Of a DNA stretch of 64,000 nucleotides, positions 1 through 64,000 are shown in pieces. Every line of letters begins with the position of its first letter. Position 1 is the first letter of the stretch. Below the pieces are notes generated by a model, which had not been told where the DNA came from, did not search any database, and saw nothing but the letters and a program-made list of their open reading frames with translations. The position numbers and the translations under genes are program-made. This DNA is from Cymodocea nodosa (lineage: Eukaryota; Streptophyta; Magnoliopsida; Alismatales; Cymodoceaceae): positions 4,045,001 through 4,109,000 of the forward strand of contig CM072340.1 in NCBI GenBank assembly GCA_036874045.1. Reading direction: 5' to 3'.

Positions 1-734
1 AATTGTGTTTTTTTCCTTACAACTGTCCTATTTCTACAACCGCTACAATGTCATATTAGAAAATAAATAGTTTGTGGAGTTACAGATAACTCAACGGACT
101 TGCTTCGTTGATTTAACTATAAAACACGTGCATAAATTTAACTATCCGATGCTCAAGTGCATTTTGAATACTTACAGACTTAACTATCCGATGTTCAGAT
201 GCATTTCGGATAGTTACAGATAACTCACCGATATATAACTTAAGTCAATTTTCCAGATCACGACACCTGTCATCAACAGTTTTATAATAAAAGAAACATT
301 TCAGAGAGTTATAGGTCTAACTATCTAATGCCCAGCTGCAATTTCGGATAGTTAGAGATAACTCACCGAAAGTTCACTTAAGTCATGCATTATGGTTTCG
401 ACACGTGTACTTCAGGAAATAATAAAATATTCTTTTAAAACATAACTATTCGACAATTTAAACATAACTGTCCGATACATGTTCGGTATGTTAAACATAA
501 CTGTCCAAAATAATAGAAAATTCAGATACTTAAGAATTTCATAGCCTACAATTTACTAACAGTTCAGAAATGTACTAAATTAACATTAATTCCACGAAAT
601 TAAGCAGATTCTTTAATTAAAGCTTATAACAGTGCAATTATAACATAATGGCTTAATTCTCATATGATAAGCTAAATATTATGCAATTAACCATCATTTA
701 ACCGTTAATATTATGCACTTTTTCATTCTAAACA
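1..734 (-). repeat. LTR-A fragment (gypsy-type LTR, U3 part)
   Basis: On the minus strand the LTR starts with TGTTTAGAATG at 734 and runs out of the window. It matches the ends of the LTRs at 12106-14077, 49469-51396 and 57792-59974. It contains paired inverted motifs TAACTATCCGA / TCGGATAGTTA and ACACGTG cores. No polypurine tract lies next to its start, unlike at 51397 and 59975, so it may have inserted into the gag scrap beside it or been joined to it by deletion. Confidence 0.85.
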
Positions 735-990
735 CCACCTTCTTGCTCCATCTCTCAAGGTGAAGTGAACAAATCTCAATAAGATGGAATCATCTATCAG
801 ATTTTGTATCTTCATTAGATTGCATACATCTTCAAATTCTTCAAGGAAGCCATAAGCATCCTCATCATCATGTCCCATGAACTTTGGTACTTGGCTGATG
901 TAGTGGGATTTCAACTAAAAGTGTGCTCCATTCTCATCTGGTAGTTGAATGCAAGTGATCCTACTTCTCTGTGTAGGATAGAACATGTCT
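735..990 (-). pseudogene. Athila-like gag (capsid) fragment
   Basis: This is a remnant of a Ty3/gypsy gag, the structural protein that forms the retrotransposon particle. The minus-strand reading contains KSHYISQVPKF, EDAYGFLEEFEDVCNLMK and FTLRDGARRW. These align well with the gag at 55407-55787 (KSNYISQLPHF, EDAYYFLREFNEVCQMMK, FTLKDTAKRW). The RW/KRW after a basic helix is the usual end of the Retrotrans_gag core. An in-frame TAG just before KSHYIS breaks the frame, and the gene stops where LTR-A begins, so only about 80 codons remain. It lies downstream of the Ath1 integrase end in the same orientation, so it is probably from a separate element. The family is confident; which element it belonged to is not. 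Confidence 0.7.
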
Positions 991-1403
991 TTGAGTACCA
1001 CCCTCCTCTCATTGTTGTTTGTTGCCATGTGTATTTCTTTTTGATTCTCGATGCGTATCAACCTGTTATCTGCACCTCTCTCCCATCTTTTCATGCACTA
1101 AGACATTCACATCAGTTATGTAATTCAAGAGTATATGCAAGAGTTATTTACATGGTGAAATATCATCAAAGTGTACAAGTATCATCATATATCATAAAAT
1201 TTCAGCATGAATGGTTCACCATATAAACTCAAGATGACATGAAACAAAGAGGATAGATGCATGATAATAAGCATATAAAATTTTGACGTGAACTTGCAAT
1301 AATCAATTTTATTGTTAACTACTAACACAATAATACATAGAATGAAAAATTACTAAAAATTAAGAGCAGAAAAACTACATCTTCAACTAAATACATATAA
1401 AAA
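991..1403. other. Noncoding spacer, no gene seen
   Basis: AT-rich DNA between the gag scrap and the Ath1 integrase end. The ORF on the plus strand here has no recognisable domain and looks like chance. No LTR or polypurine tract was found, so the 3' end of Ath1 appears to be missing. Confidence 0.5.
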
Positions 1404-2087
1404 CTAATTATAATTGGGTTCCAACAACAAAGCACTCTCTCCATGATTGTATGTTTTTCCAGGATAATATTCTTTAAGTCTTTGACCATTCACTATAGTT
1501 TTAAATCCTGTCTTACAATTTTCTATAGCTATAGCTCCATGATTATATATATGTTTAAAGATGAATGGTCCTGTCCATCTAGTCTTAAATTTTCCAGGGA
1601 ACAAATGTAATCTAGAATTATATAATAAAACTTCTTGTCCCTCATGAAAGTCCTTTCTCAAAATTTTCTTGTCATGGAATGCTTTTGCTCATTCTTTTGC
1701 AATCTTTGCATTTTCATAAGCCTCTCTTCTTATTTCTTCCAGCTCATTGAGTTGATATTTTCTTGCTTTTCCTACATCATCAACACACATGTTAAATGTT
1801 CTAATAGCCCATTCAACTTTATGTTCTATTTCTATAGGTAAATGGCATGCTTTCCCATAAACTACTCTAAATGGTGACATTCCCAACACAATTTTATAGG
1901 CAATCTTATAACCCCAAAGTGCATCATTAAGCTTTTCTGCCCAATCCTTCTTACTTGGTTTGATTACTTTTTCGAGCATTTGCTTGATTTGTCTATTGGA
2001 TACCTCAACTTGCCCATTTGTTTGAGGATGATATGGTGTTGCTAACTTGCGAGTAACCCCATACTTCCTCAAGGCCATTTGAAATAC
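1404..2087 (-). pseudogene. Integrase C-terminal half (Ath1 pol continuation)
   Basis: This is the continuation of the Ath1 pol frame after a TGA stop at 2088-2090. It holds the integrase core end and C-terminal domain. HPQTNGQVEVSNRQIK carries the catalytic Glu of the DDE triad. After a second in-frame TGA at 1689-1691 comes the C-terminal domain with VLLYNSRLHLFPGK, RWTGPF and VNGQRLKEYYPG, the signature of Athila/Tat integrases. All three pieces lie in one frame, so only two nonsense mutations separate them. Integrase would insert the cDNA into the genome. There is no chromodomain, which fits Athila rather than chromoviruses. The frame ends at 1404. Confidence 0.85.
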
Positions 2088-4949
2088 TCAGTTACAAAAG
2101 TGAGGTCCATTATCATTAATTATAGCTCTTGGAATACCAAATCTAGTAAAAATGTTAGATCTAAGAAAATCAACAACAACTTTAGCATCATTTCTCTTAG
2201 TTGGGATAGCTTCAATCCATTTAGAAACATAATCAACAGCCAACAAAATATAAGAATAACCAAAAGAAGTGGGAAATGGTCCCATGAAATCAATGCCCCA
2301 AACATCAAAAATTTCAACTTCAATGATAGGATTCAAAGGCATCATATTTCGTTTGGAAATTTTTCCCATTCTTTGGCATCTATCACAATGTCTACAATGA
2401 TCTTTAGAGTCCTTAATTAAAGAAGGCCAATAAAATCCACATTCAAGAATTTTCAAAGAAGTTTTTCTATGGCTAAGATGACCTCCACAAGCATGATTAT
2501 GACAAAAATTTAAGACATTAGAAATTTCATCTTCAGGAAGACATCTTCTTAAAATTTGATCAGAACTCATCCTATACAAATAAGGTTCTATCCAAACATA
2601 ATGTTTAGCCATGTACCTCAATCTTTTCCTATCTGGTTTAGATAAATCAGTTGGTATTAACCTTGTAGCAAGATAGTTAGCAATGTCTGCAAACCAAGGT
2701 AACTTACCAACTAGAAATAAACTCTCACCAGGAAACTTTTCATTAATCACATTATTGCATGCTGGAATATTTTCTAATCTAGAGAGGTGATCGACAACTA
2801 AATTTTCTTTTCCAACCTTATCTTTAATTTCTATGTTAAATTCTTGCAACAATAAAACCCATCGAATTAATCTTGGTTTTGCATCTTTTTTACTCATCAA
2901 ATGTTTAATGGCTGCATGATCAGTATGTACAATAACTTGATTGCAAACTAAATATGGTCTAAATTTATCTAGAGCAAAAACAACAGCAAGAAATTCTTTT
3001 TCTGTGGTAGTATAATTTACTTGAGCTTCATTCAAAGTTTTACTAGCATAGCATATGACATGATGTTTCTTATCAATTATTTGCCCAAGTACTGCACCTA
3101 CTGCATAATTGGAGGCATCACACACAATTTCAAAAGGATAATCCCATATTGGGGCATGAATTATAGAAGGAGATATTAATGCATGCTTAAGTTGATTAAA
3201 GGTAGCAAGACAATGTTCATCAAAAACAAACTCAGAATCTTTTGCAAGTAAATTAGTTATAGGTCTTGCTATCTTGCTAAAATCATGAATAAATCTTCGA
3301 TAAAAACCAGCATGTCCTAAAAAGCTTCTAACCTCCTTAACAGATTTAGGTGGCTGCAAATGAGATATAACATCAATTTTTGCCTTATCCACCTCAATCC
3401 CTCTATTAGATATTACATGCCCAAGAACTATGCCTTCATTCACCATGAAATGGCACTTTTCCCAATTTAAAATAAAGTTATTTTCAACGCATCTTTGCAA
3501 AACCATATCTAAATGATGTAAACAAATATCAAAATTTTTGCCAAAAACAAAAAAGTCTTCCATGAAAATTTCTAAAATTTTTTCATTCATATCATAAAAA
3601 ATTCCTACCATGCATCTTTGAAATGTTGCAGGCGCATTACATAAACTGAAAGGCATACGCCTAAAAGCATAGGTTCCGCTTGGACAAGTGAAAGTAGTCT
3701 TTTTTTGATCCTCAGAGATTATGGATATTTGGTTGTACCTAGAGTATTCATCAAGAAAACAATAAAATTCATGTCTAGTTAACCTTTCTAGCAACTGATC
3801 AACAAATGGTAATGGGAAATGATCTTTACGATTTGCTAAATTCAATTTACGATAATCAATACATACCCTCCAACTAGTTTTTATTCTAGTAGGCACTAAC
3901 TCAAGATCTTGATTTTCAACTACTGTAAAGCCCGATTTCTTAGGTACTACATGCACAGGGCTCACCCACCTACTATCACTACTACGGTATATAATACCGT
4001 TGTCAAGCCATTTAACTATCTCCTTCTTTACCACCTCACTCATTTGGGGATTTAATCTACATTGAGGTTCTTTAAAGGCATAGTTCTCATCTTCTAGGAT
4101 AATTCTATGTTGAACTATAGTGGGACTAACTCCTACAATATCTCTCAATTGCCAACCAAGAGCTCCTTTGTTTTTACTTAATATCTTCATTAATTTTTCT
4201 TCTTGGTTTGGAGTTAAGTTTGCTCCAATTATGACAGGATATTCATTTTGCTTATCTATAAATGCATACTTCAAATTTTGTGGAATTGATTTTAGTTGAG
4301 TCCTTTCCTTAACTTCTAAAATCAAGTCATTATTCATTTCATGCTCACCACTATTCTCTTGTAAACATGCCTTGTGTTTTAGATTATCTTCAACGTCTAT
4401 AAAGCAAATTTCAGCACTAAGTTCTTCCTCGTTACTACTATTTTCGACTTCTTCAAATAATTCAGAAATGCTTACACTAATGTTGTCATCTACTTGATGG
4501 TTTGTAGTCCTATCTCTTTTAAAAATGTTCAATGATATCACCTTATTGTTAAAGGAGATTGACATTTTACCATTTCTACAATTAATGTGGGCATTAATAG
4601 TTGCTAAGAATGGTCTCCCTAGGATCAAAGTAGATTCATTTGGTTCACAAGTTGATGTATTGGTTTCTAAAATGATAAAGTCGGTTGGGTATGTAAAATC
4701 TTCAATTTGAATTAAGATGTCCTCTACAATACCCATGGGACTCCTATATGATCTATCAGCTAGTTTAATTAATGTTCTAGTTTTCTTAATTCCTGTGATT
4801 CCCAATTGTTCATATAAGTGCTTAGGCATCACGTTAACTCCTGCACCAAGATCTAATAATGCTTTTTCAATTAAAACATTCCCTATTAAGCAAGTTATTA
4901 GAGGAACACCAGGATCATTGAATTTTTTAGTTAAACTATCAAGCAACAT
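2088..4949 (-). pseudogene. Ath1 pol: protease, reverse transcriptase, RNase H, integrase core
   Basis: A 953-residue open stretch encoding most of a Ty3/gypsy polyprotein. An aspartic protease motif lies at about residues 33-42 (DLGAGVNVMP; the usual DSGA/DLGAS catalytic Asp is present). RT fingers and palm follow, with RMPFSLCNAPATFQ. The catalytic box reads FMEDFFVFG, where YMDDF is expected, so the first active-site Asp is Glu and the Tyr is Phe. RNase H is marked by CDASNYAVGAVLG. The integrase zinc finger (HNH...CRHCDRC) is at about 818-858, and two of the three catalytic Asps ([17 protein letters not shown]) are at about 887 and 946. A TGA (CGA-to-TGA type) cuts off the rest of integrase. 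The altered RT box suggests the enzyme was already impaired. Confidence 0.9.
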
Positions 4950-4976
4950 TGAGCTAATTAACTCGGTTAAATAAAC

Positions 4977-5330
4977 TCACTTACTTAATTTTTTTCTTGG
5001 CTTCCTATGCTTGGTACAAAGGTTTTTAAGCACCCTCCCATATGCTGGAATTTTTCTAATTAATTCTAACATAGGCATATTAACATTGATTTTCTCAAAT
5101 ATGGTTCTTATAGCTTCATTTTCTTCATTTTCTTTGTTGTTGTCAAGGCGACTAGGAAATGGTGGTTTGTTGTTCATATTTTCAGATGTTTCTTCTTTCT
5201 TTTTATCCATTTCTAAGTCTATAACATGGTTTTCTTCAATTAATTCTTCATTAGTTTCATCCATTAGACATTTTTCAAGTTCAACTCCTTCATGTTCTAG
5301 TTCTACATCTTTATGTTCATCACTTGTCAA
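4977..5330 (-). pseudogene. Ath1 gag-protease linker region
   Basis: An open stretch just upstream of protease on the minus strand. An acidic, Glu/Asp-rich N-terminal part is followed by PPFPSRLDNN, IFEKINVNMPMLELIRKIP and AYGRVLKNLCTKHRK. The block 'FPSRL...f.kl.iNiP..e.i..iP.Y.kflK..' is the conserved segment between gag and protease in Athila/Tat polyproteins. Stops at its end and just upstream of the protease frame separate it from pol, so the original gag-pol reading has been broken. No enzymatic role is known for this segment; in intact elements it is part of the polyprotein. Confidence 0.75.
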
Positions 5331-5372
5331 AATATTTTCTTCCTTTTTATCTACGTTTTCTTCACTTTGTTT

Positions 5373-5873
5373 TTATTCACTTTCATGTTCTAATATGTTT
5401 CTTTCTATGGTTTTTCTAGATCCTAAGATTAAATTCACGTTTTCATCTACATTAGAGTCTTCTTCGTCATCTATGACGATTACATCTTCTTTTTGTTGTA
5501 GGAGCTTAGTAGCAACATAATAGCTATCTCCTAACTCTATGATTCTCTCTATATTCCTCATGGACTCTTCTATAGAACTACTACTAACATGATAGCAATC
5601 AAGAATATCATTTTTATCATCAATCTGAGATTTATGCATATCAAAATCATAAGAAAATTCACTAGCATCATGCAAGACATCATATTCATCACTAACATGA
5701 GTTGTTTCTTCTACTGGTTGAATTTTTATATTAAATAACTTGCTAGTGCATGTGCTTTCATCATGACCTTTTACATGGCAATAAGAACAAGCACTTTGAG
5801 ATAAAAAATCATTTATAAACTTAAAAGGATCATCATGATGAAAATTTAACATACTTGCAAGAAATTTAAGCAA
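5373..5873 (-). pseudogene. Ath1 gag C-terminal part with CCHC zinc knuckle
   Basis: A 166-residue open stretch starting 106 bases inside the primer-binding site. It carries a CCHC zinc knuckle (CSYCHVKGHDESTC; Cys29, Cys32, His37, Cys42), the RNA-binding nucleocapsid motif of gag. The rest is acidic, with no further motif. The expected capsid domain (about 300 residues in Athila) is absent upstream: only 105 bases lie between the primer site and this ORF. The 5' part of gag has therefore been deleted, unless this frame is a relic start inside a shortened gag. The stop at its end puts it in a different segment from the next open stretch at 5330. Confidence 0.7.
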
Positions 5874-5978
5874 TAAAATTCACAACTAAGCACAAGAAAG
5901 ATATGTTTATGAAAATTTATCAAACAACAAACTAAGAACTTCAAATATGGTAAAAATAAACTAAGCCAAATTGCCAAT

Positions 5979-5995
5979 CCCCAGCAATGGCGCCA
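5979..5995 (-). other. Primer-binding site, Ath1 (tRNA-Asp type)
   Basis: The minus strand reads TGGCGCCATTGCTGGGG, a near match to the TGGCGCCGTTGCCGGGG primer site common in Athila/Tat elements. It lies 6 bases inside the LTR end (spacer AGTTTT), the usual spacing. It fixes the element orientation as minus. Confidence 0.9.
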
Positions 5996-6001
5996 AAAAC
6001 T

Positions 6002-7321
6002 TGTTGAGCTATATTTTTAGCTCAAGCTTTACTGCAAGTGCGTAGTTCCTTTGGTATACATGGCAAATACAGGTCATTCTTCCACAAGGATTGTGTTTAT
6101 GACTTAATCAATTATTACTCAACTTTGCTCTTTAAGCTCTTAGGTATACTTCAGTAATTAATGACATGTGAATGTAGAATAATCAAAAATAACACAAGCT
6201 CACAAATCATGTAGTTTCAAGGCAATGTGTAGTGGAAAATGGTGATGTGAATCAATTTCTTTACTTGTAAATCTATCAAGCCATTCAAGTATGAAATCCA
6301 CACCAATTCCACGTGAGTTTAGAAGCAAGATATATGCAAAAGAAAACAAGAGAAAAAAAATAGAATATGAAGAAAAAATACACTACACTACTCTATTCTA
6401 ATTTATACTAAGTGCATGCAACTATGCTATTTGCTAATCTAGCTAAACTATACTATACTACTTGCATTAGAAATTCTTTTTGGGATTGATTTGGATAAAA
6501 TGTGATCAATATAAGAGATAACAAACTCAATTAACTACTGAAATTAAAATTAACAACTAGAGATAAATGATAGGTTCTTCATTCAAATGAACATCAACAC
6601 TTATTTTCTTCTTCTTTCAATTCACACCTCCTACTCAAATGCGCCAAGCCACCATTGATGGGTGTCATTCACTCTTGTGAAAGCCCCACCAACAGCCCCA
6701 ACAATACACGTGAATAGAGGATGCAATTTAGAAGTTGAAAAGAAGAATTAAACATTCATATACATTCATTAGAACTCTATCTAGCTAAGAAGACATATAA
6801 TTGAGATGTTCACCACCAATTCTCATCAACTCTTCCTTCTATACAAGAAAATAATAAACTCTAAGGGCTATCACTACCTTAGGAGCTTCTTCTCTTCTTC
6901 TCTAGAGCTTTGAATTCAATTGAACTTGGCAGCAACCTGACCTCCAAGCCTAGATGTTTTCTCCTTAGCCCTTGGAATGGTGAATAACATCAATGGATGG
7001 TCTCCTTGCAAGCATAAGCCTCACCTCCAAGCTTTCTTCTCTTCTTTCTTTCTCTCGTTGGAAGCACCAAGGTGGTCTACGAAATTCCTCTCCCCTTGCA
7101 TCTATGTTGGCATGTGTTCTCTCTCTTTGATGTGGCACCTTGGTTTTATCACCAAGCCAATAGGATGCCATAGATCTAGGAGGGCCAATAAGGTGTTGAC
7201 ATGTCCTCTTCTTTAAAGTTTAGTCCACCAACTTTTGATTCTTTACATCTTCTTTTGGTCTTTTGCATTAAGCTCCTTCCATATGTGTGTTACCTACAAT
7301 TAATGGAAATTGAACTCCAAC
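6002..7321 (-). repeat. Ath1 5' LTR (1320 bp)
   Basis: On the minus strand it runs from TGTTGGAGTT (7321) to AGCTCAACA (6002), with TG...CA ends and a 5-bp inverted repeat TGTTG/CAACA. The primer-binding site follows after 6 bases. The 3' end carries the 'ACTGCAAGTGC...AAATACAGGTC' block (plus-strand reading, about 6030-6080) that also occurs in LTR-A and is typical of Athila/Tat LTRs. No second copy is in the window, so insertion age cannot be estimated. Confidence 0.85.
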
Positions 7322-7539
7322 AGACGTTAGCCAACATAGGACATTCAAAATAAAATCAATGTGTTCCATGTAAAATTATATCCAATGGGGGATGCACTTG
7401 TTAATTAAATTTCTATATTACACTATATTTCAAGACTTATATTACCCATAATTAATATCATTTATCCACCATAGATAGATAATATCATGCAAAATTACTT
7501 ATAAAATTCATTAAAAATGGGCAAAATTAAAGCTTGAAC
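7322..7539. other. Flanking spacer, nothing recognised
   Basis: AT-rich DNA between the Ath1 LTR and the truncated end of S4 gag. No matching target-site duplication could be confirmed because the far end of Ath1 is missing. Confidence 0.4.
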
Positions 7540-8708
7540 AATAAGCACATAATAATTCATCAAAGTTAAAATCTGAATGACTTTTAGGATCAGATATTAC
7601 CTCAGACTCATTTTCCATGAAGCACACATGAGCAATGTCTTCTAACTCTTGTTCTTCTTCTAAATGTGAACATTTTGATGATAATTCCTCAGATTCAGAC
7701 TCTTCTGACGTGTCATCTCAAGTGACCTTCAAAGTCTTTTTCTTGTAAAACTTTTTCTGAGTTTTTTGAGTCTTCTTCTTCTAATTTGTCCTACTTTGCT
7801 TTTCATTTTTCCTTATAGGACAATCTAAAGAAAGATGTCCAGGTTTCTTGCAGTTGTAACATACATACTTTCTAGATGAAAAATTCTTTTCATTTAGTGA
7901 CTTTGACATTGAGGGTTTGTCATTTCTGTTCCTTTGCTGTCTCCTAGCTTTCCATGCTTTCTTGAATTTCCTAGTTAGCAAAATCAAATCCTTGTCAGAA
8001 TCAGTGGATATTTCAAAATCTGAATTAATTTCAAAGGTAATTTCTTTTCTTCATTTTTAATTTGTTGTGACTCAATGAATCATTTAATTGAACTTCATAA
8101 GTAGTTAAATTTCCTATAAGTTCATTTATAGTATAAACATTTAAGTCTCATGATTCCTTAATTGATGTCACTTTCTAAGATCATTTAGAACTTAGGGATC
8201 TAAGAATTTTTCTCACCAAATCCTTTTGTTCAAAATTCTTTCTTAAGCATTTTAAAGAATTTATGATATCTAGGAATCTAGAAAACATCTCAAAAATACT
8301 TTTGTCTTCATGCATCTTAAAGAGTTTATACTTATGAATTAACATATTAATCTTAGTCTCTTTAACTTGAGAAGTACCTTCATATGAAACTTCTAAAGCA
8401 TGCCACACCTCATAAGCAGATTTATATGCCGACACTTTACTGAACTGTTTATAACTCAATGCACAAAATAAGATATTTAAGCCTTTTGCATTTAGAGTTT
8501 CATTTTCTTTTTCAATAACTGTTCAAGTATTATAAGTAGTTAACAGATTATATGGTTTAGAAATCATGAATCACAACTTATGATCTATACTCTAAGAAAA
8601 TACTTTCATCCTATATTTCCAATATTCAAAATGTATTCCATCAAATAAAGGAGGATGATTAGGATTTTGGCCTTCATACAAAGAAAAATTACTATTTCTA
8701 GTAGCCAT
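7540..8708 (-). pseudogene. S4 gag (UBN2-like, CCHC knuckle), truncated
   Basis: Copia-type gag of the sirevirus-like family, aligned throughout with S2 gag (34467 onward) and S3 gag. The start ATG (8708) is followed by the family N-terminus. An open piece at 8459-8181 contains AYEVWHALEVSYEGTSQVK and ETKINMLIHKYKLFKMHED, the gag_pre/UBN2-type core. A later piece (7987-7781) carries an intact zinc knuckle, CYNCKKPGHLSLDC. Several stops and small frameshifts break the frame, and the gene ends at about 7540, where S3 and S2 continue with the acidic gag C-terminus. Gag would package element RNA; this copy cannot make a full protein. Confidence 0.85.
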
Positions 8709-8894
8709 CTTACCTTAGATTTTTCAACCTATAAGATTTTAAACAATTTGAAACTTTCGAAAACAACTTAAGCCTAAAATCAATAAAGTTAAACGTATGT
8801 TCAAATATTAATTTCTGTTTAAAAATAAGGAAGGTAAAATAAGCTCTGATATTAATTAAGTTGGTATCGATTTTATATCAAAGATTATAAACTT

Positions 8895-8906
8895 GCTCTG
8901 ATACCA
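8895..8906 (-). other. Primer-binding site, S4 (initiator Met-tRNA)
   Basis: Perfect TGGTATCAGAGC on the minus strand, 2 bases inside the LTR end (CCTACA), as in most plant Ty1/copia elements. Confidence 0.92.
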
Positions 8907-8908
8907 CT

Positions 8909-10355
8909 TGTAGGATCAAATAACTACACAAGAGGGGGGTGAATTGTGCTTTTCAACATTTTCAATTATAATTGAAACTTCAAAATTAAAAACAAGTTGA
9001 AACACAATTTTAATCAAATCATTTTATTCAATATTTCAATTACAATATACAATTCAATTCTCCTCAAAAATTGTAGATGCAATTATATAACGATACCATG
9101 TTTCATCTAATCAATTTCATAACTACAAATAGAGAAAACTAATTTACAGAATTTAAAACATTTCTCCTTGTTTGAGATTTTTCTTATTCTTCTTCTTCTT
9201 CTGCAAATCTTTAGTGACTAATATCTGACTTTCTCTACTTCACCAAATTTTCTTCTATCTGAGAGCTTTTCCTTGGAGAGGTGTTTTGATCTCTGAAAAT
9301 ATATTTGTTTGGTGTGTAGGGATGATTGATCAATGAGAATTCTATGCTTTTTATATTGTATCTTCATTTCATGCATATCCTCCATGTTTAACCACAATCA
9401 GTTTTCCACTCTTCACATCTTCTCTTTTTCCTTCATCAAAATACACACGTTCTAACCTACATTTTCCTCTCAAATTTTCTTTAATCATCAATCCTAGATC
9501 TTTGAAAATTTTCTTGTAAAATAAACTTTCTCGTCCAAAAATTTTCTATCAAGTGTAATAACAAGTCATTGTGTTAATGTTAACTAAACAAGTAAAACAA
9601 GTAGGTTTATAACTAAACATATCTAACTTAACGAGTTCATCAAGTGCCAAATCACATGATATGTATTGTAACTAACTCAATGAACTAAGTTTGTGGTGTT
9701 ACGCTAACTCAACAAATTAGTAAATAAATGTTTTAAACAATAAAGTATTTACCACGTGCAATAATAATAATTTTAAGTTTATAATGCTAACCTAACGCGT
9801 TGCCTTAGTGTTCAATATAGTAACTCAACACGTATAGTTATGTTAACTTAATGAGTTAAACATATACAACTCACGTGATACAATATAACATTCATAAACT
9901 TTAATTTCACCACGTGCATAATACTAACTTAACGAGTTCGTCTCTTCACTTTAACATTTTCTTCATTAACTCAATGAGTTCTCATGTGACCTATTTTAAC
10001 CTTTAAGCCTATAACTGAATGAGTTCTCACATGACCTTTATACAAATAAAGCACTAACTTAATGAGTTGTCTTAACGTACACTGCACATGATACATAAAA
10101 TGTAACTTTAAAACATATCATGCTTTACAATAAAAACACACGATAACTGAACGTTTAGTTAAATAAAAAGTTAGTATAAATCAACAACTAGTTATTTAAC
10201 TTAGCATAATTTCAAATCCATTATAGACAAGTATTTATATCAAAAAACTTTTTCTGTATTAATTGATGTTCTTAATTTACTTTCACAAATAATAGTAATT
10301 GAGTAAATATGATTACATTCATTTAGCATACATTATCAAAACAAAATACTCAATA
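8909..10355 (-). repeat. S4 5' LTR (about 1447 bp)
   Basis: Sense is minus. It ends CCTACA at 8909; its start is degraded (TATTGAGTATT, expected TGTTGAGTATT) at 10355. A TATA-like box (minus TATAAAAAG) lies at 9347-9355. Upstream U3 (9560-10150) is packed with AACTTAACGAGTT-like palindromes and ACGTG cores. It matches the LTRs at 21097, 27914, 32607 and 41678. Confidence 0.85.
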
Positions 10356-10575
10356 ATTTAATATGATGTACACAAATCATTCTATAAGTTTAATCAATCA
10401 AAGTAAATGTATCTTAGATCATATGCATTTCATTTAATTGAAAAATCAACATTTCACCTCTTTCAGGATTTCAAACAATTTTCTGAATTTCAGTTAAGCA
10501 TTCTGAGTTCACTTTAAAATTGTAAAACTGTTAAACTCATAAAATTCAGTAAAAACATAAGATAGTCCATATTTG
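10356..10575 (-). repeat. Fragment of the shared noncoding module
   Basis: About 220 bp matching 52290-52490 and 60870-61085 in the A-type elements, and distantly the reverse complement of about 37490-37680 in S2. It shares TAATCAATCAA, CAGGATTTCA and TAAAACATAAG-like blocks in the same order. It stops abruptly at the S4 LTR, as if S4 had inserted into an older copy. Confidence 0.65.
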
Positions 10576-12105
10576 TAAATATATGTTTACTAAGAATAGG
10601 TGCACTATATGTTTACATAAAATTACTAATAATAATTGGAAGTTATTCACAATTTATCAAAAATTCACTCATTGAAGTACTAATTCCTTATTTTCGTTCA
10701 TAAAACACCAAATCACTACAGCATAGAATCTTGAAATTTAGCCAAGTTCACACATATCCTCCTCTCAATATCTCAATGGTAAAATACATTAAAAATATCA
10801 TACTAAGTACTCATTGGATTAGCTTTACAACCCCACTAATTTCGTTAAAAAATCTGAAATAGGCAAGAGTCAGCAATGCTTTTCCTACAAGCGCGCAGAT
10901 TGGCAACTAACATTCCTAAATTCGCATAGTTGCTAAAGATGGCATAAGATTTTCAAATCTTCATGAAAGTCTACAAAATCAACGTGCTTCGAAACTTAAC
11001 TCATTCATCTAACAGAGAAAATTTATAGAGGCCAATTTCGTGCTGTAGATAAAAAGAAATCAAGTTCGGTATAGAAGCAAAAATCAGGTGAAAAACACCA
11101 AGATGCACCAGATGTGGCATCAAAAAATAAATTTGAAAACCTAAGTAAATCAATTGCAAAAATTCTAAAAAATATACAAAAGCAAAGTACACTCGAAGTT
11201 CTACAAAATAGAATAAAAAACTAAAGCAAAACATCATTGGATCAGCGAGTTACGACCTAAACAAAATCGTCAAATTTCCAGGATTCTACACCGACGTTAA
11301 AAAGTGACAAGTTAGCTTTGTTAGCATACAAATATTCACATATGTACAAGATTCAACCCAAATTTGCTTTCATTAATTCAAATGAAATAAAACATACTAC
11401 TGAAATTAAGGTTCTATCATTAAGCCCTAATATAACATTACAACTAAATCTAAAACTACCATTAACCTACTGAAATTACAAAGAACGCACTTTAAACAAG
11501 GAAATGAAAACCTAAAGAGCTAAACTAATACAACCCTTTTTACCTTGAAGTGCAAACTTGTTTTGGGGAAGAATGATGCAAGAGATGTGCTCCTAGCCGT
11601 CCTCCTAGCCAAGAAATTTGTGGCTATCACCACACGAGTTCTCTTTCGGAAGCGGGAGGTCTTCAAACACCACCAAACACCAAGAAACAAGTAGTCGTCC
11701 ACCTCAAGTCCACAACCCTTGCCTTTCTTCTACTAGGGATGATCCACGGAAGAAGGGAGATAGTTGCGCAGCTAGAAGTGTGCTTCAAATAGCACCCACG
11801 AGGTCTGGAAATGGTGCCCTAGCCATCCTCCTACCAACAGCCACCAAGTGAGGAAGAAGGGAGGTCGGCCAAACCTTATCTTCCACCTTGGAGCTCCATG
11901 AGAGGGGGGAGAACACCACCACCAAGAGATCTTGAGGGAAGCTTGAGGGCTGATGACTCTAAGGGCTGGAATGGGGGAAAGCTCGTTGTTCGCTTGACTA
12001 GCATGACACTAGAAAACTTGTTTGAATCTCCAGCAACGCACCAGAAAAACTTGGATTTGTTAACTTCTATTTTTACTTAGTTAATTTCTCTTTATGCCAA
12101 TTCCT
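10576..12105. other. Gene-free; probable remnant of a gypsy LTR (Ath2)
   Basis: No credible coding region. Two similar phrases (CATTGGATTAGC near 10812, CATTGGATCAGCGAGTTACG near 11234) and a GC-richer part (11540-11960) look like LTR sequence. Since a gypsy LTR edge and polypurine tract lie at 14626/14627 beyond the solo LTR-A insertion, this stretch is probably the rest of that LTR. Its left boundary could not be found. The small ORFs in it match nothing I recognise. Confidence 0.4.
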
Positions 12106-14077
12106 TTTTTAGAAGAAAACAAACAACCTTTAATACAAGTTAGATATTAATTCCAATTTGTATTTTAACTGCAAGTGCACAGTGTATATTGTATTAGTGT
12201 GCAAGTACAAGTCGATCCCATAGGGAATTGCTTAAGAATTGAGAACTGTTCCATTTTTAACAATCAAATTTATATATTCAATAAGCTCTCCGTTGAATTA
12301 CAGTTAACTCAACGGACAAAGTTCGTTTAGTTATGGCTAACTCAACGGACTAACCTCGTGGACTTAAGTTAACTCCATGAGCTTGCATTCCAATTTAATA
12401 CTACTATTTACAAAAGAATTCGGCCAACCATTGGGCGGTTCCATAGATTGTAAATAACATCAATTAAGCTCTTTAATGTTAGTAAATACTGGATTTATCA
12501 TTAGGCAATACTAACATTCAGATAATTCAAACAGTAATCATTAAAATCTTTAAGTCTTTTGAATGAACCAATTTAAGTAAACTGTAAAACTAAAACAAAT
12601 ATAAAACAATCACAACACTGACAAAGATAACATTAATCACGATACAACACAAACAATACAATACCCAAATACAAAATACAAACACAGATAAGTTGTTTTT
12701 GGTATTTTTGGTTTAATATGAACATGGAAATGGGCGAAAGGTGAAATGTAAAGTAATCTCAGTCGATAGTAAATACTTCTGTCACTACATGCGACGTGAT
12801 TACACCACTGAAAATTAAACCACTTACAATTCTGTCTCCTCTTCCTATAGAATCGCGAGTCCAGAATTGCAAGATGATCTCCTCTTCAACATATAGGCAT
12901 CAACTTGAAACTAAGGCTAGAAGCTTTACGATCTCCTAAAATATGAGTCGGTGCTTGGTGAAAATGGCTTCCCTTCTCGCAATGCGATCACTCTTTACAA
13001 TGGTTGTCAGACACTGTGTTTGACTCGGAATCGACCTGACATCAGGAAAGTATCCTCACAGACCTTCGATGGTTGGCGATTATGGTGGTGGTGATAATGT
13101 GGTGGTGATGATAATGGTTGGTGTGGTAATGTGGTGGTGATAATGGTTGGTGTGGTACTTCAGAGAATTGCCGACACTGTCTGCAGAAAGCTCGGTGCTC
13201 CTCCTCTATACACACTGGCCATACCCATCGATCACACACACTTTACTTCTTTTTCTTCTTTTCTTTTATATTTCTTCAGTGGTAACTACTTCTACTTGAA
13301 TGGTCGGTTGGATTTCCTTCATTCATATCAATGACGATGATTTCTTCTCCCTTCGACGAGTGAATTCCTACGTGATACGTGCGATTGTGGTTTTTCCTTC
13401 CAACTGTCTTATTCCTGCAACCGCTATAGTGGCATATTAGAAAATAAATAGTCCGTGGAGTTACAGATAACTCAACGGACTTACCTCGTTGATTTAACTA
13501 TAAACACATGCATAAATTTAACTATCTGATGCTCAGGTGCATTTCGGATACTTACAAACTTAACTATCCGATGCTTAGATGCATTTTGGATAGTTACAAA
13601 CTTAACTATATATAATTTAAGTAAATCTACCAGATCTCGACACGTGTCATCAGCAGTTTAATAATAAAAGAAACATTTCGGAGAGTTACAGGTCTAACTA
13701 TCCAATGCTCAAATGCATTTCAGATAGTTACAGATAACTCACCGAAAATTCACTTAAGACATGTATTATGGTTTCGACACGTGTACTTCAGGAAATAATA
13801 AAGTATTCTTTTAAAACATAACTGTTCGGTAGTTTAAACATAATTATCCGAAATATCAGAAAATTCAGATACTTAAGGATTTCATAGCCTGCAACTTACC
13901 GACAATTCAAAAATGTACTAAATTAACATTAATTCCCCCAAATTAAGCAAATTCTTTAATTAAAGCATATAATAGTGCAATTATGATATAATGGCTTAAT
14001 TCTCATATGATAAGCTAAATATTATGCAATTAACCATCATTTAACCGTTAATAATATGCACTTTTTCATTCTAAACA
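12106..14077 (-). repeat. Solo LTR-A (about 1972 bp)
   Basis: Complete LTR-A with no internal region attached. The minus strand starts TGTTTAGAATG (14077) and ends at about 12106 next to the TTAGAAG block, forming a short inverted repeat with the start. Flanks TTCCT (12101-12105) and TTCGT (14078-14082) match at 4 of 5 bases, as expected of a target duplication around a solo LTR left by LTR-LTR recombination. A TATA box (minus TATAAAAG) is at 13263-13270. A GGTGGTGATAATG-type microsatellite expansion at 13080-13160 is absent from the other copies. Confidence 0.8.
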
Positions 14078-14626
14078 TTCGTCCAAAGAGAGGGCTGAAA
14101 TGTTGGCCTTACCTCTTCTTTTATGGAGGCTCCAAGTGATGGGATCTAATCTCCACCATAGATCTTCAATCCAAGAGCCAAAATTCATCCCAACTTATTT
14201 GCTTTATTCTTCTTATTTTTCAACCTACAAAACTTAAACAAATACATCAAAACACTCAAGAAATAAGATAAGATATATTCCTAAACATGGATACTTCAAA
14301 AGGGGCAAAAATAATATTTTTCATTGAATTCCAAAAATACCCATGTACTTATTTAAATAATTAATCCTAAGTGCTAAAGTAAAATTAATCTACTTAGTAA
14401 AATGCAATTGTATTGCCACCAAGATGAAAATGTGTATTCATGAAATGCGAAATAACAAATATAGTCTCATTTATGCATTACTTTCTTCATTTAAGCCCAG
14501 AACTACATTATTTGCCCAAAATGCATTATAACTTAAATCTTCATTAAGCACTTATGAGTATATGACTTTAAGCACCTAAAATGCATCAATTAACTATATA
14601 AAATATGCATAAATTATGACTCTACA
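14078..14626 (-). repeat. LTR start of a gypsy element (Ath2)
   Basis: The minus-strand sequence begins TGTAGAGTCATAA at 14626 immediately after a polypurine tract, the standard layout of a 3' LTR. It probably continues left beyond the solo LTR-A into 10576-12105. No coding region is present. Confidence 0.55.
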
Positions 14627-14664
14627 AAACCCCCAAGCCTAAATTATGCTAGTCCCTAGCATAA
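14627..14664 (-). promoter_or_regulatory. Polypurine tract plus hairpin (Ath2)
   Basis: The minus strand carries the tract AGGCTTGGGGGTTT (14627-14640), which would prime plus-strand DNA synthesis. Beside it lies a perfect inverted repeat TTATGCTAG-tcc-CTAGCATAA (14644-14664). Element A has the same pair at 51397-51435 with different stem bases but the same loop core GTCCC. Confidence 0.75.
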
Positions 14665-16070
14665 CTAGCTAGAAGTCTAAAAGATAAACACAATTGATAA
14701 GGTGGCATACTTATTTAAAAACAAAAACTAACTACTAAAAACAGAAATCCTAACTCACTTTCACACGAATCATGGCTGCATTTAGCTTATGCAACAAGCC
14801 ATTAAATCCCTAGGTCACCCTAGTGGCAGAGTGTTGTCTCCAGAGGGCTTATAGAAGACATACCCACAAAGTCTAAATCAAAATAAATGAAAACAAAACA
14901 AAATAAAACCATAGTAAAACCGTGTAAAATCATTAAAACACTAAAAAGAGAATACACACAAAACATAAAACAAGAGAGATTAAAGCTCAAGTGAATGGTT
15001 GCTAGGCTCAATTATTGCTATCAAGGTCTTTGGGCACTAGTGGTGGCTCAAAAAGAAAAGATAACTCACAAGTCCTTTAAATTCCAACAAGTCAACATTA
15101 ACATGCTCAAGGAGTCACTTGTCCACAAGGACCATTTGCCTTGCATCAAGAAGAATCTCACCCTCACTACACATAAGAGAATATAAAGCACACGATAATG
15201 AAAATATGCAATAACCACAAAATGGTAGGTAGTGATTCCTTCCTTCCTATGAGAACTGTTGGAAAATGTCTAGTCCAAGTCGACAAGATACCACACTTGA
15301 TATACCAAACCCCCAACACTTAAGAAAGGAAAAATTGATAACAAAAGGAAAACTTTATTCACTTCCCACACCTTTCTCACTACCCATTAGACTACAAACC
15401 AACTTATTTACTTTATTGCTTTCTTTCCTTCTTTTTTTCATTTTTCCTTTTTCATTCTTTTTTTTTTTTCTTCTTTCTTTTTTTTCAAATCACATTTCTT
15501 TTTTTTTTCTTTTCTTCTTTTCAACCATAAACTAACTAATTTCATAGTGGTATACACCTTATTTCTCCAACTACTTACCCCAACACCATTCTTAGCATAC
15601 CAAGTGTGATAACCTTGAAAACTGTCCTAAATACAACCTTCAGATTCTCATGAAAGTTTGGAATGATCCATATTATCTCACCTTAAGGTTATAGAGTAAC
15701 CCATTATTATGGTGGCACTCGGCTTGGGATCACTCAAAAATGGGTGCAAAAGAAACAAGACATTAATCCAAGTAGCTAGGAAGACTCAACTAAAAACACA
15801 TCCGCATGAAACTCATCTTCCTCTAAAGAACTCATAATAGGTCCACACATATAGCTTTGGAGATATCACTCAAAATAAAATGGGGAATAGTCCCATAAAT
15901 CCCAATAGTAACTCTTAAGTTTTCGAAACCTCATCAAACTTGAGTTCCAATCAAAAATAGAAAATTACAACTAAAATTTTTTTTAAACACCACATAAAAA
16001 CAACAAAACACATACTAATAACGTGAAAATAATAACAAAATAAGTAGACTATCACAAACTATCGTCAAAT
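14665..16070. other. 3' noncoding region of Ath2, pyrimidine-rich
   Basis: Long noncoding stretch between two polypurine-tract/hairpin units. It includes a T/C-rich tract at 15400-15535, in which a 89-codon ORF of Phe/Ser/Leu is compositional only. No domain was recognised. Long 3' noncoding regions of this kind are usual in Athila/Tat elements. Confidence 0.5.
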
Positions 16071-16112
16071 GCCTCCCCCCCATGCCTAGTTTATGCATTG
16101 TCCTCAATGTGA
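16071..16112 (-). promoter_or_regulatory. Second polypurine tract plus hairpin (Ath2)
   Basis: The minus strand has GGGGGGGAGGC-type purines (16073-16081) followed by an inverted repeat CATTG-TCCT-CAATG (16096-16109). The same arrangement occurs in element A at 52714-52757 and in A' at 61295-61337. A third C-run with the same CATGCCTA flank is at 16191-16204. Confidence 0.6.
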
Positions 16113-16578
16113 AGAAATGACCAAGCTAAGTGACAAGCATGTAGACGATAAAAACAACAAATAAACAACACTAAACAAGTCAAGAAATTTCCCCCCCATG
16201 CCTATCATGAACTTCATATGCACATTCAAAATAATAGAATACCATTTGCAAAACTCATACAAGAAGTGATAAACATGCAAATGGAACAAGAGTATAACAT
16301 GAAAAGCATACATGCATGAAAAAGAATAAGTATAAGGGGTGCGTATTTGGCTTGTACATAGAAAAGAAACAAACTACATTAGTAACAAACACATCAAATG
16401 GGAAAATAACAAATACAACAAATATAACAAATAAAACATATTTAAGATAAGTATGTATAGAAATAAAATATAGCTACAATCAAGATGGAGGAGTGCTCGA
16501 ACTTGTGTTCAGATGTCCTCCAAATTGGGTGTTACCACTAGTACTTCTCGGGTTCGGGATAGGTTGACTTGGCAACGA
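16113..16578. other. Noncoding, ends at junction with S3 reverse transcriptase
   Basis: AT-rich gypsy-type noncoding DNA with a third polypurine-like run at 16191-16197. Sequence homologous to the S3 RT begins at about 16579. The reading frame of the RT runs on into this unrelated DNA for about 33 codons. Confidence 0.5.
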
Positions 16579-17281
16579 TCTAGGTGCTTGTTTCAAACCA
16601 TATAAGGCTTTCTTCAATTTATACACATAGTTAGGATTTTTAATATCATTAAATCCAGGTGGTTGTTTCACATAAACTTCTTCATTAATTAAACCATTTA
16701 GAAATGCACTCTTAACATCCATTTGATATAGTTTAAAATCCATATAGCAAGCATAGACCAATAATATTCTAATACTTTCTAACCTAGCCACAGGAGCAAA
16801 TGTTTCATCATAATCAAATCCTTCTTGTGTATACCCTTGTGCAACTAATCTAGCATTGTTTCTTATAACTTGACCAGTCTCATTAGTTTTATTTCTAAAG
16901 ATCCACTTTGTACCTATTATGGACTGATTTTCTGATGGAGAAACTAATTCCCAAAACATTATTTCTAATGAATTGATTTAGTTCATCTTGCATTGCCACT
17001 ATCCAATTTTCATCAAATAATGCTTCTTCTATATTCTTTGGTTCCACCATAGAAACAAACATATATAAACTATTTAAATTTACTAAAGCTCTAGTTTTAA
17101 CTCCCTCATTTATATCACCAATGACTTGAGTGATGGGATGTGATGAAGAATAATGCCAATTTCTATGAATCTCCTCAATATTCTCACCAACATCTGAAGA
17201 TACATCACTTTGATCATTACCTTGATCATTTAAGTTCATATTCTTAATTTTCTCAAATAAATCTTTAATCTCTCTATTAAT
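16579..17281 (-). pseudogene. S3 reverse transcriptase, N-terminal part
   Basis: Two overlapping open pieces (17239-16895 and 16959-16480) cover the integrase-RT linker and the start of a copia RT (RVT_2). Visible motifs are [52 protein letters not shown] and YVKQPPGF, all standard for Ty1/copia. A frameshift at about 16950 separates the pieces. The domain ends at YGLKQAPR, before the YVDD catalytic box, so no polymerase can be made. The last roughly 33 codons of the second piece are unrelated sequence. RT would copy element RNA into cDNA. Confidence 0.9.
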
Positions 17282-18391
17282 CTATAATTCTCTTGGGAAG
17301 TTGATCATATCATCATTATCAACTTTAGATTGAGATTCTCTAAAGGAATTTTCATTCAAGCTTACATGAAGGGTTTCTTCGATAGTTCTAGAAGTCTTAT
17401 TATAAACTCTATATGCTTTACTTCTAGTAGAGTAACCTACAAAAATTCCTTCATTCGCTTTGGCTTGAAATTTATCCCTTTTATCCTTAGTATTAAAAAT
17501 AAAACACTTACACCCAAATGGTTTCATATAGGAAATTTTTGGATCCCTATCAAACATAATTTCAAAAGGAGTTTTATTAACAAGATGTCTTAGGTGACTT
17601 CTATTAATAATATAAGAAGCTGTATTCACTACTTCAGCCCAAAGATTTTGAGATAAATTATGTTCATTTAACATAGTTCTGGCCATTTCCTGAAGTGATT
17701 GATTCTTTCTCTCAACAACACCATTTTGAGAAGGTGCTCTTGGAAAAGAATATCTATGATCAATGCCATGATTTTTACAGTAATTATCCATTTGATCATT
17801 TTCAAATTCAATACCATGATCACTCTCGAGTTGTTGAACAGAGACACTTTGCTCATTTTGAACAATATTACAATACATTTTAAACATTTCAAAGACTTCA
17901 ATTTTAGTTACTAAAAAATATACCCAAGTGTATCTAGAGAAGTCATCTACTAAAACAAATACATATCTTTTACCACCAATACTCATGATTCTTGTTGGTC
18001 CAAATAAATCCATATGTATAAGTTCTAAGACTCTCTTGCTTGATATATCAGTTTTGGATTTAAAAGAGTTTTTATGAAGTTTACCTAACTCACATGCATT
18101 ACACATGAAATCCTTTGAGTATTTAATCTTTGGTAAACCTCTCACTAAATTTTTTCTAGACAATTTATGTAACAATTTCATATTTATATGCCCGATCCTT
18201 CTATGCCAAAGATATGCATTACTAGTTTCAGCTAGCAAACATGAATTTAAATCAACTGCACTAGAAGGTAAAGATAAAATACATACAAAATATTTTCTTT
18301 TAGCAATAAACTTAAGTTCATCTATAATTTTATCAATAATTTTGCATACATTATCTTCAAACACTACATAGTATCTATTATCAATTATCAA
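17282..18391 (-). pseudogene. S3 integrase (GAG-pre-integrase plus rve core)
   Basis: An uninterrupted 369-residue stretch. The zinc-binding HHCC domain is at about residues 61-103 (LWHRRIGHINMK ... CNACELGK). The rve core has its catalytic residues in place: Asp in IHMDLFGP, Asp in QLESDHGIEF and Glu in QNGVVERKNQ, spaced as in active copia integrases. The copia-typical C-terminal block follows (PFGCKCFIFNTKD, GIFVGYSTRSKAYRVYN). It would join the cDNA to host DNA. It overlaps the protease piece in another frame, so a frameshift lies at about 18385. The integrase itself looks undamaged, but the element is not. Confidence 0.92.
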
Positions 18392-18632
18392 TTAGTTTTA
18401 TAACACTCAGCAAATTAAACCTTAGGTTTTCTACATACAGTACATTCGAAATAACACAAGTAGGAGTTATTTGAACATTGCCCATACCTATGATTTTATC
18501 CTTGCTTTTGTTTCCAAATATTACACTTCCTTTCTTGGTATTTATAAAATTTTTCAGTAGACTTTTCTGTCCGGTCATGTGACTTGATGCTCCACTATCT
18601 AAAATCCATTTTGATGTTGTTTCCTCTTGCAA
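18381..18632 (-). pseudogene. S3 aspartic protease
   Basis: An 83-residue piece holding a copia gag-polyprotein protease: [17 protein letters not shown] with the catalytic Asp-Ser-Gly, then [20 protein letters not shown] and [17 protein letters not shown]. It would cut the gag-pol polyprotein. The corresponding S2 piece (36715 onward) is almost identical up to LLSVIK, where S2 jumps into RT. A stop and frameshift separate it from the integrase frame. The length and motif spacing are normal for the protease core. Confidence 0.9.
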
Positions 18633-18662
18633 AACAAATTAAGAAGAACTGTTTCTTGGTAC

Positions 18663-20898
18663 TCAATGTCTTTGAGGACCAAGTTCATTAAAAGCATATT
18701 TCTTCTTTTTGTTTAAAAACAGCTTAATATTATTATTTACATTCTTATTAGTTGTAAGTACTACTAATTTATCATTAGCATCATACTTACTTATGGAATT
18801 ATTGCTCTTATTGATATTATGTTTATTTTTAGATGTAGTATAACCAAGACCAAACCAATTTTTATCAGAGGTTAATTTATTTTGGTCATGCTCATACATT
18901 TCAGTAAGTTCATACCAAGATTTTGTATAAGTTTTTAAATTTTTAGTGCATACAAAATCTTTTTCTGTACATGAATTTTCAAATAAAGAACATGCAGAAC
19001 CAGTAATTGGTCTAATACTAGTATTTTGAATTTCATACTTAGGTTTTTGAATTTTCAGTTTACTACTATTGTCTAAAATTTTAGAAACATTAGTAACTAA
19101 ATTTCCAGAATAGGAAACAAGATTTTTAGAAACATTAATAGTCATGTTAGAAGTACATTTAGACAAATCACATTGATTTATTTTATTACTGCATGATTCA
19201 TCCCTTGAAGTACGTACTTCTACATATTTATTACCTTGTTTCATGATGAAAGGAATTTTAGTCTTAGATTTACTTGAACTGCAACTAATAAATCCTTTGT
19301 TGACTTGAGATTTAGGGTATTCAAGATAATTAAATCCTAAGCCAAATTTATATGACATCGTAGGGGTACTAGTTAGTTTGTCTAACTTAGTTTGACTTAA
19401 ATTCCATTTCTCAATAGTGGAACTTAACTCTAGTTCTCTCATTTTTAATCTGTCAATCTCTAACTCAAAATCATTTATGTTATTTTTCAAATTTTAATTT
19501 TTTAGATTCTATTTTTAATTTTTCAACATTTATATTCTGTATTTGTTCATATAAGATACATTCATTAAATCTAAATTTATGCAAATCTCTAACATGATTT
19601 TCATTATCACATTTGAACTTCTCTAAAGTAGTAGACAGGAAACAATTTTCTTCTTCTAAAATAGACAAAGAGTTTCTAATATCCTTATTTTTCAGTTTAC
19701 AGACTTTAAGTTTTTGTAATAATGTATGATAAGCACATAATAATTCATCAAAGTTAAAATTTGAATGACTTTCAAGATCAGATATTACCTTAGACTCATC
19801 TACCATGAAGCACACATGAGCAATGTTTTCTAACTTTTGTTCTTCTTCTGAATGTGAAGATTTTGATGACAATTTCTCAACTTCAGACTCATCCAACGTG
19901 TCATCCCAAGTGACCTTCAAAGCCTTTTTCTTGTAAAACTTTTTCTGAGTTTTCTGAGCCGTCTTCTTCTGATTTGTCATACTTTGCTTTTCATTTTTCC
20001 TTATAGGACAATCTGGAGAAAGATGTCTAGGTTTCTTGTAGTTGTAACATACATACTTTCTGGATGAAGAATTCTTTTCATTCAGTGACTTTGACGTTGA
20101 GGGTTTGTCATTTCTGTTCTTTTGCTGTTTCCTAGCATTCCATGCTTTCTTGAATTTCTTAGTCAGCAAAATCAAATCCCCGTCAGAATCAGTAGATATT
20201 TCAAAATTTGAATTAATTTTGAAGGCTATTTCTTTCTTCATTTCTAATTTATTATGACTTAGTGAATCATTTAATTGAACTTCATAAGCAATTAAATTTC
20301 CTATAAACTCATTTATAGTATAAACATTTAAGTCTTGTGATTCTTCAATTAATGTCACTTTTTGAGACCACTTGGAACTTAAGGATCTGAGAATTTTTCT
20401 CACCAAATCCTTTTATTCAAAGTTCTTTCCTAAGCATTTTAAAGAGTTTATTATATCTAGGAATCTAGAAAACATCTCAGAAATACTTTCGTCTTCATGC
20501 ATCTTAAAGAGTTCATACTTGTGAATTAACATATTAATCTTAGTCTCTTTAACTTGAGAAGTACCTTCATATGAAACTTCTAATGCATGCCACGCCTCAT
20601 AAGCAGATTTATATGCCGACACTTTACTGAACTGTTCATAACTCAATGCACAAAATAAGATATTTAAGCCCTTAGCATTCAGAGTTTCATTTTCTTTTTT
20701 AGTAATTTTCCAAGTATTATAAGGAGTAGTTAACAGAGTATATGATTTAGAGATCATGAACTACAACTTGTGATCTATACTTTGAAGAAAGATTGTCATC
20801 CTATATTTTCAATATTCAAAATGTATTCCATCAAATAAAGGAGGATAGTTAAAATTTTGGCCTTCATATAAAGAAAAATTATCAATTCCTGTAGCCAT
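18663..20898 (-). pseudogene. S3 gag, long sirevirus-like form with damaged zinc knuckle
   Basis: Gag from the ATG at 20898 through three open pieces (20757-20413, 20406-19480, 19490-18663). The N-terminal region matches S2 (SLYEG, PPLFDGIHFEY) but has Trp-to-stop changes. The central piece contains AYEAWHALEVSYEGTSQVK and a zinc knuckle written CYNYKKPRHLSPDC: the second Cys is Tyr and the Gly before His is Arg, so zinc binding is lost. A long charged, coiled-coil-like C-terminal part follows (ILEEENCFLSTTLEKFKC, IESKKLKFEK, ELEIDRLKMRELELSS). The total of about 740 codons is long for copia and fits sireviruses. Nucleic-acid binding would be impaired. Confidence 0.88.
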
Positions 20899-21082
20899 CA
20901 TACCTTAGATTTTTCAACCAATTTGATTTTAAACAGTTTAAAACTTTAGAACAGCTTGAGCCTAAAATCAAGAAAGTTAAACGTATGCTCAGATATTAAT
21001 TTCTATTTAAAAACAAATAAGGTAGAATAAGCAATGATATTAATTAAGTTGGTATCGATTTTATATCAAAGATTATTAACAA

Positions 21083-21094
21083 GCCCTGATACCA
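21083..21094 (-). other. Primer-binding site, S3
   Basis: The minus strand reads TGGTATCAGGGC, one mismatch from the Met-tRNA site TGGTATCAGAGC, 2 bases inside the LTR end. Confidence 0.88.
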
Positions 21095-21096
21095 CT

Positions 21097-22668
21097 TGTA
21101 GGATCGAATGGCTACATAAGAGGGGGGTGAATTGTGTTTTTCAACAGGTTCGATTATAATTGAAACTTCAAAAATAAAAACAAGTCGAGACACTGTTTTA
21201 ATCAAATCATTTTATTCAAGGTTTCAATTACAATATACAATTCAATTCTCCTATGAAATTGTAGATGCAATTATATAACGATACCATATTTCGTCTAACC
21301 AATTTCATAACTATAAATAGAGAAAACTAATTTGTAGAATTTAAAACATTTCTCCCTGTTTGAGATTTCCCTTCTTCTCATTCTTCTTCTTTTTCTTCTA
21401 CAATTCGTTAGTGACAAATATCTGACTTTCTTTGCTTCACCGAATTTGCTTTCTTTTGATACTTCAGATCTTTAGTGACATAAATCTGACTTTCTTTGCT
21501 TCACTGGATTTTCTTTCACTTGAGAGCTTTTCCCCGAAGAGGTGTTTTTGATCCCTGAAAAGATATTTCTTTCGGTGTGCAGGGATAATTGATCAATGAG
21601 AATTCTATGCCTTTTATATTGTATATTCACTTCATACATATCGTCCACGTTTAATCAGTATCAGTTTTCCACTCTTCACGTCTTTTATTTTTACTTCATC
21701 GAAATACACATGTTCTGACCCACGTTTTCTTTTTCGAATTTTCTTTAATCATTAATCCTAGATTTTTGAAAAATTTCCTAAAAAATAAACTTTCTCGTCC
21801 AAAATTTTCATCAAATGTAATAACAAATCGTTGTGTTAATGTTTACTAAATGAGTAAAAATTTTTATAACTTAACGTATTTAACTCAATGAGTTTATCAT
21901 GTGACAAATCATGTGACAAGTACTGTAGCTAACTCAACGAACTAAGTCTGTGGTGTTACAGATAACTCAACAAACCAGCTTCGTGGTGTTACGCTAACTC
22001 AACGAACCAACTTCGTTGTGTTACGCTAACTCAATGAACCAATAATAAACAAATGCTTTTATAATAAGAATTTACCATGTGCAAAAGTAATAACTTTAAG
22101 TTTATAACACTAACTTAATGCATTGCCTTAGTGTTCAATATAGCAACTCAACGCGTGCAGTTATGTTAACTTAACGAGTTAAACATGTGCAACTCACGTG
22201 ATACACTATAACATTTGTAAACCTTAATTTCACCACGTCTACAATACTAAGTTAATGAGTTCGTCTCTTCTTTTACTCACTAACTTAATGAGTTCTCACG
22301 TAACCTATTTTAACTTTTAAGCCTATAACTCAACGAGTTCTCACGTGACCTTTATACAAATAATGCACTAACTCAATGAGTTGTCTAAACGTGCATTGTT
22401 CATGATATAGAAATTATAATTTTAAAACATATCATGCTTTGCAATAAAAACACACGTTAACTTTCTATTTAGTTAAATGAAAAGTTAGTATAACATAACA
22501 ACTAGTTATTTAACTTAGTATAATTTTAAATCCATTACAGACAAGTATTTATATCAGTAAACTTTTTCTGTATTAATTGATATTCTTAATTTTCTTTCAC
22601 AAACAATAGTATTGAGTGAATATGATTATATTCATTTAGCATACATCATCAAAACAAAATACTCAACA
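21097..22668 (-). repeat. S3 5' LTR (1572 bp)
   Basis: Sense is minus, from TGTTGAGTATT (22668) to CCTACA (21097). A TATA-like box (minus ATATAAAAGG) is near 21610-21620. U3 (21830-22480) carries the AACTCAACGAAC / AACTTAACGAGTT array and several ACGTG cores. Confidence 0.9.
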
Positions 22669-23599
22669 TACAACTCTTTTTCCCTAGTTGTATTTCTGAT
22701 TTCTTCGTTGAATGCTAGTCCTCTAATTCTTTGAGGAATCTTGTAGTGCCAATCAAATCCCACAAGTTCTACGCCATCTTCTCCTTTGTGGTGTTACGAA
22801 ACAGAATGGAACAGATTTGATCTTTTCTGCTCTAAGTGCTAAATGATTTCTACAGATAATGTCCCCAAATCTTAAGTTTTAGTTTAAATAAACCCAAAGT
22901 TTTTGGCAGGTAATTGGGTTATTTCCTGTGCAACCTTTCGCTACTCTCACTTACTTCTCTATGGACTTACAGTTAACGCCATAGACTAAGTTTGTGGATT
23001 TACCTTTAGTACTCCGTTGAGTTATGGTTAACTCAATGGAGTAAGTTCATGGAGTTATCCTAGACTTAATGGAGTAAGTTCGTTGAGTTAAGCTTAACTT
23101 AATGGACATTTCATAAAGTTATAACTAATAAAATAATGCAAATATAATAATTTTTATTTGGTCAAAATTAAAGAATCTCTAGTCTGACTAACTCTTTTTC
23201 TTCATTTCAATTGAACTGGTGTTCTTCCAAAATTGAACCAAAAAATTTTCTTAGATACTCGGTTAAATTGATATTACGTTTCAGTTGAATCGACAATTAT
23301 ACTTAATATAAAATTTTTTCTTTTAGCTTCGGTTGGATCGATGGATCCTTATGGTGCTACCCAAACAATTTTTTTTTTATATATATTTTTTCTACTTCGG
23401 TAAGACTGTCAGTCTCTCTCGATTTTACTAGACAAAAATATATAAATAAAAGTTTATATATTCCCTACCTCGGTTAGATCGATGACTTTCCTTAGTTAAA
23501 TCGTTAAGATCTTAAAATAATAATATATATAATTAATTTTTTAATTATATAATTTTTTATTTTTATTTTTATTTTTTTTATTTTTTAAGTGATTTATAT
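22669..23599. other. Gene-free gypsy-type noncoding or LTR DNA
   Basis: No coding region. 22950-23110 contains several inverted copies of the CTCAACGGA / TCCGTTGAG motif. 23206-23508 contains a degenerate repeat (separate entry), and 23510-23600 is almost pure A/T. It lies 3' of a gypsy integrase on the minus strand, so it is probably the 3' noncoding region and LTR of that element. LTR edges could not be fixed. Confidence 0.45.
23257..23508 (-). repeat. Degenerate dispersed repeat CTCGGTTAGATCGATGA
   Basis: Six or more variants of a 15-18 base unit, starting near 23257, 23279, 23326, 23394, 23468 and 23490, for example CTTCGGTTGGATCGATGG and CTCGGTTAGATCGATGAC. Spacing alternates between about 22 and 47-74 bases. 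The function is unknown. Confidence 0.55.
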
Positions 23600-24565
23600 C
23601 TACTTAATAGGGCTTGAGTAGTCCTCTACTCTTACCTCTTCTATAATTTCAAAGGAACTTTTTGGAAATTTCAAAATAGGTCTAAGTCTGTCCATTCACT
23701 TTAAATATATTCTGATTTTTAGGATTTTCAATTTCAATAGCTCCATAGGAATAAATGTTTCGAATTATTTATGGTCCTGCCCATCTAGATCTTAATTTTC
23801 CTAGATGGTTACGAAGTCTAGTCATGTAAAGATATACTTCTTATCCTATCCCAAAAACTTTTGGAATAATTTTATTGTTATGCTATAACTTTATCTTCTC
23901 TTTTTCTGTTACAGTTTTCGAATAAACTTCATTCCTAAATTCTTCTAACTCAATTAATTATATCTTACTATTTTAAACAACTTAACTTAAATTAGTGTTT
24001 AGAGTTTTTAATGCCCAATAAGCTTTATGTTCAATTTCAACTAGTAAGTGACAAATTTTCCCATATACTATCCTAAAAGGTGACATGTCTAGGCTTGTTT
24101 TATAAGCTGTTCTATAAGCCTAGAGTGCATCTATTAGTCTATTAGCTCAATCTTTTCTAGTAGAATTTACTACTTTTTCTAAGATTAATTTAATTTGTTT
24201 GTTTGCACTTTCTACTTGTCCACTAGTTTGCGGATGATATGATGTTGCAATTTTGTGATTTACTCCATATTTTTTCATTAAGGCTTCAAAACTTCTATTA
24301 CAGAAATGAGTTCCTCTATCAATAATAATAGTTTTAGGTATTCCAAATCTAGCAATTATATGAGTTCTTAATAAAATGTATTACCACTTTGTTGTCATTA
24401 GTTTTTATAGGAATAGCTTCTATCCACTTAGATACATAATCCACCCCCAACAATATATAATTAAACTGATTAAATGTGGGAAATGGACCCATAAAATCTA
24501 TTCCCCACACATCAAAGATTTCAACCTCAACAATAGGATTTAGAGGCATCATATTCCTCTTTGAT
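23600..24565 (-). pseudogene. Gypsy (Athila-like) integrase fragment
   Basis: Decayed integrase of a second Athila-like element. The best piece (24552-24349) reads [20 protein letters not shown], then [22 protein letters not shown], closely matching Ath1 integrase and retaining the first catalytic Asp. Further left, translated pieces correspond to the DDE core end and the C-terminal 'RWxGPF ... VNGQR' region of Ath1, with several stops and frameshifts. The match ends near 24565, just before the zinc-finger region, where copia element C begins. No function can remain. The family is certain; the exact left end is approximate. Confidence 0.8.
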
Positions 24566-24586
24566 ATCTATTTGATTTTTTATGCC

Positions 24587-24894
24587 TGTTGTTATTATGT
24601 TTCTTGAATTAGTTTGTTACACATAGGGGTAGTTTTGTCCTTGGCCACTTGAGGTACACAAATGTTATAAATAGACCCCCAACGTGTGCTTTTGAATGAT
24701 GATGAATCTTGTATCCCTTTGTGATCACCTAGAGAGAATCAATCAGTTGAGCTCCATCTGTGGATGTACCCAATTGGGGAACCACGTTAAACCTTGGTGT
24801 TTTTGCATTTGTTTCACACGTTTTCTCCTTTGCCTTCTTCTTTCTTCTCCATGAGTCCAAGCTTCTCCCTTTCCACACTTCTCTTCGCATAACA
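24587..24894 (+). repeat. C 5' LTR (about 308 bp)
   Basis: It ends CGCATAACA at 24894, followed by AG and the primer-binding site. The probable start is TGTTGTTATT at 24587, but TG also occurs nearby, so the start is uncertain by about 25 bases. The last 115 bases match 49338-49452. Confidence 0.7.
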
Positions 24895-24896
24895 AG

Positions 24897-24908
24897 TGGT
24901 ATCAGAGC
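24897..24908 (+). other. Primer-binding site, C
   Basis: Perfect TGGTATCAGAGC, 2 bases after the LTR end. Confidence 0.93.
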
Positions 24909-24965
24909 GAAGCTTGAGGAGTTGGTTGTGCATTAGTCCTGAAAGAAGAATAGAAAGATCTTGGC

Positions 24966-25400
24966 CAACACACGAAGCTGATGCCCACGCCCAACGCTCG
25001 CGCCCGACGCCCATGCCCAACGCTCGACGTCCGTGCCCAACGCTCGCACCCGACGCCTGACACCCATGCCAGCATTTGCCCTCGTTCTTGCCCGCGCGAT
25101 CATCCACGTCTCCACCCGCGCGCATTCGCCCGCGTTCTTACCTGCACCAACGTTTGCGTGCATTCGCCAGCGTTCTTCGCCTGCACTAGCACTCGTGCGC
25201 GACCGCTCGCGTCCTCGCCCGACGCCAACACCTGTGTGCATTCATTTGCGTCGTTGCCTGCGCTAGCGCCCGTGCGTGATCGCTCGCGTTTCGCTCGACG
25301 CCAACGTTCACATATCATCGCTTGCATTCTTCGTTCAACGCCAGTGCTCGTGGTTTGCACATGCGATCTTTGCTCGCAACTTGTGTTCATGACAAGCATC
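24966..25400 (+). repeat. GC-rich degenerate minisatellite in the C leader
   Basis: Between the primer site and gag lies strongly GC- and CpG-rich DNA built from variants of GCCCGACGCCCATG and CCCAACGCTCG. The AT-rich surroundings make it stand out. It gives open frames in several registers on both strands (up to about 200 codons, rich in Arg, Ala, Pro), a composition effect; no domain is visible. Confidence 0.75.
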
Positions 25401-25579
25401 TGTGATTGGAATTCTTGTTTGACGCCTATGATCTTGAATCTAACAACGTGCACTTGGTCATCTGTCGTTTTCGCGTTGGTGAAACGAGTAGTAAGAATTC
25501 GTATCATAACTTTTGAAGTTTGTTGTTGTGATTCTATGGAATTCTTTTTTGGCTTTTTTAAAGTAGACCAAGGGTGGCC

Positions 25580-25680
25580 AGTTCTTTAGAATTCTTTAGT
25601 AGTTCTTTGGAATTCTTTGAAGTTCTTTGGAATTCTTTAGCAGTTCTTTGGAATTCTTTGAAGTTCTTTGGGAATTCTTT
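25580..25680 (+). repeat. 20-21 bp tandem repeat, about 5 copies
   Basis: Units are variants of AGTTCTTTGGAATTCTTTGA, alternating between 20 and 21 bases. It lies in the C leader, downstream of the GC-rich repeat and about 210 bases before gag. Confidence 0.85.
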
Positions 25681-25891
25681 TTGTTTCTTGAGACAATATG
25701 TGTGATCTTGGCTCATCTTTGTTTGTTTGGGATTCTTTGTAAGTGATATTTTGAATTTGGTAGCTGCATTTTGTTAGTTGGGATATTTTGAATGAAAGAT
25801 TCGTCTGCATCTTTGGGATAGCAAATTTTGTGCTTATTTGTTGTCCGAATTCTTTGGTATTTGCTTGCCGTGTTTGTGTTGTTTTACTGTC

Positions 25892-26640
25892 ATGGCATCT
25901 TCAGCCTTGAAAGTTGAGAAGTTCAACGGCAAGAACAACTTTAGTTTGTGGCAGATTAAGATGAAAACACTTTTGAAATAGTAGGGTATTTGGGCTCCCT
26001 TAAATGTGGAGACAACCATAGATAAGAAGTCTACCGAATTTGAATAGCAAGAGGAGAAGGCACATTCGACTATTCTTCTATGTTTATCAAATGAGATAAT
26101 CATTGAGGTAGCAGATGAAAATACAACTTTGGGTCTTTGGAATAAGTTAGAATCTCTGTATATGACTAAGTCTCTCACAAATAAGTTGTTATTGAAGCAA
26201 AGGCTGTTCTCTCTCAGAATGAAGGAAGGTACACCATTGAAGTAACATTTGGATAAGCTCAACACCATTCTCACGGAGTTTAGGAACATTGGTGTTACTA
26301 TGGAAGATGAGGATGCTACTCTCATCTTATTGGTATCTCTCCCTCTCTCCTTTGAGAATTTTGTGCAATCTTTTGTGGTTGGCAAAGATTCTATTACCTT
26401 GGAGGAGGTAAGATCGAGTCTTCATTCTCGAGAATTGAGACATTTGGCTACACATGGTAGCAATGATGTTGGTGGATCAGGTTTGATAGTGCATCATTCA
26501 GAGTCTAGAAGATGACAGAGTAGAAGAGACAACAGGCGTAGAGGCAAAAGTAAGTCCAGAGGTAGAATTTCCAAGGACACTTGCAATTATTGCAAGGAAA
26601 AGGGGGCATTGGAAGGTAAACTGCCTTAAATTGAAGACTA
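25892..26640 (+). pseudogene. C gag (UBN2-type, CCHC knuckle)
   Basis: The start ATG at 25892 is followed by ASSALKVEKFNGKNNFSLWQ, the typical N-terminus of short copia gags (compare N1 gag). The UBN2 core is represented by NIGVTMEDEDATLILLVSLP and SITLEEVRSSLHSRELRH, in the open piece 26249-26515. A zinc knuckle CNYCKEK...HWKVNC at about 26582-26625 is split by an extra base run that shifts the frame. TAG stops interrupt at 25981 and 26045, where the related N1 gag has Gln codons. The gene matches N1 gag closely, so C and N1 are related copia lineages on opposite strands. Non-functional. Confidence 0.85.
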
Positions 26641-27079
26641 AGGGAAATGCAACAATCGTTGAAAATGGAGACTCAAGGTCTGACTGTGATTTCTCCCTTA
26701 TTGTATGCTATAGGGTCTACTCCGATTAGAGTTGGATTATGGATTCTGGTGCATCACATCATATGACTCCCAACAGAGAATATTTCCATACATATGAGAA
26801 GGTAGATGGTGGACAGATTACTTTAGCAAATAATGATGTTTGTGACAAAACAGGTGTTGGATCTGTTAGATTCAAGATGCATGATGAGATGGTCAAAGTC
26901 TTGGAGGATGTTTGGCATGTGCCAAGGTTGGGCAAGATCCTTATTTCACTAATGGCTCTTCATCAAAAAGGTTTCAATTTTTCAGGTGGAGGAGGTAAAC
27001 TTCACGTTTTGAAAGGTTCCCTAGTAGTAATGAAGGGAATCAAGGATGGACCTTTATACATTCTTCAGGGCAAACCTAT
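26640..27079 (+). pseudogene. C aspartic protease, interrupted by N1
   Basis: Copia protease: IMDSGASHHMTPNREYFHTY with the catalytic DSG, QITLANNDVC, VKVLEDVWHVPRLGKILISL and GSLVVMKGIKDGPLYILQG. It closely matches the N1 protease at 46483-46052. The N1 element is inserted right after the codons for GKPI; the five bases CCTAT (27075-27079) reappear at 48350-48354. The apparent ORF then runs on into N1 LTR sequence, which is not part of the protein. Confidence 0.9.
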
Positions 27080-27452
27080 TATTGTGCGGAAAGATCAAAC
27101 AAACGTGGAGCATCTAGGGGTGGCATGGAGAAGAGATCTGTGTGGAAGAGAGGATTGCGAGTGGAGAATTCGAAGAACAATAAATTTACGTGGTTCCCCA
27201 ACACAGGTACGTCCACGGGTGATCAATCTATCATGATTCCTTGCTGTATGGTTGCTGGTATAAAGAAGGGGGAGAACAAAATCAAGGGATGGTTTGGCAT
27301 GACATCCCTTGGACGTAGATGACTCGTTACATATATAGGGGCAACAGTTGGTGATACCCAAAAGATAAGTTTGCCTCTGTACAAATTATCAAAGAAATAT
27401 AACCATATTCAATGACACATACATATACTTGATGGAAGACACATGCATCACA
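27080..27452 (-). repeat. N1 3' LTR (373 bp)
   Basis: Sense is minus. It runs from TGTGATGCATGTG (27452) to CCGCACAATA (27080; the 5' LTR has CCGCACAACA). It is flanked on the left by CCTAT. Confidence 0.93.
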
Positions 27453-27465
27453 AATCTCCACCTTG
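27453..27465 (-). promoter_or_regulatory. Polypurine tract, N1
   Basis: The minus strand reads CAAGGTGGAGATT directly before the 3' LTR start, the usual copia plus-strand primer. Confidence 0.85.
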
Positions 27466-27472
27466 TCTTTCA

Positions 27473-27908
27473 TCAATCTTCACCATGAACAGGTGATGGA
27501 TCACCAAGACCCAACTTGGGCCAGCAGCAGCAATAGACGTTGAGTAAGTCCAAGCAATGCTTGAACTTACTTTCAACAACGCCCTTTGTAAACATATCAG
27601 CCGGATTGTCCTTTGTGTTGACCTTCATAATCTTTATCTTGTCTTCATTCCTGAGGAAGTGATACTTAACATCAATATGTTTATTTCTATCATGAAAGAC
27701 ATTATCTTTGGAGAGACAAATAATGCTAAGACTATCACAGAAGATATCAGCTTTATCAATGCGCCAACCAATGTCTCCAAGTAAGCCTTTCAACCAAATC
27801 CCTTCCTTTGCAGCTTCTGTCATAGCCACATATTTAGCCTCAGTTGTGGACAGAGATACCGTAGGCTGAAGAGTTGATTTCCAACTCACAATAGAACTTG
27901 CAAATGTA
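27473..27908 (-). pseudogene. N1 RNase H, C-terminal part of pol
   Basis: Copia RNase H end: SWKSTLQPTVSLSTTEAKYV, AMTEAAKEGIWLKGLLGD, FCDSLSIICLSKDNVFHDRN and KHIDVKYHFLRN. It is the direct continuation of the RT at 43682: the minus-strand reading passes GYV at 43682 and resumes VFTFASS-type sequence at 27908, with S1 in between. RNase H would remove the RNA strand during cDNA synthesis. The visible piece is open for 138 codons and ends normally 20 bases before the polypurine tract. It is disabled by the S1 insertion rather than by point damage. Confidence 0.9.
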
Positions 27909-27913
27909 AAGAC

Positions 27914-29653
27914 TGTAGTATCGTATGGCTACACAACAGGGGGGTGAATTGTGTATCTTTAATATTTTTTGAAATATAATTGAAACTTTAAAACTCAAAA
28001 ACAAGTCAAGACATTGTTTTCATAAAATCATTTTTATTCAAGGTTTCAATTACAATATACAATTCAATTCTCCTTAGAAATTGTAGATGCAATTATATCT
28101 CGATACCATGTATCATCTAAACAATTTCATAACTACAAATAGAGAAAACAAATTTGCGGAATTTAAAACATTTCTCCCTGTTTGAGATCTTTCTTCTTCT
28201 CCTTTTTCTTCTTTAGTAATTCTTCAGTGACGAATATCTTGTCTTTCTCTACTTCACCGAATTTTCTTTCTTCTGATACTTCAAATCTTCAGCGACATAA
28301 ATCTGACCTTTTCTGCTTCACTGAATTTTCTTCCACTTTAGAGATTTTCCCCGAGAAGGTGTTTTTGATCCCTGAAAAAGATTTTTCTTTTGGTGTGCAG
28401 GGATGGTTTGATCAACGAGAACTCTATGCCTTTTATACTGTATCTTCATTTCATGCATATCCTCCACGTTTAACCACTACCAGTTTTCCACTTCTCCACG
28501 TCTTTTCTTTTTCCTTCATCAAAACACACGTTCCAACCCATGTTTATATTTCGAATTTCCTTTAATCATCAATCTTGGATCTCTAAAAAATTTCTTGCAA
28601 AATAAACTTTCTCGTCCAAAAATTTTTCTTCAGTGTAATAAGAAGTCGTTAATTTAATGTTAATTAAATGAGTAACACAAGTATATATATATATAACTTA
28701 ACGTTTCTAACTTAATGAGTTCACCATGTGCCATTTCACGTGACAAGTACTGTAGCTAACTCAAGGAACTAAATCTGTGGTGTTATGCTATCTCAACGAA
28801 CCATCTCCGTTGTGTTATGATAACTCAACGAACTAGCTTAACCTTTCTTTCGGAAGGTTAAATGATAACTTATCGAAAACAGTTTAAGTTTCGGATAGAT
28901 ACGGATGTAAGTCATCGAAAAACTCTTTATATGATAAACTAGTGAGACACGTGTCAAGACCTAAAAACATGACTTAAGTTACCTTTCGGATAGTTACCAT
29001 TGTAAGTCTCTGAAAAAACTTTAACTCACCGATTCAGTAATAAACAAATATTTTATAATAAGAATTTTACCACGTGCAAAAATAACAACTTAAGTTTATA
29101 ACGCTAACCTAACGTGTTGCCTTAGTGTTCAATATAGCAACTCAACGCGTTTAGTTATGTTAACTTAACGAGTTAAACATGTGCACCACACGTGATACAA
29201 TACAATATTCATAACTTATAATTTCACCACGTGTATAACACTAACTTAACGACTTCGTCTCTTCTTTTACTCACTAACTTAACGAGTTATCACGTGACCT
29301 ATTTTAACCTTTAAGCCTCTAACTTAACGAGTTCTCACGTGACCTCTATACAAGCAAAACTCTAACTTAACGAGTTGTCTAAACGTACACTGTTCATGAT
29401 ACAGAAGATATAACTTTAAAACATATCATGCTTTTCAATAAAACCACACGTTAACTTAACGTTTAGCTAAATGAGAAATTAATGCAACGAAACGACTAGT
29501 TATTAACTTCAGATCTAATACAGACAAGTATTTATATCAGTAAGCTTTTTCTATATTAATTGATGATTTTAATTTCTTTTCATAAGCAATAGTAATTGAG
29601 CAAATATGATTATTTTCATTCAGCACACATCATCAAAACAAAAATACTCAACA
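27914..29653 (-). repeat. S1 3' LTR (1740 bp)
   Basis: Sense is minus, from TGTTGAGTATTTTTG (29653) to CGATACTACA (27914). A TATA box (minus TATAAAAGG) is at 28429-28437. U3 has the AACTTAACGAGTT array and ACGTG cores (29030-29470) plus a unit at 28845-29030 (CGGATAG, ACACGTGTC, ACTTAAGTTA) that also forms tandem copies in LTR-A. Confidence 0.92.
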
Positions 29654-29667
29654 ATCTCCCTCTTTTT
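29654..29667 (-). promoter_or_regulatory. Polypurine tract, S1
   Basis: The minus strand reads AAAAAGAGGGAGAT directly before the LTR start. A second copy of the tract, preceded by TGAC, lies inside at about 29954-29968. Confidence 0.85.
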
Positions 29668-30146
29668 GATGATGACAAAACCATATTAAATCAATTATGA
29701 AATATGTTTAACTCAACAAAGCACCTTCGTTGGGTTAACTTTTAATTCAACAAACTTGTTTATTGACTTAAGTTCACTTAAGCTTATTTCTATTGTTTGT
29801 GTAAATTTTACCTCTCAGAACTAAAACTCTCAGATGTCAATAATTATATAAGTATCAGTTTTCTAATTATCATCTGTCAATAACCATTTAAATAGCATCT
29901 CCTTTTATAATATATATATGCAATTAAGATCATAATCATCTTTTTATAATATTTCTCCCCCTTTTTGTCATTAATCAAAAAGATAATTACAGAGAATATA
30001 TATATGTATATAAGAGAATTACAACAACGATTTCTATAAACAAGAATAATAATTGAACACATTTATAGAAAAAATGTATTGTTCAATGAATCAAACAAGT
30101 AATATAAACATTACATTTTGTATTCAGAAACAAACAAAAACAGTTA

Positions 30147-31453
30147 TCAATCCCTCCTAAGTATATCACTTATAGCATTACATATTTTATCTCCTAGATG
30201 CCTAATATCATTTCACATGTCGTTAAGCACTACATCTAAGTCAGGAGGTAGCTGGGTTTGCTGTTCTACTTGAACTGAATAACTTTGTTGTTGTTGTATA
30301 TGGTCTGTATCAGGTTGTTGTTGTTGTTGTCGTTGAGGTTTATGCATGGCTTGAAATTTTTGCAAATCTTTGACACTAAATGCTCTCATGCCTTTAGTTT
30401 CAGAGGGCCAGTCGGATAAAGTCAATTGGCTTGCAAGGATTCTACATACAGCATCCCCATAAAATAACTTTGAACTCATATGCTGTAGTTGAGACATAAA
30501 AACATCAAACCAATTTATTTGAATTCTATTCAGTAGGCCATAAGTTGCATATAAACAGCTTCTACTGACTTCCAAATTGTGTCCAACTCTTTGAAATAAA
30601 TTTGCATGCAATATATTTGCAATAAACCTTGCCTCTGCATTCAGATTTTCCATTAATCTCATTTCAGAATATACATCTGGAATTTTTGATAAAGACTAAA
30701 TGTTCCATTCCAGTTGTCTTATCATGTCAAATCTGTTGGTAACAACAACACCTTCATTCTTTAATCCTAAAACTTCAAAAATTAACTCAAGAGACAATAT
30801 AAACTCCTGTTCATTTATTTGAGTTTTCAGAAAATTTCCATTCTTGACCAAATTGCAATAAAAAGCTGCAATAAGCTCTATGTATTGCTTCCATTTCGTT
30901 CCTACTGGTAAGAATTTAATGAGGCATTGAAACTCAAATAGATCTCTTATTTCCATCAAATTTCTGAATTTTATTGGACGAGCATGTAGGATCTGACATG
31001 TAATCAGATTATTGTATTTTTGCAATGCTTCTTCAGATCTAAAATGAATTGCATTACCTTGAATGTTTAATATTGTACACAAAGAAGGTGATACCTGTAG
31101 CCGTGATTCAGAGTTTAATTCATCTTCAAGAACCTCTTTTTCAAAATGAATGTCATGTTGTTCCTCTTCCACAATATTATCTTGAAGCTACTCAGGTAAG
31201 CTTGACTCTTCAGCTTCAACAATGTTAGGAACATTGTCAATATTCTCAACATTCATCTTTTCAGTCTCTATAGAATGTTCAGAGTTCAATTTTACCACAA
31301 ATTCTACAACCGGTGTATCTGTCTGTAATTGTTCATTTTGTTCAATAGATAATTCCATTGATTCATGTTGTGAATTCTCAAACTCTACTTCTATAGATTC
31401 CGTAGAAGGTTGGTTAACTTTTAGCTCTTCTGGAGTCTTAACATTTTCAATAT
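30147..31453 (-). pseudogene. S1 extra 3' ORF (plant transposon-protein-like domain), truncated
   Basis: Counterpart of the S2 extra ORF (38940-41182), missing its N-terminus. Open pieces 31172-30696 and 30662-30213 carry LMEIRDLFEFQCLIKFLPVG, FYCNLVKNGNFLKTQINEQE, LIFEVLGLKNEGVVVTNRF and ARFIANILHANLFQRVGHNL. Then come a poly-Gln region and LPPDLDVVLNDM. The pattern (FEFQGL ... FY.NL ... GL.NEG ... ANIL ... INW) resembles the plant-specific domain that Pfam calls 'putative plant transposon protein'; its biochemical role is unknown. An upstream acidic region is read through a stop at about 31186. In known sireviruses this position holds an 'env-like' gene, but no signal peptide or membrane segment is visible here. 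Confidence 0.7.
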
Positions 31454-32606
31454 CTACAAACAGAGAAAACTAATTTACGGAATTTAAAACATTTCTCCTT
31501 GTTTGAGATCTTTCTTCTTCTCTTTTTTCTTCTTCAGTAATTCTTTAGTGACGAATATCTTGTCTTTCTTTGCTTCACCGAATTTGCTTTCTTTTGATAC
31601 TTCAAATCTTCAGCAACATAAATCTGACATTTTCTGCTTCACTGAATTTTCTTCCACTTGAGTGATTTTCCCTGAGAAGGTGTTTTTGATCCCTAAAAAA
31701 GATTTTTCTTTTGGTGTGTAGGGATGGTTTGATCAACGAGAACTCTATGCCTTTTATATTGTATCTTCATTTCATACATATCCTCCACATTTAACCACTA
31801 CCAGTTTTCCACTTCTCCACGTCTTTTCTTTTTCCTTCATCGAAACACACACGTTCCAACCCACGTTTATATTTCGAATTTCCTTTAATCATTAGTCTTG
31901 GATCTCTGAAAAATTTCCTGCAAAATAAACTTTCTCGTCCAAAAATTTTTCATCAGTGTAATAAGAAGCTGTTACTTTAATGTTAACTAAACGAGTAACA
32001 CAAGTATATATATATATAACTTAACGTTTCTAACTTAAAGAGTTCACCATGTGCCATTACATGTGACAAGTATTGTAGCTAACTCAAGGAACTAAATCTG
32101 TGGTGTTATGCTATCTCAACGAACCATCTCTGTTGTGTTATGATAACTCAACGAACCAGCTTAACCTTTCTTTCAGAAGGTTAAACGATAACTCACTGAA
32201 AACAGTTTAAGTTTCGGATAGATACAAATGTAAGTCACCGAAAAACTCTTTATATGATAAAACTAGTGAGACACGTGTCAAGACCTGAAAACATCACTTA
32301 AGTTACCTTTCGGATAGTTACGATTGTAAGTCTCCGAAAAATCTTTAACTCACTAATTCAGTAATAAACAAATGTTTTTATAATAAGAATTTTACCACGT
32401 GCAAAAATAACAACTTAAGTTTATAATGCTAACCTAACGCGTTGCCTTAGTGTTCAATATAGCAACTCAACGTGTTTAGTTATGTTAACTTAACGAGTTA
32501 AACATGTGCACCTCATGTGATACAATACAACATTCGTAACTTATAATTGACCTTGTGTATAACACTAACTTAACGAGTTCGTCTCTTCTTTTACTCACTA
32601 ACTTAA
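31454..32606 (-). repeat. S1 5' LTR remnant, right up to the S2 insertion
   Basis: It matches 28134 onward of the S1 3' LTR. The last 220 or so bases of the LTR (sense) and all of gag-pol are deleted. It ends at CTTAA (32602-32606), the S2 target site. Confidence 0.9.
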
Positions 32607-34266
32607 TGTTGAGTATTTTTGTTTTGATGATGTGTGTTGAATGAAAATAATCATATTTACTCAATTACTATTGCTTGTGAAAAGAAATTAAAATCATCAA
32701 TTAATACAGAAAAAGCTTACTGATATAAATACTTGTCTATAATGGATCTAAAGTTAATAACTAGTCGTTTCGTTGCATTAATTTCTCATTTAGCTAAACG
32801 TTAAGTTAACGTGTGGTTTTATTGAAAAGCATGATATGTCTTAAAGTTATATCTTCTATATCATGAATAGTGCACGTTTAGACAACTCGTTAAGTTAGAG
32901 TTTTGTTTGTATAGAGGTCACGTGAGAACTCGTTAAGTTAGAGGCTTAAAGGTTAAAATAGGTCATGTGATAACTCGTTAAGTTAGTGAGTAAAAGAAGA
33001 GACGAAGTCGTTAAGTTAGTGTTATACACGTGGTGAAATTATAAGTTATGAATGTTGTATTGTATCACGTGAGGTGCACATGTTTAACTTGTTAAGTTAA
33101 CATAACAAAACGCGTTGAGTTGCTATATTGAACACTAAGGCAACGCGTTAGGTTAGCGTTATAAACTTAAGTTGTTATTTTTGCACGTGGTAAAATTCTT
33201 ATTATAAAAACATTTGTTTATTACTGATTCGGTGAGTTATCGTTTAACCTTCCGAAAGAAAGGTTAAGCTAGTTCGTTGAGTTATCATAACACAACAGAT
33301 ATGGTTCGTTGAGTTATCATAACACAACGGATATGGTTCGTTGAGATAGCATAACATCATGGACTTAGTTTGTTGAGTTAGCTATAGTACTTGTCACGTG
33401 AAATGGCACATGGTGAACTCGTTAAGTTAGAAACGTTAAGTTATATATATATACTTGTGTTACTTGTTTAGTTAACATTAAAGTAACAACTTCTTATTAC
33501 ACTGATGGAAAACTTTTGGATGAGAAAGTTTATTTTGTAGGAAATTTTTTCAGAGATCCAAGACTGATGATTAAAGGAAATTCAAAATATAAACGTGGGT
33601 TGGAACGTGTGTGTTTTGATGAAGGAAAAAGAAAAGACGTGGAGAAGTGGAAAACTGGTAGTGATTAAACGTGGAGGATATGCATGAAATGAAGATACAG
33701 TATAAAAGGCATAGAGTTCTCGTTGATCAAACCATCTTTGCACACAAAAAGAAAAATCTTTTCAAGGATCAAACCATCCCTACACACCAAAAGAAAAATC
33801 TTTTTTAGGGATCAAAAACACCTTCTCGAGGAAAATCTCTCAAGTGGAAGAAAATTCAGTGAAGCAGAAAAGGTCAGATTTATGTTGCTGAAGAGTTGAA
33901 GTATGAAAAGAAAGCAAATTCGGTGAAGCAGAGGAAGACAAGATATTCGTCACTGAAGAATTACTAAAGAAGAAAAAGAAGAAGAAGAAAGATCTCAAAT
34001 AGGTAGAAAAGTTTTAAATTCTGCAAATTAGTTTTCTCTGTTTGTAATTATGAAATTGTTTAGATGATATATGGTATCGAAATATAATTGCATCTACAAT
34101 TTCTAAGGAGAATTGATTTGTATATTGTAATTGAAACCTTGAATAAAAATGATTTTATGAAAACACTGTCTTGACTTGTTTTTGAGTTTTAAAGTTTCAA
34201 TTATAATTCAGAAAATATTAAAAATACACAATTCACCCCCCTCTTGTGTAGCCATACGATCCTACA
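32607..34266 (+). repeat. S2 5' LTR (1660 bp)
   Basis: From TGTTGAGTATT to CGATCCTACA. U3 carries five CACGTG boxes (32919, 33027, 33066, 33184, 33395), many AACTCGTTAAGTT palindromes, and a TATA box at 33701. It lacks the 28845-29030-type unit present in S1 LTRs. Confidence 0.93.
33701..33708 (+). promoter_or_regulatory. TATA box of the S2 5' LTR promoter
   Basis: TATAAAAG lies after the palindrome/G-box array and about 560 bases before the LTR end. It is conserved as TATAAAAG at 42739 and on the minus strand at 28429-28437. Transcription of the element would start roughly 30 bases downstream. Confidence 0.7.
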
Positions 34267-34268
34267 AG

Positions 34269-34280
34269 TGATATTAGAGC
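34269..34280 (+). other. Primer-binding site, S2 (two changes)
   Basis: TGATATTAGAGC, two changes from TGGTATCAGAGC, 2 bases after the LTR end. Both are transitions. Confidence 0.85.
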
Positions 34281-34466
34281 TTTGTTAATAATCTTTGATA
34301 TAAAATCGATACCAACTTATTTAATATCATTGTTTATTCTACCTTCCTTGTTTTCAAACAGAAATTAATATCTGAGCATACGTTTAACTTTCTTGATTTA
34401 AGGCTCAAGTTGTTTTAAAGCTTTTAGACTGTTTAAAATCAAATAGGTTGAAAAATCTAAGGTAAG

Positions 34467-36690
34467 ATGGCTATTGGAAATGGTAATTTTTCTTTATATG
34501 AAGGAAAAAATCTTAATCGTCCTCCTTTATTTGATGGAATACATTTTGAATATTGGAAATATAGGATGACTGTTTTTCTTCAAAGTATAGATCATAAATT
34601 GTGGTTCATGATTTCTAAACCATATACTCCGTTAACTACTCCTTATAATACTTGGACAATTACTGAAAAAGAAAATGAAACTCTAAATGCTAAGGGCTTA
34701 AATATTTTATTTTGTGCATTGAGTTATGAACAGTTCAGTAAAGTGTCGACACATAAATCTGCTTATGAGGTGTGGCATGCATTAGAAGTTTCACATGAAG
34801 GTACTTCTCAAGTTAAAGAGACAAAAATAAACATGTTGATTCATAAGTATGAACTCTTTAAGATGCATGAAGACGAAAATATTTCTGAGATGTTTTCCAG
34901 ATTTCTTGATATCATAAACTCTTTAAAATGTTTAGGAAAGAATTTTGAATAGAAGGATTTGGTGAGGAAAATTCTCAGAATGGTCTCAGAAAGTAACATC
35001 AATTAAGGAATCACGAGATTTAAATGTTTATACTATGATTGAACTTGTAGGAAATTTAACAGCTTATGAAGTTCAATTAAATGAATCACTAAGTCACAAC
35101 AGACTAAAAATGAAGAAAGAAATAGCCTTCGAAAATAATTCAGATTCTGATATATCTACTAATTCTGACGAGGATTTGATTTTGCTGACTAGGAAATTCA
35201 AGAAAGCATGGAAAGCTAGGAAACAGCAAAGGAACAAAAATGAGAAACCCTCAACGTCAAAATCACTGAATGACAAGAATTCTTCATCCAGAAAGTATGT
35301 ATGTTACAACTGTAAGAAACCTGGACATTTTTCTCCAGATTGTCCTATGAGGAAAAATGAAAAGCAAAGTAGGACAAATCAGAAGAAGACAGCTTAGAAA
35401 ACTCAGAAAAAGTTTTACAAGAAAAAGGCTTTGAATGTCATTTGGGATGACACGTCTGAAGTGTCTGAATCTGAGGAATCAGCATCAAAATCTTCACATT
35501 CAGAAGGAGAACAAGAGTTAGAAGACGTTGCTCATGTGTACTTCATGGCAGATGAGTCTGAGGTAATATCTGATCCTGAAAGTCATTCAGATTTCAACTT
35601 TGATGAATTATTATGTGCTTATCATGCATTATTACAAAAATTTAAAGTATGTAAACTGGAAAATAAGAATATTAGAAAATCTTCATCCATTATGGAAGAA
35701 GAAAATTGTTTCCTGTCTACTACTTTAGAAAAGTTTAAATGTGATAATGAAAATCATGCTAGAGATTTGCAAAAATTTAGATTTAATGAATGTATCTTGC
35801 ATGAACAAATACAGAATATAAATGATGAAAAATTAAAGATAGAATTTGAAAATAAAATGTTGAGAAACAATGTAAATGAACTTGAATTAGAGATAGATAA
35901 GTTAAAATTGAGAGAGCAAGATTTAAATTCTACCATTGAGAAATGGAATTTAAGTCAAATTAAGTTAGACAAACTGACTAGTACCCCTACGGTGTCTTAT
36001 AAATTTGGCTTAGGATTTGATTATCCTGAATATCCTGAATCTCAAGCCAATAAAGGATTTATTAGTTGCAGTTCAAGTAAATCTAAGACTAAAATTCCTT
36101 TTATTATGAAATAAGGTAATAAATATGTAGAAATAGGTACTTTAAGGGATGTATCATGCAGTAATAATATAAATCAATGTGATTTGTCAAATTGTACTTC
36201 TAACATGACTATAAATGTTTCTAAAAATCTTGTTTCATGTTCTGGAAATTTAGTTTCTAATGTTTCTAAAATTTCAGACAATTGTAGTAAATTGAAAATT
36301 CAAAAACCTGAGCATGTAATTCAATACACTGGTATTAGACCAATTACTCATTCTGCATGTGATAAAACTAAAAATTCTTGTGCAGAAAAAGATTTTGTAT
36401 GTATAGAAAATGTTAATACAAGTACAAAATCTTGGTATGAACTTACTGAAATGTATAAGCATGACCAAAAGAAATTAACATCTGATAAAAATCTGTTTGG
36501 CCTTGATTATACTACATCTGAAAACAAAAAGAATGATTGTAAAAGCAATAATGCTATATGTGAGTATGAAGATAATGATAAATCAATAGTACTTACAACT
36601 AATAAGAATATAAATGATAATGTTAAACTATTTTTAAACAAAAAGAAGAAATATGCGTTTAATGAACTTGGTCCTCAACAACATTAGGTA
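34467..36690 (+). pseudogene. S2 gag, long sirevirus-like form
   Basis: ATG at 34467: MAIGNGNFSLYEGKNLNRPP, LFDGIHFEYWKYRM, AYEVWHALEVSHEGTSQVK, MFSRFLDIINSLKCLGKNF, then an intact CCHC knuckle CYNCKKPGHFSPDC near codon 290. After this comes an acidic region (SESEESASKSSHSEGEQE) and a long coiled-coil-like segment (NNVNELELEIDKLKLREQ). TAG at about 34950, a small deletion at about 34980, TAG at 35395-35397 and TAA at about 36112 break the frame. Three of these fall where S3 has Gln or open codons. The last piece ends with YAFNELGPQQH at 36687. Gag would form the particle and bind RNA through the knuckle. Confidence 0.88.
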
Positions 36691-36714
36691 CCAAGAAAAA
36701 GTTTTTCTAAATTT

Positions 36715-37341
36715 GTGTTGCAGGAGGAAACAACATCAAAATGGATCTTGGACAGTGGAGCGTCAAGTCACATGACCGAACAAAAAAGTCTATTACAAAA
36801 TTTTACAAATACCATGAAAGGAAGTGTAACATTTGGTAACAAAAGTAAAGATAAAATCATAGGTATGGGCAATGTTCAAATAACTCCTACTTGTGTTATT
36901 TCGAATGTACTATATGTAGAAAACCTAGGATTTAATTTGCTGAGTGTCATAAAAGATAAAGGTATATTTTTAAATCAGGAAAAATATGCAAATGAAATGC
37001 TTAAGAAATTTAATTTTAATGATACAAGGATTCGAGGAACTCCAATGAGTACTACTTTAAAGTTAGATATTGATGACATAGGAAAATCTATAGATCAAAG
37101 AAAATACAGAAGTATGATTAGTTCTTTACTTTATTTGACTACTAGTAGACCTGATATTATGTTTGCTGTGTGTGTTTGTGCTAGATTTCAATCTAATCCT
37201 AAAGAATCACACTTAATTGCAGTTAAAAGAATATTTAGATATATACAAGGAACTAAAAATTTCGAACTATATTATTCTATGGATAGTTCAATAGATCTTA
37301 TAGGATATACTAATGCTGATTATGCAGGATCTAAATCTTAG
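36715..37341 (+). pseudogene. S2 protease fused in frame to the RT C-terminus
   Basis: A single open frame of 208 codons. The first part is the copia protease ([47 protein letters not shown]). It switches at about 36952 to the C-terminal part of a copia [61 protein letters not shown] and [13 protein letters not shown]3 shows that about 3 kb (rest of protease, integrase, RT with YVDD) is missing at the join. RNase H is also absent after SKS at 37341. The deletion happens to preserve the frame. It is unlikely to make a useful enzyme. Confidence 0.88.
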
Positions 37342-37479
37342 GCTATGTGATGTGTAAAATGCTTAAACTCTACATAAAAAGATAAATATTATTGATGATG
37401 TTGTTCACCTCATAGATATTATATACTTATTATAAATATCTAAAGTAATATCTAAACTGTTGCTTAAGATACTATGTAT

Positions 37480-38436
37480 TTATTGTAAAATCATAGTAGT
37501 ATCTTATTGATTTTAAGTAGTTTATCAATTTTAATGGTTTTTACGATTTTAAGTGGAAATGTAAATGAAAAACATTAAATACGTCTGACATTCTGAAATT
37601 TTGATTAAATGTTTTCTTTGAATCAAGGAAAATGCATATGATCATGCATAAATTTGACTTAATTGATTAAACTTGTAGAATAAGTTATATGTCACTCATC
37701 TTAAACTGTTAATCAGAAGTATAAGCTTATTGAAACTGATTCATATTCTCAATACAATCATAGAAGTAAAAATTGTATGAGATTTGTGTTTTTATTGCAT
37801 CTATATTAATGGAATACATATATACTGTGCTTAAAATGAAAAGTGCTTACATAGTGAAAATGTTTGAGAGTTTATTGATCAGTTTGATCACGAGCCTTTT
37901 GTACTTGAGCAGATAGGTATGTAAGGATTGCTGTCCTGAAAAAGGATTCTTTAAATCTGGCAACCTAAGGTCCTGATCAGATCTAGGATTGTTGACTGAA
38001 AGCTCATTACACAGGTACATTAGAAAGCTCTTGTATGATTCAAGCTTTTCAAACTAACTTTTAAAGAAAATTATCAATATTTACTGTTTTGAAAAGAAAA
38101 GGTTGTTTCATTAATTACAGATATCTTTGAATCGCATATAGTTTCTACCAATATGACTACTGATTTATTGAATCAACATTAGTACTTTTGAAAACGTTTA
38201 TTTGAGATACATTCTTTTATTCTCCTTGAATTAATCACATTGAGTTCAAAGTTGTGTTTTGATTCATATACAGTAGGAATTGATTCTGGAAATCATTTTT
38301 GATGATCTCAGGATAATAGAAGTTTCTGAAAAGAAAATTTAAAAGTACAGTTATACTTAACATCTATTGTCACTACAAGTATATTTTGTATGTTGATTGA
38401 ATATATTTGAAGTATATTTGTAGGGGGAGCATTAAC
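37480..38436 (+). repeat. Noncoding module shared with the gypsy-type A elements
   Basis: About 0.95 kb with no ORF between RT and the extra ORF. Its reverse complement matches 51570-52490 and 60160-61085 over its whole length. The strongest block is 37864-38040, for example GAGAGTTTATTGA, TTTGTACTTGAGCAGATA, TTTAAATCTGGCAACCTAAG and GATCTAGGATTGTTGACT. It ends with a purine run GTAGGGGGAGC at 38426-38436. 37342-37479 and 38437-38939 hold nothing recognisable. Confidence 0.8.
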
Positions 38437-38939
38437 AATGTCGAAAATAGATTAATATAATTTAGAATACAAATCTTAGTTAATCTGAATTAATGTCCTC
38501 TTAAAATCTTGATGAACTAATTTGAAATGACAAATAAACTATTTTAGATTCAAAAGACAAAATGTTCAAATAGTTTACAATGTTCTCAAGATAATGTTAA
38601 GTTTAGCATGTGTGTTGTTTTCGGAACGTTTCAGTTGGAAGCATCCGAAGATTGTTTAAATGTACTAACTAGACATTATGTTAGATAAGGTAACGTGTAA
38701 AACTGCCTCTAGACAGCATTTTACTCGTTAGGTTAGTTAACTCAACGAGTTATACTTGAATATTTCGGGTACTTTGATTGAATAAACTTTATTCAATATT
38801 TATTTAATTTCTAAGCCCAACTTCGCTTCACATTGAGTTATACGTCTAAAAACCCTATTTAAACGCTTATTACACGGGCACTTAGGTTATTTGTAAACTT
38901 TGTCAAGAAAATCTTTCTCGCTTGTTGCTATTACAACCT

Positions 38940-41182
38940 GCGATGATGGTCTCCAAGTTCTACAAAGGTCGTGGCAGAGGAAAAGTCAAAAGCAGAAGAG
39001 ATGCAAAAGGAAAAGAAATAGAGAATGATGAAGTTCCACGTACTTGGTTCAAGAAAATACTTCGAGTGGATAGAAGGTTAGCTGAAATTTATAAAGATTA
39101 CTTCTTTCCTGAAGGTATACTAAAATAAGTTAGACAAGAACTCCAAAATATTGATGCTAGTATTACATACATGGGTATTTGAAGTAAATTTGATAGAGAA
39201 TACAGAATGAAATCTGTTGAGATTGCATTTTTGGAATAGTATGCAAAATATTTGGAAAAAGGTGTAGGTTTATCAAATAGAACTCCTCAAACTCCTATAA
39301 ACTGTACAAGACTACATGCATTTGAGGAAGAGCATAAATCAGCTATCCCTACTCCTTTATATTCAAAACAAGTAAAATCAAATATTGTTGTAGACAAAAC
39401 AAAAGTTGACAGTCTTCGAAAGGCCGTTGCAATAGAAAGTGCCTTAGAAGAATTAAAGCAAAAAACTTTTATGGAGCAATTTGGCAAGAAAACAGCAATA
39501 CTTGAAAAGGAGAAACAAAAATGTTATACAAGAAGGAAAGTCAGAAAAATTATGTCTAAGGAAACAAAGTCTATTGAAAAAGGAAAATCAAATGAAAATT
39601 TATTTCCAAAGGACAATGTATGTCTAGACATTGTACCTTATTGTGCATCTGATAAACTCATCAGTTCTGAGCACACTGAAACTGATGAAGATAATGAGAC
39701 TTTATTTTCCTTGCTAGAAAGCTTGAGAAGAAATACAAGTCAAATATGAGCTCAAGTTTTTCTATTAGTACAAGTCCTGATGATGTAGATATTGACAAAT
39801 TAGAGCATCAGGCACCTAACATTGAACAAGTTATTGCAGATATAATTGACAATGTTGAAGCATTAACTAGTTCACAAGCTGAATTGTCTAGAGTAGTAGA
39901 TATTGAAAATGTTAAGACTCTAGAAGAGCTAAAAGTTAACCAACCTTCTACGGAATCTATAGAAGTAGAGTTTGAGAATTCACAACATGAATCAATGGAA
40001 TTATCTATTGAACAAAATGAACAATTACAGACAAATACACCGGCTGTAGAATTTGTGGTAAAATTGAACTCTGAACATTCTATAGAGACTGAAAAGATGA
40101 ATGTTGAGAATATTGACAATGTTCCTAACACTGTTGAAGCTGAAGAATCAAGCTTACCTGAGTAGCTTCAAGATAATATTTTGGAAGAGGAACAACATGA
40201 CATTCATTTTGAAAAAGAGGTTCCTGAAGATGAATTAAACTCTGAATCATGACTTCAGGTATCACCTTCTTTGTGTACAATATTACAAATTCAAGGTAAT
40301 TCAATTCATTTTAGATTTGAAGAAGCATTGCAAAAATACAATAATCCGATTACATGTCAGATTCTGCATGCTCGTCCAATAAAGTTCAAAAATTTGATGG
40401 ACATAAGAGACTTATTTGAGTTTCAAGGCCTCATTAAATTCTTGCTAGTAGGAACGAAATGGAAGCAATACACAGAGCTTATTGCATCTTTTTATAGCAA
40501 TCTGGTTAAGAATGGAAATTTTCTAAAAACTCAAATAAATGAACAGGAGTTTCTATTGTCTCCTAAGTTAATTTTTGAAGTTTTAGGATTAAAGAATGAA
40601 GGTGTTGTTGTTACCAACAGATTTGACATAATAAGACAATTGGAATGGAACATTCAGTCTTTATCAAAAATTTCAGATGTATATTCTGAAATGAGATTAA
40701 TGGAAAATCTGAATGCAGAGGCAAGGTTTATTGCAAATATATTGCATGCAAATTTATTTCAGAGAGTTGGACACAATTTGGAAGTCAGCAGAAGCTATTT
40801 ATATGCAACTTATGGCCTACTGAATAGAATTCAAATAAATTGGTTTGATGTATTTATGTCTCAACTATAGCATATGAGTTCAAAGTTATTTTATGGTGAT
40901 GCTATATGTAGAATCATTGCAAGCCAATTGACTTTATCTGACTAGCCCTTTGAAACTAAAGGCATGAGAGCATTTAGTGTCAAAGATTTGCAAAAATTAC
41001 AAGCCATGTATAAACCTCAACGACAACAACAACAACAACAAAGTTATTCAGTTCAAGCAAAACAGCAAACCCAGCTACCTCCTGACTTAGATGTAGTGCT
41101 TAACGACATCAGAAATGATATTAGGCATCTAGGAGATAAAATATGTAATGCTATAAGTGATATACTTAGGAGGGGTCGATAA
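38940..41182 (+). pseudogene. S2 extra 3' ORF ('env-like' position; plant transposon-protein-like domain)
   Basis: The reading from 38942 starts with MMVSKFYKGRGRGKVKSRRD, a basic N-terminus, then an acidic/low-complexity part (39746-40165, rich in Glu, Ser, Asn). The conserved domain follows (40271-40870): LMDIRDLFEFQGLIKFLLVG, FYSNLVKNGNFLKTQINEQE, LIFEVLGLKNEGVVVTNRF, ARFIANILHANLFQRVGHNL and LLNRIQINWFDVFMSQL. A poly-Gln run and LPPDLDVVLNDIRNDIRHLG end it at 41182. Stops at about 39126, 39179, 39237, 40163, 40250, 40868 and 40943 break it. The domain resembles the Pfam 'putative plant transposon protein' family; function unknown. No transmembrane or signal segment supports an envelope role. 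A related copy lies in element A. Confidence 0.72.
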
Positions 41183-41677
41183 CTGTTTTTGTTTGTTTCT
41201 GAATACAAAATGTAATGTTTGTATTACTTGTTTGGTTCATTGAACAATACATTTTTCTATAAATGTGTTCAATTATTATTCTTGTTTACAGAAATTGTTG
41301 TTGTAATTCTCTTATATATGTATATATATTCTCTGTAATTATCTTTTTGATTAATGACAAAAAGGGGGAGAAATATTATAAAAAGATGATTATGATCTTA
41401 ATTGCATATATATATTATAAAAGGAGATGCTATTGAATGGTTATTGTAATCTGACAGAAGATAATTAGAAAACTGATACTTATATAATTATTGACATCTG
41501 AGAGTTTTAGTTCTGAGAGGTAAAATTTACACAAACAATAGAAATAAGCTTAAGTGAACTTAAGTCAACAAACAAGTTTGTTGAATTAAAAGTTAACCCA
41601 ACGAAGGTGCTTTGTTGAGTTATACATATTTCATAATTGATTTAATATGGTTTTGTCATCATCAAAAAGGGGGAGAT
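41183..41677 (+). promoter_or_regulatory. 3' noncoding region with duplicated polypurine tract
   Basis: The tract used for plus-strand priming is AAAAAGGGGGAGAT (41664-41677), directly before the 3' LTR. An almost identical AAAAAGGGGGAGAA lies about 305 bases upstream (41359-41372). Sireviruses are known to carry multiple polypurine tracts. The region is otherwise noncoding. Confidence 0.85.
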
Positions 41678-43304
41678 TGTTGAGTATTTTTGTTTTGATG
41701 ATGTGTGCTAAATGAAAATAATCATATTTGCTCAATTACTATTGCTTGTGAAAAGAAATTAAAATCATCAATTAATATAGAAAAAGCTTACTGATATAAA
41801 TACTTGTCTGTATTGGATTTGAAGTTAATAACTAGTCGTTTCATTGCATTAATTTCTCATTTAGCTAAACGTTAAGTTAACGTGTGGTTTTATTGATAAG
41901 CATGATATGTTTTAAAGTTATATCTTCTGTATCAAGAACAATGCACGTTTAGACAACTCGTTAAGTTAGAGTTTTGTTTGTATAGAGGTCACGTGAGAAC
42001 TCGTTAAGTTAGAGGCTTAAAGGTTAAAATAGGTCACGTGATAACTCGTTAAGTTAGTGAGTAAAAGAAGAGACGAAGTCGTTAAGTTAGTGTTATACAT
42101 GTGGTGAAATTATAAGTTACAAATGTTATATTGTATCACGTGAGGTGCACATGTTTAACTCGTTAAGTTAACATAACTAAACGTGTTGAGTTGCTATATT
42201 GAACACTAAGGCAACGTGTTAGGTTAGTGTTATAAACTTAAGTTGTTATTTTTGCACGTGGTAAAATTCTTATTATAAAAATATTTGTTTATTACTGATT
42301 CGATGAGTTATCGTTTAACCTTTCGAAAGAAAGGTTAAGCTGGTTCATTGAGTTATCATAACACAACGGAGATGGTTCGTTGAGATAGCATAACACCACG
42401 GACTTAGTTCTTTGAGTTAGCTACAGTACTTGTCATGTGAAATGGCACATGGTGAACTCGTTAAGTTAGAAACGTTAAGTTATATATATATACTTTCATT
42501 ACTCGTTTAGTTAACATTAAAGTAACGACTTCTTATTACATTGATGAAAAAGTTTTGGATGAGAAAGTTTATTTTGTAGGAAATTTTTCAGAGATCCAAG
42601 ATTGATGATTAAAAGAAATTCAAAATATAAACGTGAGTTGGAACGTGTGTGTTTCGATGAAGGAAAAAGAAAAGACGTGGAGAAGTGGAAAACTGGTAGT
42701 GATTAAACATGGAGGATATGCATGAAATGAAGATACAGTATAAAAGGCATAGAGTTCTCGTTGATCAAACCATCCTTGCACACAAAAAGAAAAATCTTTT
42801 CTAGGATCAAACCATCCTTGCACACCAAAAGAAAAATCTTTTTCAGGGATCAAAAACACCTTCTCGGGGAAAATCTCTCAAGTGGAAGAAAATTTAGTAA
42901 AGCAGAAAAGGTTAGATTTATGTCGCTGAAGAGTTGAAGTATCAAAAGAAAGCAAATTCGGTGAAGTAGAGAAAGACAAGATATTCGTCACTAAAGAATT
43001 GCTGAAAAAGAAAAAGAAGAAGAAGAAATATCTCAAACAGAGAGAAAAGTTTTAAATTCCGCAAATTAGTTTTCTCTATTTGTAGTTATGAAATTGTTTA
43101 GATGATACATGGTATCGAAATATAATTGCATCTACAATTTCTGAGGAGAATTGAATTGCATATTGTAATTGAAACCTTGAATAAAAATGATTTTATGAAA
43201 ACACTATCTCGACTTATTTTTGAGTTTTAAAGTTTCAATTATATTTCAGAAAATATTAAAAATACATAATTCACCCCCCTCTTGTGTAGCCATACGATCC
43301 TACA
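41678..43304 (+). repeat. S2 3' LTR (1627 bp)
   Basis: From TGTTGAGTATT to CGATCCTACA, the same family and orientation as 32607-34266, with small indels. TATA box at 42739-42746. Right flank CTTAA. Confidence 0.93.
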
Positions 43305-43676
43305 CTTAACAAGTTATCACGTGACCTATTTTAACCTTTAAGTCTCTAACTTAACGAGTTCTCACGTGACCTCTATACAAACAAAACTCTAACTTAACAA
43401 GTTGTCTAAACGTGCACTGTTCATGATACAAAACATATAACTTTAAAACATATCATGTTTTTCAATAAAACCACACGTTAACTTAACGTTTAGCTAAATG
43501 AGAAATTAATGCAACAAAATGACTAGTTATTAACTTCAGATCCAATACAGACAAGTATTTATATCAGTAAGCTTTTGCTGTATTGATGATTTTAATTTCT
43601 TTTCACAAGCAATAGTAATTGAGCAAATATGATTATTTTCATTCAACACACATCATCAAAACAAAAATACTCAACA
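43305..43676 (-). repeat. S1 5' LTR, outer 372 bp
   Basis: It begins with the duplicated CTTAA and continues the S1 LTR to its start TGTTGAGTATTTTTG (minus, 43676). It matches 29280-29653. Confidence 0.92.
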
Positions 43677-43681
43677 AAGAC

Positions 43682-45055
43682 ATAACCAGATAATGATCTC
43701 CTTCTGTCAACATCACCTGCATAGTCTAAGTCTGTATAACCAACCATAGTACAACCCTAATCTGCTGCATACATCAAGCCAACACCTGGAGTTCCTTTCA
43801 AATATCTGAATATCCTTTTAACTGCTTTCCAATGTTCCTTGCCCGGATTGGACATGAACCTACTAACAACACTCAAAGAATATGCCAGATTAGGCCTAGT
43901 GCATACCGTAGCATACATAAGACTTCCAACTACCTGTGCATAAGGAACTCACTACATATCAAGCTTTTCAGAATCAGTTTGTGGACACATCGCAGATGAC
44001 AATTTGACATTTCTGTCATAAGGCATGCTAATGGCTTTGCATGAAGTCATACCAAATCTGCTAAGGATCTTCTCAATATATTTCTGTTGATTCAAAAATA
44101 ACTTACCAGAATTTCTTTCACGCCTAATCTCCATTCCAAGAATTCTGCCAGCTGGACCAAGATCCTTCATATCAAATTCTGATTTTAATGTGTCCTTCAG
44201 CTCCTATATCACTTCGATATTCTTCACAGCTATAAGAATATCATCAACATACAATAACAAATAAACATGTGTATTCTTATCAAGAGTTTTAACATATACA
44301 CATGAATCATAGTTGCTGCGTCTAAAACCAACTTTAACTATAAAGGCATCAAACCTTTTGTACCATTGGCGTGGTGACTGTTTAAGTCCATACAAGGACA
44401 TATTTAATTTGCACACCCAATCAGATTTACCTTTCACCACAAACCTTGTTGGTTGTTCCATCCAAATATTTTCTTCCAACTCACCATGCAAGAAGGCTGT
44501 CTTTACATCTAGTTGTTCCAATTCTAAATTCTGTGCTGCAGCAATGGATAACAAAATTTTAATAGATGTATGATGCACAACAAGAGCAAATACTTCATTG
44601 AAGTCAACTCCTTCTCGTTGTGAATAACCTTTGGCGACTAATCTTGCCTTGTGCTGCACACCTGCGTTGCCTTGAGTCCCAATCTTCTTCTTATAGACCC
44701 ATTTGCAACCTACAATATTTGTGTTCTTTGGACGTTTCACCAGTTCCCAAGTCTTGTTCTTATGGAGAGATTGGAGTTCCTCCTCCATAGTAAACATCCA
44801 AAGACCAGCTTTTGAATCTTTCATTGCAGCTTCATATGTAGGTGGATCAACAGAATCCTCCACCTCAACTGCTACTTGTAAGGCAAAAGCAACCAAACTG
44901 TCGTAGCCATATCTAATAGGAGGTCTAACGTCCCTTCTAGGACGATCTTTGCCAATGGTTCTTGGTGGTGGTTGCTCCACCTCTTCTTCCTCAACTTCAT
45001 TTTCCTGAGTTTCAGATGAGATTTCTTTAATTTCAACTTGATCAGTGATAGGCGA
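43682..45055 (-). pseudogene. N1 reverse transcriptase
   Basis: The main piece (44980-44204, 258 codons) has the integrase-RT linker, TNIVGCKWVYKKK, ARLVAKGYSQREGVDFNEVF, QLDVKTAFLHG, MSLYGLKQSPRQWYKRFD and the catalytic box VYLLLYVDDILIA with intact YVDD. A second piece (44170-43952) gives MKDLGPAGRILGMEI, LFLNQQKYIEKILSRFGM and related thumb sequence. The reading continues with stops to about 43682, where S1 is inserted. A stop right after the YVDD piece and others further on break the frame. A Val replaces the usual Pro in FAPV near 44590. RT would copy the genomic RNA. Confidence 0.9.
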
Positions 45056-45995
45056 CTACTGTGTGTCATCTATCTCCATCTGTTCAGGAAGGGTGTGCTC
45101 AATTTCTGGTGTTTCACTTGCTTGTTTCTCTGTTGCCTGCAAAAGAGAATTCTCATCAAAAGTAACATCACGACTATATATTACTTTGTGAGACTCAATA
45201 TCATATATCCTGTATCCCTTTACACTAACACCATAGCCCACAAATATGCCTTTCTTGGCACGTGGTTCCAGCTTGCCATTGTTCACATGATAGTAAGTTG
45301 GACACCCGAAAATTCTGAGCTTTGAATAACTAGCAGATCTTTTCAACCATACCTCAAGAGGTATCTTTCCATCTAAGGCACTAGAAGGGGACTTGTTCAC
45401 CAGATAGGAAGCTGTGTTAATAGCCTCTGCCCAAAACTTCTTGCTCAAACCTGCATGAGACAGCATACAACGTGCCTTTTCTAGGAGTGTTCTGTTCAAT
45501 CTTTCAGCCACTCCATTTTGCTGAGGGGTATACCTGACAGTGTTATGCCGTGTAATGCCTTCATCTTTACAAAAGTTATCAAATTCTTGAAAACAAAACT
45601 CAAGACCATTATCAGTTCTAAGATATTTTACCTTTCTGTCTATTTGGTTTTCTACCTGCTTCTTCCAATGCTTGAAGCAAGAAAAAGCTTCACTTTTGTG
45701 TGTCAAAAAGAAAACTCAGTTCATCCTTAAATGATAGTCAATGATAGAAAGAAAATATCTGGAACCTGCAATAGAAGGCTGACGTGAAGGCCCCCAACAA
45801 TCAGCATGAATATAATCAAGAACTCCCTTGGAGCTATGCTGACTATGTGCAAATGACACTCTTTTCTGTTTGCCAAAGACACAATGCTTGCACATGTCAA
45901 TACAAGCAACCTTGTGCCCATCAAACTTGCCCAAACTACTCAGTTTTTGCATTCCTTTCTGCCCTAAATGACCTATCCTTGAGTGCCACATGAAA
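45056..45995 (-). pseudogene. N1 integrase
   Basis: Two open pieces. 45991-45716 holds the HHCC zinc finger (MWHSRIGHLGQKGMQKL ... MCKHCVFGKQKR) and the first catalytic Asp (YIHADCWGPSR). 45706-45056 holds the second Asp (YLRTDNGLEFC), Glu (QQNGVAERLNRTLLEKARCM) and the C-terminal block GIFVGYGVSVKGYRIYD, VIYSRDVTFDEN. A stop/frameshift near 45715 separates them; otherwise the catalytic triad is complete. It would insert the element cDNA. The match to the C integrase (48350-49337) shows that the two elements are related. Confidence 0.9.
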
Positions 45996-46051
45996 GAAAA
46001 ATCCTACTGACCAGATATAGTTGATGTAGCTGCGCCAACAATTGGAGTGCC

Positions 46052-46560
46052 CTACAAAATGTATAAGGGACCAGATTTGGTTCCCTTCATAACAACTAAC
46101 GAGCCTTTTAGTATGTTGATCTTCCCCTCACCACCTGTATATCTATAACCCTTAGCATCAAGGGCCATCAATGAGATCAGACTTTTTTCAAGCTTTGGGA
46201 TGTGCCAAACGTCCTCTAGAATTCTAACTATGCCATCATGTAGTTTAAATTTTATAGTGCCCACACCAACTCTAGAACACACATCATCATTGGCCAAAGT
46301 CACTTGGCCACCCTCCACCTGCTCGTAGGTGTCAAAATACTCCCTAGTAGGAGTCATATGATGTGAAGCTCCTGAGTCCATAATCCACTGATCATCAGAA
46401 TAGGCATTGCAACAAACTGTAAGAGAAAAGTCATCACCTGACGTAGAATTGGTTTCTGCCACAGCAGCCTTTCCTTTGTTCATAAGCTTGAGACAATGTG
46501 ATTTCCAGTGTCCTTTCTCCTTACAGTAATGGCAAGTATCCCTAGAGTACTTGCCCTTCG
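46052..46560 (-). pseudogene. N1 zinc knuckle and aspartic protease
   Basis: The reading from about 46560 gives a CCHC zinc knuckle (CHYCKEKGHWKSHC) at the end of gag, then the protease frame 46483-46052: WIMDSGASHHMTPTREYFDT with the catalytic DSG, QVTLANDDVCSRVGVGT, ILEDVWHIPKLEKSLISLMA and GSLVVMKGTKSGPLYIL. A TAG follows where C has Gln (YILQG), cutting it off from integrase. The knuckle has all four ligands. It would bind RNA and process the polyprotein. Confidence 0.88.
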
Positions 46561-46599
46561 ACTTGCTTCTGCTTCTATTCTTTCCTCGACCTTGTCTCT

Positions 46600-47224
46600 A
46601 GCTTCTTCCCCTGTTCTCTTGCTACTGAGCTAAGAGGCCAACACCACTTGCCTCGTTTCTACCATGCACCATGTGCCTGAGCTCCCTAGAATGAAGGCTG
46701 GACCTCACTTCTTCCAGTGTAATTGAATCTCTTCCAACTACACAAGACTGAACAAAGTTTTCATAACTTAATGGGAGTGAACAAAGCAAGATAAGAGCTG
46801 CATCTTCATCTTCTATGATTACTCCAATATTCTTGAGTTCCATCGGAATAGCAATTAGCTGATCTAAATGCTGCTTAAGAGGTACACATTCTATCATCTT
46901 TAAAGAGAACAATCTCTACTTTAACAACAATTTGTTTGTTAAAGACTTAGTCATATACAATGACTCAAGTTTCTGCCAAAGACCTAACGAGGTAGATTCA
47001 TCAGCAACTTCTATTATAACTTCATCAGACAAACACAACAAGATGGTGGAGTGAGCTTTCTCCTCCTGCAATTCAAACTCTAGCGAATTTCTATTCAAAG
47101 TAGTTTCCTTATTTAAAGGAGCCCAAATACCTTGTTGCTTTAGAAGTGCTTTCATCTTAATTTACCATAAGCTGAAGCTATTCTTACCATCAAAATTTTC
47201 TATCTTCAACCCCAAAGTATTCAT
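46600..47224 (-). pseudogene. N1 gag, N-terminal and central part
   Basis: The ATG at 47224 begins MNTLGLKIENFDGKNSFSLW, followed by a TAA where C has a Gln codon. The piece 47155-46916 continues MKALLKQQGIWAPLNKETT and LWQKLESLYMTKSLTNKLLL; the piece 46912-46622 has PLKQHLDQLIAIPMELKNIG, VVGRDSITLEEVRSS and LHSRELRHM. This is the UBN2/gag_pre copia gag. The pieces stay in register with C gag apart from single-base damage. The small basic region and zinc knuckle follow at 46600-46490. Gag builds the particle; this copy is interrupted. Confidence 0.85.
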
Positions 47225-47554
47225 GTTTTCAAAACAACAAACAACCAGCAATACACACGAGATACAATGTGATTTCAACAAACACAATTCTGCGGCAAGG
47301 TACACAATAGCAAGCAATATCTCAACAACAATATGCTACTTAAACTACTGATTTCAAAGAAATGCAATCAGCCACAGGCCAAGCACACTACTTAGCACAA
47401 AATAGTAGCAAATACTCACACAAACCAAGCACAAAACCACAATCACAAAATGCCCAAAATCCGACAATCAAAGAGTCACTCGTCCAGAAAACTGTTGTGC
47501 CCTAGCCAGACGCCTCCTGCTGTATCTCTCTGAATACGAAAATTTTGACCACGA

Positions 47555-47943
47555 AATTTTAAAGGAAAGAAGTTCAGGAAGCTTACTACACGTCCTCAAA
47601 ATTTGAGATGCAACAGAGCATGGACGAGGAAGGCACACGACTTGACGTCAGAGTGTGCAGACTAGCACCGACGACGACAACAGTTGCGGCAATGGGGGAT
47701 ATCCTTGCGGAAATGGCTTGAACCTTGATCAATCTCTTCAAAATTTTAAAGTAAGGAATTTCAGGAAGCTTACTACACGTCCTCAAAATTTGAGACGCAA
47801 CGGAGCACGGACGACGAAGGCGCACAACTTGGCGTTGGAGTGTGCAGATTGGTGCCGGCGATGACAGCAGTTACAACAATGGAGAGATCCCTTGCAGAAA
47901 TGGCTTGAACCTTGATGAAACTCTTCGAAACTTCAGATGCAAA
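47555..47943 (-). repeat. 187-bp tandem duplication in the N1 leader
   Basis: The sequence from about 47555 is repeated from about 47742, with both copies starting AAATTTTAAAG and containing TCAGGAAGCTTACTACACG and GAAATGGCTTGAACCTTGAT. The copies differ at many positions. It lies between the primer site and gag. ORFs on either strand here are duplicated chance frames. Confidence 0.85.
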
Positions 47944-47962
47944 TGCGGAGATGTCCAACCTC

Positions 47963-47974
47963 GCTCTGATACCA
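47963..47974 (-). other. Primer-binding site, N1
   Basis: Perfect TGGTATCAGAGC on the minus strand, 2 bases inside the LTR end. Confidence 0.93.
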
Positions 47975-47976
47975 GT

Positions 47977-48349
47977 TGTTGTGCGGAAAGATCAAACAAA
48001 CGTGGAGCATCTAGGGGTGGCGTGGAGAAGAGATCTGTGTGGAAGAGAGGATTGCGAGTGGAGAATTCGAAGAACAACAAATTTACGTGGTTCCCCAACA
48101 TGGGTACATTCACGGGTGATCAATCTATCGTGATTCCTTGCTGTATGGTTGCTGGTACAATGAAGGGGGAGAACAAAATCAAGGGATGGTTTGGCATGAC
48201 ATCCCTTGGACGTGGATGACCCCTTACATATATAGGGGCAACGGTTGGTGATACCCAAAAGATAAGTTTTCCCTTGTACAAATTATCAAAGAAATTCAAC
48301 CATATTCAATGACACATACATATACTTGATGGAAGACACACACATCACA
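47977..48349 (-). repeat. N1 5' LTR (373 bp)
   Basis: Sense is minus, from TGTGATGTGTGTG (48349) to CCGCACAACA (47977). The right flank is CCTAT, identical to that left of the other LTR. It is the same length as the 3' LTR. Confidence 0.93.
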
Positions 48350-49337
48350 CCTATCATTGGATCAGCAGCTGTGACAATAAGTGACCAATAGTTTATGTCA
48401 GCTATTTGGCATTCCAGGTTAGGACATTTGGGTCTAAAGGGAATGTAGAAGCTTAGCACACTTGGCAGGTTAGATGGTCATATCTTTATAGATATTGATT
48501 TATGTAGGCATTCTATCTATGGGAAATAGAAATGTGTTTCCTTTGAAAGAGCAGAACATTCTACCAAGGGGAAGTTGGATTATGTCCATGCAGATTGTTG
48601 GGGACAATCTTAACAACCCTCTTTAGCAGGTTCTAAGTATTTTCTCTCCATTGTTGATGACTTTAGTCATATGACTTGGGTTTTCGTTATGAAACATAGG
48701 AGTGAGGCCTTCAAGAACTTTAAATAGTGGAAGGCTATTATTGAAAACCAAGTAGGGAGGAAAGTAAAATACTTGAGAATAGATAATGGATTAGAATTTT
48801 GCTCAAATGAATTTGACATTTTTGCAAAGATGTAGGCATAGCTAGGCATTATACTGTTAGGGGAACACCACAACAGAATGGAGTTGCATAACGTCTTAAT
48901 AGGACGTTGTTGGAGAGAGCTAGGTATATGCTCTCTCATGCTGGGCTGAAAAAATGTTTTTGGGTTGAAGTGATAACATAGCCTCCTATTTGGTGAACAG
49001 GTCGCCATCTAATGTAATTGGCGATAAGATCCCTTATGAAGTATGGATGGATAAAGTGGCTAACTATTCCAAATTGAAAGTATTTGGATGTCCTGCGTAT
49101 TACCATGTGAATCATGGTAAATTGGAGCCGTATGCTAAGGAAGGCATCTTTGTGGGATATGAAATGGGAGTAAAAGGATATAGAATATATGATAAAGAAA
49201 CAAGAAAGGTCATTCATAGCAGGGATGTTACCTTTGATGAGGTTTCTTTGATGCACAAGAAAGAAAAGTCAACAGTTTTGGATCCACCTAGTACTCCTGA
49301 GCAGGTGGAGCTTGATTTGAATCAATCGTTGATATCT
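48350..49337 (+). pseudogene. C integrase (continues from 27079), truncated
   Basis: It starts with the duplicated CCTAT and continues the C polyprotein: GSAAVTISDQ, then the zinc-finger piece (WHSRLGHLGLKG), then the rve core with DNGLEFCSNEF and an ARQ/NGVA region, in several frames with stops. The better-preserved C-terminal piece (48990-49337) has VWMDKVANYSKLKVFGCPAY, EGIFVGYEMGVKGYRIYDK and VIHSRDVTFDE, matching N1 integrase. At about 49338 it jumps into LTR sequence; RT and RNase H are deleted. A stop interrupts it near 48844. No active integrase is possible. Confidence 0.85.
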
Positions 49338-49452
49338 AACCACATTAAACCTTGGTGTTTTTGCATTTGTTTCACACGTTTTCTCCTTTACCTTCTTCTT
49401 TCTTCTCCACGAGTCCAAGCTTCTCCCTTTCCGTACTTCTCTTCGCATAACA
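49338..49452 (+). repeat. C 3' LTR, last 115 bp only
   Basis: From AACCACATTAAACC to CGCATAACA it matches the end of the 5' LTR (about 24781-24894) with few changes. The first two thirds of the LTR are deleted together with the end of pol. The 16 bases 49453-49468 separate it from LTR-A. Confidence 0.85.
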
Positions 49453-49468
49453 CTTGCATTAATAAATT

Positions 49469-51396
49469 CTCTTAGAGGTAAACAAACAACTTTTCACACA
49501 AATTAGATGTTAAATCCAATTTGTATTTTAACTGCAAGTGCATAGTGTATATTGTATTTGTGTGAAATTACTAGTCGATCTCATAGAGATTAAGAATTGT
49601 GTACTATTTTGATTTTTATATTGGAGTTTATATGTATTTAGTTAAGCACTCCGTTGAGTTATAGTTAACACAACGGACTTAGTTCGTAGAGTTATAGTTA
49701 ACTCAACGGACTAACCTAGTGGATTTAAGTTAACTCCACGAGTCTATCTTTCCAGTTAAATACTATTATTTATAGAGGAATTCAGCCAACCATTAGGCAG
49801 TTCTATAGAATGTAAATAACATCAATTAATCTCTTTAATGCTAGTTAATATTAGATTTTTCATTAAGCAACAACAACATTCAGATATTTCAAATAGTAAC
49901 CATTAAAATCTTTAAGTATCTAGGATGATTCAATTTCAGAAAATTATAAAACTATTTTCTATTTTTTGAATCAAACAAACATAAAACATTTACAATACTA
50001 ATAATGATAATATTAATCACGATACAAAGCAAACAATACAACACTTTAATACTAAATGTAAACACATATAATTTGTTGTTTTTGGTATTTTTGTTTTGAT
50101 ATGTTCTTGAAGTTGAGCGAAAGGTGAAATGTAAAAATCTCTACCGATAGTAAAAACTTCTGTCACTACATGCGACACGATTATACCATTGAAAACTTAA
50201 TCACTTACAATCTTGCCTCCCATCCCTATAGAATCGCGAATTAAGAATTGTAAGATGATCTCCTCTTCAGCATACTAGCATCAATCTGAAACCAATGCTA
50301 GAAGCTTTATGATCTCTTGAGATATGAGTTGGTGCTTGGTGAAAGTGGCTTCCCTTCCTACGACGCGATCACTCCTCACAATGGTTGTCAGTCACTGTGT
50401 TTGGTTGGGAATCGACCCGACATCTGGAAAATATCCTCACAAACCTCTGATGGTTGGTGATTTTGGTGGTGGTGTGGAGCTTCAAGGAACTTCTGACACT
50501 TCCTACAATTAGCACAGTTCTCCACCTACACACACACACTTTTTCATCTTTCTCCTCTTCTTTTAAATTTCTTTTAGTAATAACTGCTTCTACTTAAATG
50601 ATCGGTTGGATTTCCTTCATTCATATCAACGATGGTGATTTCTTCTTCATTCCATGAGTGAATTCCTACGTGATACGTGTAATTGTAGTTTTCCTTCGAA
50701 TTTCTTATTTCTACAACTGATATAGTCGCATATTAGAAAATAAATGGTCCGTGGAGTTAGTGTAACTCAACGAACTTACTTTGTTGATTTAACTATAAAA
50801 CACGTGCAATAAAAAAATAACTTATAAGCTTATAACACTAACACAACGCGTTACCTTAATGTATGTTCAAGTAACTCAATGCGTATAGTTATGATAACTT
50901 AACAAGTTATACATGTGTAGCTCACATGACATAATAAAGCATTTGAATTCAACATGTGCATAATTCTAACTTAATGAGTTTAGAAATTTCGGATACTTAC
51001 AAACCTAACTATCCGATGCTTAGATGCATTTCAGATAGTTAACAAATAACTTACCGAACATTTACTTAAGTCATGCATTTAGGTTACAACATGTGTACTC
51101 TAGGAAATAATAAAATATTCTTTAAGCGTTTAAAACATAACTATCCGATACATGAAATATAACTCTCTGAAATAACAGAAAATTTGGATACTTAAGAATT
51201 AAAAAGCCTATAATTCAACGACAGTTTAGAAATGTACTTAATTAACGTTAATTTTCTAAAATTATGCAGATTCTTTCATTAAAGCATATAACAGTGCAAT
51301 TATAACATAATGGCGTAATTCTCATATGATAAGCTAAATATTATGCAATTAACCATCATTTAACCGTAAATATTATGCACTTTTTCATTCTAAACA
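49469..51396 (-). repeat. LTR-A, 3' copy of element A (about 1928 bp)
   Basis: Sense is minus, from TGTTTAGAATG (51396) to the degraded end near CTTAGAGG (49469). 50790-50985 resembles the S-type LTR U3 (AACGCGTTACCTTA, TAACTTAACAAGTTA). One CGGATA-type unit remains at about 50986-51110. Confidence 0.85.
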
Positions 51397-51435
51397 TTTC
51401 CCCCATACTTAAATTTTTGCTAGTCCCTTAGCAAA
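51397..51435 (-). promoter_or_regulatory. Polypurine tract plus hairpin (element A)
   Basis: The minus strand reads AAGTATGGGGGAAA directly before the LTR start. Beside it is a perfect inverted repeat TTTGCTA-gtccct-TAGCAAA (51416-51435). The same pair occurs at 59975-60012 and, with other stem bases, at 14627-14664. Confidence 0.8.
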
Positions 51436-51569
51436 CTACTAAGATCTAATTAGTTGGTCTTTCTAAAGTGCTAGAACTAATTCTTCATTTTGTATCTTTA
51501 GAATACATAGATTAGATTACTATAATTATATTCTGTATTAATTCAGTAATCTAATTTAACATTCTTTTC

Positions 51570-52490
51570 TCATCTTCATCCTACAAATATATTTAAAACA
51601 TATGTAACTTAACTACAAAATATATTAGCATCACATAGGTGGTAATTATATTATCATTTTTTTCTTAAACATTTGCCATCCTGAATTTTCCAATATGATT
51701 TCCAGAATAAATTTCAACTACATACGAATCAAAACACAATCCAACTCAATATGATTAAAACAAGAAGAATAATGAATTGTATCTCAGATAAACAACTTCA
51801 AAAGTCTAATCTAGATTCATACTTTAGTAATCTTAGATAATAGAAAATATACTCGATTCAAAAGATATCTGTATTTCACAAAACACTTTTATCTTTTTAG
51901 AATAGTATATGCATATTTGTACTTTAAAAGTTACTTTGAAAAGCTTGAATCATACAAGAGCTTTCTAGTGTACTCATGTATCGAGCTTTTAGTCAACAAT
52001 CCTAGATCTGATTAGGATCTTAGGTTGCCAGATTTAAAGAGTCCTTTTTCAAGTCAATAATCCTTACATACTTATCTGCTCAAGTACAAAATGCTTGTGA
52101 TCAAACAAGTCAATAAACTCTCAAAGTTTTTTTTTTTTTTTTTTTCTTTCAACACATTATATATACGTATTTCATTAATACAGATGTAGTAAAACACAAA
52201 TCTCATATAATCCTGCTTCTATAATTTACTGAAAACATGAATCCATATCAATAAGCTCATACTTTTTCTATAGTTTAATAAGATTTACACATAAATCATT
52301 CTACAAGTTTAATCAATCAAATTAAATGTATCCTTGATCATATGTATTTCATTTAATCCAAAAATCAACCTTTCAGCTTTTTCAGGATTTCAGATCTTTT
52401 ACTGAGTTTCAGTTAAGTATTCTGAATTCTTTTAAAATCGTGAAACTATTAAACTCATAAAATTCAGCAAAAACATAAGATACTATACCT
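51570..52490 (-). repeat. Shared noncoding module (element A copy)
   Basis: Reverse complement of the S2 region 37480-38430; sense orientation is the same in both elements. A run of about 20 T lies at 52127-52146. It sits between the two polypurine-tract/hairpin units. No ORF. Confidence 0.8.
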
Positions 52491-52713
52491 AGATTTGTAT
52501 AATAGTAAAATTTGTAGCATTTTATACAAGATTCTAAATATAACATTCAAGTAGTTACAATGTTGTTTTTTTTTAACAATTTCAATTATCGAATAGTTAT
52601 AGGAAATTTCAGTTAGTTACAGCAAATTCATAAAAATTTTCAATTTCCATAGAATTTTGTAGCACCATCCTAGTTCCTTTAATTAACAAAATTACTTGGA
52701 TTTAATCTAATTA

Positions 52714-52757
52714 CCTCTCCCCCCATACCTACATTTTACATTGTCCTCAATGTAAAA
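52714..52757 (-). promoter_or_regulatory. Second polypurine tract plus 10-bp hairpin (element A)
   Basis: The minus strand has TATGGGGGGAGAGG (52714-52727), then a perfect inverted repeat TTTTACATTG-tcct-CAATGTAAAA (52734-52757). It could act as an internal plus-strand priming site. 52758-53185 is noncoding and holds TCAACGAAC / GTTGAGTTA motif pairs at 52810-52865. Confidence 0.7.
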
Positions 52758-53185
52758 GATTTTATAGTAAATACAGTAAATGTTAGTAGGCATGAATATT
52801 GTTTCGTTGATTTATCACCTAACTCAACGAACTTAATTTGTTGAGTTAATGAATAACTCCACGAACTAAGTTTAATTGTAAATTCAAGCTAAGTAATTAA
52901 TTACATACCATGTTCTTTTGTATTTCTTTCAATATCTTCTAAATTTTGATTCTGAAAAACTTTTCATTCACAAATAAAAGCAGAATATATAACAAAATAA
53001 TGAAACATAAATTGTTAAATTAGTGTCTTGTGTGGAACCCAGGTTCTTATACCTTTAGAGGCTCACAAGTAAGCTAGTTGGTTTCCTAGAACAGATACTA
53101 ACAAACTAGATTGATATTTTGTTTTTTTTCTTTTTCTTAACATAAATGCAAAATACACACAACATTAAAAGTACAAAATCACAGT

Positions 53186-54324
53186 TTAAGAACATGATTG
53201 AAAAGTTGTGTCAAATGGAATAAATGTGTCAGTCCAAGCAAACTTTTTAGGCATAATTCTTCTTGCTATAAATTCTGTTTTAATGAAGTCTGCTCTCTTT
53301 TTTAACTTGTAAACTTGCAGTATGTTATCAATACTAATATAAGTGTATTACCATTAATAAATTGAAATGTAGAAAGGGATCCTTTTTTGTTCTAAGATAA
53401 TGTAGTTGTTTCTATTTCTACAGATATTTCAATATATTCCTTTTCCCATTTCCATTCATTTAGGTCTTTCATAATCCATATTTGAAATTTCATAAGTTCA
53501 TCCCGCCATCTTATTAGACATAAAGTAGGATCATCATATTCAGTATACCACATTCCTAATTGAATTTTATCATGTTCCGTAAATGGTGGCTCAACTATCT
53601 CATTAGGTATAGGCAATATTTCTATAAAGTTATCATTATAACTGTTTATGCTTACTATGTATAAATCTGATCTAAATGCAACTAATATATCTGTGACTAG
53701 ATATATATATCCATCAAGTATGACATGTATGTTGTTAATTAACATTTTCTGTCTTAGATATATCATAGTATTTTCAGTCCAAGATCTATTTAGAAAATTA
53801 TACACACTTAAATATAAATCTTCATCCCAATTTCCAATTGGTCTCTAGTAATACAATTTTTCAGGAATGGTCAAATTTTTATCAGAAAATGTTAATGCTG
53901 ACCCACAATTTTTAGTTGGTACTTCAAATCTATTAGGCCTTCCTATATTCCATTCTTCTCTACTGATAGGATTTCTAATCAAAATATCGAGAAACAGAAT
54001 TGCATACCTTGGTTTGGTTTTGTAAATAATTAATCCTTCATCTATCCCCATAATATGATCTATTCCTTTTAATGTATTGGGTGGAATTCCAGTAGTTTCT
54101 TCCATATTCAGATATTCATAGCTGATTGAATTACAATTAAATGACTTCCACAAAAATCCATCTCTAATATTAGTCATTTTTGCAGCCTGTAGTCCATGAA
54201 AATATTTTCCTCTCACACATTCTTTAATTTCCTTTGACACACAACACAATCTGCATAGATCTTTAGCTGATAGGTTACTTAGTACTTCCCTTAGTGCATT
54301 TAGTGGTAATTTCATCAATTCCAT
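53186..54324 (-). pseudogene. Captured F-box/FBA gene (element A)
   Basis: Intronless plant F-box protein gene, about 380 codons, in sense orientation inside the retroelement. The N-terminus is an F-box: MKLPLNALREVLSNLSAKDL, CRLCCVSKEIKECVR (about residues 4-38), which would bind SKP1 in an SCF ubiquitin ligase. The rest matches the F-box-associated (FBA) pattern: DLYLSVYNFLNRSW, ILDGYIYLVTD, LYIVSINSYNDNFIEILPIP and FQIWIMKDLNEWKWEKEYIE. In-frame stops occur at 53845-53847 (a Trp codon in A') and 53392-53394, and a 1-base deletion near 53340 shifts the tail. No introns or poly-A remnant are seen. The host gene of origin is not recognisable. Identity as F-box/FBA is confident; activity is lost. 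Confidence 0.82.
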
Positions 54325-54539
54325 CTGTTGTGATTCTGTATAAACAAAATTTAGCAGAGATGAATTAACATAGCTACTTACTTACCCTCATGGAGTTAGG
54401 TCATAACTCAATGAACTAAGTTCGTTGAGTCAAGTAATAACTCTACGATACTACTAACTACAATTAAACTTACCATTTTTCTTTTTATATTTTTCTACTT
54501 ACAATATTATACATAGTTGTTTCAGTTATACTACTTCAT

Positions 54540-55800
54540 TTGGCTTCCCTCCCAAAGGAGGTATCAATTTCATTAATAGTTCTATTGACAAGGTTAGGCA
54601 CTACTTGCATTGGCAATCCTCTAGTAGGTCTAACTTCTATTGATTCCTTCTATCTAAGGGGTATATTTCTATTCATATTATGATTCTAAATGGCAGCATT
54701 TCCAAATACAAGATCTAGACGATTGTTTAATTATTGAATTATCTTTTCTAACTTCTTTATTCTAGATCCTTGTTCAATTAATGCTTCATAACTTATATTA
54801 TTGTCATTTATATTTTCTCCTCCTAGGAAATTGTTATTTCTCCAAGATAAGTTTGGGTGATTTCTCCAATTAGGGTTATAAGAATTTCCAAAGTTATCTT
54901 TTTGGTTTCTAGCATAAATAATATCTAAGTCGTTAATATTTGCATTCTTTTCTGCTAGTTTTTGATTAATGATAACTCTTCTATTTTTTTTGTTAACTCA
55001 GTTAATTTAACTTCAAGCATAGTGCTTGAATCTATTTCATGCATTCCTTTTGGCAATATTCTTTTATCTGTAATAGCTTTAGCTGAGTTTTTCCACTGTG
55101 CAATTCTTTTTGTAAAGTTTTTTAGGTATGCCCATGCTTCTTCACTACACAGTTTTAAAAATCTACTGACACGTAGATTCTAATAAAGATTTAGTTGAAA
55201 CATCTATGCCTTCATAAATTATACCTATTAATTATGCTTTACTCATTGCATGATGTGGACATTAAGTTAGTAAATCTTTAAATCTTTCAAATATATTTCC
55301 AGAATGATTCTCCTTGTTTTTGGCTACACATTAATATTTGTTTTTTCTTTTTAATCATTTGATGTGTTGGATAATATTTTTCTAGAAAAATAGAGCAAAA
55401 TTCAGTTCATGCAGAAATTGAATCAGGCGACAAAGTATATAACCATCTCTTAGCTGTGTCTTTTAAAGTAAAAGGAATATGTCTAAGTTTAATAGCATCA
55501 ATACTCATGTTCAACATTTTCATCATTTGACAAACTTCGTTAAATTCTCTAAGGAAATAATAGGCATCTTCTCTTTCTAATCCATGAAAGTGTGGCAATT
55601 GACTAATATAATTAGATTTCAATTCAAACCTATCTCCCTCAAAGTTTGGCAATCGAATACATGAAGGTTCATCAACTAATTTAGGATACAGAATTTTCCC
55701 TAATGGTTTTTCTACTGGAGTAGTCATATCTTTGTTCTTTTTTAAAGAAAGGTTAGCTACACCCTTAAGGATTTCGTTAAAGTCCAATTTAGAAAATATT
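54540..55800 (-). pseudogene. Athila-like gag of element A
   Basis: The ATG at 55787 begins MDFNEILKGVANLSLKKNKD. The open part (55787-55407) contains CIRLPNFEGDRFELKSNYIS, EDAYYFLREFNEVCQMMK and IPFTLKDTAKRWLYTL, the gypsy capsid core. Further on, in pieces with stops, come NQKDNFGNSYNPNWRNHPNL, SWRNNN, a short coiled segment (RIKKLEKIIQ) and RPTRGLPMQVVPNL, the Athila gag C-terminal landmarks. No zinc knuckle was seen before the frame ends at about 54540, and no protease follows; the F-box gene begins 216 bases on. Gag in cis would allow packaging only if pol came from elsewhere. Confidence 0.82.
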
Positions 55801-55858
55801 TTAAAGAAAGGTTAGTTACACCCTAAGGATTTCGTTAAAGTCCAATTTAGAAAATATT
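55741..55858 (-). repeat. 59-bp tandem duplication over the gag start
   Basis: TTTAAAGAAAGGTTAG...AGAAAATATT occurs at 55741-55800 and again at 55800-55858, with a few changes. Each copy contains the codons for LKGVANLS of gag; the outer copy is out of frame. Confidence 0.88.
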
Positions 55859-57015
55859 TCAATACTCTTCTATGTTGAATAATCCTATGTAGGTGTTCTT
55901 ACTAATCATTTAGTGCTAGGAGAACGAATCCATGTGCTCATAAACTCTTAACATAAAGTAAATAGCAGAAAATTAATTACATACTAGACTGATGCTTTGT
56001 TTTCAGTAAATAGTTGTTGACGGATGAATTTAAATCAGCTACTTCTCCTTCCAGTTCCTCAACGAATTTTCTTTTCTTTTCTTAAGTTCTGGTAACTTGT
56101 AAATAACATTTTGTTCTATATTTATAATGCATGTCCATAAGGCAAATGAATCTTGTTGCAAGAACGTGTCTTGTAACGTGTAGTATGATTCCTAATTTTA
56201 TGGATACGTGTTCCACTTCTAATTTCAAATTTCAGTAATAGCTAAATTGATGAAGTTTCGTTCATGGCTAAAAGAATAACCGCTCAGCTTAATCTATGAA
56301 CTAACCTCGTTGAGTTACAGCTAACTCAACGGACTAGCTTTGGTTACTATTCCTAACTCAATGAACTAATCTCATTGAGTTACAGCTAACTCAACGGACT
56401 AGCTTTGTCGCCTATTTGCTAACTCCACGGACTAACCTCGTTGAGTTACAGATAACTCAACGGAGTGACCTTATATTTTATTATTGACCTCGTGGAGTTA
56501 CAACGGACTTACTTCGTTGAGTTAACACTTAACAAATTTTTTTAAAACGTAATCATCGTATTAACTTCTATATTTTTTTTCTTCTCCTCTTTTTTTTCTC
56601 CTGCATTTTGTCAATTTAAATAAAGTTAAATATATGTCATTAATGTAGTGTTTTAATTTAAACTCATTTAAATAGGAACATTATATGCATAATTAACTTA
56701 TAGTTCATTTCTGTTATGCAGAATTTACATTTTACTTTTCAACATGTAGATATATTCTGACATTATCTAAGCATCGTGCATTTAAATATGTCATTCATAA
56801 AATTGTAAACTTTTAAACAGTCAGCAAATCTTTAAACAGTTATATAATATTCAATTCAATACAGTTCTTAGTTACACAAATTCAGAAACATCTAAAATTC
56901 AAACATTCATTTATATAAATAGTTTACATTTACATATAGTCAGATATATATTTTTTACAATACAAGTAGATGAACAATACATTTAGTCCTTCTTCCTAAG
57001 TTCATCTAGTTCCTT
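55859..57015. other. Noncoding leader of element A with inverted-motif array
   Basis: No gene. 56280-56530 holds at least eight alternating copies of CTCAACGGACTA and CTCGTTGAGTTA, forming repeated imperfect palindromes. 56570-57000 is plain AT-rich DNA. Confidence 0.7.
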
Positions 57016-57760
57016 CTAGAGCTTTTCTAATTGTTGTTCTAATTGATTTATATGTTCAACAGCTCCTATAATGTCTCTAGAAGGTCCAGCTATCTCAACA
57101 ACTACAGCATTATAATTTTTATACTCCTTCATTGAAATGGCTCTAGATTTTATCCTCTTGGATGTCCATTTCGTGAAGTCAATACTGTCCACCATCAACA
57201 GTGGAATCAGATCTCCATAAAATAATTTTTTTCTGTGTTGCTCTCAACTTAGAGCTAAAAACTAAAGACTAGTTTACTTTAATCTTATTTACAACTGCAT
57301 ATGTGACTTCTTTAACAAACTGACTTAATTCTATATCATGGCCTTGTCATTGGTAAACATTTTTAATCAAAATGTTAGCTACCATGTGTGCTTTACCATT
57401 TAAGTACTTCAATCTGTTTAATAGTGGCACACCAAGATTGATAGCTAAACAGTCTTTAATTTCCTATTCTGTCCACTCGACTATAGTTGTATTTTCCAGG
57501 ATTTCTAATCCTTCATTTTTCAATCCAAAAATGCTATGGAGAAGCTCTAGTGTTATCTATACAATAGCTTGCTCCACGCTAGCAATTAAACTTCCTTCTT
57601 CCTCTCTTAAATTGGCATAAAAGTAGGGCACTAAACTTTCATATATTGCATGACCTCTCTATTAAGAAATAAATTGCAGTAGACCTTGGAACTCAAATAA
57701 TTCTTTAATGTCATTCATGCCATCTGTTTGGTTGTGAAAGGTTAAATTAGAAAACTGGTT
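57016..57760 (-). pseudogene. Plant transposon-protein-like ORF in the element A leader
   Basis: Decayed ORF directly inside the 5' LTR. The minus-strand reading gives MNDIKELFEFQGLLQFIS, then VPYFYANLREEEGSLIASVE, LELLHSIFGLKNEGLEILEN, a damaged middle, and at 57198-57016 the open end piece (SIDFTKWTSKRIKSRAISMK, VEHINQLEQQLEKL). It aligns in order with the S2 extra ORF (RDLFEFQGLIKFL, FYSNLVKNG, IFEVLGLKNEG, CRIIASQ...MRAFSVKD), but the position is different: before gag here, after pol in S2. TAA/TAG stops and frameshifts are numerous. Function unknown; the plus-strand ORF 57372-57620 is only its shadow. Confidence 0.68.
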
Positions 57761-57791
57761 GAATTTGTTTTTATGCTTATATCAATAATGA

Positions 57792-59974
57792 CTTTTAGAA
57801 GTAAACGAACAACCTTTCACACAAATTAGATATTAAGTCCAATTTGTATTTTAACTGCAAGTGCACAGTGTATATTGTATTTGTGTGCAAGTACAGGTCG
57901 ATCCCATAAAGATTGAGTAAGAATTGTGTACTGTTTCTATTTTTATATTGGAGTTTATGTGTTCAATTAAGCACTCTATTGAGTTACAATTAACACAATG
58001 GACCTAGTTTGTGGAGTTATGGTTAACTCAACGGACTAACCTCGTGGACTTAAGTTAACTCCACGAGCCTGTCTTTTCAATTAAATACTATTATTTACAA
58101 AGGAATTCGGCCAACCATTGGGCAGCTCCACAGATTGTAAATAACATCAATTAAGCTCTTTAATGCTAGTTAACATTAGATTTACCATTAAGCAACACTA
58201 ACATTCAGATATTTCAAATAGTAACCATTAAAATCTTTAAGTATCTAGAACTAATTAATTTCAATAAATAGTACAACGATTTTATATTTTCTGAATCAAA
58301 CAAACGTAAAACATTCACAATACTAACAATGATAACATTAATCATGATACAAAACAAACGATACAACACTTTAATACTAAATGTAAACACAGATAATTTG
58401 TTGTTTTTGGTATTTTTGTTTTGATATGTTCCTGAAGATGAATGAAAGGTGAAATGCAAAAATCTCTATCGACAGTAAAAACTTCTGTTACTACATGCGA
58501 TGCGATTACACCATTGAAAATTTAATCACTTACAATCTTGCCTCCTCTCCCTATAGAATCATGAATCAAGAATTGTAAGTTGATCTCCTCTTCAACTTAC
58601 TAGCATCAACCTGAAACCAAAGCTAGAAGCTTTATGATCTCCTGAGATATGAGTCGATACTTGGTGAAAATGGCTTCTCTTCCCACGACGCGATCACTCC
58701 TCACAATGGTTGTTAGACATTGTGTTTGACTCGGAATCGACTCGACATCAGGAAAGTATCCTCACAGACCTTTGATGGTTGGTGATTTTGGTGGTGGTGT
58801 GGAGCTTCAAGGAACTTCCGACGTTTCCTATAGTTAGCACGGTTCTCCACCTCTACACACACACTTTCTTCGTCTTTTATCTCTTCTTTTATATTTCTTT
58901 CAGTAATAACCACTTTTGCTTAAATGATCGGTTGAATTTCCTTCATTCATATCAACGATGGTGATTTCTTCTTCATTCCACAAGTGAATTCCTACGTGAT
59001 ACGTGCAATCGTGGTTTTCCTTCGAATTTCCTGTTTCTGTAACTACTATAGTGGCATATTAGAAAATAAATGGTCCGTGGAGTTACAGATAACTCAACAG
59101 ACTTACTTCATTGATTTAACTATAAAACACATGCAATAAAGAAATAACATATAAGCTTACTAACCTAATGTGTTACCTTAGTGTATATTCAAGTAACTCA
59201 ACGCATATAGTTATACTAACTTAACGAGTTATACATTTGTAGTTCACGTGACATAATAAAGCATTTAAATTCAACACGTGCATAAATCTAACTTAACGAG
59301 TTCAGATATATAACGTACGGTTTTTACTCAATAACTCAATGAGTTCTCACATGATCTTTTTATACCTTTAAACTTGTAACTCAATGAGTTGACACATGAT
59401 CTTTCAACAAAAGGAACACTAACTAAACGAGTTGTTACTGTGTACTGTACATGATATAAATATATGCAAATAAAATGGATCATGCTTAATATTATAAAAC
59501 CACACTTAAATCAGGTTTTCAGATCACAACACATGTCCTAAATAAGTTGTATAAATAAAAGGATATTTTAGATACTTACAAATCTAACTATCTGATGCTT
59601 AGATGCATTTTGGATAGTTAATAGATAACTTATCGAAAATTTACTTAAGTTATGCATTATGGTTTCAACACGTGTACTCTAAGAAATAATAAAATATTCT
59701 TTAAGCACTTAAAACATAACTGTCTAGTATATGCAATATAACTCTCTAAAATAACAAAAAATTTGGATACTTAGGAATTTAAAACCTGCAACTTATCGAT
59801 AGTTCAGAAATGTACTTAATTTATGCTAATTCCTTGAAATTATATAGATTCCTTCATTAAAGCATATAACAGTGCAATTATAACATAATGGCTTAATTCT
59901 CATATGATAAGTTAAATATTATGCAATTAACCATCATTTAATCGTTAATATTATGCACTTTTTCATTCTAAATA
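57792..59974 (-). repeat. LTR-A shared by elements A and A' (about 2183 bp)
   Basis: Sense is minus, from a degraded start (TATTTAGAATG, 59974) to about 57792 at the TTTTAGAAG block. TATA box (minus TATAAAAG) at 58886-58893. U3 contains 59125-59515, which matches S-type LTR U3 (29070-29470) in order and orientation, and a CGGATA-type unit at 59560-59710. It serves as 5' LTR of A and 3' LTR of A'. Confidence 0.88.
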
Positions 59975-60159
59975 CTTTCCCCATACTTAAATTTTGCTAG
60001 TCCCTTAGCAAACTAAGATTTAACTAGTTGGTCTTTCTAAAGTTGCTAGAATTAATTTTTGATTTTGTTTCTTCAGAATACATAAATTAGATTACTATAT
60101 AGATATTCTGTATTTTTCAGCAATCTATTTTAACATTATTTTCTTCTCTTCAACCTGTA

Positions 60160-61085
60160 AATATATTTAAAACATATGTAAATTACATACAAAATATATT
60201 AACATCACATAGGTGGTAATTATATTATCATTTTTTCTTTTTTTCAACATTTGTTATCCTGAATTTTCTAATATGATTTCCAGAATAAATTTCAACTACA
60301 TATGAATCAAAACACAATCCAATTCAATATGATTAAAACAAGTAGAATAATGAATTGTATATCAGATAAACAACTTCAAAAGTCTATTCTAGAGACATAC
60401 TTCAGTAATCTTAGATAACAGAAAATATACTCGATTCAAAAGATATATGTATTTCACAAAACACTTTTATCTTTCCATAACAGTATTTGCATATTTGTAC
60501 TTTAAAAGTTAATTTAAAAAACTTGAATCATACAAGAGCTTTCTAGTGTACCCATGTATCGAGCTTTTAGTCAACAATCCCAGATCTGATCAGGATCTTA
60601 GGTTGCCAGATTTAAAGAGTCATTTTTCAAGTCAACAATCCTTACATATCTATTTGCTCAAGTACAAAAGGCTCGTGATCAAACAAGTCAATAAACTCTC
60701 AAAGTTTTTCTTTTTTTTCTTTTTCTTTTCAACATAGTATATGTACATATTCCATTAATACAAATGCAATAAAACACAAATCACATATAATCCTACCTCT
60801 ATTATTTATTAAAAATATGAATCCCTATCAATAAGCTTATAATCTTTCGGTAGTTTAATAAGATTTACACATAAATCATTCTACAAGTTTAATCAATCAA
60901 GTTAAATGTATCCTTGATCATATGTATTTCATTTAATCCAAAAATCAACATTTTAGCTCTTTCAGGATTTCAGATAATTTTCAGAGTTTCAGTTAAACAT
61001 TCTGATTTCTTTTTAAAATCGTGAAACTGTTAAATTCATAAAATTCAACAAAAACATAAGATACTATATCTAGATTTGTATTAAT
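60160..61085 (-). repeat. Shared noncoding module (A' copy)
   Basis: Matches 51570-52490 closely, and S2 37480-38430 in reverse complement. Strongest at 60530-60700 (GATCAGGATCTTAGGTTGCC, TTTAAAGAGTC). Confidence 0.8.
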
Positions 61086-61294
61086 AATAAAATTTTGTAG
61101 CATCTTATATAAGATTTTAAATATAACATTCAAGCAGTTATAGTAAATTGACAATCTCAATTATCGGATAGATATAGGAAATTGTAGTTAGTTACAGCAA
61201 ATTCATAAAAAAAATTTTCAATTTCCATAGAACTTTTGCAACACCATTCTAATTCCTCTAATTAACAAAATTACTTGGCTTTTAATCTAATTAC

Positions 61295-61337
61295 CTCCCC
61301 CCCCATACCTACATTTTGCATTGTCCTTAATGTAAAA
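61295..61337 (-). promoter_or_regulatory. Second polypurine tract plus hairpin (A')
   Basis: The minus strand has TATGGGGGGGGAGG, then the inverted repeat TTTTGCATTG-tcct-TAATGTAAAA (61314-61337), slightly decayed compared with the perfect stem at 52734-52757. Confidence 0.65.
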
Positions 61338-61824
61338 GATTTTACAGTAAATACAGTAATTGTAGCAGACATGAATATTGTTTCGTTGACTTAACACCTA
61401 ACCCAACGAACTTAATTTGTTGAGTTAATGAATAACTCCATGAATTGAGTTTAAATGTAACTTCAAGATTAGTAATCAATTACATACCTTGTTCTTTTGT
61501 TTCTCCTTCAATATCTACCGACTTTTGATTCTGAAAAACTATTCATTCACAAATAAAAGCAGAATATATAACAAAATAACATTTAGCAACAAAACATAAA
61601 TTATTAAATCAATATCTTATGTGGAACCTAGGCTCCTACACCTTTGGTGGCTCACAAGCAAGCCAGTTGGTTTCCTAGAATAGATACCAACAAATTGGAT
61701 TGATATTTTGTTTTTCTTTTCTTTTCTTTCTATAAAATAAAATTAAAACTTAAATTTTTCTTTCTTCTCTTTTTCTAAAAATAAATGCAGAATACACATA
61801 ACATTAAAAGTACAGAATCACAAT

Positions 61825-62542
61825 TTAAGAACATGTTTGAAGAGTAGTAACAAATGAAATAAACATGTCAGTCCAAACAAACTTTTTAGGCATAATTCTT
61901 CTTGCAATTAATTCTATTTTAATGCAGTTCATTTTCCTTTTTAACTTGTAAACTTGTAGTACGTTATCAATACTAAATATAAGTGTATTACCATTAATGA
62001 AATGAAATACAGAAAAGGATCCGTGTCTATTTCAAGATAATGTAGTTTTTTCTATTTCTACAGATATTTCAATATATTCCTCTTCCCATTTCCATTCATT
62101 TAGGTCTTTTATAATCCATATTTGAAATTTCATCAATTCATCCCACCATCTTATCAAACATAAAGTAGGATCATCATATTCATTATACCACATTCCTAAT
62201 TAAATTTTGTCATATTCTGCAGATGATGGTTTAGCTATATCACTCGGTATGGGCAATATTTCTATAAAGTCATTATCATAATTGTCTATACTTACTATGT
62301 ATAAATCTGATCTTAATGCAACCGATATATCTAACACTAAATATATATATGCATCAAGTATGACATGTATATTGTTAATTAATACTTTATGTCCTAGATA
62401 TATCATAGTATTTTTAGTCCAAGATCTATTCAAAAAATTATACACACTTAAGCATAAATCCTCATCCTAATTTCCAGTTGGTCTCCAGTAATACAATTTT
62501 TCAGGAATGGTTGAATTTTTATCAAAAAATGTTAAAGTTGAC
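61825..62542 (-). pseudogene. Captured F-box/FBA gene, C-terminal part (A')
   Basis: About 240 codons matching 53186-53905. It keeps LYIVSIDNYDNDFIEILPIP, YDDPTLCLIRWWDELMKF and QIWIIKDLNEWKWEEEYIEI, and, unlike copy A, an undamaged tail (FHFINGNTLIFSIDN, VLQVYKLKRK, ARRIMPKKFVWTDMF) ending at 61825. Stops fall at a Trp codon (near 62467), a Gln codon (near 62200) and a Trp codon (near 62037). At the 53845 stop of copy A this copy still has Trp. So the two copies broke independently, and their ancestor was open here. The F-box itself is missing because the inverted LTR-A cuts the gene at 62542. Confidence 0.82.
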
Positions 62543-62867
62543 TGTTTAGAATGAAAAAGTGCATATTATTAACGGTTAAATGATGGTTAATTGCATAATA
62601 TTTAGCTTATCATATGAGAATTAAGCCATTATGTTATAATTGTACTGTTATATGCTTTAATTGAAGAATCTACTTAATTTTGGGGAATTAATGTCAATTT
62701 AGTACATTTCTGAACTATCAGTAAGTTGAAGGTTGTGAAATTCTTAAGTATTCGAATTTTCTGATATTTCGAACAATTATGTGTAACAGACTGAACATGT
62801 TGGATAGTTATTTTTAAATTGCCGAACAATTATGTTTTCAAAGAATATTTTATTATTTCCTAAAGTA

Positions 62868-63280
62868 CACGTGTTAAAACCCTAATGCATGACTTAAGTG
62901 AACTTTCGGTGAGTTATCTCTAACTATCCGAAATTGCAGTTGGGCATCAGACAGTTATATGTGTAACCCTTCGAAATCTCTTTTTATTTATAAAATAGTT
63001 GTGGGCACGTGTCATGTTCTAGTAAAGTGACTTAAGTGGACTTTCGGTGAGTTATCTATAACTATCCGAAATGCATTTAAGCATCGGATAGTTAGACCTG
63101 TAACTCTCCAAAATGGGTATTTTATTATTAAACTACTGCTAACACATGCCAAGATTTGGTAGATTTACTTAAGTTATATATCGGTGAGTTAGCTGTAACT
63201 ATCCGAAATGCATCTAAGCATCGGATAATTAAGTTTATAAGTACCCGAAATGCACCTGAGCATTAGATAGTTAAATTTAT
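62868..63280 (+). repeat. Three tandem copies of a 138-bp U3 unit
   Basis: Each unit reads: CACGTG or CACATG, about 25 bases, ACTTAAGT, TCGGTGAGTTA, TAACTATCCGAAAT, about 10 bases, GCATCGGATAGTTA, TAACTCTCC or similar. Starts at 62868, 63006 and 63143. The same array in reverse orientation is at 13495-13780 and 150-430. Confidence 0.85.
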
Positions 63281-63504
63281 GCACGCGTTTTATAGTTAAA
63301 TCAACGAAGAAAGTCCGTTGAGTTATCTGTAACTCCATAGACTATTTATTTTCTAATATGCCATTGTAGCGGTTGCAGAAATAGGACAGTTGGAAGAAAA
63401 ACCACGATTGCATGTATTGCGCAGGGAGAAGAAATCATCACCGTTGATATGAATGAAGGAAATCCAACCGATCATTCAAGCAGAAGCAGTTACTACTAAA
63501 GAAA

Positions 63505-63512
63505 TATAAAAG
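63505..63512 (+). promoter_or_regulatory. TATA box of inverted LTR-A
   Basis: TATAAAAG lies about 960 bases into the LTR, downstream of the tandem U3 units. It is conserved on the minus strand at 13263-13270 and 58886-58893. Confidence 0.6.
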
Positions 63513-64000
63513 AAAAGAAGAAAAAGAAGTAGGTGTGATCGATGGACGGTTAGTGTATATAGAGGAGGAGCACCGAGCTTTCTATAGATAGTATCAGTGA
63601 TTCTCCAAAGTATCACACCAACCATCGTTACCACCACCATATCCACCATAATCGCCAACCATTGGAGGTTTGTGAGAATACTTTCTTGATGTCGGGACGA
63701 TTCTGAGCCAAACACAGTGCTTGACAACCATTGTGAGGAGTGATCGCGTCGCGGGAAGGGAAGCCATTTTCACCAAGCGTCGACTCATATTTCAGGTGAT
63801 CGTAAAGCTTTTAGCCTTGGCTTCGGGTTGATGCCTGTATGCTGAAGAGAAGATTATCTTGCAATTCTGGACTCGCGATTCTATAGGGAGAGGAGATAGA
63901 ATTGTAAGTGGTTTAATTTTCAGTGGTGTAATCGCGTTGCAAGTAGTGTTGGAAGTATTTACTGTCGAGTGAGATTACTTTACATTTCACCTTTCACCCA

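Follow-up and report, generated by a model that had tools for sequence, protein, structure and literature searches.

Sireviruses (Ty1/copia) and Athila-type elements (Ty3/gypsy), which are unrelated LTR retrotransposons of the Cymodocea nodosa genome, have in common an apparently noncoding module of ~0.93 kb at ~75% identity, which has almost certainly been exchanged between them and which contains a slowly changing core. We read the module as a host-facing cis element that passed between the superfamilies and that selection has retained, perhaps because it serves RNA export; we give this reading just under an even chance.

An apparently noncoding module common to Sirevirus- and Athila-type elements

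In the window (the whole stretch of 64,000 nucleotides analysed here), positions 37497-38507 of the Sirevirus-type element S2 align with positions 52485-51494 (minus strand) of the Athila-type element A at 74.8% identity over 1032 columns (E 2e-170), and a reversed, non-complemented control of the comparison gave no match. The ~0.9 kb of shared noncoding DNA reported in the preliminary description is thus real, and so is the limit given there at its far end, since identity reaches background near 38430 in S2 and 51570 in A. A second Athila copy, B (61066-60159), matches the S2 module at 75.4%. The copies in the window are:

37497..38430, plus strand: module in S2, lying between pol and the ORFs and lacking a sense ORF; same place in L002-L008
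51570..52485, minus strand: module in A, from sequence comparison and family context
60142..61066, minus strand: module in B, with its core at 60499-60705
10354..10564, minus strand: 5' part of an Athila-type module, truncated at 10353 by a Sirevirus LTR, 86% identical to A 52482-52267

A separate nested insertion, which the preliminary description had named as the finding that would take the module out of the elements, is ruled out because each family has one fixed module place, found in 7/7 other Sirevirus loci and 25/29 other Athila loci. In Sireviruses this place is between pol and an extra ORF; three copies carry integrase/RT, module and a PF20167-like ORF in order, as read in separate stretches. 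In Athila it is behind the ORF, ~91 bp before the polypurine tract (PPT) and LTR, and one copy, L041, has integrase end, ORF, module, PPT and LTR in order. One further subfamily of each kind carries the module as well (Athila: L053, L054; Sirevirus: L057, L058), so that placement is constant in two Athila and two Sirevirus subfamilies. Both module forms are high-copy genome-wide, with 3,624 occurrences of a 26-nt core signature in 375 Mb. A 21-nt core pattern had 0 matches in viral_contigs and 0 in genome_contigs, which says little on plants because neither was built as a plant collection.

The carrying elements

By its sequence S2 classifies as a Sirevirus from which pol has been deleted, and the Sirevirus family carrying the module as env-class:

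32607..34266, plus strand: S2 5' LTR, first letters TGTTGAG
34461..35397, plus strand: S2 gag pieces (Retrotran_gag_2, PF14223; zinc knuckle, PF00098)
36688..37341, plus strand: S2 protease fused to the RT/RNase H end (Pfam)
38422..38429, plus strand: AGGGGGAG, the Sirevirus PPT octamer, at the end of Sirevirus/Athila identity
39240..40252, plus strand: two overlapping ORFs, function not assigned, upstream of the S2 PF20167-like ORF
41668..41677, plus strand: terminal PPT of S2, AGGGGGAG plus AT, adjoining the 3' LTR
41678..43304, plus strand: S2 3' LTR, 93% identical to the 5' LTR

The element is bounded by the target duplication CTTAA (32602-32606 and 43305-43309), and its gag is of copia type in the Pfam search (PF14223, E 1e-18; PF00098, E 3e-7). 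The integrase/RT part absent from S2 is present in family copies L045, L047 and L049; a copia-type pol is also seen in S1 (RVT_2 PF07727, E 2e-42, plus integrase), and three S2-type copies match the S1 pol at 88-90%. An initiator-tRNA-Met type primer binding site (PBS) lies directly 3' of the 5' LTR (34269-34280, 2 mismatches), and the same type stands beside related LTRs at 8895-8906 (0 mismatches) and 21083-21094 (1 mismatch), the pattern being weak by count alone (8 found, 3.05 expected). The AGGGGGAG octamer followed by AT/TG marks the 3' LTR junction, with extra PPT copies in the linker (41668, 41363, 38422), and it closes the module in 7/8 S2-type copies (L001-L008, the window copy counted).

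Element A classifies, likewise by sequence, as Athila-type (Ty3/gypsy). The features of A and its neighbours are:

49460..51401, minus strand: A 3' LTR, approximate limits, starting TGTTTAGAATG behind a PPT of the form TATGGGGGAAA
53395..54381, minus strand: F-box and F-box-associated ORF inside A (PF00646, E 2e-10; PF07734, E 5e-3)
54500..55811, minus strand: A gag pieces, 49% to the gag piece 995-735, weak Pfam match
57783..59977, minus strand: middle LTR, the 3' LTR of the neighbouring element B, approximate limits, containing the U3 piece 59160-59509
12109..14079, minus strand: C-type Athila LTR, lacking the Sirevirus U3 piece

A itself is without pol; gypsy-type pol was seen in one copy of its family, L041, whose integrase end has 56% identity, across 55 aa, with the gypsy element of the window, itself marked by gypsy-type domains. 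The Pfam match to A gag is PF03732 on a 39-aa piece (55290-55406; E 1.4e-3, 19.3 bits, below the cut-off of 24.1), and the larger piece, 55410-55811, had no Pfam match. The sole match to the tRNA-Asp PBS pattern in the window (5978-5995) lies in another element, and the 5' end of A was not located in the window.

A Sirevirus U3 piece in Athila LTRs

The LTRs of the two kinds of element have a second stretch in common, a U3 piece of 350 bp not mentioned in the preliminary description:

32806..33156, plus strand: Sirevirus U3 piece with a AACTCRTTRAGTTA repeat array, also in A-type LTRs
50801..50980, minus strand: shortened Sirevirus U3 piece within the A 3' LTR, 74% over 189 bp to S2 33005-33189

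Positions 32806-33156 of S2 match 59509-59160 at 71% over 363 bp, the AACTCRTTRAGTTA motif has 46 matches in the window against 0.31 expected, and 20/30 loci carry the piece. Exchange between Sireviruses and Athila thus seems to have happened at least twice, once for the module and once for the U3 piece.

A slowly changing core

Within the module, one stretch has changed 3.6-7.6 times more slowly than the rest in all six comparisons among four subfamilies (S, A, C and T):

37861..38067, plus strand: module core in S2, counted over 37863-38066 (204 nt)
51921..52127, minus strand: module core in A

Substitutions in the core and in the rest of the module, respectively, were 11/195 and 147/654 for S-A, 5/182 and 61/622 for A-C, 11/187 and 183/644 for S-C, 1/188 and 19/468 for S-T, 10/183 and 89/419 for T-A, and 10/173 and 113/422 for T-C (Fisher p from 0.021 to 2e-12 across the six). 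The core limits were set on the S-A profile, which removes S-A itself as an independent test, whereas A-C and S-T do provide one. Inside each family, variability of the core is not below that of the rest (8 S rows and 16/31 A rows), which argues for selection on active copies and against a mutation cold spot, and families retain private differences inside it. We consider it very likely that the core is under selection; its slow change suggests an apparently working signal that was exchanged between Sirevirus and Athila.

Origin and possible roles of the core

Ty1/copia and Ty3/gypsy elements have unrelated Gag, RT and integrase, so a role of the core in both would probably be directed at the host and not at proteins of the element. 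In the reading that we favour, the module would be a cis element belonging to the 3' half of both kinds, acquired in what we take to be a single exchange that preceded the spread of today's copies by a long time, the most likely mechanism being copy-choice reverse transcription at the 3' ends of two element RNAs, and retained in both for a cis role of the 204-nt core. The role that we favour is control of the unspliced full-length RNA, be it of its nuclear export, stability or translation, by analogy with the CTE and RTE elements that serve simple retroviruses; that the core acts at the RNA level at all we infer tentatively, as a possibility that falls clearly short of even. Whether computed only from Sireviruses or only from Athila, the fold closes at 37861-38067. 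Changes in other families break the pairs about as often as random placement would in 3/4 tests (P 0.155, 0.32, 0.012 and 0.885), and the fold energy z-scores are -2.8 for S2, -1.5 for A and -2.6 for B, with 6/61 background windows also reaching -2. The shared sense of the module in both families is not evidence for RNA function because RNA recombination keeps sense anyway. A search for tRNA-like or known RNA families found none, with no Rfam match at gathering thresholds.

The core might instead be a DNA-level regulator to which a common host protein binds, such as an enhancer, internal promoter, insulator or chromatin-targeting site, which is possible but on balance unlikely. Enhancers also function in varied positions, the simplest reading of the U3 repeat array common to S2 and A is that it holds host transcription factor sites, and an internal promoter has been proposed for the Sirevirus ENV (PMC2829016). 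The module, however, lies before the ORF in Sireviruses and after it in Athila, which argues against a simple promoter of the ORF: from its Athila site it cannot be that ORF's promoter. A constrained stretch of 204 nt would also be long for a few protein sites.

Coding on the sense strand of the core is ruled out, sense frames being open for at most 41 codons. The antisense strand holds a longer open stretch:

37850..38053, minus strand: stretch open for 68 codons across the core, of possible coding function, without known relative

It makes the RNA-level reading slightly less likely, and a small antisense protein or exon of ~60-100 codons would have an extent near that of the core; the frame ending at 38053 is open for at least 60 codons in 7/8 S, 21/31 A, 2/2 C and 1/2 T copies. 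We nevertheless regard such a product as improbable. Among shuffles of one S core, 152/2,000 have an equally long open stretch in some frame; substitutions at third codon positions (5/10 for S-A, 6/10 for S-C, 3/9 for T-A and 2/5 for A-C) give no clear third-position excess; the copies examined have no start codon common to the families; and the far end of the frame varies (37850, 37809 and 37795). The predicted product had no Pfam match at E <=1 and no relative in the protein collection, and its best PDB match had an E of 0.1.

Equally doubtful is an origin of the module in a third sequence, mobile or of the host, from which a piece got into both kinds independently: the fragment at 10564 has a sharp 5' limit close to the S2/A limit, but the S2/A limit itself is fuzzy, and the Athila flanks diverge in step with the module (preM 78-79%, module 82%). 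Still less probable is that recurrent recombination or gene conversion between Sireviruses and Athila homogenises the core without any function. The apparent repeated exchange between the families, of the module and of the U3 piece, would suit this account, but conversion between superfamilies alone would not slow the core within one superfamily, as is seen in A-C and S-T, and the private core differences kept by families also speak against it.

The extra ORF and the module have separate histories

The preliminary description further proposed that module and extra ORF formed a common block, whose order a template switch across an LTR had changed. The ORFs concerned are:

40253..40870, plus strand: S2 extra ORF, PF20167-like, in env-like position (Pfam)
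57103..57724, minus strand: A extra ORF remnant, PF20167-like, broken, truncated on its 5' side by a breakpoint near 57725

The Pfam profile check that it had called for gave PF20167 on S2 40253-40867 at E 2e-4 and 21.7 bits, below the gathering score of 45; on the Athila side one piece matched PF20167 at E 0.01, below cut-off, and the other pieces had no match. The motifs FEFQGL, FY.NL and GLKNEG are in both ORFs, as described, and S2 40469-40867 is 30% identical to A 57643-57245 over 133 aa (combined tblastx E 8e-24), so that we class the two ORFs as homologous (~31% aa). At the DNA level, identity extends over 31-32 bp in 2/4 comparisons and is absent in the other 2. Because the ORF is almost without DNA identity and the module has 75%, the two did not travel together and have separate histories.

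The order module-LTR-ORF, which had been taken as that of A, does not describe the family. The LTR-ORF junction in A is private to the window copy: the sequence directly before the A ORF (~57725) is missing from 39/39 other scored copies, 40 out of 4,718 candidates having been scored. In L041 the extra ORF lies between pol and the 3' LTR, ahead of the module, as for the Athila ORF-1 / PF20167 kind. Sharing across the superfamilies stands, since module and ORF family each occur in both, and their joint movement as one block does not. Rearrangement of a single block by a template switch across an LTR is scarcely credible: module and ORF are each common to S2 and A, but the junction is private and the ORF lacks DNA identity comparable to that of the module.

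Codon-position counts for the S2 ORF (four comparisons) showed no clear constraint, and its 6 stretches in viral_contigs were none of them confirmed. In the protein collection, likewise not assembled for plants, it has one relative, of 115 aa, 93% identical over 47% of the query.

Relation to known systems

We found no printed report of module sharing between Sireviruses and Athila in the literature as judged by titles and abstract starts, and the recombination cases found there stay inside one family or superfamily. New here are the 204-nt slow core, the genome count of the 26-nt signature and the Sirevirus U3 piece in many Athila LTRs.

The nearest parallel is SERV-K1, where ~750 bp between env and the 3' LTR comes from another retrovirus and acts as a CTE (PMC11379458). 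As in SERV-K1 and the MER11 recombinant HML-2, a piece of similar size was gained from another element between an env-like gene and the PPT/3' LTR, and LTRs were also altered between sublineages. In SERV-K1, however, the partners were two related retrovirus groups rather than copia and gypsy, the piece is mostly donor LTR rather than, as in our Sirevirus, a linker module, and export function was tested, whereas here it is inferred from sequence. The likeness to the IAP RTE and musD MTE (PMC12786077) and to the MPMV CTE is by role alone, namely the cis export of unspliced RNA proposed here. Recombinant Arabidopsis Athila lineages, most of them without pol, gain gag, pol or env by recombination; that exchange (PMC2410132) is among Athila families, whereas ours is across superfamilies and outside known genes.

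Selection on the core in two superfamilies would mean that the two rely on one common step, probably of the host, and the 204 nt are a defined candidate stretch for serving it, by analogy for instance in nuclear RNA export. According to PMC12786077, no study has directly addressed how the RNA of plant LTR retrotransposons leaves the nucleus. The fullest version of our reading, which we think unlikely to hold in its entirety, is a portable cis RNA element across the Ty1/copia-Ty3/gypsy divide, for which our searches showed no earlier plant example, that would govern export or fate of unspliced RNA via a host factor, move by RNA recombination and help both families to reach thousands of copies.

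Compared with the conserved noncoding motifs of Sireviruses in PMC2829016, S2 has the same AGGGGGAG-AT/TG junction, extra PPT copies and LTR repeat array; the published motifs, which come from Sireviruses, are short, whereas the module is long and common to Athila. The S2 LTR array differs from the CGG-CCG box of the Sireviruses described there.

The module belongs to both Sireviruses and Athila elements

The window (32% G+C) holds nested LTR retrotransposons, among them S2, a pol-deleted Sirevirus (Ty1/copia), and the Athila-type (Ty3/gypsy) elements A and B, both types being known from plants. The features are:

32607-34266 and 41678-43304, plus: LTRs of S2, both ends of which are complete
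37497-38430, plus: module of S2, with its core at 37863-38066
47554-47933: two neighbouring copies, 84% identical, of a direct repeat about 190 bp long
53395-54381, minus, in A, and about 62035-62542, minus, in B: F-box plus F-box-associated gene
55811-54500, minus: gag-like piece downstream of A's ORF, with a break point at about 55443 that recurs in L040 and L042
995-735, minus: another gag-like piece, downstream of pol
57783-59977 (limits approximate), minus: middle LTR

S2 is flanked on either side by the target duplication CTTAA, its 3' LTR is adjoined by the polypurine tract (PPT) AGGGGGAG with AT/TG, and its gag is of copia type (PF14223); most of pol, present in three relatives, is missing. 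The K2P distance between its LTRs (0.053) would correspond to about 2 million years at a rate of 1.3e-8.

The preliminary description had proposed that S2 and A have a noncoding module in common, and this holds: S2 37497-38507 matches A 52485-51494 with 74.8% identity (E 2e-170), the reversed control of this comparison gave no match, and the module of B is 75.4% identical to that of S2. The module belongs to both families. Each search of the 374.6-Mb assembly (28 contigs) was scored for its 40 best candidates only, of 4,259 for the S2 module (all 97-100%) and of 6,380 for the A module (91-100%), and the loci cut out are thus best-scoring copies, no random sample. Among these, 37339 to about 39930 is unbroken in 7/7 other Sirevirus loci and the module runs into the LTR in 25 of the 29 other Athila loci, with a stop or change at that point in L014, L019, L020 and L021; the PPT before the LTR is similar in most Athila loci cut out. 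Genome-wide, a core signature of 26 nt, three of its letters left free, has 3,624 sites, and its reversed form has 0; in the first 100 sites listed, the triplet is that of Athila in 49, that of Sirevirus in 35, one C-to-T step from those two in 12 and something else in 4.

Identity between S2 and A drops to background near 38430, where S2 carries the PPT octamer. This octamer stands at the module end in 7/8 S2-type copies (L001-L008, window copy included; L007 is without it), and a purine-rich stretch lies at the matching point in seven of nine Athila loci examined, the other two not fitting the search word. Octamer and purine-rich stretch at this point would be compatible with an older Sirevirus order module-PPT-LTR, the extra ORF arriving later.

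Three core matches of one sense (G000:C1:5971227, 5978975 and 5986722), spaced by 7748 and 7747 bases, may mark Athila-type elements in tandem, resembling the A/B pair, and L048:4115-7978 is a tandem array with units of about 1.8 kb, each a Sirevirus LTR part plus an inverted module-plus-linker piece.

The extra ORF has a separate history

Module and ORF had been taken for one block rearranged by template switching, with the order module-LTR-ORF in A. That order proved to be a local breakpoint. L041 has an integrase end at 3890-4222, which matches the window's gypsy-type integrase at 56% across 55 aa, and after it come the PF20167-like ORF (6459-7022), the stretch preceding the module (preM), module, PPT and LTR; the ORF also precedes the module in L043 and L044, in neither of which integrase was seen. 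We read the Athila order as pol-ORF-module-LTR, the integrase end coming from one copy. In the window, A's ORF borders at 57725 on a short filler, followed by the middle LTR. Among the best 40 of 4,718 candidates for this region, one being the window itself, 39/39 others align only from query base 66-73 onward, so the sequence directly before the ORF differs in those copies. The best reading of the middle LTR makes it the 3' LTR of the neighbour B, itself module-bearing; no tRNA-Asp primer-binding site follows it, the sole match within the window lying at 5978-5995. As 21 of the 29 other module loci reach into the F-box gene, this captured gene was amplified along with the element.

As judged by sequence comparison, the history of the ORF is separate from that of the module: Sirevirus and Athila ORF proteins are 24-32% identical over the longer matches, and their DNA has 31-32 bp in common in two of four comparisons and nothing in the other two. 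PF20167 is reported in a sunflower Athila (PMC11728184), and a survey gives a heterogeneous 3' ORF in 74% of SIRE elements and Athila ORF-1 in 16% of Athila elements (PMC6317226); a common ORF family is thus less surprising than a common module.

A probably old exchange and a slowly changing core

C-type Athila elements, whose LTR is without the Sirevirus piece described below, carry the module at the corresponding position (L053, L054; preM 78-79%, module 82%), and so does a second Sirevirus subfamily, T (L057, L058; module 90-91%, next flank 82-87%). Presence in both suggests that the exchange, which may have gone in either direction, preceded both subfamily splits. The C-type LTR search scored the best 40 of 7,441 candidates; four, including the window's own copy, were cut out. 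A further C-type LTR (G000:C1:8997173-8998304) is preceded, at a distance of 685 bases from its start, by a core signature of like orientation and, from coordinates alone, would be a third C-type copy with module.

The profile of local identity between families lies at 85-91% within 37876-38035 and at 46-83% outside this stretch.

Substitutions over positions settled within each family, core (37863-38066) and rest of 37497-38430 (S, T: Sirevirus; A, C: Athila)
S - A: core 11/195; rest 147/654
A - C: core 5/182; rest 61/622; p 0.0012
S - C: core 11/187; rest 183/644
S - T: core 1/188; rest 19/468; p 0.021
T - A: core 10/183; rest 89/419
T - C: core 10/173; rest 113/422

Over the six comparisons, drawn from four subfamilies and not independent, p ranges from 0.021 to 2e-12. 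Because the core was picked from the S-A profile, A-C and S-T are the fairer tests; with gaps counted, the A-C rest becomes 90/651, 29 of the differences lying in one insertion block. The alignment holds 8 S, 31 A (copy B included), 2 C and 2 T rows, which makes the C and T counts rough; the T locus L056 was dropped (core absent), and no C-type module was obtained from L055, where a C-type LTR lies within an A-type F-box. Within families the core varies as much as its surroundings, as expected if selection is felt by active copies only.

What the core may do

The differing order of module and ORF in the two families, and carriers with unrelated proteins, favour a host-facing cis element that both element kinds would have kept. 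Exchange of such an element between the families, together with selection keeping it in both for a job of the core in cis, is the best explanation as a whole, with a chance that we put just short of even. That the core functions at the RNA level is a more tentative proposal, somewhat less likely than not and made by analogy. The job we would put first is export or fate of unspliced RNA, on the model of SERV-K1, where a recombinant stretch lying between env and the 3' LTR serves as a CTE (PMC11379458); in its boldest form, a portable RNA element common to Ty1/copia and Ty3/gypsy that works through a host factor, this is rather unlikely. Folds of the core from S only and from A only share the closing positions 37861-38067, and one change between S and A is two-sided; four broken-pair tests gave P 0.155, 0.32, 0.012 and 0.885, and 6/61 windows of the fold-energy background reach z -2.

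The main rival is that the core is a DNA-level enhancer. Less probable is a protein encoded on the antisense strand: the frame from 38053 is open for at least 60 codons in 7/8 S, 21/31 A, 2/2 C and 1/2 T copies, but when one S core was shuffled 2,000 times, 152 shuffles had an equally long open stretch in some frame, 1,230/2,000 reach as much for the L010 core, substitutions have no clear third-codon-position preference, and searches with the frame gave no Pfam hit with an E of 1 or lower and no relative in the protein collection, the best match in PDB having E 0.1. Sense-strand coding is ruled out, the longest open stretch being 41 codons.

A probable second exchange in U3

A piece of about 350 bp in U3 (S2 32806-33156) is an extra block in A-type LTRs as compared to C and D LTRs and to L030, L032 and L033. 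It is common to the Sirevirus LTRs compared within the window and present in 20 of the 30 loci L009-L038, counting the window copy. Ten loci do not have it, and in three of these, L014, L019 and L021, the module is not joined to an LTR. Since it occurs in the compared Sirevirus LTRs and in only some Athila LTRs, it probably marks a second exchange, from Sirevirus to Athila. The piece carries the U3 repeat AACTCRTTRAGTTA, matched 46 times in the window (0.31 expected); each Sirevirus LTR has 5-6 copies (32806-33156 and 41877-42228) and the middle Athila LTR has 5 (59160-59509), mostly 33-81 bp apart. One further copy, reversed, lies at 38738, just past the S2 module.
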